A stretch of DNA of 64,000 nt from Bolinopsis microptera (taxonomy: Eukaryota; Ctenophora; Tentaculata; Lobata; Bolinopsidae): positions 7,667,726-7,731,725 of the forward strand of contig NC_087074.1 of NCBI RefSeq assembly GCF_026151205.1, in the 5' to 3' direction. Position numbers and translations under genes: made by a program. Positions within the stretch are counted from its first letter, which is position 1, and every line of letters starts with the position of its first letter. Below are positions 1 through 64,000 of the stretch, in pieces. The notes under the pieces are model-generated. The model was not told the origin of the DNA. It worked only from the letters and a program-made list of their open reading frames with translations, and made no database searches.

Positions 1-1797
1 TGCCAATATTTCTATAACAGTTACCATTTAAAACTTTGTGATTAATTGTGCTACTAATAAAACTTACCGTGATACTAAGTCCTAGTCCCTCTGATCCTCT
101 CTGCAATAGCACAGTCCTAACCAGACCTCGTCTAAACGGACACTTCTGTATTGTTCCTTTCTTCCTCATACTGTGGGCGTATATCACTGCCTAGATAATA
201 GAGGTGTTACAATCACTAGCCAGGAGAGCTAGAGGTGTTATAATTATTGTAATTCAGCTTTTGCAACAGCAAGTAGATTCTACGTATTATATAATACAGG
301 CTACAGCATAATCTAACAGGTTACATCAGTATGATCTAGATTCTAGCTCAGTATTTAATACCAGATGTGACTACCAACAACGTGAATGTGCAATTAAAAC
401 AAAGCCCCAAACTTGAGACCTTGTGGCGATTAAGAGATATTTCAGCCTCGATAGTGTTCCAGGTTAGAGTGTTAGGATGCTTGTCCAGTCCCTGCTGCAT
501 GAGTTGCAGCTGCTGTATTCTCCCTATTATCTCCTTGTCCATGTACTTTATAGTAACCTTGCAGCCTCCCAGGTCCTTCATTGTGGACACAAGATCACCG
601 TGAAGTTCTTTGTTTTCTTTGTTTGCTTCTTCCAGCTGGGCGTTTATCCAGGCTTCCCTTTCTACTAACATACGCTGCTGTTCGGCTAAATTGTTCTAGA
701 AACACGGGAAGTAGTGGTTGGGTCAGGAGTTCATAAGTAGCTTATTAATACTAATATCTCAAGTTATTGTAGGTTGAATATGTGCAACAACTATTAATTA
801 TATCGATACTGTAAAATAGCAGTAAAATTCTTGTAACTTTATGTGAACTCACAAATCTTAGCATGGAAAATAGCAGTAACATTCTTGTAACTTTATATGA
901 ACTCACAAATCTTAGCATGGAAAATAGCAGTAACATTCTTGTAACTTTGTACTTACAAATCTGAGCATGTTTCCAGACGTAGCCTCGTGAAGCTGCCCCA
1001 GCCTGACCTCGTTGTCTTTCTCAAGTACTGCCATATCTTTCTTTCCTTCAGCTAGATCGTGCTTCATACCCACTAGCTTTGCCTAAAACAGGAATGTTTG
1101 GGGTAAAATTCTTTTCAGCACAAGTTTAGACGAAAACCGGGTAAAATGAGCAGACTCGAGTTAAAAATAATTGACCCATCGCCATTCGCCATAGTAGGCT
1201 CTCGTCAAGGTTGGGCAGGGACTTACTTCATATTTTAAATTTTCTTGGTGAACTGTTTGAGCGAGAGTTTCGAGGTTGGTAAAAGCCTTTACCATACTGA
1301 AAACATGGCTCCGAACCTGTAAATTTGACAATTAACAGTTGAACTAAATGATAAATTGATAATAACCTACTTTTAGATATAAACACAATGGCAAGATCAC
1401 GTTGGGAAAACTCAAGACTAAAAATGCTATTTAACAGTTGAACTAAATGATAAATTGATAATAACCCACTTTTAGATATAAACACAATGGCAAGATCACG
1501 TTCGGAAAACTCAAGACTAAAAATGCTATTATAGTATAATTGTAGTGACTAATTTTACATGAAAGAAACAGTTTTTTCGTGTGTTTATTTGATGGAATAT
1601 CGAAATTCAGGAGGCTAGATAAGATTAACATATCAATTATTAGCAACAAAGGAGATTTCACGAACCTGATTGACGAAGGCTTCATTTTCTTTGTTTTTAA
1701 CATAATAATCATGAAGCATATTATCCAACTTCACGAAACTCAGTTGAAATTCCTTTTCTACTGTCTCTTGGGAGGGGAAGGGGAACCAGGAAGACAT
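1..1797 (-). CDS. GOPC: GOPC (PIST/CAL) Golgi-associated PDZ and coiled-coil protein, 3' part off window
   Basis: Exons on the minus strand: 1666-1797, 1227-1316, 957-1082, 420-695 and 68-131; the gene runs off the left edge. Phases fit across the first four. The first exon carries EKEFQLSFVKLDNML, like the human N-terminal segment LEKEFDKAFVDVD. Exons 2-4 are coiled coil. Exon 4 ends with IKYMDKEIIGRIQQLQL and EAEISLNRHK, matching human AKYLDKELAGRVQQIQL and EAEIHLHRHK. Exon 68-131 opens the PDZ domain, with VLLQRGSEGLGLSIT containing the GLGF-type ligand loop. The family acts at the trans-Golgi and sorts membrane cargo through PDZ binding. Exon 420-695 ends in phase 0 but 68-131 needs two leading bases, so a small exon of length 2 mod 3 is probably missing between them. 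The start is taken as the Met at 1797 (MSSWF); a splice acceptor at 1767-1768 after a pyrimidine tract is the alternative. Confidence 0.88.
829..975 (-). repeat. Tandem repeat (about 54 bp, nearly 3 copies) covering a GOPC donor site
   Basis: Read on the minus strand, the end of exon 957-1082 (ATGCTCAGATTT followed by gtaagt) recurs twice in the following intron as ATGCTAAGATTT followed by gtgagt, each with the same spacer (ttacaagaatgttactgct). The duplication spans the exon-intron junction, so the intron carries two decoy copies of the exon end and 5' splice site. Confidence 0.85.
1332..1529. repeat. 99-bp direct duplication inside a GOPC intron
   Basis: Two adjacent copies, 1332-1430 and 1431-1529, differ at only a few bases (for example ctacttttag versus ccacttttag, and gttggg versus gttcgg). 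They lie in the intron between the exons at 1666-1797 and 1227-1316. No coding content is seen. Confidence 0.9.
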
Positions 1798-2282
1798 ATT
1801 ATTAGGATAGATGTGGAGCTCTAAAAGAGTTAGACGCACTACATTCTAAAAGTAGTAGTTATTTAGCAGGTATAAATCAACAATTGTCAGTAAATTTGTC
1901 AGTAAATTTAACAAATAGATGATTTTGGTGGTGATTTATCAAATTGATTTGAATCATAATTTGGTTAGTTTTCCAGATATTCATTAAGGACATACAATAT
2001 TGGTAAGAAATTGACAATTTGATAAAGTTTATAATCCATACCATTGTCTGTAAAGTACAATCTTCCACCAAAGTAGGTTCTAGTCACACAATTACATGTG
2101 AATACTGCAACTTCTTCAATCTATAGCATCTTAAAGAATAGTGTACACCAAAAAATGCACTGGAAAATTAAAAAGCACTGCAAGTTTTTGATTATATAAA
2201 TAAGAATTATCGATTATATGTAACACCACAACATTAGTCAGGCTAGCTTTGATTCTACCAGTGATCTTTTGTGATTTAATTC
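1798..2282. other. Intergenic spacer between GOPC and PPIL1
   Basis: AT-rich DNA upstream of the GOPC start and downstream of the PPIL1 stop; both genes read leftwards. Apart from a short doubled motif (gtcagtaaattt) near 1885-1912 I see nothing definite. An extra 5' untranslated GOPC exon could be here but cannot be supported. Confidence 0.5.
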
Positions 2283-3083
2283 CTATATCAACAGTAAAGT
2301 ATCAACAATTCTGATGGGTTCAGTTGGTCTGTCATCATCGTCTGTTTGAATTGATCCCATTCTGTTAACAATCCCAATGCCCTTACTGACTCTGCCAAAT
2401 ATAGCATGTTTGCCATCAAGATGTGATGTAGGTGCTAAGGTGATGAAAAATTGACTTCCGTTGGTGTCTGGACCACTATTGGCCATTGATATAATACCAG
2501 CACCAGTGTGTTTCAATCCTGGATGTATTTCATCAGCAAATGTTTCACCATAGATTGATTTACCTCCTCTTCCTGTACCTGCAAAATAAATCATTCAGAT
2601 AATCCATAGTGCATGTATTGTATATTAACACAGTATTCTGACTGTTCAACAATCAATCAATGTAATAATGTATGAGGGTGGTCAAAGTCAAGTTTTCAGG
2701 ATAACCAGCGTCATTCTCAAAAGTTTTTTCCATTTTTGTGGCAAAAATGATCAAAACGATTGCAGTGGCTTTTTTCCATTTCTGCCATCCATCTATGGCG
2801 AAAATGGTGACAACCCACCCAAAATGTTGCAAAATGATACTAAGTTACAGTATCCCTAGTCATATAACACAAGTATCATGCACTTACCGGTCGGATCTCC
2901 ACCTTGTATCATAAATCCAGGAATAATTCGATGAAATATAGTGTTGTTATAATACTTCTTTCGTGACAACTCTGTAAAATTTTTACATGTCTTGGGTGCA
3001 TGCTTCCAATACAACTCAATGGTTATGTCCCCCATTGATGTAGAAACAGTGACATGGGATGGGTTGTCCAAGATTTGTGGCAT
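2283..3083 (-). CDS. PPIL1: Peptidyl-prolyl isomerase-like 1 (spliceosomal cyclophilin), complete
   Basis: Two exons, 2888-3083 (ATG side) and 2283-2578 (stop side). They join in phase through DPTG|TGRGG to give 163 aa; human PPIL1 has 166. Cyclophilin landmarks are in order: [14 protein letters not shown], the catalytic Arg in [14 protein letters not shown], the loop [31 protein letters not shown] and FGRV. The [14 protein letters not shown] block and the Gly-rich loop are typical of PPIL1 rather than cyclophilin A. The family binds SKIP/SNW1 in the spliceosome and isomerises Xaa-Pro bonds in the nucleus. The first Met ([11 protein letters not shown]) aligns near the human start. The donor is gtaagt and the acceptor is ttttgcag. 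No defect is seen. Confidence 0.96.
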
Positions 3084-4159
3084 CCTTGGAATATATAATT
3101 GGGTTAAAAATCAATATAACACAATTTTCAATAACTATCACATCTATTAAAATATCAGGTGTCCCATACCACAATCTTATATCAAACGCCTGATTCAACT
3201 TTGTGTCATGCTTGAATTGGTTTTGGACCTCTTCAATGCTTTTAATTTATTTATTATTGTTATTTGGTATTATGAGCTGATATGTATATATACATACGGT
3301 ATCTAAAATTAAGCGTATAGCGAGCATATTTAACAATTTTTAAGCAATTATAATGTATTGCGAGCAGCTGTAACTTAAATATCGCATAAAAATCATATAA
3401 TTATAACACAAAACTAAAATTTTATTGGAATCTAGGTTAAACTAAGATAGAATTAATATCAGCCCCTTCGCCACTCTCAGCAGTCAACCAGGGCTCATAA
3501 AAGCTTAACAGCGCCTGGGTCCGTTCACCAACTGTGCTAATGTGAGTGGCGGTGTGGTAAAACCCATTTTAACAGCGTGAATACTTATCAAATATAAGCG
3601 CGCTAGCTGCTAGCATACTTGTATCATTTAATTTTTAATCAAATATATTCGGATATATATTTATTGATTATGTATTGAATTGGTGATAAATAATAAAATT
3701 GTCTTTTCTCAAAAAATTGTCTTTTCTCAACAACAAAGTCACCAGACTGAATAGTGAATCAGGAAGACTGGAACAAACATTACACTCAAGAACATCAGAC
3801 AAAGTACAGAACACCATAGTACAGTCCTAATCTAGGGAGTAGCTAAGGATCCATTGGATCTATCAAAAATTGAACATCTGTGTAATGTCTTATCAGTCGA
3901 CTCAGCCGAATAATCGGAGACGTGATTAAGGTTTAAATGAAGATGTACACTTGCATCGTAGTGCACTGTAAACATCTGTACAATTATAGTACCATAGTAT
4001 AGTATAGAACTGTGTTACAGTACATTGCGATGTAGATGTACTGAAGGAACAAACGAGAGTGACCCAGTGCCTATCCTCGTGCTTTCATAGCTCATTATCT
4101 CTGGTTATCAGCCTCTCTACATTTCTAAGGTATTTAGTAATTTTTTTAAAAAAGAAAAA
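3084..4159. other. Intergenic, no gene seen
   Basis: AT-rich spacer upstream of PPIL1. A 15-base phrase (attgtcttttctcaa) is doubled near 3702-3730. Six-frame reading gives nothing with family resemblance. Confidence 0.4.
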
Positions 4160-4279
4160 GGGGGGACCCCCAACCCATGTAGCTGAGACACCTCACAGAA
4201 GTAGACCAAAGTGGCTCTTGCTTGTGAACGGTCGCGGTGCATCAACTACCCGCTGAAGCGGTGGGTTGGGAGTCCCCCC
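4160..4279. repeat. Short inverted repeat (stem ends of about 18 bp)
   Basis: The left arm ggggggacccccaaccca (4160-4177) pairs, with one or two mismatches, with the right arm gtgggttgggagtcccccc (4261-4279). The interior is about 80 bp and not AT-rich. This could be a small MITE or SINE-like insertion. I found no convincing tRNA A box, so I do not call it a tRNA SINE. Confidence 0.5.
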
Positions 4280-5036
4280 TGGGATCATTTCGTCCGTAAA
4301 ATTGTATATAATATAAAATAGTACAGAAAAATATCTACAAAAATTACATAAACAAATCTAGGAGACATGCTCGGACATGTACTGCGTGGGCCTACAGATG
4401 GTAAAGTAAGTAAGTAAGTCAAACCTTTTCTCACTGATTCTACAAGACCTTAGTGTTCGAAAATTATCGTTGAATAATTTATGTGATTTGAACTAATTAA
4501 CGTTAATCGCTCAGAATAGAGTTAAATGGAGAAGTATGCAAATTGCATGACTTTTGTTTGAGAAAGATTAGGGGATGAAATGTTTACTTTGTTTACTATC
4601 TGTTACTTAGAGCTTTTGTTTATATATATAAATTGTTTCAAACAGTATACACATAATGTCACAATGACCCTATATAAAAATAACCCTTCAAAAATTCAAT
4701 ATTTTGAAAATCACCCTTGGCCTTGCGGCTCCAAGTTCAAATCAAAACTGTCTATATTGACAAAGTTCTTTTTCGCCCCTCTGTCTCCCCGGAGAGAAAT
4801 TACTGTCGTTTGTTTATATATAAAATATTTACATAAACAGATCTAGAAGACCTCAAAGCTCGTTTTCCGATGGATGAGGTTAAAGGAAATGTTTTGCAGT
4901 CCAAAATGCTTATGCATTATGGGCCGTGGCCGTTGATTTTCTTTTTATTCCCCTCGGCCTCAGCGCAATGAAAATAGCAAAAGCAACAAATTTATGCGCG
5001 GCGTCGAAAGAGAAAATGATTTCGATATTTTTATTA
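4280..5036. other. Intergenic, no gene seen
   Basis: AT-rich. The phrase acataaacaRatctaggag / acataaacagatctagaag occurs near 4346 and 4831, suggesting an old dispersed or duplicated segment. Small open frames here show no family resemblance. Confidence 0.35.
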
Positions 5037-5121
5037 ACGGGTGATACTCGTAAAATATCTGTTCCATATATTGGACCGTCGACGAGTCCAACTCGGCGCG
5101 CGTCCTGGTAGGTTGTAAACC
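5037..5121 (-). repeat. Dispersed repeat family B, reverse copy
   Basis: This matches, in reverse complement, the segment at 54164-54253 (tttacaacctaccaggacgc, then the cgtcgacggtccaatatatgg block and tttacgagtatcacccgtta), and part of 54411-54470. At least three copies in the window, in both orientations, show a mobile or processed origin. Its class is unknown and no coding capacity is seen. Confidence 0.7.
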
Positions 5122-5399
5122 TACAATATTTTTAAAGTCGAATTTGCCAAATACCTTTTTGCTCTTCAAAATTTATGATCGACTGGCCTTTTCACTTTTA
5201 TATTAGTAAAACAAACAATTTTATTTTACACCCAAAATCTTTACACAATAATTTCAAATTTTAAACATTTATAATTTTATTATTTTATTTGGAGGCCGTC
5301 ACAGCTTCGACGCGCCGCGCAAACTTATATAGAATATACCATGTTTGCTTCACATTGCAATCAACAAAATTGTAATGCTTTTTTATTTGCAACATTGCT

Positions 5400-5480
5400 C
5401 TAAGCAGAGCCCTTTCGCTTGCAGTAGCGCGCGACCGCAGTACACGTCACGCAGTACGCGTAGACACATGGCTATGTGAA
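5400..5480 (-). repeat. Dispersed GC-rich repeat family A, reverse copy
   Basis: It contains, in reverse complement, the phrase catagccatgtg..acgcgtactgcgtgacg and ctactgcaagcgaRagggc. The same pieces recur at 23745-23880, 25675-25810, 29478-29545 and 52898-52990. It is far more GC-rich than its surroundings. Class unknown. Confidence 0.7.
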
Positions 5481-5984
5481 TTTGCAACACAACAATTTGG
5501 AAAAATAGTGATTAGTAATGGTATTTGGAAATATCTAACCGCAATATAAAGCTTTCTATTCATTCAAACGTTCGAATGTAAGCGCACGCATGACCTTTGT
5601 GAAATTTTGTGTTGTTGGGTGTCCAATCCTCGTTTGGACAACTAAGACGCGCAGTTTTAACACATGGTTAATTGTAAACGGTACAAAGTACATCAAGCGC
5701 ATCCAGTACAGGTAATTTATATGATTTGGTTGTCCAGGACACCTTGCAATCTGAACTGTTATGATACTGCGCGGCTGAGATCGTACACGTGTGTGTCCTG
5801 TTTCACTCATGTTATAAGTTTTTGTTTTTGTTTATTTGCTGTCGCCTGTGACACATTACATACATGAGGCACTGTGGCCTGTGTGTAACTGTAATGTACG
5901 TGGGAATAATTTAATTAATTAATTAACTCTCTGCTATGGTAATAGTATTGTATGCAGTCATCGGTGAATAGACATCGGCAGTTT

Positions 5985-6024
5985 GGGGGGGGGAGCTTGG
6001 GGCAGCCCCCAAGCCCCCTCCCCC
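5985..6024. repeat. G/C-run hairpin
   Basis: A G-run arm ending in agcttgggg faces a C-run arm (cccccaagccccctccccc) across a 3-base loop. It could form a stable hairpin, or a G-quadruplex on one strand. It sits a little upstream of the MITE at 6179 and has no coding signal. Confidence 0.6.
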
Positions 6025-6178
6025 AGTCGGTCGGACACCCAACAAAACTGCCAGCCATGGCTCCCACGAGCCGCCTCTGGAAGACTGAAGAGGCATGGTA
6101 TGTATATTTTTATGCACAAATTTTATGTTTGGTCTTTGAGATCGAATATGAAATTATTCAAACTTACATTTGTATACT

Positions 6179-6466
6179 CAGTGGCGTATCAAAAGGCCCT
6201 GCTGACCCCGCTGTGCAGGGGGGCGCCGTCTTAGGGGGGCGCCAAATCGTCGTTTGAATGTGGGACAATTTCGAAAACTTAACTAAAGTACTAGCAAAAC
6301 TGCGCGTTTTGCTCTAGATACACACTTTTTTAGAGATTTTACCTGCGTATTCTCTAAAATCACCTAATTTGTTCAATTTTAGGGAGGGGCACCAAAAGGG
6401 GAGGGGGCGCCAACAGGGGGGCGCTTTTTCGGCAGGGGGGCGCCAACAGGCAACGTTACGCCACTG
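6179..6466. mobile_element. hAT-type MITE, copy 1
   Basis: The termini are CAGTGGCGTA and TACGCCACTG, flanked by a perfect 8-bp target duplication TGTATACT (6171-6178 and 6467-6474). It is 288 bp and GC-rich with repeated ggggggcgcc motifs. A second copy, about 290 bp and nearly identical, lies at 32484-32773. An 8-bp duplication with CAGTGGCG ends is typical of hAT superfamily non-autonomous elements; no transposase is present. Confidence 0.92.
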
Positions 6467-6550
6467 TGTATACTGCCCCAAATTCCAACATTAATGTGGC
6501 ACCTGTTATGTACTGTGTTGGTTCATCTGAATTAATTATTATTATATTTA

Positions 6551-7972
6551 CAGGGTGGGCCAAAAGTCAGTACCCATACGTTGGCCTTTATAGCTCAGTC
6601 ACTGAATGCTCAATTTAAATACCTAGTTGACAAATTCGAGGAATTTGTCAACTCGAAAAATATTGGCGTTCATTTTTTTCAAATGGAGGTTCATTTTTAC
6701 ATTTATTTGATAGTTTGGATAGTTGGATCAAGCTAAATGTTATTGAATTGTGTTTGGCTATTCAAATTACGTTTGTCCTGAAAGAATTAGAACTGTAGCT
6801 TCTCAGATGACCGAGATATGAAGCATAACGAGTTTATTCATTACGTGTGATCAGGTGATTGGTTTACCTAATCACGTGATAAGGTGCCCCCGTTAACTAC
6901 CCCGTTAAACATTATGGGAATTGTTAAGGGTGCCCAATTAAGGTGTCGTGTCACGGTGTCACATAATCACCCAGTCAATGTTGTTAACGAGATACAGAAA
7001 ATGCTTGATAACTTCGTCATTTCTAATCCGTTTTGCCTCATGTTTTCAGATCATATGCAACATTTGATAATCTACCGTCAACATTTCAAACCGTACAACG
7101 AGTTTAACGGTTATTCTTCTTAATAAATCAAATACTTTTTTGTTCACTGCAGCCAAGCTTTGGAACACTGTTCATAAAAAAATTCTAACCTCAAGCAATT
7201 GCCTAGAAACTTCCATTAACTTGATAAAATTGAGAACCAAGGCACTATTATTACAAGTACAGGCTGCTGATTTAAAAGATACTTGGAATCCAAACAATTT
7301 TAAATTGCAGTAATCTATTCTAATCGCAGCAGCACACACTTAACACACTTAATATTACTATCATGATTGTATTATAGACTGAAAAGCTCTCAGATCAATT
7401 TTGGGCGTTTTTAACCACTTGTTGTAATGTTTTTAATTATTTAATATCTTAACTTAACTAAATTTTTATTCAGATCGAATTAACAAATAATATTTGATAA
7501 TTTATTCGATAGTTTAGTCTGATATTGATATTGACTATATTGATATTGTTATTATTGAATGAAGTTAACTCCAGACGTACATAATATTACTTCTTTTAAC
7601 AAAGGGACTTGGAGTATAAACGACCAAGTTAGCATACATTTTCAACCAACCAAGAATTCTGGAGGCAAAGGTGGGTGCGTAAACTTTATGGTCTGTACTC
7701 TCCGATCCTGTATCACCCAGGATTCTTTTCGACGTTTTTGGTAAAAGGTATATACCTTCTAGTCAATCTCTTGCTACTCCAAGTCCCCAAGATTTCTAAA
7801 CTAAAGTTCGTCCTAGTTATATTATATTATATAAAATATATTTTTTGTTTGCTGTAACTGATACTAAATAAAATTGTTGTTTTCCTGAAATTGTTGTTTT
7901 CCTGAAAAAATTAGGCGTTCAGCATGTTCAGAGAAAACAATATAGGTGTTTTAATATTGAATGGGCGTGGTC
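6551..7972. mobile_element. TA-flanked TIR element copy 1, interrupted and 3'-truncated
   Basis: It starts with CAGGGTGGGCCAAAAGTCAG after a TA, like the complete copy at 42144-42917. Sequence matches that copy from 6551 to about 7079, breaks for about 820 bp, then resumes at about 7904-7972 (ttaggcgttcagcatgttc onward). The last roughly 150 bp, including the right inverted terminus, are missing. The break holds a LINE 3' fragment, so this is a nested insertion. No transposase is seen. Confidence 0.85.
7080..7903 (+). mobile_element. Non-LTR retrotransposon 3' fragment nested in the TIR element
   Basis: The frame at about 7150-7311 reads AAKLWNTVHKKILTSSN and ends KDTWNPNNFKLQ-stop. This resembles the extreme C-terminus of LINE ORF2 proteins and is analogous to the end of the LINE at 11.2-14.8 kb. 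The tail has a doubled 17-base phrase (attgttgttttcctgaa), as CR1-like LINEs often have short 3' repeats. It interrupts a sequence that is continuous at 42144-42917, which fixes its boundaries to within a few bases. Confidence 0.65.
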
Positions 7973-8093
7973 GCATATGTATACTTTATATAGATCAAAC
8001 AGGTTCAACCATCAATGTGCAGCTTTATTGAAGCTAAATTTCATGTTTCTAATTTAACATCCTTGATAAGGATGACCTGATCTAGTCAGTGGA

Positions 8094-11000
8094 ATGAAGT
8101 GTAAAAACTGTGGTGCAATACTGCAAGCAAAGCACTATGGGAAGCACGTGACAAAATGTCTCAAGAGTCACCGTGACCTGCTCTTCTTTGCTCAACAAGC
8201 TGAGAAACAAGCTGAGCAAAGTGTGAAGCCAAAACCGGTGAATAATAAGGGCTATCCTATTGGGGGAGTAACAGTGAAGTTTCCTTACAAACCATATCCT
8301 GTACAGGTACTGTTGAGAACTTGGTTATTGTAAAATGAAATTTTTATTGAAATTTTTGCTCATATTAGCCTTTTTGGATCCGAGTTATTCAGGGGTATCT
8401 TCATTCGAAGTCTCTAAAGCACATTATATAACGATATACTCAGCTCCATCAGTTGTTCTGTATTGTTATCTGAATATTGTGAAACATATGTTAAAAATGA
8501 CCACAAGTTCCTCTTACAGTTTCAGTACATGTCTAAAGTGATCCAAGCTCTGAAGAACAGTCAGCATGCCCTGTTGGAGTCACCCACTGGTACTGGTAAA
8601 ACCCTGTCTCTTCTATGTAGCACACTGTCCTGGCAGAAGAAGATGAAGGCGGAGTGTGAAGTTGAGGAGGCCAGGAGGTGTCCTGTTCACGATGTAGATA
8701 ATTCCTACTACCCTGATCCTGGTTAGTAGATCTATCTGGCTTATTTGGCTTCATTCCTACAACTTTTTAAAAAAGAAAGAAAGGCTGTGCCAAGATAGCC
8801 CACGAGAGGATAGCATTGAGATGCTCTGCCTACCTCTGGTGGAGACGCAAGATGTCTTGGCCTGGGCGTGCTAGCCTGAAACGAACCCAAGGTAGGTAGG
8901 GGTGTGGCAACCCTGGGGAAGGTTGCCGGAGAAATCAGAGTAAATGGTGGAGGATGGTGTTGAAAGTGACATGAGTCAAAATGATACGCCTAAGTGCCAG
9001 CTGGGTTTGGAAATGTAGAATGAGACGAGACAGCATATGAGTTTACTCTATGTCACCCCAGGCTGATCCAGCTCTTCTGGCACAATTAAGCGTTTGGTGC
9101 GGTTTGCGAAATTGACAATCGTGGTGATGTGTTGGTTATCGAATATGTCGTTGACGGAGGTAGTAGTCCTGGAAATATTGACTTCTTATTTGGACAATAG
9201 CCGGACACTGTAAAAGGAAGTGTGAGACAGTTTCCTCTTCGTCGCCGCACATAGGACAAGAACTGGTGCCTACGACCCTGTCCTGGTTAATAGATCTATC
9301 TGGCTTTATTTGGCTTCATTCATACGACCCTGTTCTGGTTAGTAGATATATATGGCTTTATTTGGCTTCATTCCTACTATCCTGATCCTGGTTAGTAGAT
9401 CTATCTGGCTTTATTCAGCTTCATTCCTACAGCTACCCTGATCATGGTTAGTAGATCTATCTGGCTTTATTTGGCTTCATTCATACGACCCTGTCCTGGT
9501 TAGTAGATCTATCTGGCTTTATTTGGCTTCATCCCTACTATCCTGATCCTGGTTAGTAGATCTATCTAGCTTTATTTGGCTGCATTCCTACTATCCTGAT
9601 CCTGGTTAGTAGATCTATCTGGCTTTATTTGGCTTCATTCCTACTATCCTGATCCTGGTTAGTAGATCTATCTGGCTTTATTTGGCTTCATTCCTACAGC
9701 TACCCTGATCCTGGTTAGTAGATCTATCTGGCTTTATTTGGGTTCATTCCTACTACCCCGATCCTGGTTAGTAGATCTATCTGGCTTTATTTGGCTTCAT
9801 TCCTACTATCCTGATCCTGGTTAGTAGATCTATCTGGCTTTATTTGGCTTCATTCCTACAGCTACCCTGATCCTGGTTAGTAGATCTATCTGGCTTTATT
9901 TGGGTTCATTCCTACTACCCCGATCCTGGTTAGTAGATCTATCTGGCTTTATTTGGCTTCATTCCTACTATCCTGATCCTGGTTAGTAGATCTATCTGGC
10001 TTTATTTGGCTGCATTCCTACTATCCTGATCCTGGTTAATAGATCTATCTGGCTTTATTTGGCTTCATTCCTACTATCCTGATCCTGGTTAGTAGATCTA
10101 TCTGGCTTTATTTGGCTTCATTCCTACAGCTACCCTGATCCTGGTTAGTAGATCTATCTGGCTTTATTCGGCTTCATTCCTACTACCCTAATCCTGGTTA
10201 GTAGATCTATCTGGCTTTATTCAGCTTCATTTATAAACTTTACGTAGTGTGGGCTAGTGTGATAGTGGAAAGGACCATCAACATTGAGACAACTATCCTT
10301 TATAATTGGACATTGTGTATCAAATAGTAAGGGCAGTATATATCAGCTGTATTTATAACCTTCATCTCAGACCAAGAGAACCAGACTCTAAAGGGAGCAG
10401 AAGCGGGTACTTCAAGTACCAATGGCAACATCTCTATTGTAGAACAAGACGACTCTGACTACAAAAAAGGTAGATTATTCTTTAAAACTAAACTTGTAGA
10501 ATAGTATGGAATTAAGAGACACGTTAATTAGCTTTTCTCCTCTTCTGTGATTTAAAAACCGTATCATTATCACAATCGATGATATTGATTTTAGGTGTGC
10601 CTTTCACAACTTCACAAGAATCATTGTTTTAATCTTTATATTAATACATTAAGTTCTTTATATTAATACATTAACTTCTGGATATTTCCTCGAATGTTTC
10701 CTCCAATACTATGTAACCGAAAGAGCTGGTCTCAAATATCATTATCAGAGTTTACTTACAGGGAAGAAGTTTGGAAGAATAGCGTCTGTGAAGATTCACA
10801 ACCCAGTCTCAAAGAAGAAGAGCATGGAAAAGAAGATGAGAAGTGTTCATTTGTTCATTCACGATGTGTACAGAAACGTGGTATGGTTTATCTTATAATC
10901 ACTACTTTAGGTTTTAGTAGTTATTAAATTAAATTATGTAGTTCTGTGTGAAGAGAGCTTTGCACTGTTCATTATTTGTGAAACTACAGCAGAAAGAGTT

Positions 11001-14000
11001 GATGGCTTAATTTATGAAATTTTTGGAATAGTAAACCTGTTAAAATATTTTTCCCATACATTATCATCAGATCACTTCAGAAAGTAAAGCGAGTAGACGT
11101 GCGCACTATACAAGAAGAGAACTCCCTTCGTTTAGTTGAAATAGACGAGACCAGTAGCAGATCTATTTTTGTAGAGGTTTACAATCATTACATTGACAAT
11201 TATGGCGGTTATTTATGGATCTTAAAATTAAGCACCCACTGAAACAGCAAGCACTGATTGGGTGGTAATCTAAGAAAGTTGTCCGACTTCACAACTTTTC
11301 ATCGACCAATAATCTATTCTGATGATCGTTTCATTTGTCAGATCCCTAAAAGTGGTGTGGCGATGGTACAAAAGGAGCTGTTTCTTAAACCCAACACTAA
11401 GTTTGAGACTTGGGTCCTGACTGAGCCGGAAAACTATCAACCTGCTCCTAAGTTTATCGGTAACGACTGAAACGAAATATTTCAAATTTTGGTGATCTAT
11501 AATATGATAAATATTCATGTACGATTAGAAACTGGAAAGAAAGTACGTACCCTGGACTCAACAACCCCTCCCCCTCAGATGATAACACTCTCCCAACAAC
11601 CCCTGCCCGGCCGAATGGTAGGTCCCACTCTACTACACCTGTAAAGGCACCCTCCAATACAACTTCTCCTGATCGTAATTCTGACGATGACGACTTTATC
11701 TCACCTAATAAGTCTACACATCCTAGTCCTGGTTCGTAGAGTAATAGTAATAGTAATAGTAATAGTACTATGTTTACAGTATGCACTGAAGGGGTATCCT
11801 AGTCCTGGTTCGTATAGAGTTTCTCATCATTTCCTACCTGGATTGATGGAAAATTGTGGATTTAATTTTAATTACTAAATATTATATTATAACACTTTCG
11901 AATTGGTATCAGTATGTTTACACGACAGGGGAAACTTACGATACTATATAGCATGTCAGAACATTATAGATATTGCGTCCTCTTACGGTTTTATTCAAAT
12001 TGTATCACGCCCAACTCGCCTAACGGACCATAGTGCCACGCTTATTGACCACATCTACACAAAAAATCTTGAGGATACAATAAGCTGTAACGTCTTAACG
12101 ACAGATATGTCGGATCACTTAGCAATAGTCACTACAATAAATCTTGATAACACGCCAACCAGCAGCTACCGCTCTGCGTCTAACTCACAAAATGTATCTC
12201 AAACTGAAACACGTAGATTTAACGACACCAACAATCAAAAATTCAGAGACTTAATTATAGATGAAAGTTGGCCAGAAATTTTTAACAATACCAATGATGC
12301 CAACGAACAGTTCAATAATTTAATACGGCTTATAATAAGATTTACGAGTCTGCCTATCCTACAAAAAGACAATCACGAAGAGAAAATGAACGTGTTAATC
12401 CGAAACCATGGATGCTGCCCTGGCTCGAAGAAGCTATAGAACGTAAAAATAAGTCATATTATGATTTTGTTAAGGAACCATCTGATAGTAACCTCAGTAA
12501 ATATGACCGTCTGAAGAAGTTTTGTAATAAACACATCGATAAAGCAAAAAACAAGCACTTCAAAAATTTTTTTGAGCAAAACAAAGAAAATTCTAAGAAG
12601 CAGTGGCAAATGATAAACAGTCTTCTAAATAGGAAAAAATCTAAACCTACTTCAATAAAACTGACTGACGAAGACGGCTCAATCAGCACTCCGGCAGCTG
12701 TAGCAGAAAAATTTAACGATTACTTCTCAAACATCGCTCCAAAAATTAAGTCTGAAATTAGTAGTAGGACCACTTTTGATCCTGGTGGAACCCAGAGCAC
12801 ACTTCGCAACGCCACTCCAAGTAGTATTTACTTAAAGCCAGTCACTGCCACAGAAATTCAGGACGTCATAAACTTGCTTAAGAATAAAGCCACACTAGAC
12901 ACTAAAATTGAACCTTTAAAAATCGCTAACAGTTGTCCCAGTTTTACTAGTGTACTAGCCCACGTTGTCAACAGTTCTTTTGAACAGGGGATCTTTCCAC
13001 AGGCTTTGAAAGAAGCGAAGGTGGTCCCAATTCACAAAGGTGGATCTAAATCTGACATAAAAAATTACAGACTCTTCTTGCTTCATTCTCTAAAGTATTT
13101 GAAAAGCTAATGCATAACCGAGTTTTAAGTTTTTTAGATAAATACAGCATACTATGTGAAAACCAATACGGTTTTCGCCCGGGTAGGATTGTGAACATGC
13201 TCTTCTCAACGCAAAAGACACCATTCTTAATTCAATGTCTAAAAAGCAGGTAACTTTACTTCTTTTAATCGACTTCAGCAAAGCTTTCGACCTTGTGGAT
13301 CATTCCATACTCTTGCACAAGCTGGACCATTACGGCATAAGAGGTCAAGCCTTAAATTGGTTCAAGTCATATCTCACTAACAGGAAACAGTTTGTATCAA
13401 TTGGCTCGTCAAAATCTTCAACCAACCAAATTTTATACGGCGTGCCTCAAGGGACAATATTAGGACCTTTACTCTTTATAATCTACATAAACGACCTGCC
13501 TCAAATATCAGATATAGCCAATTTCATTATGTACGCAGATGATGCCAACATCTTCCTGATAGGAGAAAATCTTAATGAAGTTTACGATAAACTAATAACT
13601 CATAGCGATGCATTAGATAAGTGGGTACATAATAATGGTTTAGCTCTCAACCTTAAGAAAACAAATTATATGATCTTCTCTCGACAAAGAAATCTTAATT
13701 ATCGTGATGTGACAATTTCTGGTGTCACAATTGAGAGAAAAACAGAAGCCCGTTTTTTAGGAGTTATAATAGATGATAAACTAAACTGGTCCTATCATAT
13801 CTCTGCCATGAAAATGAAAATGTCCAGATACATAGGAGTCATGTACAAACTTAAAAAATATCTGCCTCTCGAAGCACGTCTTCAAATTTATCAAAGTTTT
13901 GTGCAGTCACACCTTAATTATTGCAGCCTTGTATGGGGTTTTGCTGCTAAGTCTCATATTGAATCACTTTTTGTAAAACAGAAAATGGGCCTTCGTGCAG

Positions 14001-17000
14001 TATTACCTGGTTTCGTCAATTACTGGTACAAGGACGGTATCCCCCCAGCAAGTACCAAGTCTGGCTTTTATTTACATAAAATATTGACAGTACACAGTAT
14101 CATTGTAAAGAACGCACTCATTTTAATGCATACATTGAAAAACTTTCCTAATCTAGTACCATTGTCTCTCAAGAAAACAATTCCCAAAAGCGCACCATTA
14201 TTTAATACTAACACGGATTCTATTCTCACTACACAATGGTCAGAAAAGTATGGTCAACACCCTTACAACAACTCAGTATTTTTTAAAGGTCCATTATTAG
14301 CAATAAACCGATATAATGTTGCAGCAACTTCCCCGCCTAGTCTATTTAACCTGAACATTTACAAAACTTGTATAAAAACTATGCTCATCGATCAGCAAAA
14401 TGAAAACATCGAAGACGAATGGCCTAATTTCATGTTATTTTGTATAACAGGACTAAGAAAATCAAAGCGTAACATAAACCAAAATGCCGATAATAACCTT
14501 GTCTCTACATCTTAGATTATATGCACACACTTATGCATCACTCAATAAACGTCGCATATCTCATCATTTACACTGCCAACATTGGACATTCTTTTTTATC
14601 GCCGCGTATTTCAAATCAAGTTACAAATTCTACAAATTTTGAAGTGCTCAGTCTTGTTTTACTGTTTTTAATCTTTACCTATTAACCATTAGAAAATTAA
14701 ACTTTAAGTTATAAACCTTCATTGCATACTTTTCCGGTAGAGTCTAAATTAAATAGTTAGAGATTTCCTTTACATTTTATATTTATGCATGTGCCCCACG
14801 GGGATGAATTTCTTATTACCATTGATATTATATATATTTTTTGAGTAAACATTGGCTGGTACCACGGACCAGTCCCCAACAAAAAATATTTCTCCAACAG
14901 GTATTGTACCAAATGAACATGATACCTACGACTTTGAAAAGTCGGATCCTGTAAAATCTGAGAAACTGGAAAAGACGGAGCCAGGGAACGGTGCTGTGTT
15001 ATCAGATTGTTGTTGTGATGAGATGAGACAGAGGAAACATCCTCCTAAGATCTACTTCTGCACCAGAACTCACCGGCAAATTGCGCAGATCATTCGGGAA
15101 TTAAACAAAACAGAGTTCAGCAAGGTGAGCCGGTTTACTTAAGTGCTTAGTAGATACTAGATGTACGGTCATTTATTTGTCATCATAGAGTTCTTTGGTG
15201 TATGTAGTCAATTGGAATCAATCACTAATATTCTCTACTTTCGCCGCATAGCAGCTGGTTAATAAATATTATATGATGTTGATATGAAATTTAAAACAAA
15301 TTTCTCCGCAGACTAGGTCCTTATTTTTCAGTCCTCATGAAAATTCACTTATCTGTCGGGCGCATCGCGTCTGAATTAGGATAGCCGCGCGCACAACACA
15401 ACAAATTCATCTAAATTTTAATGTTTTACCGCGTGGTTTGAAATCACCATCCAAGTTGCTGAGATGTAATATAAAATCGAATTATTGATTTATTGGCGGG
15501 AATTAAGCATGGCTCTAGAGTAACTTACAGACCACTTGAATCGTTATAACTCCTTTTAGTACCAAATGGTCGCCTTACTTATGATATTCGGTCGCGAAGT
15601 TCCCCTAACAAGGGTCCTGAGGCCAGGGGTTTCTTCGTGCCTGCCTCTCTCATACATTGGTCGCTGCTAGCCTAGATTACTCATCAACGATTGCGGTAGC
15701 ATCTAAACTGGTCGTACACGGGATTGTTTTACCCTGATAGATTGTCCGAGAAGCAGTCTTCGATCTAAAATTTTCTGTTTCAGGTGCATATGTCAATACT
15801 GTCCAGCAGAGAGCACTCCTGTGTTAACCCTAAACTAGCTAAGGAATCCAATAAAAATGATAAGTGCAGAGAGCTTCGTCAAGAAAGTAAGTTTCTAATT
15901 TAATATTGAAAATGAAAGTAATAATCTACTAACATTCTGAACGTGTCCTTTAACGATATCATCATGATAATCTGACTCAAGTACCACGTTTATAATTTAG
16001 TCAACTCTTTCCAGAGAAGTGTATGTACGGAGAGAACGCCAACAAACTTACCAGCCGGTCAGTGTTGAAACGGAACGGTATAAACCAGGCCTGGGACGTT
16101 GAGGAGTTAGCTCGAGTCGGGAAACGGGAAATAGCCTGTCCTTACTACGCATCTGTAAGCTTATTTTAACTGTGTAGAACTAATCAGGTTGTTTTATCAG
16201 ATTGTTATTATTATAGCGTTCAATTGTCGTACTCTCACGTTGTTTAAAATGTGATGAGAAACGCACTGTTGTATTGTCTTGACAAAGTCTTCGTCGTAGC
16301 CAGTAACTAGCTGCCAGTGTAATTAGTAGTTATTGAGGGCTAGTAAAGCTGGAGAATGTGGTTATCTGTAAATATGTGGCAGTCAAACTATAGAAGTTTC
16401 AGTAAATCCCACCTCTTTCTCAGTGTTGTGAGTTGTTTTTGTGAGCTCTGAGATATTGTGTGCTCAGTGTTCACTAATAGTTAACCTATAATAATTGTCG
16501 TTTGTAAAAACTTGCGTTTCAATCCTTTCTGACGATTTCACTTACAAATAATAATATACGTAGAATCACGAACAGTATTTTATCAGGATGAATTTTATTT
16601 GATAATAGTATCAGGTGGAAATCAATGATATTCTTATATTAATATAACGAACATTTTAAACTTATATGATTATTTTATAAGGTATCAGAGTTCTACAATT
16701 CTATGTATTTTCAGGTGGAAATGTCCAAGACGGCTGACATAGTGTTCGCTCCGTATAACTACATTCTGGACCCTTTTATTGCTGCTCAACGAGAACTAGC
16801 ACTTTCTGACAACGTTAGTTAGTTAGTTAGAGTATAATTCTACCTAGCTTCCGTACAATATTATTTTAATATTTTGTAATCAATACAGACAACCTTGTTA
16901 TACTGCTCGCAATTTAAAACCATCTAATCCTAGTCTCGAGTGTCTTGTCAAATCAAAAATACGTAAAACAGCGTGACTCTTCTATTAGTAATTCTTATAA

Positions 17001-20000
17001 CTTGGTATTGTTAATTGTAAGAATGACCACAGTTTCTGATGGCGGCACAGCTAGGAGGTACTACTAGGCGGCACTGCTAGGCGGCACTGCTAGACGGCAC
17101 TAAGCGGCACTGATAGGCTGCACTAGGCGGTACTGCTAGACGGCACTAGGCGGTACTGCTAGGCGGCACTAAGCGCCTAGTGTAATCGTATTTCCCTCCT
17201 CAGGTGGTTATATTCGATGAAGGACACAACATAGAGGACGTCTGTAGAAGCTCGGTGGGTTACGAAGCTACCCAGTTTATGATGGGTGAAGCTATTGCTA
17301 ACCTGGATGAGGTTATTGGTAAAGATAGGCAGTGTGTTGGGTACAGCAAGGAGTATCCTGATTCTAACATGGGGTATGTGGGTGGCAGCTTTATTTTGGC
17401 ATGATCAGTGTTGTCTTGTACTTTAAAGCGAGTAACATGTTATAGTTTATAATCTGTAAGACTTTATAATTCACAGTGCCGATAAAAGACAACACACCTA
17501 TTACCTTGTAGCTACTAAACTGATAACGTCCCCAGGTTCGAGTCTCAGGAGCCACAACTGGAGGGAATGAAGCTGTTTCTGGAGACCCTTCTAAACTGGA
17601 CTCTAGCCTATAAAAGTAGACTTGTTGATGATTACTTTGAGCATTCTCATTACTCTTTAGAGGGTGGTACTTGTCTCAAACAACTTCAGGTATTTCCCTA
17701 AATCCTAAGTTCGGTTTTTCAGAACACTCTTATAGATATGATGTTAGATTAAAAGCTTCCACATAATCATTATTACAAACAGGTACAGTACATCTTGACA
17801 ATTCAACTAACTATATCCAAAGATCTAGCATGTAGATCGTAGCTATGATACATCTCTGTCCTAACCAAAATGTTACCTTATGCTAAAAATATCATGTTTA
17901 TGTAATGCACCTATAATATGTGAGTGTATCCTATCCTAACTGTCTGTCTCAGGCGATAGGAATAACCTCAGACCGAGTAGAGCAGTTGTCCGGCTGGGTA
18001 ACTGTTATTGCTGAGAAGGATAAAGAACCCTCCGAGTCATCACCTCAGGAACCCGAATACAAACGTCCTAAACCCAAAAATTCTACCTTGTTTCTTTGCG
18101 AGAAGTTTGTTATAACTTATCGAGTTTTCGCGTCTACTGGAAACGATTCATCCTTCAGTTTATGTGTAAGTTTATGAGAACACAGTTTTGTTTACGAGAT
18201 ATCTTTATCCAGAAGCGCAATGACAATAATATTTTATATTCCAGGTTTCCTCTCCAATACCCCTAACCCCCTCTCTCTCTCTCTCTCTCAGATAAAACAG
18301 TCCCCTTTAAGTGTGGAGAATCCTCAGACGCACAGGTTCGAACGTCTGATCGGTATAACTCTCAGTATAAACTGCTTAAATCCTTCTGTCGTCTTCAAAC
18401 ATCTCAGTACGAAGTGTCATTCTGTCATTGTCACATCAGGTACATTTCTACTGCTATATCACTACTTTCTCATTGTCACATCAGGTACATCGTCACGGAT
18501 ATGTACAAAAATCTTCCGACTACAACTGCCTATCATCTTAGAATATCTTACTGGTCACATGATGTTGTCTTTTTCCCCAATCTATCAGTCACTTTTACCG
18601 CAAACTTTTCAGCGTGTTAATAATTATGAGAATATCTATGATCATATAAACCCTAACAGGAACACTGAGTCCGATGGACACATTCCAGTCTGAACTGGGA
18701 GCAGAGTTCCGGGTCCAACACGAGGGTAAACATGTGGTGCCTAAATCTAACTTCCTAGCTATGAACCTCACTGCTGGACCTAGTGGACATTCCTTCAACG
18801 CAGGTTAGCTATTTAATATTTCCACTAGTTTTCTGTGCAGTTTGCAGGGTTCTAGTTCTCATTAATCTCAACTGGAACGGTGGTTAATTGTAAGTAAAAG
18901 TTTCCCGTACACAATGTAACAAACAATAACCTCCCAGGATACAAGAACGCGGAGACCTTCAAGTTCCAAGATGATATCGGCCAGGTGATCTGCAGAGTGT
19001 GCAGCTTGGTCCCTCACGGAGTCCTCGTCTTCTTCCCCAGTTACAGACTCCTGGAGAAGGTATCAGAACGGTGGCAGGCTACGGGAGAGTGGGACAAGAT
19101 GAAGGATCACAAGGTTGTTGTGTCCGAACCTAGGGGCAGTAATCGGAACGCGTTTAACGAGGTTCGTTCTTGAAACTCTTCAGCATAGAACCCTATAATC
19201 CTCTGCACGGAACCTGCACTCTTGTTCTCATCTCAATAATTACCATAGCATGTTGAATGTTGAACGTTGATTCTGATGATTAGTCTTGCTGTGATAGTCC
19301 CCTTCCAGGCAATGGAAGAGTTTGACGCAAACGTAGAATCAGGAGCCCTACTTCTCGCGGTATGTAGAGGGAAGATAAGCGAGGGAGTGGACTTTGCTGA
19401 TAACAACGCTCGAGCCGTTATCACTATCGGGCTGCCCTTCCCCAACTTCAAGAGTACGGAGATAACAGATAAGCGGAAATATAACGATAAGTTTTGTAAG
19501 GAGCAGGGCCTGCTGAGTGGTCAGGAGTGGTACACTATACAGGCTTTCAGGTAAAACGTGTGGTGTATACTGCAACTGTATAGTTCACTCTGTAATATCT
19601 GCAATGTTCTATACACATAATACATATTATGTAGTTATTGTTCATGATGTCTTGGCATTAATGAAAAAGAGTTTTGGTGACTCGATTAATAACTTTCAAT
19701 GATATGAAAGTATGAAGCAGTTATTTTTGTAAGACCCGATTATTTCAGAGCGGTGAATCAAGCTCTGGGTCGATGTTTGAGGCACATCCAGGACTGGGGA
19801 GCCATCATCATGATAGAATCTCGTCTCCCTGGCAACGAGAGATACTGGAAAAGTATTTCGCGTTGGATCAGAGACGAGATGATCTCAACAGAGAACTGCT
19901 CAGAGGCGTTTGAGAGACTAGAATACTTTTGTCATGACAAGCGGGGCATGTTAGACCAGTATAACTCAGGGGGGTTTGTAACAGACACCAGTACTGTCAC

Positions 20001-20898
20001 TGATACCAGTACTGTCGCTGATACCAGTACTGTCACTGATACCAGTACTGTCGCTGATACCAGTGCCAGTATTGAGGAGACCACCGAGTACCCTCACAGC
20101 AAATATCCTGTAATTGATCTAACGTTGTCACCGACCTCACAACCGCTGTCTACAAATATCCCTCTTTTCTCTGACAACAGAACATTAGCGGCTGTACAAG
20201 AAAGACAGACTGCGGATATTGATGCTTCTGACACGTCTACCTCCCCCGAACACAATGTTACTGTGAAATATGAAAACGAGGACTCTAAAGCTAGCATTGA
20301 TATCTCATCCTCTCCAGAGTTATTTATTGAGGAAGAGATTGAGGGTGGGGCGACCATCCGAGAGCTAGCAGACAAGTCTATAAAAGAAATATCTCCTCCC
20401 AATTTAACTTCACATTTAGATGATAGACGAATATTTTCTTCAGAGGGGATAACCCCTTTTAAAATTAATTCTAGCGCAGATGATAAACGGGCCCATTCTC
20501 CAGAAGAAACTTCAAATTTGGTGATCAAGAGACGAAAGGTTAGTCGGATGCAGCAGCATTTGAATGAGTCAAGTAGCGAGAACCACAGTTCCTATAACTC
20601 TGTATCCTATGCCAGTCCTTCCTCCACCCCCTCTAACTCATGTCCTACCTGCTCCAACAAGCTCCTCAAAACCAGACCTTCTCCAAACAAAACTGTTAAA
20701 ATATCAGACTTTATCCGAGGGAGGTATGATATCCGAGCTCTCGGGAAACTTCAGTTCACAGCGTTTCCTGACGAAAACGCGGCTAATTCTACTTTGGGTA
20801 ACATGGGTGTCTTCTGCACGGAGTGTAGCACTGTACTTGGTAGAGTCACTTTCTCTATCGAGGACAATTCTGTAGGTGGGATTGTTCAGTTAGAGTGA
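8094..20898 (+). CDS. BRIP1: FANCJ/BRIP1-type Fe-S DNA helicase
   Basis: Exons: 8094-8306, 8520-8721, 10371-10469, 10762-10880, 14873-15124, 15784-15886, 16015-16154, 16715-16813, 17204-17373, 17536-17689, 17953-18165, 18292-18439, 18660-18803, 18938-19161, 19309-19550, 19749-20898. All phases close, giving about 1223 aa. Motifs in order: Walker [10 protein letters not shown]; Ia [11 protein letters not shown]; four Fe-S cysteines (HSC, DKC, KKC, ACPYY); box II as DEGH, not [44 protein letters not shown] unwinds 5'-3' at crosslinks and G-quadruplexes in the nucleus. Unlike human FANCJ, the N-terminus has a CxxC..HxxxHxxxC finger (aa 3-22) before the [14 protein letters not shown] entry. The C-tail has Thr/Ser repeats and a CPTC..CTEC pair. 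The exon 5 acceptor (14871-14872) is chosen for phase; 14899-14900 looks stronger but breaks frame, so a missed mini-exon is possible. Confidence 0.93.
8765..9257 (-). mobile_element. LINE ORF2 C-terminal fragment in BRIP1 intron 2
   Basis: On the minus strand a frame reads [20 protein letters not shown] followed by [11 protein letters not shown]. This is the Cys-Cys-His-Cys finger that ends many non-LTR reverse transcriptases. Beyond it the frame shifts by one base and continues as [14 protein letters not shown]. The fragment lies between the first splice-site repeat unit and the rest of the array (9258-10232), so it inserted into the array. Confidence 0.75.
9258..10232 (+). repeat. Minisatellite of about 53-56 bp, about 18 units, made from the BRIP1 exon 2 donor
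   Basis: Each unit copies the end of exon 2 plus its donor and the start of the intron: CCTGATCCTG followed by gttagtagatctatctggct and a pyrimidine-rich tail (cttcattcctac). The founder is 8705-8762. Several units (near 9426, 9701, 9856 and 10121) have changed the tail to cctacag, creating an acceptor that, with the next donor, brackets a 14-base stretch CTACCCTGATCCTG. The array therefore holds many 5' splice sites and a few complete micro-exon look-alikes in intron 2. Confidence 0.9.
11240..14842 (+). mobile_element. Jockey/CR1-group LINE in BRIP1 intron 4, degraded
   Basis: The 5' part (about 11240-11740) holds possible ORF1 remnants, ending in a Ser/Pro/Asp-rich stretch ([14 protein letters not shown]). 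Then come the end of an endonuclease domain (11903-12439: [18 protein letters not shown], then DMSDHLAI), the ORF2 linker (12412-13110), and reverse transcriptase (13235-14515) with [39 protein letters not shown] and the YADD box in [10 protein letters not shown]. The endonuclease N-terminus is missing, and frame shifts near 12.4 kb and 13.1 kb break ORF2, so it is dead. The 3' UTR ends only about 30 bp before exon 5. An (agtaat)n microsatellite marks 11739-11767. Exact 5' and 3' limits are uncertain. Confidence 0.85.
17039..17176. repeat. Irregular (taggcggcactgc)n repeat in BRIP1 intron 8
   Basis: About nine variants of a 10-14 base unit (ggcggcact / ggcggtact with gctag spacers) end some 27 bp before the exon 9 acceptor. 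They are GC-richer than the intron around them and may weaken the pyrimidine tract. Confidence 0.8.
18425..18490 (+). repeat. Tandem duplication of the BRIP1 exon 12 donor
   Basis: The 20-base junction cattgtcacatcaggtacat occurs at 18425-18444 (true exon 12 end plus donor) and again at 18471-18490, offset 46 bp. Using the second donor would add 46 bases and shift the frame just before the TLSPMDTF motif. Confidence 0.9.
19984..20065 (+). repeat. In-frame 18-bp coding repeat in the BRIP1 tail
   Basis: gataccagtactgtcact-type units encode alternating DTSTVT and DTSTVA hexapeptides, about five copies. They lie in the disordered C-terminal region just after the helicase core (YNSGGFVT). Codons are nearly identical between units, so the expansion is recent. 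Confidence 0.92.
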
Positions 20899-22812
20899 AC
20901 CACTAGAAGTAGAATGATTTAGAAAAATATTACTATTCATGATTTTCATTAATCTTAATTATGTTTTACAGCATGAACTACTTGGACTACAGGGCGTGGA
21001 GGTTCATAATAACTTTTGGTTTGTTTTTTTTTTTCATGGACCGAATTTATTTTCAATTGTGACATTTTTAATTTGATTGAATTCATTTTAAGTTTTGCAG
21101 GATTGAGAGAAATTGTTGATCATATTTTTAACTATGTATTTCTTAGATTTTAACCGTAAAATTTAATTGATTTTAACAACTATTTCCAATTATTAAGCAC
21201 TAAAATATTTGAGTTTTTTCCTTTTTTTTCATTTATGAATAATTACATGTACCTAGCGTCCTAACCGAGCCAACTTGGTTATAAAGCCAAAAGAATTCTG
21301 CCATTTATTGGTAAGGGCGCTGTGGCAGCCCCAAGGGCCACTGTAGTAGGGCGCTGTTGCAGCCCCGAGGGACACGATGAGATAAAATGTATTGGAACCG
21401 TGTGCTTACCCGGGTAAACTTCCAGTTCCATATAATTGATATTATGTGGATTGGTCAAATTTGCTATTTCTCAGTCTGGCTTTCAAGCCGCCCCAAAATT
21501 CTCGTTTTACTGTCCGCTCTCCCCAATCCTCAATTTAATCTCAGCGCTCTTTTAAATTTAACTACAACTACAAGTGCATTACCCTTTCAATCAGTGTTGG
21601 ATCATGAGTATTAAACGTTCAGGGATCGAGGAGTCAAGTATTTGAATATTCAAGTACCATGCCGTGCACCAAAACATGACCTGCCTTCTTTTCATTCCCC
21701 AAAGCATTAGTTCGTTTACTAAAGAACTGTTCTATTGTAGGATAATCGAAAAGAATACTGCTTGTGGTGTATTATATATGATACAGGACCGGCTCCAAGA
21801 TTATGTTCTCAGTTCTGCGATTTAAACTCGTTTAACATGGCATTGAAAACCAGCACCCTGGATTGTCAAGTTATTTACATATTGAGATCAGAATTGAATC
21901 CCTCTTCCCTCTGCTAGTCTACTAGCTCATGAAAGTACAAAAACACAATCAAGATCCACTGCGTAAACCCAATAAATGGATATCATTATCAGGGACTTGA
22001 ACTATATGAGTATGACAACATGAAATAAATTGCACGGTGAATGTTAGGAATGAAGGCTGAGTACCATTGTCAAGGGTACGTTATTGCAACCAGATTTAAC
22101 AACTATTTTTACTCGGAGTGTTTTACATAATATTGTAATGAATCTACTCTTGATGCGTGACTCCCAGTCCCTCTTAAACTTAGAGTCCCATTTGTAGCAC
22201 CAAATTATTCTCGCTCTCAGACCTCAGTAATCTTCGATTAACCTAGCCTTATGATTTTGTGAACAATGCATTAAACAACAGCTAGAGAAAGAAACAACAC
22301 CCTGGTTACCCGAACATTATCCACACTATCTGGCTTCGTAAACCATAGACCCGGGATTCTCATCTCAGCTACTGTTTAAAAAGCTAGAACCATGCATGTG
22401 TGACTCATATATTAGTGATAGTCTGCGCGCCTGGTGGACTGCTAGGTATACCTTTACAGGTCCACAGAGCAATTCTCTCGCTTAAGCTGCTAAATAGCAC
22501 GGGTTGAGATCATCGAGCATAATGCCCTACGGACGTTTTAAAGAGCACCCCTTACACACCCTGACTCTCAGTAACAATAAGATCGAACCTGGGCGTGTTG
22601 AGCCATTAGGCCCTTTTCCTCCACGTAACAACCACGTGATACAAGGTTAGAAAAAGGGAGCATGCTCTCTTTATAGCCACAATACAAGCCAACGGTTTAC
22701 CTTCGTTTGTGACACTGCTTACAATTTTAAAGCTATCCAAAGTTAAATAACTACCTCCGGAGTAGTCGACTATCAGTATCACGTCTCCGCAAGCAATCAG
22801 ACTGGGATCAAG
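20899..22812. other. Intergenic, no gene seen
   Basis: A short GC-rich doubled phrase (gggcgctgtggcagcccc / gggcgctgttgcagcccc, near 21315-21370) is the only structure. Open frames of up to 91 codons show no family resemblance. Confidence 0.45.
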
Positions 22813-23505
22813 ATGGTTATCTTCCTCGCAGCCCTCCTCCTCGCTGGTACTGCTGCTAGCTACTTTTAATGGTACGTACACAGTGTCAGTAGTTGCTAGT
22901 TAGAATATCGTATTCAACAGTTACTAGTTTGTAGTTTAAGTTAGAATATCGTATTCATTTTCAACGACAACAGATCGTAAACAATTTTCTGTTAGTCCGC
23001 CATGATATCAAAAAAATGTAACCATGTAACTGTTAGCTTTGCTTTTGTGGTCTTTAAACTCCATCCAAAACTTCAGGCTGGTGGATACCAGTAACTAAAG
23101 ATGCAATAGTAGACTTCAACTGGGAAAGTGAAGATCTTCAAATAAAGACGAACAACGCAGACAAACTGTATATGCGGTTATACAATAAAGATTATCAAGA
23201 GATAGGACGTATCTTCATCAAAGACCTCAAATCGTCGGCCGCAAAATACTCAATCTACAACTGCTTCTATAGTTATGAGAGTCTCAATGTCGCGGAGCCG
23301 TTTGATGATGAAATTGTGTGGACTTTCTCGAAGACGCAATCTGAATCAGCCGGACCAACGATAACTGTGAAGTATAACGAGGAGCCACTAATAGACATCA
23401 CGATATCGGATAGTACGTGTGAGTTCGAGTGGGGAAGATGGGCTGATGCTGTGTCAAAGATAAAGATCACCTCATACGATGCAGAATCCTACAGATCTAA
23501 ACCAG
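22813..23505 (+). CDS. 5' part of an unrecognised secreted protein
   Basis: Exon 1 (22813-22846) encodes a hydrophobic start, MVIFLAALLLA, ending in phase 1 at a gtactg donor. Exon 2 (23077-23505) follows a cttcag acceptor and continues in phase as GWWIPVTKDAIVDFNW for 143 codons, ending in phase 1 at a gtaata donor. Together they look like a short signal peptide and a mature domain with few cysteines. The C-terminal half (EEPLIDITISDSTCEFEW, then AESYRSKP) vaguely recalls farnesoic-acid-methyltransferase-like (FAMeT) domains, but I would not assign it. No 3' exon is found; the sequence downstream is duplicated repeat DNA. If the exon 2 donor is not used, the frame stops at 23621. Confidence 0.6.
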
Positions 23506-23933
23506 GTAATATGCTGACGTGTACCATTAATTGTCAAAACTTATTTTTGATTGTTGTTCAAAATGTTCAGAAACTTTTATATAACTATAAGCAACATTTC
23601 AATAGTCTGAACTATCCATAATTCTTCGATCAAATAGAAAACCCTATACAACCTAAGTAAGTTTAAGGTAAACAAAGGCAAAAAATCAAACATTGGACAA
23701 CAGACATCATAGCACAAATATACACTTTATCAATGCTGTTAGATACGCGCGTAGCGTATTCAGCTCAGAAAACGTTAAACGTGACGCGCTTTTTTCACAA
23801 GTAGATCGAATAATATCCCGTGCCGCAGCTTCGGCGGTCGCACGCTACTGCAAGCGAAAGGGCTCTGATTAGAGCCAGTTGGGGCCGATAACTGAATCTC
23901 TGAGATCAGAGCCTTAAAATTGCGTGGCTTTCA

Positions 23934-24315
23934 AGCCGCTCCTACTAAATCGCTCGCCCAAATTTTAAGAAAATTCTTTTGAAAAGGCCCTTTGGGCATG
24001 AAAGATCGGTGTATTTTTGGAAGCTGATTCCGAATCACCCCCCATGACGTAGGGTTAAAATGCTTTCCTGGAGAGTTATGGGCAAAAAACCGTTTTGGTC
24101 ACGTAACAGGCTAGTAAAACGTGAATTCGATTATTTAGGGCTCGGGTTAGGGTTAGGGTTGTGGTTAAGATTATGGATAGCTTCGGGGTTATGGTTAGGG
24201 TTAGGCGTTGGGATTAGGGTTTATGTAAAACCGTTTTGTACGGCTGCAAAACCAAAAAAACCACAGTCACGTGAAATTTTTGGGCGAGCGATTTAGTAAA
24301 AGCCCTTTCAAGCTG
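23934..24315. mobile_element. Inverted-repeat element with telomere-like core (copy also at about 25863-26245)
   Basis: The arms share actaaatcgctcgcccaaa (left, 23944-23962) and its reverse complement (right, about 24280-24298), with looser pairing outside. The interior carries gctgattccgaatcaccccc, atgacgta and ggttaggg blocks. Fragments recur at 30795-30825 (gggcgagcgatttagtagga) and 31913-31990 (gctgattccgaatcactccc), so it is a dispersed non-autonomous family. Class uncertain. Confidence 0.65.
24137..24222 (+). repeat. Degenerate TTAGGG (interstitial telomere-like) block
   Basis: gggttagggttagggtt and later ggttagggttagg, ggattagggtt are separated by diverged units. Copied with the duplication at about 26067-26152. 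It matches the common animal telomere repeat, but sits inside a mobile-looking element rather than at a chromosome end. Confidence 0.7.
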
Positions 24316-24501
24316 TTTAAATCTGCGCGCGTATTTTGGATAAATGTTACCTGAGGACCCCAGGCTTTAATGCAAATGTTGGTAAACAAACAATAGAGAT
24401 TAGGCGGAATGACAGGCTGAGCGCGGCCCAGTAAGGATAAATGTTACCTAAACTAAAGGGCTATATCTTACCACAAATACAAAATGTAGATGTCAGGTAT
24501 T

Positions 24502-27500
24502 CTGCCGTTCCCTGAGAAAAGGCAGTAAGTCACATCGATGTCATTTTGAGAAAATGGGACAAACGTGTTTGTCGTTTTTTAGGTAATTTTATTCGTATAA
24601 ATGGGGTTAATTTTGACATCTATGTGTAAATAAATTATTGTCATATGTCCTAAACATGCTTAAAAGCATAAATTCACCAACACTGATCTATAAAAACCAT
24701 TTTTCTCCAGAATAACTGAACTATTTTCCCATCCGCATTGGACTAACTGCCTTTTCTGAGGGAATTTCGGACTTACTGCCTTTTATCAGAATCGATTTCA
24801 ACCGATTCCTCCCTAGAAAGGCAGTAAGTCCATTTTTCTCAGATAAAGTCAACACAAAAAATACAACATTTCTATATTTTTGATCATATCCTTGCAATAT
24901 AATTATGTGGGCCTCCTGTGCATTGCAAGTGTGTAATATTGACGAAAAATGGATAATTTCTCGCTCAAAATGCATATAACTTCGTAAATATCGAATATTT
25001 TGGAATAATTTTTACAGCATCGTATTCAGCTCGGTCAGACGCATTAATGATTAATTTGGGAAAAAAAATATTTGAACGTACAATATTTAAAGCACCAAAA
25101 TTTTCAAAAAATGTTTCAATAATTCACACAAGGGGGGACCCTTGTGTTCAGGTTCAAAAATTTTGAAAATAATATTTCTTTAAATTTGTAATTATTAGTA
25201 CCAAAATTTTTTGCTTGATGAGCTGATTACGACCAGTACCACATACAAATTATTTCGATATAACTAAAACTGTGGAAGTTATAGGCCAAAAACTATAAAA
25301 ACTGCAAATAAATCTGGACTTACTGCCTTTTCTCAGGGGAAAAGTTCCCTCACGGAAAAAGTTCCCTCAGAGAAGGCTGTACAAATGGACTTACTGCCTT
25401 TTCTCAGGGAAGGTTTTGGGATAACGTGCTAAATTGTCAAGTTTTGTGTGACTTACTGCCTTTCGTGACAGCTAAAACAGTATTTTTATAACGTGATTCA
25501 TAGCTTAAGTTGTAGAGAATCTTCTCCTGAAAATTTTATACTATCCATAATTCTTCGATCAAATAGAAAACCCTATACAACCTAAGTAAGTTTAAGGTAA
25601 ACAAAGGCAAAAAATCAAACATTGGACAACAGACATCATAGCACAAATATACACTTTATCAATGCTGTTAGATACGCGCGTAGCGTATTCAGCTCAGAAA
25701 ACGTTAAACGTGACGCGCTTTTTTCACAAGTAGATCGAATAATATCCCGTGCCGCAGCTTCGGCGGTCGCACGCTACTGCAAGCGAAAGGGCTCTGATTA
25801 GAGCCAGTTGGGGCCGATAACTGAATCTCTGAGATCAGAGCCTTAAAATTGCGTGGCTTTCAAGCCGCTCCTACTAAATCGCTCGCCCAAATTTTAAGAA
25901 AATTCTTTTGAAAAGGCCCTTTGGGCATGAAAGATCGGTGTATTTTTGGAAGCTGATTCCGAATCACCCCCCATGACGTAGGGTTAAAATGCTTTCCTGG
26001 AGAGTTATGGGCAAAAAAACCGTTTTGGTCACGTAACAGGCTAGTAAAACGTGAATTCGATTATTTAGGGCTCGGGTTAGGGTTAGGGTTGTGGTTAAGA
26101 TTATGGATAGCTTCGGGGTTATGGTTAGGGTTAGGCGTTGGGATTAGGGTTTATGTAAAACCGTTTTGTACGGCTGCAAAACCAAAAAAACCACAGTCAC
26201 GTGAAATTTTTGGGCGAGCGATTTAGTAAAAGCCCTTTCAAGCTGTTTAAATCTGCGCGCGTATTTTGGATAAATGTTACCTGAGGACCCCAGGCTTTAA
26301 TGCAAATGTTGGTAAACAAACAATAGAGATTAGGCGGAATGACAGGCTGAGCGCGGCCCAGTAAGGATAAATGTTACCTAAACTAAAGGGCTATATCTTA
26401 CCACAAATACAAAATGTAGATGTCAGGTATTCTGCCGTTCCCTGAGAAAAGGCAGTAAGTCACATCGATGTCATTTTGAGAAAATGGGACAAACGTGTTT
26501 GTCGTTTTTTAGGTAATTTTATTCGTATAAATGGGGTTAATTTTGACATCTATGTGTAAATAAATTATTGTCATATGTCCTAAACATGCTTAAAAGCATA
26601 AATTCACCAACACTGATCTATAAAAACCATTTTTCTCCAGAATAACTGAACTATTTTCCCATCCGCATTGGACTAACTGCCTTTTCTGAGGGAATTTCGG
26701 ACTTACTGCCTTTTATCAGAATCGATTTCAACCGATTCCTCCCTAGAAAGGCAGTAAGTCCATTTTTCTCAGATAAAGTCAACACAAAAAATACAACATT
26801 TCTATATTTTTGATCATATCCTTGCAATATAATTATGTGGGCCTCCTGTGCATTGCAAGTGTGTAATATTGACGAAAAATGGATAATTTCTCGCTCAAAA
26901 TGCATATAACTTCGTAAATATCGAATATTTTGGAATAATTTTTACAGCATCGTATTCAGCTCGGTCAGACGCATTAATGATTAATTTGGGAAAAAAAATA
27001 TTTGAACGTACAATATTTAAAGCACCAAAATTTTCAAAAAATGTTTCAATAATTCACACAAGGGGGGACCCTTGTGTTCAGGTTCAAAAATTTTGAAAAT
27101 AATATTTCTTTAAATTTGTAATTATTAGTACCAAAATTTTTTGCTTGATGAGCTGATTACGACCAGTACCACATACAAATTATTTCGATATAACTAAAAC
27201 TGTGGAAGTTATAGGCCAAAAACTATAAAAACTGCAAATAAATCTGGACTTACTGCCTTTTCTCAGGGGAAAAGTTCCCTCACGGAAAAAGTTCCCTCAG
27301 AGAAGGCTGTACAAATGGACTTACTGCCTTTTCTCAGGGAAGGTTTTGGGATAACGTGCTAAATTGTCAAGTTTTGTGTGACTTACTGCCTTTCGTGACA
27401 GCTAAAACAGTATTTTTATAACGTGATTCATAGCTTAAGTTGTAGAGAATCTTCTCCTGAAAATTTTGGTACCAATAATAATATCTCAAAATTTCGAAAA

Positions 27501-27533
27501 ATGGACTTACTGCCTTCTCTCAGGGAACGGCAG
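24502..27533. mobile_element. TIR transposon (non-autonomous) caught in the tandem duplication
   Basis: The left terminus CTGCCGTTCCCTGAG (24502 on) and the right terminus CTCAGGGAACGGCAG (ending 27533) are inverted over about 30 bp with one mismatch, flanked by TATT on each side (24498-24501 and 27534-27537). Inside are many subterminal copies, in both orientations, of gacttactgccttttctcag (for example 24772, 25316, 25388 and 25450). The 1.93-kb duplication starts left of the element and ends near its right end, so the left terminus is present twice (24502 and 26432) but the right terminus once. Original length is about 1.1 kb. No transposase is seen. Confidence 0.8.
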
Positions 27534-27537
27534 TATT

Positions 27538-28002
27538 CATGGCCAATGGCGTAATTCTAATAACTAAATTATATAAATTGTTGACCACAGCTTCCACATT
27601 GTGCCCATAGTCATAATCGACGCGATGTAGAACGGCGTTTTACTTAATTGATAATTTTTCCCCAAAACCATGAGAGGGTCCGTCAGCTTTGTTAGATACA
27701 TCAAATTTTAATTATTAAACTGACGACAGCCCTTATATATACAAATTACAATACCTTTTATATAACTAAGTCGAAGGAGACACAGATAATATCATTGTAG
27801 CGCGATGCACTACTGGGTCGCGCGCGCGCATCCAACAATGCTTCTCGCAACCACATGCAGATCGGCGAGATGCGAAGGATTGACATCGTGAATCAAATAA
27901 TATCATTATCATGGTCAATTTGCAATTTTTGATTCGTAGCACTTGCTAGGCTTCGGGCCATTTCGAGAAAAAAGTTGACCATTGTTAATGATCTGGCCCG
28001 GC
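27538..28002. other. Spacer, repeat-derived, no gene seen
   Basis: AT-rich DNA with embedded GC-rich words (cgcgcgcgcatcc, gatcggcgagatgcg, gaattgacatcgtcaatt-like). These words recur near 28670 and 29040-29140, so part is an old dispersed repeat. No coding signal. Confidence 0.45.
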
Positions 28003-28361
28003 GCGCGCTACTTCGTAGCACTTGCCATCGGGCCATTTCGAGAGGAAAGCGGCGCGCGCTACTTCGAAGAAATTTAGACGAGTAACATCCGTCAAGAAAA
28101 AGCGGCGCGCGCTACTTCGACGAAATTTAGACGCGTAACATCCGTCTTGACATACGTTGCATGCCAAATAGCTCTGATATTTGGGATACTTAACATGTAG
28201 CAACATCCGTCAAACAATATCCACATACAATAGCAGCTCCACACCTTTTAACTTTGTTCATTGTTACTGGACTAGCCTAACGCGCGCTACTTCGGAGCAA
28301 TTGCCTCGAGAAGAAAGCGTCGCGCGCTACTTCGACGAAATTTAGACGAGTAACATCCGTC
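28003..28361. repeat. Repeat cluster (family D), about five partial copies
   Basis: Variants of gcgcgctacttcgacgaaat followed by ttagacgagtaacatccgtc occur at about 28003-28030, 28051-28100, 28103-28150, 28280-28300 and 28320-28361, with insertions between them. The GC-rich core contrasts with the AT-rich flanks. Confidence 0.7.
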
Positions 28362-30130
28362 AACCCTTAACTTAGATATCCACAAATTATAATTACCTTT
28401 AAGAAATTTAATTGAACACCGCAAATTCAAAATTAAGCCAAATATTTCCAATTCTTTGCACAAATTATAGTTTTACATTATACATAACTTTTTTCATATT
28501 ATACCCGAAATGGCGCAGTTTATATCTCCGCCAAAAGCACAATCCCCAAATTGCGCACATTGCACCATTGTTGTAACTTCTTTTAAACTTCATGAATTTC
28601 GAGATGAATTATTTTGCAATGTATATAGAGTTAAAAATAAAACGCATTTTAACTGTGCTGCGCCGAGCTGCGATGAATTGACATCGTCAATTAAATATTT
28701 TAATTTTGCATGCCACTAGAATTTGTGATACGCAACGTGTATCAACGCTGAGCAGCCCCTTATACATTATATTTATAGAATACTAAAAAACCCGTGCACC
28801 GTGGTCACAGGTAAGGGCCGGAGGAAGCTAATAATATTTTTTGTTACTGTTAGTAAGTTTAAATCGTGTCAAAAAATATACTACACAACCGAAATACATG
28901 ACAGCCGATTAAAATGTTGCTTGCATTAAACACAACGTAATACTAATACTTATATAAAAAAACCGATGAAAATACCGTTCTAACAATCTTTGCACGTGTG
29001 TGTAACAACCATTGTAGCGCGATGCGTTACTGTGCCGCGCTGCGCACTCAATGAGGCTTCTCACAGCGACGGCTAGATCGGCGAGATGCGCTACTGTTGA
29101 CTGTGCCGCGCCGAGCTGCCATGAATTGACATCATCAATTAATAACAACCATTGTTACGTACCATGGACATGGTTACTTTGCAACCTTTTACTTTTTACC
29201 TAATTTGCACGTGGGCGGTCGTACAGATGACAGACATTTTTGTATCACGTGGTGACCCCCACGGTCGCTTCACTTCGACGCTACAGGGGAAACCGCGCAC
29301 TTCGTGCGCGGCGGGTCATACAACGTATGACAAAGACATTCTACAAAAATAGTTCTTTGGATTATAATAATGATGAATGACTAGAAAACCCGTGAATTAT
29401 AAACCTTTGGATTGTAAGTAAGATGACTAAATCTAAAAACCCATGGTCACAGGTGACAGCCGACAGCCGACAGTTCACATAGCCATGTGTATACGCGTAC
29501 TGCGTGACGCGCTACTGCAAGCGAGAGGGCTCTGGTTAGAGCAAAGCCGACAGGGAGGAAGCTAATAATATTTTTTAATAATAAGTTTTTATCGTATCAA
29601 AAATAAACCATCACTTTATCACAACTGAAGATACAGCCGATTAAAATATATTTCGTGTAACTCATGCAATACAAACTCTCCTTTTTTATTCAATTCATGG
29701 TTGTATTATATTCATGATTCATGATAATTTCATGAAGATCTGCATTCTGCCATATCATGCTCTCCTTTGATATAAACCTTTTTGTGATGGGGGCCATACC
29801 AAAGTGTAAATAGTCAGGTTTCATAAATTTTTAGTTTAATAGTAATTCATTGCTACTAAACTAGTCAACTACACGTTCAAGTTCAAATTTCATTACTTCG
29901 TTTGGTCGAAACTTTAAAAAAAATTAAATGTGCTTTGAATTTCTTATCATCGTGCATTGTAAAAATAGGTAGGCCAAATCGAACACTTAATAAACAAATT
30001 AGATCAAAAAGAATATACCAAAAGTCTTAAACATTACATTTTCTCCACGCAATAACAGAAATGTTTGTACGAATGTTGAAACTACAAAATACATTTAAAC
30101 TCCTATTCCTTGCAAAGAACTTAGGACGTC
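28362..30130. other. Repeat-derived spacer, no gene seen
   Basis: Contains a family A copy at 29478-29545, two related blocks (gatgcgNtactgtgccgcg with cgccgagctgcNatgaattgacatc) near 28665-28695 and 29020-29130, and AT-rich DNA. The open frames here are short and mostly run through repeats. Confidence 0.5.
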
Positions 30131-30262
30131 CGCTAGTTTGCGCGGCGCGTCGAAGCGGCGAAGTCCTCCAAGGGGAGTAGAGGGGGGGGGGGAGTAGAGG
30201 GGGGAGTAGAGGGGGGAGTAGAGGGGGGGGGTCTGAAAATCTGCGATTTTCGCGGACGTCCT
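30131..30262. repeat. Family C fragment followed by a purine run
   Basis: 30132-30171 (gctagtttgcgcggcgcgtc through gtcctccaa) matches the right end of the element at 52437-52576. It is followed by (ggggggagtagag)n at about 30172-30232. Matching words (ttaggacgtccgc and gcggacgtcctaag) flank this whole insert at about 30121 and 30250 as inverted copies. Confidence 0.65.
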
Positions 30263-31186
30263 AAGTAGATGGCTCCTAACTCCTGTTCCTCGCAGAGAAC
30301 AGTAACCTCCGCGTTGTAAAGATACTGTTGGTGGTAATCTTCAGCATAGTAAAACACATTGTCCGATTTTATCTCTGTTGTTATCTCACCTGTATAAACC
30401 CCCTTTCGCAATTAAACATAACTCACTAGCTAAATTACTCGGAGTTATTTGCGTGAATGCTTAGTTACAAACCAGAATGATTTTGACTAGTTAATTTCAA
30501 TCAGATCTGCTAACCGAGGGGCCTTATTGTCGGGAATTCTAATTAATCCAGTTACAAACTTTGTGAGCAAATCTTGTCAGATGTCGGGAGTTATATCATA
30601 ATTATATGAGAAAAGACAAAAGAATTCCAATTCCACTCGCGGCGGACCTTGATTAACTCACATAACATAACTCCATATTCGGTATGATTATGGGCAGTAG
30701 CACCGTTATGTGTAAATCACAATATCCCTGGGTGTTGAAGTCGTTCATTTTTATTCATTCCTTTGTTAAACATGGTATTTTATGCTTTGAATTCATTTGG
30801 GCGAGCGATTTAGTAGGAGCGCTTGATATCACTGTCTTAGTCTACAATGAGGTCGACATGCACGTAACTATGGTTATAGGATTAAACCTTTTCATGACGT
30901 AACATCAAAAACATTGGCATGTAAAGTTACCTTTTAAGGCCCCGGGGCCTTAAAATATATACTCATAGTAGAGCTCGATCTAAATTTTCAAATGCTTTTG
31001 TCCTGAATGAAAAAAAAGTTTCCCATCTGTTGATATTTTGAGGTTTATCTGTAATTCTATTGTAAATGAAAACTTTAAATAAGGTTTTGGCAGAAAAGGG
31101 GAACTGTTCCTTAGTATAATGCTTCTGCTAGGATACTTTTGTAGAACGCTGTCATAACAAACAAAGTGAACATTTCTCCACGCCGT
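30263..31186. other. Intergenic, no gene seen
   Basis: Holds only a fragment of the inverted-repeat family (gggcgagcgatttagtagga near 30800). No frame has family resemblance. Confidence 0.4.
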
Positions 31187-31684
31187 AGAGTCCTGTTTTG
31201 TACAGCACCGTAGAGTCTCATTCCGAGAGTCTCACTCCGAGAGTCCCACTCCGAGAGTCCCATTCCGAGAGTCCCATTCCGAGAGTCCCACTCCGAGAGT
31301 CCCACTACTAGAGTCCTATTCCGAGAGTCCCAATCTTAGAGTCCTATTCCAAGAGTCCCACTCCGAGAGTCCCACTCCGAGAGTCCCACTCCGAGAGTCC
31401 CACTCCGAGAGTCCCACTCCGAGAGTCCCACTCCGAGAGTCCCACTCCGAGAGTCCCACTCCGAGAGTCCCACTCCGAGAGTCCCACTCCGAGAGTCTCA
31501 CTCCGAGAGTCCCACTCCGAGAGTCCCACTTCTGGAGTTTCACTCCGAGAGTCCCACTCCGAGAGTCTCATTCCGAGAGTTTCGCTCCGAGAGTCCAACT
31601 CCGAGAGTCCCACTCCGAAAGTCTCACTCCGAGAGTCTCACTCCGAGAGTCTCACTCCGAGAGTCCCACTCCTAGAGTCTCACG
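31187..31684. repeat. 14-bp minisatellite, about 35 units
   Basis: The unit gagtcccactccga (14 bp) with few variants. Because 14 is not a multiple of 3, three units give a 14-residue repeat (GLSEWDSRSGTLGV type) in every minus-strand frame, all open. These open frames are a by-product of the repeat, not a gene. Confidence 0.95.
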
Positions 31685-32450
31685 CCGTCCGGCCGCATTC
31701 TGGATGTTAGACATCTTCATCCTTTCATCAGTAAATGTAATAAATTTAGTTTTGTAATTAGGTTTAAACATTTAATGTATCTTTAGCGGGAAATACATAC
31801 CTACGCTGTGACAGAACATATTTCCATTGAATCACCACACTTATATGGAATGGTTTTATTTGTTTAATAGTCAGACAGTCGACGGGAGGCAACACATAAT
31901 CATAAACGTCAATCGATGTATTTTTGGACGCTGATTCCGAATCACTCCCATGACGTATGCTTTCCTGAGGATTTATGAGCAAACATCTGTTTTGTCACGT
32001 TTTGGTCACGCAATTCGCAAAATAATATGAGCTCAATTGTGTGGTACCGGAAAGTTTTCTCACAAAGTGAATAAGCTTCACGTATAATTGTGATTATTAT
32101 AAAAATACCTTGCTGACTCAAACATTTGTAACACTAACATTAACAACTATTTTTAGTTATTTTATTGATTTTAACGATTTTAGTGATTTTTGTGTTTTAA
32201 GGTCGAACTTTCCGATTTTAAACTTTTAAATTGCCTAATTCACAGCATTCTTTCAAAATCTTTATCAGTCATAATTTGTCAGGTACTAATTAAGCCTGCT
32301 ACTCCCACTATTTTCACTGTGTAGATAGAAATCTAGTAATTTAGTCTCTAGAATAAAGAAAGTTACTTTCTCAGAAAGTTTCTATTCTCCAAAAAAAGAT
32401 CACGTGATCTCTCTACCAGTACCACCAGTTAACCTTGTAGAAGTGCAGGT
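31685..32450. other. Spacer with a fragment of the inverted-repeat family
   Basis: 31913-31990 resembles part of the element at 23934-24315 (gctgattccgaatcactccc, atgacgta). The rest is AT-rich with no recognisable gene. Confidence 0.45.
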
Positions 32451-32825
32451 AACTAGTGGTAACTAGTGGTAACTAGTGGTAACCAGTGGCGTAACGAAGG
32501 GCCCTGCTGACCCCGCTGTGCAGGGGGGCGCCGTCTTAGGGGGGCGCCAAATCGTCGTTTGAATGTGGGACAATTTCGAAAACTTAACTAAAGTACTAGC
32601 AAAACTGCGCGTTTTGCTCTAGATAAACACTTTTTTATAGATTTTACCGGCGTATTCTCTAAAATCACCTAATTTGTTCAATTTTAGGGAGGGGCACCAA
32701 AAGGGGATAGGGTGCCAACAGGGGGGCGCTTTTTTTCGGCAGGGGGGCGCCAACAGGCAACGTTACGCCACTGGTGGTAACTAGTGGTAACTAGTGGTAA
32801 CTAGTGGTAAATAGTGGTAACTAAT
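32451..32825. repeat. 10-bp (aactagtggt)n repeat split by a MITE
   Basis: Units at 32451-32483 and 32774-32825 belong to one array, interrupted by the hAT-type MITE at 32484-32773. Confidence 0.9.
32484..32773. mobile_element. hAT-type MITE, copy 2
   Basis: The termini are CAGTGGCGTAACG and CGTTACGCCACTG. The 8-bp GTGGTAAC repeat on both sides (32476-32483 and 32774-32781) fits a hAT target duplication, though the host array has the same motif. It is nearly identical to copy 1 at 6179-6466, so both moved recently. Confidence 0.92.
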
Positions 32826-34682
32826 TGTATAATTGTACAGTGGTCCGATCACCAGTATACCTTGTAGAAGTGGTAACTTACTGTGATCTGGGGGACCCCC
32901 ACGACTGTTCAGCCTTATTTAATCCAATTTTTAAAGTGGTTCTACCTCTCATATTGAATTTATTTTCATACTCTTCATAGTCGTTGTTATGGACACAATA
33001 TTCCTAGCACCTTATGTATGGATTAATTAAAACTGTGCTTTTACCATTTTCATATGATAACGTGCTGATGAATCTGCTTTTACCGATACCATCGATAAAT
33101 ATATTTCTACTGTCATTTTGAATGTACTTGTTTTACACCGACGACACAGTTAGCTCAGTCTTCAGTCGGTCAGTAGACACTACCGTACTATACATAATCT
33201 GAGCACAGTAATTACAAATGTTACACTTGAGAACTTGAGATTTTATTATGTTCGTCACACCCGGTTTTGGCATGATAGTCAGACCGATTTTTCGACTGCA
33301 GTAGCTACGGTTATACTCGTATTCTTGTTCAGTTGTTCTACCTAAATATTACTAGGCTACAAAACGTTACAGCGAGATAACGTTAAGTTGGCTGATCGTG
33401 TACAGACAATCCCCGAATTAATAAAAACCCAATTACAATGAACCGTGTAATGTGACGTCACAGGGTCCTTCGCCAATATTTTGTAATTTCATTATCTGCA
33501 ATCTCTACACTACCATATTGAATTTGACCACCAGTGCATAACATCTCACTGAACCACTAATTAACTGATGAGGTTTATCCAGAATCCTGGACCAGGACAA
33601 TAAGAAAATTTAAATTACATTTGTGGTTTAGAACTAGGGAAAGATCTAGGCTCCCACCAATCCGATCGGGAGAAGTTAAATGGGGCGGGCTCTTATCAGC
33701 TAAAATCTGCACACCAGTTTTATGATAATGTGAGGGTTGGTGTTCTTCTTCTTCAGTCAAACTGACCCTTTATCTGCCATATAGATACTAGATAAAACTC
33801 GAGTATTGTTTGCCATGTTGATTGGTGCCCGAATCAATGAAACGTAGACCTACAACATAAACCATGGTGGCACTTTTTCTATAAGTTAATAACTTAGCCT
33901 GCCAAGAACCAGGGTGGCAGGCAAATAGTAACCGCACGTTTTACGTTATTTTGAGGCTTTTGTGAAATCTCTCAAAATAACATTTCTTCACTGTTGATCA
34001 GGCCAATTTTTTTGAAAAAGTTTTAACCTCAATAACACTGAGTGTATTTACATATAGTTATACAGAGCGGTAAGATTCTATCATTTAATTCATTTTGACC
34101 CAAACCGCCGCCGTGAAATTTTGACCCATACCGCGGTCTTTGATGTATCAAATCGTCAAATCAACAATTAATACAGCTGTTAACGATATTAATTAGTTCT
34201 TCAATGTAGAGTGTTATCAAGAAATCAATTCATTTTCATCAGTTACACAACCAAATTACCATCATTTACATAGTAGACCGCGGTTTGGATATATAATAGT
34301 TAGACCGCGGTCAGACCGCCGCTGCCGATCAATTTTGGCGGCGCGTCCAGACCGCCGCCGCCTAAAAGTAACACGGTGCACATCTTTGCTTTGAATCTTG
34401 ATTTTTCAAACTTTGTTTCATACTTCGTCCTGTAATGGCTGTTATGGTTACACCGCTGGTTGGTGTGGTTACGCCACTGGTCGTTATGGTTATAAATTAC
34501 ACTTTGTTTTATACTTTGTCCTGTAAAGCGACGTGTTCATTTTTAGTTTTGTGCCATTTATTGTTTTGTCCACCGTATTTCAGCAACATAGTTGATTAAT
34601 TAAGTGTTTTGCAGTGCACTTCTTATTGTGTGCTTGTTTTAGGGGTAGGAGGGGTTGAGGCAAAATTAGGAAAGGCAGAGTA
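32826..34682. other. Intergenic, no gene seen; GC-rich inverted motifs at about 34105-34375
   Basis: Mostly AT-rich. Between 34105 and 34375 the words accgccgccg, accgcggtc, gaccgcggt and gaccgccgccg occur in mirrored order, like a worn TIR element. The phrase gttatggttacaccgctgg / gtggttacgccactggtcgtt (34440-34490) is doubled. Confidence 0.4.
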
Positions 34683-34845
34683 AGCGATTAGAGGTTAGTA
34701 AGCGGTTAGTAGGTGATTAAGCGGTTAGTAGGTGGTTAAGCAGTTAGTAGGTGGTTAAGCGGTTAGTAGGTGGTTAAGCAGTTAGTAGGTGGTTAAGCGG
34801 TTAGTAGGTGGTTAAGCGGTTAGTAGGTGGTTGGTAGGTGGTTAA
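34683..34845. repeat. 19-bp minisatellite upstream of the phosphatase gene
   Basis: About eight units of aagcggttagtaggtggtt end 69 bp before the ATG at 34914, so they lie in the likely promoter or 5' UTR. Variation is limited to aagcagtt versus aagcggtt and a shorter last unit. Confidence 0.9.
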
Positions 34846-34913
34846 AGGTTAGTTCTTAATGTTCGTATCATTCATAAACCACTGCTCTAATTCTCACTCA
34901 ACACTTTCCCAGA

Positions 34914-37900
34914 ATGAAAGGAAGGCCAGTTTTACTCCTTTTGTTCGTGGTTGTCTCCTTTGTATCCAGTAAAATGGACTTAATTGGAGACCCTGTATCC
35001 AACATTGTGGAGCGGTCTGAGTCAGGATTTACCTATAACGGGGCGGCGAATGATAACTTGAGTTATAAAGTATCAGAGGGAGAAGACGGAGAAGACGGAG
35101 AAAACGGAGAAGCGTACGAGTTTAGTATACCTTATGATAAGGCTATTGAAGACTTTACTGGAGTTGCGTCTCCAGTGTGTGGTGATGAGATAGACCAGCT
35201 GGACGTGTCCAAAATGAAGAAACCTCATCAAATTAGACTTTCTTACACTGGTTTGAACGCTACTTTTGTTTCAATATAGGATATAAGTTTAATTATAATA
35301 CCACTTTGTGAAATCGTTAGTTTTTTGAAAGAATACTGACCAGATTATGTCTCGAGATAAACGGCGAATGTGTTTCAGGGGATCCAACTGAAATGGCTAT
35401 TACGTGGACTACGAACGGACGAACTGAGCATGAGCTGGTATATTTCCAACAGTAATCATCAGTCATCATCAGTCATCATCAGTCATCATCACTCATCATC
35501 ACTCATCATCACTCATCATCACTCATCATCACTCAATAATGCAAAATAAATTATATCATAACCTTGATTTGTAAATTCTGATTTCTCCTTTCCTACTAAT
35601 TAAAACAGTACTTCATTAATCTATCTACCTCGTCAGGTTAACTACGGACCAGTAAAATCTGATCTGAACTACACGTCCACCTCCATCTCCCACCAGTATA
35701 AATGGCACTGGGACGCGGAGCTGAGTGAATGGTACTACACCAGCGGCTTCATACACGAGGCTCTCATGATTAACCTCATACCTGGCATGATCCACTACTA
35801 TCAGGTTCTTATTGCTTCTGAGGGTTGTTATGGTGTAATGTCACTCGTTGTTATGGTTATAGATTAAGTGTGTCCACAAGATGGTTATATTAATGGTTGA
35901 AACAGAAAATCAGAAAATGGGTCGTGAGTGGACTGATGATAGGGAAAATGGTTAGGACATTCATTTTTGATATCAAATTAAGCCTTGCCATTCGCTTGGT
36001 TTCACTCCCAGTATCAAACCACAATTATAATTAACGTTTACAAACAATCTCACCTCTAAAATGTTGTTCTCCCCCGCAGATCGAAAGTAACGGAGAGGAA
36101 TCAGCAGTGATAAAGTTTGTAGCAGCTCCAGATCCGGGCTCCAACACTCCCGTCTCTTTCATGCATGTTGGAGATGTCGGAACATTCGGGTAGATAACTT
36201 TCAGTTCCTAGAATTAGTTCCTAAATACACGTCCTATGTAACTTGGATTTAAAACGCTTAAACGTTTATAATCAGTTGACTTTATATATTTATTTTCTTT
36301 CTGCGATTGTGAACTCCCTCTTGTCCTCTCTCCCTGATAGAAGCTTATAGCAGCAAAGCTATATTAGAACTTGCTGCAAAATTTCGCATCTGCTCATGGC
36401 CAGTTTAAATTCTGGACGTTATTCATAACAAAAACTTACATCTAAAACTTCAGGACGTCAGTGAAGGTAACGAATGACATGATGAAGAGGATGGAAGAAC
36501 AACAGTTTCACGGCTTGATCCACTGTGGGGATATCAGCTATGCGAACAAGTTCAACCACAGTCGTCCTAAGAACGCCGAGCAGGTAAAGTATTTGATTAG
36601 TCATCTTTTCAACAACTAAAACATGCAGTCAGCTCTTTTATCTACCCAGAGTTATCCATCCGAACTTAATTCAAGCTTTCTGGTTTTCCCGGCCTGTATG
36701 TTATACTGTTATAGATCTGGAATTGGAAATAATTGATTCTTGAAAGTGGTGGTATCGTAAAAGGGCCCCCAGATATCCATTATTGATAACCCCCTCTCAG
36801 AAAGTTTGGGACACGTGGGGCCAGATGGTGGAGCCGGTTGGAAGCAAGATGGCTTACATGGCAGTTCCAGGCAACCACGAGCTGGACATTTACGATTCTA
36901 CTAACGAAAACGGGACAATCTACACCAAACGCTTCATCATGCCGGGTCAGTAGTTATTGTTAACATTAATGTGCGATTCCAATCGAATTCGAGTGTGTTA
37001 CATGTCTATTGTTTACACCCAAACCAATAAAGCAATAAGATGGAGATTTACATTGACTTTCACAAAACCAGCTAAGTTGTCTTCTTGGAATATCTTCAGT
37101 TTAATGATGATAAGTTTCAGGTAACGAGCGTTATTTCTCATTTGGAGTGGGTATGGTGCACTTCGTAGCAGTTTCTACTGATGAGTCTATTGATGCAAGC
37201 TCTACCCAGGGGGAATGGTTCAAGGTTCGTGTTTAACAGTTTGATATAACTTTAATAATACTTTAATAATATGTACTTTAATATAAGTTTAATGCTCTGT
37301 GATAATGCTTTAATATAACTTTAATACTCTGTTATAATACTTTAATACTCTGTTTTAATTTCTTATCTTTAAACAAAGTTAATGCAATTATGCTCTTTTG
37401 ATAATGGTGTACAGTAAAACTTCGATTTATCGTGGAGTTTGTGGGAAAAGAAAGAGCTGTGGTAAATAAAGGTTTTGTTCCTTCACTGTTCACATTATGA
37501 TAATTGATTATGTATGTCACAGTTAACTATGTATATTTTTTCTTCCAGAATGTTCTGAAGAAAGTGAACCAGAACCGTAAACAGTGGCCTTGGCTGGTTG
37601 TATTCCAGCACAGACCCATCTATAACTCCAACAAGTGAGATTATGTGTATATTTTAATGTCCCCCAAAAATATGTGTATATTTTAATATCCACCCAAAAA
37701 TATGTGTATATTTTAATATCCACCCAAAAATATGTGTATATCTCATAAGTGTGAGATTTAATTTCGTGTTCATGAATTATCGCGCGTGAACATTGAGAGT
37801 CGAGATTCTTGTTTTTTGTTTAATATGTTTGTCAAACTCTGATTCAAATACGATTATGACAGAAAATCTTACTTGCCTAAATCTTAATCGATTTAGAGGA

Positions 37901-39352
37901 TACAATTTAACCTTCAAATTTGGAAAGGATAACCTCTATATTATAATCAATTCAAAAATCCAAAACAAATTCATGGGTACAGCATGATTGGTACATAAAC
38001 CAATAATATTTGATATTCATCGTTGTTTGTCATTGCTATGTTTCTCGATCGATGTTTTGATTTTATTTACTCGTTTTAAGATTCTTTGGGTCCCATCGTA
38101 TTCAATTGTTTCGTTTTTCAAACGCATCATTAAAATCTCGGGTCGTGACTTAATCGTTTAATACATTATTTCACGGACACTTTTAGTTTTTACATTTACC
38201 GATAATTAGGGGATCATCCTCGTGATCGTCATGGTAACCGTTAGAAATCACTGCAATAAACGTCACATGGTAACCAGAAACCACTAGAAATCACGGAAAC
38301 TGGACGGGTACGAACGCATACGAGAACCCAGACGGTTACAAGCCCTACCACTTGGGGTGGCCTGACCACTTTGAGGACTTGATCCTGGAGAATAAGGTGG
38401 ATCTAGTGTTGGCTGGTCACGTGCACCATTACGAGAGGTCCTGGCCGGTCAGGGACAGAAATGATACTGTTCAGTCGTGAGTTTCCACTGTTTATTAGAT
38501 TTAATACATGAGTTAGTTAGTTAATACAGTCGTGAGTTTCTATAGTTTATTAGATTTAATAAAAGTGTTAGTTAGTTAATACAGTCGTGAGTTTCTATAG
38601 TTTATTAGATTTAATACAAGTGTTAGTTTGCGCTAATTATTGTTAAGTAGTTTGCGTTTTGCAAATTACGAGGTTTGAGATATTGAGACAATAATGAACC
38701 AAGAAATATCTGGAAGAAATAGTGTTTTCTATCCACTACCATCTGTTCAGGTACAACAAGGTTGACAGACCTATACATATCACGTGTGGACACGGGGGCA
38801 AGGGACTGTACAGGTAACTAATTATAAAGTTCACATATATTGTTTTAATTCTGGAAACATTGTTTATCTATCGTATATTTCTGCTGTTGGTAAGCTGTCA
38901 TGATTATGACTTCATACCCTGTTGACTGTGATCAATCACACTGACTAGTGACTACTGACTAATTAAAATTCTTCAGAGTTGTGTGGGATACAAATGACAC
39001 TAACACGTATGATGAGGTACCCCCCATGTTCAGTGCCGCCAGAGATAACAACAATTGGGGCCACTGCGAACTTGACTTTATTGACGCTAAAACCGCTAAG
39101 GTAAAACAAGTCTATAACAAGGCAGTAATTATAATTGTCAAGGTTAAAATTGCCAAGGTAACAGTTAACGTTGTCAAGGTAACAGTTAAAGTTGTCAAAG
39201 TAACAGTTAACATTCCCTCGTTTCAGCACCGTATGTACAGGATGGGAAGTGACATACCGACAGAAAACATTACGATAACACGCTCAGTTGGTGTTAGGGT
39301 ATTTGTGAGCCTGGCAGTGCTTTTAGCTAACTTTATTATCTTACTGACTTAG
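34914..39352 (+). CDS. Purple acid phosphatase (ACP7-like): shared 5' exons plus 3' cassette 1
   Basis: Exons 1-8: 34914-35250, 35379-35437, 35637-35804, 36080-36189, 36454-36583, 36801-36945, 37121-37224, 37549-37634. Cassette 1 exons 9-12: 38288-38476, 38751-38813, 38977-39100, 39227-39352. All phases close; 546 aa. The protein starts with a signal peptide (MKGRPVLLLLFVVVSFVSS) and an acidic stretch. The dinuclear metal-site motifs appear in family order: GDVG, CGDISYAN, GNHE, VVFQHRP, and in exon 9 GHVHHYER. The tail (FVSLAVLLANFIILLT-stop) is hydrophobic to the last residue, as in GPI-anchor signals. Such enzymes hydrolyse phosphomonoesters outside the cell or in lysosomes. Exon 8 ends in phase 2 (codon AA|N). 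Two further exon 9-12 sets lie downstream without their own exons 1-8. Confidence 0.95.
35447..35535. repeat. 10-bp (atcatcagtc/atcatcactc)n microsatellite
   Basis: About nine units begin roughly 10 bp after the phosphatase exon 2 donor (35437/35438). Confidence 0.9.
37646..37742. repeat. 26-27-bp repeat just after the exon 8 donor
   Basis: About four units of atgtgtatattttaatatccaccca. It starts 12 bp after the exon 8 donor, the site where the choice between the three 3' cassettes would be made. Confidence 0.88.
38470..38632 (+). repeat. Tandem copies of the phosphatase exon 9 donor
   Basis: The junction cagtcgtgagttt (exon end CAGTC plus donor gtgagt) and about 45 bp of intron recur near 38527 and 38582. 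This gives three successive 5' splice sites about 55 bp apart. Confidence 0.9.
39101..39215 (+). repeat. Repeated CAAGgtaaca motif after the exon 11 donor
   Basis: After the true exon 11 end (GCTAAG|gtaaaa), units of roughly 21-24 bp with gtcaaggt / gccaaggtaacagttaac recur about four times, each a plausible 5' splice site. Confidence 0.75.
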
Positions 39353-40464
39353 TACTAGCAGATTTTGTTAAGGCGGAGAGTCCAAAGGATTTGAAAGTTA
39401 TAAAGCATTAACTGATTTATATTTAACGACTATAGAATTTTGATTTTTCAGAGTTTTGTTTAAGATCATTCAAAGAGCGATATAAATAGCAGTGACCCAA
39501 ATCTCGGAAATTTGTGACCCAGAAATGACTTTTGAATACATACGGCGATATTGTTTGAATAAAAATGAAGGTAAAAATGAACCGTTGTTGGATTTTACAG
39601 TGTTACAAACCGTTCCCGTTGGACCAATGAAATTGAATTACAAGTAACTGTGACACCCATTAGTAACTTAACAACTTGATCAAATATTGGTTCAATAATT
39701 GACCTTATGGGCGGCGATTGTAAAATTATCAACTCCAATTATGGTCCATTTTAAGCTTCATGTTGGTTATCAATTATTGATTATAACTTAAATAACGCTT
39801 ATAATAATTATGTGTGACCTCTTGGTTGCTGAACTTTTTCCCTCGCGATATATCATCGCCGGACATTCTGTGCTCATTATATCTGAACAATAAATAGTGA
39901 GATGAAAGGACGAAGGAAAAGGTTTTTATGCGAGATTCTTAATATTTTGATATTTTTATTATTCGTAATCTAAATCTTATTTATCACTTCCAATGATATT
40001 ATAAATTTAATATGTATTTAATAAAATTTAACATCGCGGGCCCATCGAACATAGTGGCACCGACTACCATATAATAAGCCTTATATTAATGCTTTACACA
40101 TAATTTATTAATGTACACTGTACAGTGATTGAAAATACAACATAGCAAAAGTCAAAACTGCAAAAGGACCATATTATTAGGTAAGAAATTATTAACTTTT
40201 CAATTGTTAATTGTGTCGAGCATGAATTAATGATTCCAACTTAATCTCAATATATCCCTGATTACATAATATATTCAATATTCATGTCTCAATATTGTGA
40301 ATGCACAAAGTAGTATATCTTTCTCCTGGAGCTCCATTTTAACATTATATTTCTGAATGGGTAAAGATTAAAGCATGTTAAGATTCAATTTATGGCCTGT
40401 TGGGATATGAAAGCACCATGACATTATGCCGAATATATCACCATATCTGACTGCAACATGACAG
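39353..40464. other. Spacer between phosphatase cassettes 1 and 2
   Basis: Contains a candidate polyadenylation signal aataaa at 39558. No phosphatase 5' exon, signal peptide or start exon is visible, so cassette 2 has no private 5' half here. Confidence 0.6.
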
Positions 40465-41808
40465 GATACATGGGAACTGGACAGGGACGAACACGCCCCA
40501 GTACTCAGGGCCCCCTGATCTGCCCCCATTTGAAGGGTGGCAGGAGTATTACGAGACTTTACTGGTGGAACACGGAGTGGACCTGGTCCTTAACGGTCAC
40601 GTGCATCACTATGAGAGGACCTGGCCAATCAGGAACAGGGTAGAGACCGTGAAATCGTGAGTTCTTAAATCTTGTTATTTGTTGTTGTTAGTGTTGAGGA
40701 GTCGTTCACTGTCACATGTTACGTAATAACTTTTTGGTCAATTTTTAACCCCTTCCTCGTCCGTTATCACTATCCGTTTTACACATAGCTATTGTATTGA
40801 AATTAAACTAGCGTAATCATTAAGAAACCCCTCAGTAAATATTACGTAATATTTGAAGGTCTCCGTACTCCTGACTTTCGCGATAAATACTAAATAGGAT
40901 TGAATGTGATAGTTGTAAACAACTGTTTTTCTGTATAGTCACAATATAAATTTTACCTGTCAGTTATCTCAGATAACTCACCAACCTTCATGTCACAGGT
41001 ACCAGAATGTGAAGTATCCAGTTCACATAACATGTGGCCACGGAGGACAGAGCTTATACAAGTGAGTACGTGTTAATTTACCACTTCCAACTAGTAGAGA
41101 ACTAGGACATTTGACCACATTCCAGACTTTAACCAAAGAAACCAAAAGCCAGAATTCATATGGATAATAACAGTCAACTCAGCACCGGCGCCTGGTGATT
41201 TTTGCAAAATTAAACTTCGCAAACAACTCATCCATTTCCAGGTACGTCCCAAAGACGGATAAAGAGGACAGCTACAATGACACGGTGCCGCTATTCGTAG
41301 CTTCTAGAACTAATACAGACTGGGGGCATTGTGAGCTGGAGTTCATTAATCACACTACTGTCAAGGTTAGTTCTTGCTGATTATATTAAGTAAACTAAAT
41401 AAATCTGAAGATATTCTCGATAAGGAATTAGGCGGTATTATTCTTTCAATTTCGGTGAAACTATAGCTGAATATAGTTTGATGATATTGATACAACTTTG
41501 CTAACTGTTTAGATTTACTGTTTATAATGTTAAACTATATTATATATATTATATGGCCAATGGACCCCAGGCTATTAAAATTCGGCAGAATGACAGGCTG
41601 AGCGCCGCCCAGTAAAACTATATGCTTATGATTAGATTTCACATATAATTATAAACTACACGTACACCTTCAGCACGCTATGTATCTGATGGGAGAGAAT
41701 ACACCAAGAGAGGAACACGTGGCGATCATTACCAAAGCATCTGGCACTACGCCAACTTTTGTTAACTTATCGCTTGTTATTGCTGGACTCGTATTATTTA
41801 TTTTCTGA
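40465..41808 (+). CDS. Purple acid phosphatase 3' cassette 2 (alternative exons 9'-12')
   Basis: Exons 40465-40656, 40999-41061, 41242-41365 and 41674-41808 (stop). They have the same number, order and nearly the same lengths as cassette 1 (192/63/124/135 versus 189/63/124/126) and identical phases. Exon 9' begins in phase 2 and reads IHGNWTGTNTPQYSG, then VDLVLNGHVHHYERTWP. Exon 10' has HITCGHGGQSLY, exon 11' TDWGHCELEF, exon 12' the tail FVNLSLVIAGLVLFIF-stop, again ending in the hydrophobic run. Spliced after exon 8 it gives 550 aa. All acceptors and donors look usable and no stop interrupts, so it is under selection or very young. It lacks the first four metal motifs and cannot work alone. 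Confidence 0.9.
41560..41616. repeat. Fragment of a dispersed repeat
   Basis: ggcagaatgacaggctgagc followed by gccgcccagtaa also occurs, slightly diverged, at 24394-24434 and in its duplicate near 26323. It lies in the intron between exons 11' and 12'. Confidence 0.65.
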
Positions 41809-42143
41809 GATACGATCTGAGACGTTCATTTGAAATAAGTTTAATAGAATATTCGAAGAAATACGATCACAGTGATTTTAAGGAAATATGGGGATTGGGG
41901 ATATCTTCTTTAGTGACCCTGACCATAACGTACCAAGTTATCACATATTTTGGGGGCAGGGGCAACCCGCATTCATCGATTCCCTAGCCCATTTTGCCAA
42001 AAGGTTAGGACAAAATTGGCGGATGGGGGTCACCATATCATATTTTAATTCGTGAGGTGATCAACGGATTTAATGTTAATCAAATTTTTGTTGGAAAACT
42101 TTTGATCCGACGTCATGAATTTGCATGTTCTCAGTCAATAATA
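41809..42143. other. Spacer downstream of cassette 2, no gene seen
   Basis: AT-rich, no repeat recognised, and no phosphatase 5' exon. Confidence 0.45.
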
Positions 42144-42917
42144 CAGGGTGGGCCAAAAGTCAGTACCCATACGTTGGCCTTTATAGCTCAGTCACTGAGT
42201 GCCCAATTTAAATACTTCTTTCTGGTATGACTTAGTACCACCACTGGTTCGAGGAATTTGTCAACTCGAAAATTATTCGCGTTCATTTTTTTCAAATGGA
42301 GGTTCATTTTTACATTTATTTGATAGTTTGGATAGTCGGATCAAGCTAAATGTTATTGAATTGTGTTTGGCCATTCGAATTACGTTTGTCCTGAAAGAAT
42401 TAGAACTGTAGCTTCTCAGATGACCGAGATATGAAGCATAACGAGTTTATTCATTACGTGTGATCAGGTGATTGGTTTACCTAATCACGTGATAAGGTGC
42501 CCCCGTTAACTACCCCGTTAAACATTATGGGAATTGTTAAGGGTGCCCGATTAAGGTGTCGTGTCACGGTGTCACATAATCACCCAGTCAATTTTGTTAA
42601 CGAGATACAGAAAATGCTTGATAACTTCGTTATTTCTAATCCGCGTCCGTTTTGCCTCATGTTTTCAGATCATATGCAACATTTGATAATCTACCGTCTC
42701 TGAAAAAAATTAGGCGTTCAGCATGTTCAGAGAAAACAATATAGGTGTTTTAATATTGAATGGGCGTGGTCTAAAATATTAGAATTTTCAAATTTTGACG
42801 ACGGAATCCTCGAACCAGTAAGTACAGTATGCCATCTGCAAAGCAACAGCTCTCAAATATAAAACACGGCGGAGCTATTAAGGCCAACGTATGGGTACTG
42901 ACTTTTGGCCCACCCTG
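42144..42917. mobile_element. TA-flanked TIR element, complete copy (Tc1/mariner-type ends)
   Basis: 774 bp bounded by TA on each side. The left end CAGGGTGGGCCAAAAGTCAG (continuing tacccatacgttggcctt) is matched by its reverse complement at the right end, about 45 bp with one or two mismatches. The interior matches the split copy at 6551-7972. No transposase is present, so it is non-autonomous. It sits between cassettes 2 and 3. A lone terminus (ttttgggccaccctgtata) remains at 47778-47796. Confidence 0.9.
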
Positions 42918-43208
42918 TACAATTTGGAATTCTGATTTTTTAATATTATTAATCGACATTTTTGATAAACTCAGTAAAATTATTTTTTGTTTAACTTTAA
43001 CGATTGATTGCTCTTTTTCTGCTGTGACTTTTACTTTGTTTTTAACTTAACTACATTTTGTAATATTGCTAAAATCGTAACCCAATATTTAACCCAAAAA
43101 ATGTAAGTCACCAAGATGAAATTTAAATGGACACGTTTTATTGAAACAAAAACGTTTCTATAAAGTTGTCCAAACAATGCTAGTATTACGAGATCCAATA
43201 ATTTTCAG

Positions 43209-44806
43209 TAAGCACAAGAACTGGGAAGGTCGTGTTTTCAACACGAGTAAAAAATACGTTAACCCGGAGATAATAGGCTGGACGGACAACTACCCCACCC
43301 TACTGGTGGAGCAGAACGTGGACCTGGTCATCATGGGACATGTTCACCACTATGAGAGGACCTGGCCTATGAAGAATACTCAGACCTACGATACAAGGTT
43401 TGTGGAACATAGCTGGTGAATTACTTTACAAGTTTACTAGCGATCTCAATATTACCGACAATATATGAGCAGTCTATTCGCATGGAGTAGCTTGAAATTA
43501 TCATGGAACTAATTATAAATCACAGTTTAACAATAACTAATTAGCTAATTGTTCATCACAATTACCATTATAACTAATTAACTAATTGTTCAGTTATGAT
43601 AACGTGAGGTTCCCTGTTCACATCACTTGTGGTCACTCTGGTAAAAGCCTGTACAGGTATTGAATAAAGTAGCTTATTTAATGGTTGACGTAATCAAATG
43701 TTCTCTCCTCAATTCTCAAATGCTTTCATCCGGATGAAATTCATAATTCTCAAGATATAAGATTTATCTCGGAGTTTATTTTAATCTCTTAAACTTGTTT
43801 ACAACACACTATCCAGGTTAGTGAAATCAATCCCGACATCGGGATCCCCGACTCCCGAGATTTCCCGACGATTTTCGGGATAATTTTACGTATCAGAGCT
43901 ACTTCAGCTATAATTGAGTTATGTCCAATTGAAGGGTAAGACTGGATTTGGAGGAGTAATTTGAGGGCCTACGAAATAGTTTCTACCGGTATTTTGTCTA
44001 GCTGAACATCCTGCACCCTTTGAACATCCTCGATTTGCCTGAATCTTAAAAATGGCGAGCTGGAGGCTAGTCCTACAGGTTCTGAACGGACGTATTAGAA
44101 ATACTTCAGCTATTGAGTTATGACTTATGTCCAATTGAAGGGTAAGACTGGATCTAGAGGAGTAATTTTAGGGCCTACGAAATAATTTCTACCGGTAATT
44201 TGTCCAGCTGAACATCCTGCATCCTTTGAACATTGGGTTCGAGACTCCATGTTTGCATCCTTGATACCTAACTTAAAGGATAACAATCGATTCCAGGTAC
44301 TACGATTATTACGAGAATGGCACGAAGTTCGACTCGTACCACAAGTCCAACCCGGGCTGGTCTGCTCACAGAGATAATGCTCACTGGGGCCACTGTGAAC
44401 TGAACTTTATTGACGATACCAGCGTAGAGGTGAGCTTATAAACCGAGGACACCCAGCTGGGACCTCCTAGCTTAGGATTTCCGAATAGAGCATTATAGAG
44501 CATTATAGACTAAAGAGCATATCCTGTTGATCAGAGGTCCGATATCTTATGAAAGATTCGACTTTCTTCAAGAATAAATTTTAACTTAACAGTTAACAGT
44601 CCTGAAGAGAGGATCACTAGTTGACTGATCAAACATATCATGTTATCTAGTAACCGTCTATTTTTCAGCATCGGATGTACCAGATGAACGAAACTGAGCC
44701 CTCTGTGAAGGTATTAATAACCAGATCTAAAGACAGATGGTCTTCAGCTACCCCTCTCACACTCTCTACAACTCTCATATTGTTATCTTTCTCTTTAATC
44801 TGGTGA
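43209..44806 (+). CDS. Purple acid phosphatase 3' cassette 3 (alternative exons 9''-12'')
   Basis: Exons 43209-43397, 43594-43656, 44297-44429 and 44669-44806 (stop). Exon 9'' follows an attttcag acceptor in phase 2 and reads KHKNWEGRVFNTSKK, then VDLVIMGHVHHYERTWP. Exon 10'' has HITCGHSGKSLY; exon 11'' is 9 bases longer than in the other cassettes (WSAHRDNAHWGHCELNF). Exon 12'' ends TTLILLSFSLIW-stop. Joined to exons 1-8 it gives 553 aa. It is the most diverged of the three (it lacks the NWTGT motif of exon 9). No start exon precedes it; the DNA between cassettes 2 and 3 is mostly the TIR element at 42144-42917. Confidence 0.9.
43899..44236. repeat. Direct repeat of about 130 bp in the intron between 10'' and 11''
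   Basis: Two copies (about 43901-44032 and 44099-44236) share gtccaattgaagggtaagac, gggcctacgaaata and tagctgaacatcctgc-type words at roughly 90 percent by eye. Confidence 0.85.
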
Positions 44807-45280
44807 TATTAGGTTCGCAGTAGTAGCCGACTAGTTGTATTAAGTATTAATATTGTTCAAAGAGTTCAAATGAGCAGTAGTAGCAGACTAGTTGTATTAT
44901 TTATTAATATTGTTCAAAGAGTTCAGAGAGTTGAGACTCTGAAGTAGATCGGTGAAGCCATCTGTAGCCCAGTGGATTATTTTAGGTATTTTAAGTATTA
45001 TACTTCATAGTGAAGATAAACCGAATCATTATATAATTTATTACATGGAGATGTTGATTGTTGACCCAACTATTAATAATTGAATAGTGAGATTCAGTAT
45101 GTGACCCATTTGAATATTTCAATGAATTTTACCGTTTTGTTAACAAAACAAACAAGTTTACTTGTACTATACACAAAATACATTATATTTACACATAAAA
45201 ATGATAAATTAAACTGCTGTAAACTGCTGGGTTTATAAGGGCATTAGTGTCCGGCACTGGTCTGGTGGGAGAAGTGGAGT
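44807..45280. other. Convergent spacer between the phosphatase locus and CFAP298
   Basis: Contains a tandem duplication of about 65 bp (gcagtagtagcNgactagtt, 44818-44935). Both genes point into this interval, so it holds two 3' UTRs; no clear aataaa follows cassette 3. Confidence 0.55.
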
Positions 45281-46789
45281 TTAACTGGGACCCCACTTGA
45301 TGTTACCAATACCCTGGAACTGGTTTTTGAGAGCCCCAGAGTTCGCCCACTTACTGTTGTAGTAGTCATCACCGTCATCCGCTGTGTGTAGCTTCTGTAA
45401 AATATTGTGTGAGATTCCTTAATAGCATGGAAAAATAAAGCTAAGTTCTATCGAATAGATTACGGCGCGAATCATCGCACTATCTTAACAAAGCTAGCTC
45501 AAACCAGTATTAGTCTGATTATTTTGCAGATCTTACCTTCATCTCTTCTTGTTTCTTGTACTGCCAAGCCATCATCTGTTTCTTCTGCTCTTCTGTCATT
45601 TGCTGCTCTCTTCCCGGCGCAGAAGATCCTTTCTTCGCCAGCTTCACAATGATCTTGGTTTTCTCGTTCTTCCCAATGTAATCTTCCAGCGTCTTCTCAG
45701 GCATAAGCTCCTTTCCCGCCCACCATAAACTGCCATGTTCTTTTTCGATCACTTCTAGAGACGCCTGAGATAACACATAAATATCAGTTAACGCGGAGAT
45801 TTCTCACTGTCACAACGGAGAGACTTGCTTGCCACTGTAGATACTTATCAAGAGTTTGAACTAACCTGAGTTCCCGACAAATCCTCGCAGTTATCAATCT
45901 CTGCTTGTACTGGGTCGTAAGTGGGCAATTTCATCGGATAAACAATCATGATAGCTCCTTTCAACTTATCGAGACAATCCTCCACGTCTTTCACAGTCAA
46001 GGATTTGTTAGCAGCGGCAATCTTGTTGGATACTCCTTCTTTAGCATCTGTTATCGTCTTCATTATTACTTCCGCCATTGACTCGTTTGGAGCTGGAGAA
46101 TATAAATTCTTAAAGCTATTACCATAAATGATAGATGGTGGTGAGAATGAAGTCTATTTTCATGAATTACGTTATCTGCGCGGCTTTATTTCCCACGCCG
46201 CGCATTAAGACTTGGCTGACAATGAAACTTTACATACAATCGAAGACAAATACCGCTAGTAAGAAGTTGATGTGACCATGCAGTTTTAGCGAACAATGCT
46301 AACTTTGACCCACCTTTTCCCGATCTACGTCCAATAGGGTCTTCACATTCCACAGAGCCACCTTGTGGAACACAGATCTTCTCATACTTATCGTGCAATT
46401 TAAGCTCTTCAATCTGATCCTCTGTCAAACCTTGCATGTCAGGGGGCAGGAAGTGACCGTGTTTTGCCAACGACTGCATCTCTGAACAGAAAAGTCGTTA
46501 CATTATGGTAACTAAGGTTCTTTTGATGAAAGAAGCGATATCGCAACCGCTTTCCGGAAATCAGCAATCAGTGATAAGGAGGATTAAAATGAAGGATGTG
46601 TGTTTACAAAGTTCCCAATACTTTGTGTTTTATATAATTGAAGTACATACCATCACAAAGTCGCAGTACTTTGAGTCTCAGACCATACACAGCCAGAATA
46701 TCTGTCACCAGTTCAGCCACATTCTGTTTAACTGTTGTGTCGTGTATGAAGAGGGAGTCGTTACCTTTCTTCACACTGAGACGCACCAT
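45281..46789 (-). CDS. CFAP298: CFAP298 (C21orf59/Kurly), cilia- and flagella-associated protein
   Basis: Five exons in transcript order: 46651-46789, 46314-46481, 45866-46092, 45537-45764, 45281-45394. All phases close; 291 aa against 290 in human. Diagnostic stretches: start MVRLSVKKGNDSLFIHD; HGHFLPPDMQGLTEDQIEEL; CVPQGGSVECEDPIGRRSGK; LRGAVMIVYP-like LKGAIMIVYPMKLPTYDP; EDLSGTQ; LWWAGKEL; YIGKNEKTKIIVKL; C-terminus IGNIKWGPS. The family is cytoplasmic and needed for axonemal dynein arm assembly and planar cell polarity of cilia, so the organism has motile cilia. Start chosen as the first Met, aligning with the human start. No abnormality seen. Confidence 0.96.
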
Positions 46790-47270
46790 CTTGCTATCTT
46801 TCAGCTATAAGAGTACGTTACAGGTTACAGTATTGACTATTACACGTTGAGTATATGTTAGAAAAGTAGATTCAAGTTTCAAGCAAGCATAAATATGTAG
46901 TAACCAACATTTGATCTAGAATTATCTTAGTTGTTCGGATGATGGATAAAATTCACGAGACAAATTGCAGTTAGAGTAAAAACAAATAATATTAAACAGA
47001 ATTACCCAATACAATTACATCAAATCAAAATGTAAACATTTTCTTCGATTAAGATATATTAAGAAATTGTAATAAAATATTAACTGTTCGGCAGTCATAA
47101 CATTGCCATTGTAATGCATTTAACAAGTAAATCTTATTACAAAACTGAAGATAAAATTCCATAAATTATACAAAATAACGATCGTTGATCAACAACATCA
47201 GGATTCAGGTGCAGTTAGTGCAGTAAGTGCAGTAAGTGCAGTTACCATTGCAATATAAAATACTAAATAA
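46790..47270. other. Spacer between CFAP298 and VMA21
   Basis: Upstream of CFAP298 and downstream of VMA21, both reading left. A short (cagttagtg/cagtaagtg)n run lies at 47211-47242. No other feature. Confidence 0.5.
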
Positions 47271-47973
47271 CTAGTCTGCTTTCTTTAGCTGTGACACAGG
47301 AGCGGGGGACTGGGAGTCCTCCTTCACTTCTTGATACGCTACGTAACAATATATCCCTAGTATAACGTGTACCTGGGGAGACACGTTGTCAGTAATTAAT
47401 AAAAAGTAATAACCAACATGCTAACATTATCATATTATGTTATTAAGTGGCCCAGTTAGTTTTCTTTCTGTTTGATTAATTGGAGAAGGTTTATTAATTG
47501 CTTGATAATTAGTCAAAGTCTCACACAGTGACGTGATACTAGTTACCAAGCAATAGTTTAATAATTTCACAGGTCGACTAATGGCCTAATTAAGTGGGGC
47601 CTAATTAGTGGGGCCTAATTAGTGGGGAGAGCACTCGAATTATCGCTAGAACTTCCAGCACATTTCTAATAGAAAGTGGATATAAGTTTTAGAAATAAGT
47701 CTGTTATAAAACAAAGAAGAAAGATATTCTGACACGAATTACGTGAGTTATTAAAGGGTTGCGTGTGGGTAGGTACTTTTGGGCCACCCTGTATAATCAA
47801 GTAATCTGTAAACTTACCGCAAGTATAGCAATAACAGCAGAGTAAACATCAGAATTCTCTAGTTCAGCAAACAAATACCACTTGCCCACAAAGAACAGTG
47901 TCACAGGTACAATCAACATTGAGAATGCTGTCACTAGTAACTGTGTTACTGTTGATGCTTTACTCTTCACCAT
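47271..47973 (-). CDS. VMA21: VMA21, V-ATPase assembly factor
   Basis: Two short exons, 47818-47973 and 47271-47372, joining in phase 0 to give 85 aa (human has 101). It has two membrane segments: LLVTAFSMLIVPVTLFFVG, and AVIAILAVHVILGIYCYVAY across the splice junction. A short lumenal loop (KWYLFAELENSDVYS) lies between them, and the tail QLKKAD has a lysine motif near the end, as in ER-retrieved VMA21. The order and the VHV..YVA signature match human VMA21 (VAVHVVLALFVYVAW). The family acts in the ER to assemble the V0 sector of the vacuolar proton pump. The human N-terminal extension is missing; the first Met here is right before the first helix region. The gene is easily missed because both exons are small. 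Confidence 0.9.
47765..47800. mobile_element. Solo terminus of the TA-flanked TIR element
   Basis: ggtacttttgggccaccctg followed by TA matches, in diverged form, the right end of the element at 42144-42917. It lies in the VMA21 intron, about 20 bp from the exon 1 donor. Confidence 0.6.
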
Positions 47974-48671
47974 AGCTCTAACTTTGTAATAGTAGTTGCA
48001 GTTATTTTCATTTTACACGAATATTATATTTAAAAATAACAGTGCATGGTACACATAACATCAATATCACGAAGGTCAGAAACCAAGACTCTTTAAAATT
48101 GATCAGCACACTAGTATAGATCGTTTAGAACTGGACCCCAATTTAAAAGGAATACAAGAGACTTATTGTAAGCAATAAAGTAAGGACTCTGAGTAGACAA
48201 CCAGTGAAATAGGGAAATAATTACAAAATACAAATAGCATGAGATAATAACACTCCCCTTTTTATAATAGTTAAAAACAAACTCCTCAGAAATAGTGTAA
48301 CATCTAATATTACATCTAGTGTAACATCTAGTGTAACATCTGGTGTAACATCTAGTGTAACATCTGGTGTAACATCTGGTGTAATATTTAGTGAACTACA
48401 TCAAAATTGGCTTAATAAGGCACGGTTTAGAAATTCAAATATTATTATATCAGATATTTCAAAGTATTGCAAGGTTTAGTAAACCTCTATTAATATAATA
48501 GCAGATTATGAAAAACAGCAGCCACTAGCTTTGGTTAGAATACATTGAAAAGGGAAATATAGCTATGGTAATACATTTCATACTAACTAGGAAACAATTA
48601 ACTATCATTTATCCAATCATTAACCAATTAATCAACTCTGGACTCATCAATTGATCAGTAAACTAACTTTA
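47974..48671. other. Spacer between VMA21 and PAK1IP1 with a 12-bp minisatellite
   Basis: gtaacatctagt / gtaacatctggt is repeated about seven times at 48296-48385. The rest is AT-rich with no gene seen. Confidence 0.7.
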
Positions 48672-51209
48672 CTAATGTTCTAAAGCTAGCGGGATAATTC
48701 TGTTTCTCTTCTTATGTTTCAGTTTACGTGTAATGCTTTTTCCTCCTCTTATTGCGTGAATATTTGCAAATAGTACTTTACGTTTTATCCTCTTTTTCGG
48801 CTTCTTCACAACCTGAAATAACAGTGTCTGGTTAATTACCTACTTAATTAGAAATAAAATAATGAGTCTAGTATAAAATAAGCTAGATACCCTGTAATGT
48901 TCTAATATTAAACAAAATTAAAGGACTAGTTAAGATTAAAACAAGAACTTATATTAATTATGTCAAAATTAGTTTTAAATCAAGTTTAAATCTTAAATTT
49001 ACCTGATATGATGTTGTTTAATCAAGTATAATTAATGTTAAATTTACCTGATGTTTTAGTGTTGGTGCTGGTGTAGTCATCTGTTTAACATATTTCTTCT
49101 CCCCAGTGTAAACACACATACACACGGGTCTGTTGTTGTTTAGTGTTGTTCCGCCTAGTAATTATACACATGTTATACTATGATCGGAACGTTATTTACT
49201 TCCTTAATTATGTATATTATTATCATTGTGACATTTCAGAGAGTCTATTAGGAAGACATGTTATAGTGTTAATGTTCTAAGCGTGAAGACAAATAGTTGT
49301 AGTTTTATAACAGTGCTGTGTACTGTAATCGCAGTCTAACAGTCTACCATATAATGTATTGTGTTCAGCATAATGTTTATTATGTGTACATGGTTTTTAC
49401 TTGTTTTCGTTTTTGTAGACTGTCAAATAACATTAAGACTAGAAACTGTAACTAAGAATGAACTGAGAATGAAACGAAGAAGCCAGTACCTATCAATTCA
49501 TGAGAGTCCTGCGAAAGAGCCCATATCTTTATATCACCGTCACTTGCAACTGATATCAGGAGATAGTGGTCTTTTACATCCGACCTGAGAATAAGGAGAA
49601 TTAACTAGCTACAATTGAATCATGTTGATTGCAGGATTAAATAGAGGGCCTAGAATAGCATTGGTGATCATATGCGTCATTTTGCCGACTCCCCACCAGA
49701 AGCACCACCCTGTAACTGCACTGTAACTGCACTATAACTGCACTGTAACCAACCTGACGAAGTCCAATGATTTGACTCTAGACACGTGACCAGTTAATGT
49801 CTGTACTGAGTTAGTTTCTATCTCAACTGCTGTTATATCTTTACATTCACCTCCGTACACTAGTAGCGTTGGTGATAGGAACTTACCTGTAAATAAACTT
49901 ATAAACGTACTAACTTAGCTAAAACTTTATTAATTACTGTTATTTGTTATAATTATGAACTACTATAGTAGTAGTACAGTATTACTGGTAGCTATAAAAC
50001 TTGCTACCAGTGCAAAAAGGGTTCACTTAATTTCCTACCATTTGCTCATTTGAATGGAACGAGAAACAAATGCAAGTTAAAACATATTATATACTGCAAC
50101 ATTTCAATAAATATATTGACTAGAAACTTACAAGCAACAATTCGTTTAGGGGAGGAGTAGTTTCTGACAGGTTTACCGGAATGAGGTTGGAACACTAGAA
50201 TCTCTTTATCAGATAAGATAGCGTAGGATGACCCATCTGTGTTCCAGATAACACTGAGACATGATCATAGATTGTTAAATAGTTTTGAACTAAATCTGTC
50301 TTCCTGCGTTTTTGTATGAAATAAGTATAAACTTTACATGGTCACGAGACAAAGTTTACCTGTCACGACAAACAGAGACTAGGTATAGCAGACCAGTAGT
50401 AAATTTACCTGTCAGGTATAGTCTGTAGGTTGACAGTATGGACAGGTTTACCAGTGATCAGACTCCAAGTTTTAAGGGTCTTATCTCGACTAACAGACAA
50501 TGCTAGCACTCCAGAGGGGTGGACTGACAACTGAAATGAGAAACACTTTGTTAAAGCTTTATTTGCTATTCACTGCATTGCAAACTATTATAAAGCATCA
50601 GCATCAAACCAGTTGATATCAAATCAAGGACAGTTATTTACCTGAGTTACAGCAGCAGTGTGACTTTTCAATATCTTCAAACACTCCCAGGTTCCGCACT
50701 GGTACACACAAATAGTTCCATCATCTGATCCACTAAGAAGATGTGAGCCATGAAAAGAGAGACAGTTTACAGTTCCCGAGTGTTGCATCAGCGCACCTAA
50801 CTCCACTCTCTTGTGAAGATCCAGCAGCCTTATTGACTCATCTGAACTCCCTGGTTACACTTTAGTTATGAGTCGGTTTATTGTAGCAATATTGGCAGTT
50901 TTCAATCTATGTTAAATTTCAAGGCGTCATTGAAGAACTTACCTTCATACATTCATACATTATACATCATTTCAACATGAAAAATAACATGCCAAAATAA
51001 AAAGAATGGAAAATAAATCTATTTACATTCAAATAAACAGAAATTTATCTAAATTTACCTGTAGCAAGATATCTGTTGTTACAGGCTACACTTTTAACAC
51101 ATCCACTGTGCGACTTGTCTACAAATTGAGCCTCAAAGTTTATATCGTCTGTAAGCTTTGCTGCATAGGAAATTATCGGTCCTTCGTAGGTTCCTATAAC
51201 AATCTCCAT
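48672..51209 (-). CDS. PAK1IP1: PAK1IP1 (MAK11-like) WD40 protein
   Basis: Eight exons in transcript order: 51059-51209, 50642-50850, 50409-50530, 50132-50253, 49754-49886, 49490-49584, 49048-49154, 48672-48812. Phases close; 359 aa (human 392). It opens MEIVIGTYEGPIISYAAKL. WD repeats follow: SVACNNRYLATGSSDESIRL; QHSGTVNCLSFHGSHLLSGS with GTWECLKILKSHTAAVTQ; LSVHPSGVLALSVSRDKTLK; then the weaker fourth repeat (VIWNTDGSSYAILSDKE); LISVASDGDIKIWAL. It ends with a Lys/Arg-rich tail (KKPKKRIKRK, KLKHKKRNR) like the nucleolar C-terminus of human PAK1IP1. The family works in large-subunit ribosome biogenesis and can bind PAK1. The donor of exon 49490-49584 (gtactg) is weak but fits phase. Confidence 0.92.
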
Positions 51210-51905
51210 GGCTACTTAATTTGGAGGTTAGAAAAAAAGCATGTACATTGTATATTAAATAACATACTAGAAACTTGAAATACCTACAACATTGTCAAGA
51301 GACGATTGTTCTCTTGTAGTAAAATTTAATTTAAGATTTCCATCAAAGTGTTGGTCAAAGGATCTATAAAACCTGGTTGCAATTTAAGTTATGAAATACG
51401 TATGGGTCAAATGAATCCTTGTACTAGTCCCACAATATTGTCTGCATTAAGGATGTAATGTATAGCAAGACTAAGCTAACTGAATCAAAGTACCCAAAAA
51501 TGTGGTGGGGTGCTAGAGTGGCAAAGAACAACTATACTTTATTTCATGTGGTGTAATTGGCAGAGCACAGTACACATGTAACAGACATGGTCCTTCGTTA
51601 CCAAAGTTATTTGAAGTCACTTTAGTAACATTCATTTTCAAAAAATCAGTAAATAGTACCCGGAATATCCAAGCAATACAAATCAGGTGCAGTGTCAAGA
51701 ACAATGTCAACAGTCATGAGAACAACTATACAGAAGCAGAATTAACAGTTAAAATAATAATACTGGGTCACAAGACAAACAGCTATGAAACTAATAGTTA
51801 TGTTACTAAAGTCTACGCTTCACCATTTAGAGTGAAGGTCTATCAGAATTTAAAGTTTTAAAAATACCTCATTTTCGGCCTAGCAGTAACAAAGGTCATC
51901 CAACA
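51210..51905. other. Spacer upstream of PAK1IP1, no gene seen
   Basis: AT-rich with only short unconvincing frames; presumably holds the PAK1IP1 promoter. Confidence 0.4.
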
Positions 51906-52436
51906 TTTGTTGTGTAAAACACTGGATCAGTCCTGAACCCACAAAGGAATTAACCGAACTTGCTCTCCACCTTCCACCACTGGATGTGCAACTCAAAGCT
52001 CTCTCGGTTAAATTCATGTGCAAAATACTCACACAAGGTGACAATCTTTCAGCTACCCTCTACCAAGTTGATGAAAGCAGAACACCAACCTGTCATTTCT
52101 GTAACAACTTCGATGATTCTCCTGAACACCAGCTTCTGCTTACTGCTATGCCTAGAAGTCCAAGATACCAGTCATCTTCAACTTAAACAAGAACTAAATG
52201 GAACTGAACCATATTCCTATCTAGAAAAAGTTCTGATATCAACAAAAAACAGCATCCAAAAAGCATTCATTAGGAGTAGAATTTCTTTGGGAACAAAATT
52301 AATATCTCCAGGACTTAGCCAACTAGAAAGACTATAAAACAAAGACTCTGCAAACATCTCAGAGAATTGATAAAACCTCAAAGAATAAAGAGGCAGGATC
52401 CTGGACCCCGAAATCCACCACCTTTCTGTACTTTCA
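51906..52436 (+). mobile_element. LINE ORF2 C-terminal fragment
   Basis: A frame at about 51986-52130 reads LTQGDNLSATLYQVDES, then PTCHFCNNFDDSPEHQL. This is the zinc-finger end of non-LTR reverse transcriptases, as in the fragment at 8765-9257 but in the other orientation and from a different element. A second frame continues as KAFIRSRISLGTKL, so at least one frame shift is present. Limits are approximate. Confidence 0.6.
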
Positions 52437-52576
52437 TTGGTTGACGATGTCAACCCATCGAGATCGTTGCTCTGCGAAGCAGAGCAACGATCAACGATGC
52501 AAGAAGCAAGAATGCTAGTTCGCGTGAAGCAAGAATGCTAGTTCGCGCGGCGCGTCGAAGCGGCGAAGTCCTCCAA
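52437..52576. mobile_element. Family C small element, copy 1
   Basis: It runs from ttggttgacgatgtcaaccc to gtcctccaa, flanked by the 8-bp duplication tactttca (52429-52436 and 52577-52584). It contains a hairpin (gatcgttgctctgcgaagca and complement) and a doubled gaagcaagaatgctagttcg. Its ends TTGGTTGAC and GTCCTCCAA are imperfect inverted termini. Confidence 0.75.
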
Positions 52577-53056
52577 TACTTTCAGAGGTACCAATGTGGC
52601 AGGAAACCAGGGCTCATGCTGCCGCTGAGCTAAAGCAGTAGAGGAGATGGCGGCTTCTCTGGGATCTAACACATCCTGAAACAGACCAACACTATGTCCC
52701 AACGCACTGGTGTTGGGATGTCCGCCCCCGGGGCCTGCCCGGGTCAATAAAGCAGTCAAGCATCATGTATGTTATGTTGAGTATTCTCAACCAGCAGATG
52801 TGGGAACTCCCACGAAAGACCGAAAAAGATCTAAAGAAACAGTTAGCAAAATCGGAAAAATAGACTTGAATTTGTTTATATATTTTATATTCACATAGCC
52901 ATGTGCCTACGCGTACTGCGTGACGCGCTTGTTTCACAAGTAGCTTCGGCGGTCGCGCGCTACTGCAAGCGAGAGGGCTCTGGTTAGAGCAATATTTTAT
53001 AAAGCGTATGTTATTGCCCACGTTAAGGGGCCTGTTAATAATTAATTAAGATTGGG
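52577..53056. other. Repeat-derived spacer with a family A copy
   Basis: 52898-52990 is a family A copy (catagccatgtgcctacgcg through gagggctctggttagagc). The preceding 300 bp have a minus-strand frame of 73 codons that I do not recognise and that starts inside the family C element. Confidence 0.5.
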
Positions 53057-53459
53057 CGACATCTGTCCGACAGCGACATCTGTCCGAATCAGAAAATAGG
53101 TTATTTGGACAATAGTTTATGTCAGATCCTACCGTACGATTTTCTTAAATCTTTCCATAAAGTATGGTGGTTATAGGACGAATAATATGTGTAAGTTTGA
53201 GCGAGTTTCTATGAGCCAAGTTTAAGATATTACCTTAAACACAAAAAATATATCCAATTCGGTGGTTTTCAGTGGTTCCAAAGCATATATCTGGAGATCC
53301 AACGATACGATTTTCTTGAAACTTTCTAGATAGTAAGATAGTTTTAAGACAAATAATTCGTGCAAGTTTGGATAAATTTCTATGTGCCAAACTTGAGATA
53401 TCACTTCAAACACACGAAAATAGTGCTGTCGGACAGATGTCGCTGTCGGACAGATGTCG
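53057..53459. mobile_element. MITE with 31-bp terminal inverted repeats
   Basis: The left end cgacatctgtccgacagcga continues catctgtccga; the right end is its exact reverse complement. Each terminus is itself a tandem double of cgacatctgtccga. The interior is an approximate direct repeat of about 150 bp (acgattttctt..., ctttc..., gtttgNNNNaNtttctatg..., aaacac), as if two half-elements had fused. No coding signal; a target duplication was not identified. Confidence 0.85.
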
Positions 53460-53988
53460 TGTTACCATTAATTAATTATTAGCCATCTAAGATTTTATAA
53501 TAATAATGTGTAAAACAGATAGTTAAATGAATATATAAAATAGCACTCCATTTTTCATTAATTCTTCTAATTGCGTGGCGGATATTACATTTTCTATTTT
53601 AATATTTTAACTTTCAGCTAAAAATTAGAACAACTTATAATTTATAATTATCTCACTTGCTAGTTTATTGCTTGATTCTGTCACACATATTTTATAATGC
53701 GGTGCGAAAAAGTTTAAGTTGCCGCGCACAAATCTTTCGATTCACTTGAAAAAACTTCCAAGCGCAAAGCGTGCTAAATCACTTTACACTTAAACTTGAT
53801 TTTCAAGATTATTCTAAAAGGACCTCCGACAGTTGAAATTGAAACCAACATATATCTAATTTGCAAATATATTGCTCGCTTCTATCACTGCGAAAACCTC
53901 GAAAAGAGCGCGAGCGCTGCACATTAGGCTTTAACACTTGATTGGGATTGGCGTGCCAGGTAACGTTTAAATTAATATTTTGTAATTG
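53460..53988. other. AT-rich spacer, no gene seen
   Basis: No repeat recognised and no plausible frame. Confidence 0.35.
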
Positions 53989-54095
53989 TTGGTTGACGAT
54001 GTCAACCCATCGAGATCGTTGCTATGCGAAGCAGAGCAACGATCGATGCAAGAATGCTAGTTCGCGCGGCGCGTTGAATCGGCAAAGTCCTCCAA
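53989..54095. mobile_element. Family C small element, copy 2
   Basis: 107 bp from ttggttgacgatgtcaaccc to gtcctccaa, flanked by ttgtaattg on both sides (53980-53988 and 54096-54104; 9-11 bp depending on where the ends are set). It is very similar to copy 1 but lacks the internal doubling. An 8-11-bp duplication with weak inverted ends suggests a tiny DNA-transposon derivative, possibly MULE-like. Confidence 0.8.
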
Positions 54096-54163
54096 TTGTA
54101 ATTGTTATAACTTTTTTATTAAAATTTTTGAATTAAGTGAATTAAATTTCAAATAAATAATTG

Positions 54164-54260
54164 TAGGTTTACAACCTACCAGGACGCGCGCCGAGTTAGA
54201 CTCGTCGACGGTCCAATATATGGAACAAATATTTTACGAGTATCACCCGTTAAATAAATA
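54164..54260 (+). repeat. Dispersed repeat family B, two neighbouring copies (second at 54411-54470)
   Basis: ggtttacaacctaccaggac, then gcgcgccgagttRgactcgt and cgacggtcc occur here and again at 54411-54470. The first copy continues to tttacgagtatcacccgtta, matching the reverse copy at 5037-5121. Confidence 0.7.
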
Positions 54261-54833
54261 ATTATACAATAATTTTTCCTCAGATTTATTTTTATGATCA
54301 ATAAAAATTACAATGTTGCCGCAATGCCGCATCGTACAGGATTTATATTTAATAAAAATGGTACAAACAACAACATTTCAACTATTATTTATATATTTAC
54401 TATGCTATTATAGGTTTATAACCTATCAAGCTCAAGACGCGCGCCGAGTTGGACTCGTCGACGGTCTTTAGCTTTATATGCTATATTAGCTTTAATATGC
54501 TGTTTTCTTGAAATTTGTTGTTTTCTTGAATATTGGATATTGGAAACAAATATTTGAAACAAATATTTTACGAGTTTCATTCGTTAACTATGCGACTCTT
54601 AAAAAATATTCCGATTCGTATTTAACAGTTTTTTACTTTGTTAATCACTTTTCAACATTTTGCCGCGATATAATGAAATTTAATTTTATGATTTGTGCGA
54701 TTAGTAGTATATAAGTAAAACAAAATTTTAAGTAAAACAACATTTAAATTTTGTTTCCATTACAATGAATAAAGATATCATAATAAATATAAGAAGACAT
54801 CCGATAATAAACTTGTTACATCCAATACAACCC

Positions 54834-54873
54834 AAGATGTCGGCCGACTAACAAAAAAGTCGGCCGACATCTT
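54834..54873. repeat. Perfect 16-bp hairpin
   Basis: AAGATGTCGGCCGACT pairs exactly with AGTCGGCCGACATCTT across an 8-base A-rich loop. It is followed by tta, not a T-run, in an AT-rich neighbourhood. Function unknown. Confidence 0.85.
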
Positions 54874-56422
54874 TACTTGGAAATAGAAAATCAAACAATG
54901 CAACAAACAATTAACAATATATGCAATGGTTAATAATAAACTTTCTAAAATAACAAATACATGCAACATGGCTTATACATGTTACCAATATTTTGTTGAT
55001 AACGTTTCGCTACTTAAATTTCACACATGCTATAAAACCAACTGATTTAAAATTAATTTTTGATTATGGATCAAAAAATTGTCAATGAGTCACATACACA
55101 ATAATAATAATAATAATTCTATACAGTTACATAATTGAAACAATTATGGCCCCTTGTTGTGGGCAGAGTATGTGTCTTTGTTGAAGTGTCCTGGTATAAA
55201 CTTATCTGAGTGACTGCATTAAAATAATTTAAGGAGAATTCTCTTAAAACTTTAAAACAATGGGGATAAATATGAAGACCTAATAAAATCAAAACAAAAT
55301 GCAGCCACCTAATTTGTTGTTAAGCTTTCTCTCCTCCTACGATTGACTAGTGGGACCATCTTTGGCGAGTATTAGGAACTTAGACCATTACAAATACCGT
55401 TTGCAAGGTATGTGGACTAAGTGGGTCGAGAGTACTCGACTTGAAAGTGGGTGTTAAGAATCCTCAACTAAACTAAAGATAATGACATCCAGAAGATGAG
55501 GCAGTAGACTGTAGAGTGACTAGTGAGTGGTAGAGGCTGAAGGAGAAGAAATGGCACAAGGAGAAGGGCAGGGAGAGCACTATATTAATCATCTTTATGC
55601 TAGTTAGTGAAACAAATTTTAGTGAAACAAATTTAAAATTTTATCCTTTATTTTACAATCATAGTATAATAATATTTATAAGCCTCCGTTTTGAAAGTTT
55701 TAAATTTTAATACATTCACATTTCTATTTAAAATTCAATTTTATGTACAAGTCAATAACTGGCCGCCAAAGCCGCGCATTCTTGAAAACAGGATTAACTT
55801 GATTATAGTTATACGACTATGTAAATTTAAAACTATCCGTGGTTTTTTCTTTTAAATAAATACGTTATTATTTTACCTAAGTCCAAAGCCAGCTTTGAAA
55901 AATTTACTATTAAATTATAATATATCGTCAACTTTAAATATTTACAATGCAAAAATTCATTAATCTGTAAACACGCGTACTCCAGCCCCTAAACGCATAA
56001 ATTGTTATGCGGCGCGGCTCAAGCCGCGCACGCACGTATTATTTTATACTGTTTGCTTTCTAATAAATATCGTGCCAATGTGTACGTCTAAATTGTAAAC
56101 GTTCATGTTTTGTGTAAAGTGAATCCAATTGGGACTAGTGACAAGGATAAGGACCCAAGTGCCTGTACGGCTTTTTCGGACCCCTGTGGACCACTACTCT
56201 TGAAATCACTCTACAACATTGAACATCTATACCAATAGCAATTCGTGCTAGAGAGCAGAAGGCAGTGATGCTGTTATCACTATCATCTCTTAAGATAGAC
56301 CATGATGGTTGGTCATTAGAGGAATGCTCCTGCAGGGTTTGGTTTCCCTGTAAGAGCAGCTGCACAGTGGACAGTAGAAGAGTCTGTGATAATTGGTGTC
56401 CAATACCTTACAATTTGGACAC
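54874..56422. other. Intergenic, no gene seen
   Basis: AT-rich. From about 56100 the base composition becomes more even and minus-strand frames of 60-76 codons overlap the palindrome below. I do not recognise them and suspect an old element. Confidence 0.4.
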
Positions 56423-56467
56423 TGAGGGTCGCAGTTGTTGGCCAGTGGCCAACAATTGCGACCCTCA
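56423..56467. repeat. Near-perfect 22-bp palindrome
   Basis: TGAGGGTCGCAGTTGTTGGC continues CA, then a single G, then TGGCCAACAATTGCGACCCT continuing CA. All 22 pairs match except one G-T wobble. It could extrude as a cruciform or fold as an RNA hairpin. Confidence 0.9.
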
Positions 56468-57115
56468 GGCCAATGGCAACCCTTGCCTGGAAGGCTGCAA
56501 AGGTGATGTCATGGCCATGTAGGAGAGACATAACCTTCGTGTCTGTGCTTCTGCTTCAGTAGCGAGGAAATCACATGCACAATTACAAATCGATGCTAAA
56601 ATTAGAAAAACAAAGACATGGGAAAGTGAAAATGTAAATGTACTGAAGGGTACCTTTAGCACCCCCCTCCTTATTTTACCATCAATCACGGATTTCCCTA
56701 TCAGCTGAGTTAACCGATGAGGTTTTACATGTAGATGTGTGATGTTGCACTGAAAGTTAGCTTACAATGCTATTATTTTTATTCAAACACACCATCAATC
56801 TCATGAACTCTGCATATACTTACTGCATATACTTACATTTAACACAGAACAACCTTTATCTTTATCAGTGGAATATTCTACCAACTCCCTAATTATATTG
56901 ATCATATGAACTTAAACCTATAGATCTGACTACTGAAGAAAAGAGAGATTCAATTTTAAATTATTATAAGCTGTATTAAAATATCGATATATGATATGGG
57001 GTGGTCTTAATCTTGTTTTCAATCGCGCGTTCTGAAAATCGAGTCTAAAAATCTATCTTCTCCTACATTTTTTGAGCAATCACACTCAAACTTTCAGGGT
57101 ATGTTCTTAGGATCA
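56468..57115. other. Intergenic, no gene seen
   Basis: No supported coding, RNA or repeat feature beyond the adjoining palindromes. Confidence 0.35.
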
Positions 57116-57283
57116 GTTAGAAGAGAACTCTAGAGCCAGAATTTTAAGATAGGCATTAAAAGATTTTAAATTCGATTTTGAAAATCTTGGACCTTGATTT
57201 TTAGAGGTCCAAGATTTTCAAAATCGAATTGAAAATCCCAAAAAGTCTATCTCAAAATTCTGGCTCTAGAGTTCTCTTCTAAC
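57116..57283. repeat. Long hairpin, arms of about 79 bp
   Basis: The left arm (gttagaagagaactctagag...ccaagattttcaaaatcgaa side) and the right arm pair almost perfectly: gttagaagagaactctagag with its complement at 57264-57283, and the inner aaaatcttggacct (57181-57194) with aggtccaagatttt (57205-57218). The loop is about 10 bases. Either a MITE or a source of double-stranded RNA. Confidence 0.88.
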
Positions 57284-58497
57284 TTATCCAATTACACATA
57301 AGCGCTGACCTTTGACCGGCGATAATTTCGGCTAGGAACAATATTTTTCTATGGGACCAAAAGTAGCTGATAGATATCATTCTCGTCTATCAGAAACAAC
57401 TATAAAATCGATTTCGAGAGAATTTTGATGAAGACCCCGCCCCCCCCTCCGGCACCCTTAACTAAGATCAAGAATATCCAGTAGTCTTTTCTCCTGGAGC
57501 GAGTTATTCCATATTGGAACTAAGTCCCTCCGGACGTTAAGAACTCTGTGACAGTTTTAGGCTTTAAAATTAAATTAGAAGGATTTAAGAAAGATATGAT
57601 TTCTAAAAGTATTACAAATGATTGCTTTTTTTGGAATGTTTCTAAGAATTGAGGGAGCCAGTTATCTCAAATAATAATCTCAGAATGTGTGTCTGTTTGT
57701 GTGTCTGTCTGTCTGTGTGTGCGCGTGTAATTTCGGAGCGGCTTAATCAAGAAAGGGTTAGAGTTACGGGACTGGTTTTTTTGGTATAGTGCGGAGAAAA
57801 TTTTGACGAAGGTTTTTTAAATCGGTCGGTGTTAAGTGGTTTAATTGATGGTTTTGTACCACAAATGCGGCACTCATTGCGGTCTATTTTGACTAAAGAA
57901 AGAGTTCCTACTTCCATACGACAATGTAATGTATACGACACTAGTGTTAGTAATAAAAAGAAACAATGATTATCTTTGGTTTCATCCTTATGTGGCAAAG
58001 TATTTTACTTTACTTTTACTTTACTTTGGTACTCTGGTTGCTGATGAAGCATGAATTTATTGAACCTGTAGAAAAAGCAGAAATTCTGTGCAGCAGGATC
58101 AGATTGATGGCCCGTTTTTGAAGGCCTTTGATACTTTTGATGCCAGTTTTGGCAACTGGTTGGCGGTAGAAATGTGACTTTTCAGTTTTCAGATCGAATT
58201 CTTGCCACAGTTAGGTAAAGTACTCTACAGCAATTTTTGTCAATCAAAAAGTGAAAGTTTGGTTATTGTGACAGTTTGCTTGTTGTTTGATACAAATGAG
58301 ATCGCCATATTATGAGAGTCTCTATTTGTGGCTATCAACTAAAACATTTAACTAAGATGAATATTTATTTTTGATCATACGTTTAGTTTCAACTGTAAGT
58401 CATCAACAGTTCCTATACACTAGATAATATATCTGTAACCTGATTACACCAAACAGTTTTAGCAGCTAAGGATCATGACTTAAGGTCACAGAGACTA
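57284..58497. other. Intergenic upstream of the CFAP47-like gene
   Basis: A GT-rich run (gtgtgtctgtctgtctgtgtgt, 57692-57720) precedes a segment that looks repeat-like (gagttacgggactggttttt). No gene is seen. Confidence 0.4.
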
Positions 58498-61400
58498 ATG
58501 GCTGTTCAGTGTGGTATTAAGATATCACCTGACAGTATTCTGATCAAAGATGCTCAGAAGGGATCAAAGTTCAATGTCGACATAACCTTCCAAAATTTCT
58601 CCAAAAATTCCAAAGTCATAAGACTACGTGGACCTGAAACTACAGTAAGTTTTCTAAAATATAGTATCTTTGCTCTGTAGTAATAGTATAATAATTAATT
58701 ATTCTGCAACATTTTCTGACTAGACCTGGTTGTGCTTGTTAGTTGTGCAACGAAGTATACTGACCAATTCATTTCAGCATTTTCTGTTGAAAGCTCCAAA
58801 TGAAGAACAGCTAGTTGCAAGTGGCTTGGTCATTAATGCTACTCTTAAATTTGACTGCAAGGAAGAGGGTCACTACGTGGACAAGATAGTAGCATTTGTG
58901 GATAATGAACCTGTTGTTGTTCCTATAAAAGTGTAGGTGTTATAAGTTGTATTTTTTAAATTTAAGAATCTGAATTGTTTATTAATTGTCTTTCGTACTT
59001 GGGGACAAACATAAATTCTTTGTGAGCCAAATTATTCTTATTCATTAATATTTCAGATTGCCACCCTCACCGAAATTGGAATTTGAGTCTCCAGTCAGTT
59101 TTGGTATCTCGATACCAGATGGCTTGGTATTAACTCGTTTTGTTGACATCAAGAACAATGGAAAACGAGCAGGAAACTTCCGGATTGACTACGCTGGTGA
59201 CCAGCCCATTAAGATATTTCCCTGTGTGGGCACCATAGAACCTGATTGTTCTAGGAGTATCAAAGTAAGTACTATCAATTGATTACACTAAGTGTGTATT
59301 TATACACGCTTAGTTATAACAACTCCTTACAATATGTTTCTGGTTTGACCGAAAATAAATTTTATTTTTAGTAACGTCTGAAATGGATGACTGCATAAAA
59401 TCAATATTAATGGTGATTGGTGACGTAATAAACTATATTGTATATAGATAACCATGTAATAACTTTCCAGCTTCATTGTAATGACATTTTCAGATCGAGT
59501 TTATAAGCCGAGATTTAGGAACCTGGGAGGAGATAGCTGGAGTAGAGTTAGAAGGGTCGGGGTACATGGAGCTGAGAATGTACGGTGAGGTTAGACCCAG
59601 TTCTCTCATGCTCTTCAACATTTCCGGTACTTCTCATCTACAACTTATTAACTTTGGGTCTACTGTGTTCGAGTGTGAGAAATTTCAGGTATTCTGATTT
59701 GATTGCTGCTTTTTGTTTTTATGACTTGATACCTAAATCATCTTACCATATTTCACTTCTGATGCTTGTAGTCAATAAAGACACTTATTACACCTATTAC
59801 ATAACTGTGATTATTGTAATAAAAATGAAGCTTTTACAATTTACATTGAAGTTATACTATTGTGAAGATATTAATCATAATTATTTCTTCAGCCGGCAGT
59901 GTTGTTTAATAACGGTCCAACATCTCTTGGATTTGTGATAATATTAGAAGAGGGAGGGGTGGCTCAAGAGATAAAGCAAGGAGATGATAAGACCTTGCCT
60001 AGATCCTTATCAAGCTGCATTACTGCTTCACCTAACCAGGTTAATTTTCATAACTTTAAAGTTTTGGTTAGAAGATACAATCTCTGTCGATGGAAATTAA
60101 ACACACAGACAACTTCAGATGTACACACATAAAATATGAACCTCAAAGTTAGAATGTATTCAAAATTTTCTATGACTTTATTTCGTTAAAATATCATATT
60201 CAAATAGAGAAGGCTTGATGTTTTAGTGAACCATTAACCAATAACTTTATTATATTAAAAATTATTGTACAGGGTGGTATTGGACCGTACGAGAAAGTAG
60301 TTATAAACTTCTGCTTCGCCCCGTCCTCCCAGTTCCTTCAGAGCGAATGGGAACGAACCCGACTTATGAACAAGGAGTTCGTGCTGTTCATGCACATTGT
60401 ACCTATTACTACTGTCCCTTCCGGCAAGATGCTCATAGATGCGCAGTACATCAAACAGAGTAAGATTAGCTGTTACTATTGGTTACTATTGGTTACTATT
60501 GGTTACTATTAGTTACTATTGGTTACTATTGGTTACTATTGGTTACATTGGTTATTATTGGTTACTATTGGTTATACTATTGGTTTAACATTTATTAGGT
60601 GTTTAATTCTCCTTATGTTTATAAATATTGTAAAACAATAGAAATATGACCACTAACCAACAATTTTTCCCAGACAAGCTGACCCCGCTAGTTGAAGTAG
60701 GAGTGACTGGTAAAGCAGTAGGAGTGGATGTGACTGTGTCTCCCAACATTCTACACAATCTGGGACATTGTGAAGTGGGCAGCACTACCTCTGCTACTAT
60801 ACTGCTAGCTAACAACAATACTATTCCTCTACAGGTTACAGTACTTAAATTAGTAACTTTAATTAATTGGTAGATGTGGTTTAAAATTTCTTTGATAGTT
60901 GGTTCTTTGCAATACAATTATCGGAACCCTTTCAACTTCAAGCATTAACTTACTGATGACTAAAATTAACATTTTCTCATTTCCTCTTTTCTTTCAGTTC
61001 AACTTCTCAAAGATAGCTCACTTTACAATAGCACCATCTTCTGGAAAGATAGGTCCCGGAGAGGAGATCCCAATAGAAATAACTTTCTGTCCTTCCCAGT
61101 TTGGATCCTTCTCTAAAAAGTATGTTAACATTGACACCGTTTTCTTTCTAAGAAACCATATTAGTTCACCATACTCGTTCTATTTTATACGTATACTCGT
61201 CATCTTGAATTTCTTCTCGTTTTTTTGTTTTATTAATGTAACAATGTTTTACAGTTAGTGCTTGATAATAATCATGCTCGCATAAAATGACTAGCTAACA
61301 TGATTGGGAATAAAATTTGATATTTACAGGGTACAGCTGGATATCCTTGGTATTGGTAACTTTATCACTGACACAAATGGTGACGTTGAGCCGAAAGTGA

Positions 61401-64000
61401 TCGCTCAGGGCAAGCTTAAAGTTCTGAAGTGTATCAACATCCAGGTAAGTAGCTAGGTAGCAGTGTGTTAAAAGTCATTATTATCTCGCAATACCCATAT
61501 ATGGGCATGGTATTTCAATTTAGCAGTTGTAAACTGTGTACGTTCGGATACTAAATATTTGCATTAGTTTTTGTAATAAAAAACATGGAGAACTAAACAA
61601 CGTATATAGTATTAACTTAATTGTAGCCTAGTTATAGTAGTAGTAGTTACTTAGTTCGATTAAATTGTTTTTAAAATTGTTTTTAAAATTGTTTTAAAAA
61701 TTGTTTGTTTATTTTATCCCGTTGTCAGGTAAAAGGGGTGTGTAAGGTCTCAAATCTGAACAAACATACAAAGTTAGAGGACATAAAGACTGGAGCTAGA
61801 AAACAGACTAAGTTTGAGATGTACAGTTCTATAAGGCCCAGCAACGACAGAGTCCACTCACTGTAAGTTATAAAATATACTCTTATCAAGTCACTGTAAG
61901 TCTTTTGAAGTGATAGTGTGTTCTATTTTTACTTGATATTTGACCTCTGGTCTCATGCTGGATTACCATGAATGATTTCTGGAAATAGATAATATGATAT
62001 TTATAAAAAACGAAACAGTCTACCTTTGAAATACCAAATACATTCTGACTAAAATAATCCGTCATAACAGCATTCTCAAGATAGATAGATACATTTCACG
62101 TCTTTGACTGAAATTAGTCAACTATGGATGATATAAGACACAATTTCAATACTTGAAGTTAGATTCCCGGGCCGGAGAAATCATGTATCGTTAGTAAATA
62201 GATTATTAGTCACAATGAAATTATAGTTTAAGACATCCATTTTGCATTGTGTTTCCAATATTAGAATTTATGATATGTATTGATTGAATAATTGGTAATA
62301 AATTTAACTTTTGTTTTATTAACTTTTGTTTTATTAGTAAAATGTAGATGCTGACAATAGAACAATTCCTCAGAACGACATTCTCAAAGTTAGAGAGATA
62401 CTCGTATGTAGACGAGGACTACGCGTACACGGAGGGACAACAGGGAGAAAGAGAGGCTCACAGAGACAAATACAAACACTACGTAGACTCTCTCAGGGAG
62501 AGCAGACTCTCTAAACTCAAGCGACGGTAAAATGGAGTCCGGGAACATTTGTACCACTTTAGTACTGATGTTCATGGAACTTTCATGTTTAAATGTGTTC
62601 CTTTACTTTAGTTTTATAATGTTAGAAGCTTATCATGACGACCATTGGTTGTTGAAATGTATGAGATTATATTGTGTACAAGATATGTGACAGTCCAACA
62701 GCACGGACAAAATACCCAGAGAGTTACTAGAGTTCGATAACGACACTGATATTGGCATAGTGCCAGGTTGTGGCCTTATTCCTCCTCCGATAGTGGACTC
62801 CTACAACAACTACCAGAAGCAAGTTCCAACACCTCCCGGTTAGTGCGTCTTGTATTTGAGACTCTTATAAAAATGATTCTGCTGAAAAGGACTCTTATAT
62901 TGTCCAGAATAATAATATGCTAATGTTATAATAACTACACCAGATAAGAGAAACATTATGCAGCTAATGTGTTACTACCACAGATGGGCTATCCGAGAAA
63001 GTGCTGACGTCAGTAGAGTTGGCCTCAAGACAAGCTAGTTTACAGAACACTGTAACTACAACCAACAACCAGCCTACCACTGCACAGGAGAAGAGAGATT
63101 GCAGCACCAGACTCTCTCCTCAACAGATGCACCAGGTTTATATAACCGACATTGAATGACAGACGACAGAATGTGCATTAAGTTATTAAGTTGTGATTTA
63201 TACAATGTCGAACTAATGTCGTTCTGGTATTGTTTACCCAAGTGTCCAACCATGATTTCTACGATGTACAACTCACCACATTCCACAAATGACAAAACAA
63301 AGGTTTAACTGTCCCTTTGGTAAGTTGGTACACAAATCCAATCGGATCAATCACATTGGTTTCTACGGCGGCTTTCAACATGATTCTGTAAAAATTCATA
63401 TGGAATATGTATTATGTCTAATAAATAACTTAACTGTGGGAAAAGGCTAAATATTTGGCATCGGTCACATCATAGATTATTGGTTTACGTACCGCGCGAA
63501 ACAAATTTAAATATGAAAAGCTACAACTTCGCCGCTAAATTTGCGCGTGTTGCCATAGTAACGGCATATAGCGCGCGTATTTAACAGACCTGAACCAAAT
63601 TCTAAACAACTTTAAAGCCCGTTTCCGAGTACCTTTCTCATTACCTTACAATTAAAATTCTGAATTATCCTTTCATACGTGGATTACTTTCAGATAGTCA
63701 TCGGACCATCAACAATCGACTTCGGTGAAGTAGCTATACGGACAGTGAATACCAAACCTCTTGTTATCGTCAACCATCTGGACATCCATGTCTTCATTCA
63801 GATCGAGATAGATTGCCGGGAGTTGCGACAGTGTCTGCCACTCACTCAGGTCATCCCACCACGATCTCTCTCTAAAGTGGATGTCGTGTTCGAGTCTCAG
63901 AAAGCTGGAATTTTCCAGAGGTAGTTGCCATGATTTTAATTATCTTTATTGTACCAAATTCTTATATCGCTGATATTGATTGAATCCACAGGATAACAAA
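58498..64000 (+). CDS. CFAP47: CFAP47-like axonemal protein, 5' part (continues past window)
   Basis: Exons: 58498-58644, 58778-58932, 59057-59264, 59494-59688, 59893-60039, 60273-60459, 60674-60834, 60998-61119, 61330-61444, 61729-61862, 62348-62526, 62702-62838, 62984-63135, 63694-63920, then off the edge. The chain is a string of Ig-like ASH/MSP-type beta domains (CGIKISPDSILIKDAQKGSK; SPVSFGISIPDGLVLTRF; LINFGSTVFECEKFQPAVLF; SPNILHNLGHCEVGST; GPSTIDFGEVAIRTVNTKPL). The exon at 62348 (FLRTTFSKLERYSYVDEDYA, then EREAHRDKY) resembles the CFAP47 segment near its first linker. The family lies on the central apparatus of motile cilia. Exon 61729-61862 ends in phase 2 but 62348 starts in phase 0, so a small exon is probably missing between. 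I recognise the family from memory; DLEC1 or HYDIN relatives are less likely. Confidence 0.8.
60466..60582. repeat. (gttactattg)n decanucleotide repeat
   Basis: About eleven units start roughly 10 bases after the donor of CFAP47 exon 60273-60459. Confidence 0.9.
63136..63693. other. CFAP47 intron with a short GC-rich patch
   Basis: 63500-63590 contains gcgcgaaac, gcgcgtgttgcc and tagcgcgcgtattt, unlike the AT-rich surroundings, perhaps part of a dispersed repeat. Nothing coding is seen. Confidence 0.4.

Follow-up and report, generated by a model that had tools for sequence, protein, structure and literature searches.

A predicted purple acid phosphatase gene of Bolinopsis microptera in which a single 5' part precedes three homologous sets of 3' exons

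The variants of GSTD1 from Anopheles gambiae have their N-terminal part in common and are distinguished by the C-terminal exon. Four alternatively spliced variants have been described for this enzyme gene (PMC2588609). In PGRPLC of the same mosquito a common exon (exon 4) is described as encoding the first part of the PGRP domain, to which every isoform joins a pair of variable exons whose introns keep the same relative positions, and a hybrid LC2/3 transcript was detected (PMC2715215). Eight terminal clusters and competing RNA structures are reported for the Drosophila sulfotransferase gene pip, in an account that handles the case under UTRs (PMC9013439), and in the sDscam genes of chelicerates tandem cassettes of two or four exons are described as joined to constant exons (PMC4835542). 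The Drosophila melanogaster gene CG1637, tabulated as an acid phosphatase with an iron/zinc purple acid phosphatase as its human homologue (PMC4238976), is presented as a trans-spliced gene in which a common 5' exon is followed by three homologous 3' sets, each of three exons, its FlyBase structure differing, according to the authors, from the published one (PMC3228551). Besides CG1637, no other array of 3' sets in a purple acid phosphatase was recognized by title among the matches listed, in a search with most subscription journals outside its scope. A narrow scan of genome contigs from two short peptide patterns gave two related loci, both in Gemmatimonadetes and with short matches, and two equally narrow scans of viral contigs, from two short peptide patterns each, gave none.

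The window analysed here, a stretch of 64,000 nucleotides from contig NC_087074.1 of the ctenophore Bolinopsis microptera, contains a forward-strand locus which, spliced and translated by script, consists of eight exons present once, followed by three homologous sets of four exons. The shared 5' part (34914..37634) is supported by spliced translation, Pfam, alignment to the kidney bean purple acid phosphatase and its single copy, and comprises exons 1-4 (34914-35250, 35379-35437, 35637-35804 and 36080-36189) and exons 5-8 (36454-36583, 36801-36945, 37121-37224 and 37549-37634), which sum to 1139 nt and end in phase 2. It carries a signal-peptide-like start, a Pur_ac_phosph_N domain and the metal motifs GDVG, GDISY, GNHE and VVFQH. 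About 50 nt upstream of the exon 1 start codon a tandem array with a 19-nt step comes to its end (34673-34862). Intron 8 (37635..38287, forward strand, 653 nt) opens with the donor CAA/gtgaga, the single donor that would serve all three sets. Splicing, Pfam and a splice-site check placed set 1 at 38288..39352 (38288-38476, 38751-38813, 38977-39100 and 39227-39352), set 2 at 40465..41808 (40465-40656, 40999-41061, 41242-41365 and 41674-41808) and set 3 at 43209..44806 (43209-43397, 43594-43656, 44297-44429 and 44669-44806), all on the forward strand and separated by gap 1 (39353..40464, 1112 nt) and gap 2 (41809..43208, 1400 nt), neither of which has homology to the 5' part of a purple acid phosphatase or a strong coding signal. 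The four exons of a set, here x1 to x4, measure 189/192/189, 63/63/63, 124/124/133 and 126/135/138 nt in sets 1/2/3, the phases are identical across the three sets, and each set has an open frame that runs to a hydrophobic tail and a separate stop; the locus accordingly has one 5' part and several homologous 3' sets of the same phase, each with a stop of its own. The third intron of set 1 (39101-39226) is 126 nt long, lacks an in-frame stop and contains repeats of about 21 nt, and its retention would add 42 residues in frame to isoform 1; in the second intron of set 3 a segment of about 140 nt is directly repeated (89%, 43888-44233).

These boundaries, phases and lengths, for exons 1-8 and for the three sets, agree to the base with those of a preliminary description of the locus, and splicing and translation reproduced the isozyme sizes given there for sets 1/2/3 (546/550/553 aa). 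Its statement that frames and splice sites are intact in all three sets was likewise borne out by translation and by the presence of GT at 17 of 17 donors and AG at 19 of 19 acceptors. Translation and Pfam also confirmed that each set supplies GHVHHYER, the remainder of the domain, a stop and a hydrophobic tail; set 1, for instance, contributes GHVHHYER, the C-terminal region of a purple acid phosphatase, the tail and the stop behind a weak entry acceptor (TAG). The same description had spoken of half an enzyme being swapped, and here it has to be corrected, as the exchanged part measures 167, 171 or 174 residues and makes up about 31% of the protein.

The locus is by its sequence a purple acid phosphatase gene encoding a predicted enzyme. 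The N-terminal domain of the family (PF16656), the metallophosphatase domain (PF00149) and the C-terminal domain (PF14008) exceed the curated Pfam cut-off in all three spliced products, the last of them narrowly (24.0, 26.6 and 27.3 against a cut-off of 23). Among solved structures the best-scoring sequences are those of purple acid phosphatases, with 1xzw first and the kidney bean enzyme, as 1kbp and others, among the ten matched. We take 1kbp to be the kidney bean enzyme, as we take the plant source names of the matched structures, and its metal ligands to be D135, D164, Y167, N201, H286, H323 and H325, and we assume that the chain numbering of 1kbp matches these residue numbers and those of the substrate-site histidines. 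When the set 3 product was aligned to 1kbp, all seven metal ligands were paired with identical residues, and in an alignment of the three products the seven columns were invariant. The N-terminus is strongly hydrophobic, with a mean of 3.42 for residues 6-17, which suits a signal peptide, and at the end of each set there is a hydrophobic tail of 17 residues whose mean hydropathy (2.64, 2.45 and 1.62 in sets 1, 2 and 3) was reached in 0, 0 and 1 of 5000 shuffles, respectively. The tails are hydrophobic in all three sets despite a last-exon identity of just 13-15 of 41-42 residues. A GPI or membrane anchor is the role that we infer for the tail, and the gene product is probably secreted and tail-anchored.

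The alignment of the set 3 product to 1kbp also indicates where the active site is divided. The shared part gives the equivalents of D135, D164, Y167, N201, His202 and His286, the positions corresponding to His295, His296, His323 and His325 of the kidney bean enzyme lie in each of the sets, and the end of exon 8 falls within the codon aligned with Asn294. Residue 381, aligned with His295, is Asn, Ile and Lys in sets 1, 2 and 3, and residue 382, aligned with His296, is His in all of them; this placement comes from set 3 against 1kbp, with which set 2 against 1xzw agrees, and extends to set 1 through the alignment of the products. The proposal that the isozymes differ in part of the active site can therefore be kept insofar as the sets do carry a part of it, but not for the metal ligands, which are all identical. 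As aligned here, the difference between the predicted isozymes is located next to a conserved histidine and over what remains of the C-terminal part.

In order to compare the sets as coding sequences, amino acid identities and substitution proportions were computed for each pair. The sets share 49% (1-2), 44% (1-3) and 48% (2-3) of their residues, identity being 13-15 of 20 in x2, 26-35 of 57-61 in x1, 16-19 of 40 in x3 and lowest in x4. A comparison of the dN/dS type, proposed earlier, points to purifying selection in all three pairs: synonymous differences are saturated (pS 0.85/0.81/0.76 for pairs 1-2/1-3/2-3) and nonsynonymous ones are not (pN 0.34/0.41/0.38), with pN/pS near 0.96 in a control with shuffled codons. 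Since the contrast between pS and pN is seen in every pair, selection has kept all three sets protein-coding for much of their history, and on this evidence the sets are old and show purifying selection. At columns with identical amino acids the codon is shared in 32 of 81 (1-2), 33 of 70 (1-3) and 40 of 78 (2-3) cases, and sets 2 and 3 have a match of 79% over 76 nt; both observations were considered in relation to gene conversion. The coding frame of x1-x3 contains no stop in any set, and the other frames of x1 and x3 contain 0 to 9. In simulated neutral drift starting from the set 2 sequence (2000 runs per distance), the chance of finding no stop was 0.12, 0.03 and 0.001 at distances of 0.1, 0.2 and 0.5, so that selection may have ended recently, a 12% chance still applying at the shortest distance.

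Further 5' parts were looked for in the gaps. Searches by tblastn with the three isoforms, at low thresholds and over both strands of the whole window, found no second copy of exons 1-8, matches beyond the locus having E values of 1.3 or worse; this upholds the earlier statement that the gaps hold no such copy, and tandem full-length duplicates, each with its own 5' part, are not present within the window. A codon-usage scan of both strands of the gaps found no coding signal above intron noise: the best segment of gap 1 had 8.8 bits and those of gap 2 had 14.2 and 13.1 bits, while 15.4 bits were reached in intron 8 on the antisense strand. The sensitivity of the scan is low, 10 of 20 real exons scoring below 14.2 bits and two of them below zero, and consequently a small unrelated first exon in the gaps could escape it. 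The shared part spans 2.7 kb, as against gaps of 1112 and 1400 nt, which would hardly hold a full hidden 5' part but could take a short unrelated first exon. Hidden 5' parts there were rejected on the tblastn result, the codon scan being insensitive to small unrelated exons. Of the 1400 nt of gap 2, 788 belong to a repeated inverted-repeat element (42137-42924) with 53-nt inverted repeats and TA flanking both sides, a second copy of which is found at about 6549-7079 (93% over 557 nt); it resembles a mariner-type non-autonomous element. Elsewhere in the window, five of eight ORFs or ORF parts around the locus passed the Pfam cut-off, as a cyclophilin, a helicase C-terminal domain, CFAP298, a WD40 protein and a reverse transcriptase; two had no match and one fell below the cut-off. 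By themselves the introns and the neighbouring CFAP298 suggest a ciliated eukaryote, probably an animal. Long, retroelement-like ORFs occupy 12319-14512, where part of the second ORF matches RVT_1 (Pfam). ORFs on both strands recur with identical stretches between 24048-25011 and 25957-26941 and point to a tandem duplication in the recent past, the offset being about 1.9 kb.

Based on the anatomy of the locus and on selection, upon which the odds mainly rest, we consider it probable that exon 8 is spliced in cis to one of three alternative terminal cassettes in each transcript. A tandem duplication would have copied the last four exons and left the first eight single; transcription would start upstream of exon 1, exon 8 would be cis-spliced to the opening exon of a single set, and the stop codon and 3' end of the chosen set would complete the mRNA. 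The weak acceptor of set 1, and by one measure that of set 2, may let regulation or a transcriptional race decide the choice. The resulting isozymes would keep all metal ligands and differ beside the active-site histidine and across the remaining C-terminal third, and given that the differences adjoin this histidine and span the rest of that third, substrate range or localisation is the property likely to be tuned.

The entry acceptors bear on this choice in different ways. That of set 1, a TAG with a poor pyrimidine tract, scored lowest of 19 by a position weight matrix, a small one trained on 16 sites that also gives a low score to the exon 4 acceptor; the other 18 acceptors end in CAG, and set 3 is entered through TTTTCAG. 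The weak entry to set 1 is a hint that would fit a regulated choice and also a set 1 that is losing use, the latter because 368 of 549 AG sites in the locus score at least as high by the same small matrix. The pyrimidine content at -11 to -4 is lowest, among the 19 acceptors, at the entries of sets 1 and 2 (0.38 each, 0.62 for set 3), and the chance that two of three entries fall into both bottom places is about 2% (3/171 orderings, computed post hoc). The set 2 entry is 14th of 19 from the bottom by the matrix (6.94), and in longer pyrimidine windows it ties with other exons; its weakness depends on the measure used. The reading frame does not force one set per mRNA, since x1, x2 and x3 all begin in phase 2: all 15 cis-ordered combinations of x1-x4 are open to one terminal stop, and hybrid sets may occur because phases match at every junction. 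Matched phase was rejected as proof of shared use, given that duplicated exons inherit phase regardless, and for the same reason the common phase 2 lends joint splicing weak support. Gap 1 contains AATAAA at 39558, 206 nt past the stop of set 1, as well as at 39889 and 40020; a motif scan of the 1400 nt following set 2 found neither AATAAA nor ATTAAA, and past set 3 the first AATAAA is at 45434, 628 nt on. Motif variants are present in all the stretches after the sets, that after set 2 included, and intron 8 also contains AATAAA and ATTAAA, for which reasons the poly(A) motifs are weak evidence either way. Docking of the Dscam type was not consistently supported: intron 8, gap 1 and gap 2 share just short matches with each other, the longest of 28 nt, and the first 200 nt of intron 8 pair better than shuffles with the lead-in of set 2 at the end of gap 1 (z -3.2) and worse than shuffles with that of set 3 (z +2.0), a comparison covering these two lead-ins with 15 mononucleotide shuffles each.

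Sets 2 and 3 could instead be 3' remnants orphaned from genes that were once complete, or partial duplications that either have no use today or contribute to other transcripts. The open frames would be compatible with a recent orphaning, which would leave them intact (P of no stop 0.12 at distance 0.1 in the drift simulation), and canonical poly(A) signals are absent close after both sets; nevertheless, this account requires either two recent losses of eight exons or unused duplicates that stayed intact past synonymous saturation, and tblastn found no remnant of exons 1-8 in either gap, which makes it unlikely in our judgement. Nor does the anatomy of the locus call for trans-splicing, in which promoters within the gaps would drive sets 2 and/or 3 and the resulting RNA would be attached to exon 8 on a distinct 5' transcript. 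The parts follow one another on a single strand and the sets are 0.65-5.6 kb from exon 8, so that cis-splicing would need no special machinery. The gaps of 1112 and 1400 nt do offer room for promoters, mod(mdg4) is a described example of such joining, and CG1637, with its common 5' exon and three 3' sets, is called trans-spliced (PMC3228551); on the other hand, a FlyBase review regards the support for trans-splicing as good in two fly genes, mod(mdg4) and lola, and holds that further candidates await definitive evidence (PMC4528330), and we regard it as distinctly unlikely here.

The single 5' part might also be a product of assembly, if near-identical 5' parts of three tandem genes had been collapsed into one. 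Such genes would need 5' parts that are near-identical while their 3' parts differ at about half of their residues; moreover, the 64000 bases contain no N, and no repeated joint is apparent, as intron 8, gap 1 and gap 2 have only short matches in common, and we therefore hold a collapse to be highly improbable. Under the cis-spliced cassette reading, if exon 8 does join all three sets, one gene would yield three phosphatases, a natural domain-swap experiment with common metal ligands in which the difference would lie beside a substrate-site histidine and in the tail.

The choice of a terminal set had been called unusual in the preliminary description, which now appears overstated in view of the precedents, among them the one reported for a fly gene that is tabulated as a purple acid phosphatase (PMC3228551, PMC4238976). 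Terminal cassettes are already known as an arrangement, as in PGRPLC and pip; what adds interest here is the cut at the active site of a purple acid phosphatase and the parallel with the fly. PGRPLC, as described, differs from the gene of the window in encoding a peptidoglycan receptor rather than a metalloenzyme and in having two-exon sets, and GSTD1 is an unrelated enzyme. The enzyme encoded by pip is likewise unrelated, and no consistent competing RNA structure of the kind reported for it was found in the gene of the window. In the published account the sDscam cassettes occupy the 5' end and generally have promoters in front of them, whereas the sets of the present gene are at the 3' end. 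CG1637 and the gene of the window are alike in layout, each with a constant 5' part and three alternative 3' sets; as published, however, the fly gene has one common exon and three-exon sets against eight common exons and four-exon sets, and its set C has other intron positions, in contrast to the one layout shared by the sets in Bolinopsis. It is tempting, though we regard the idea as tentative and rather doubtful, to suppose that 3' cassettes arose in purple acid phosphatase genes repeatedly or at an ancient date, here and in CG1637, the present gene being cut beside an active-site histidine and able to give up to 15 cis-ordered isozymes including hybrids. The parallel with CG1637 would then raise the question of why this family keeps its front constant and varies its back, and whether the two layouts are shared by descent.
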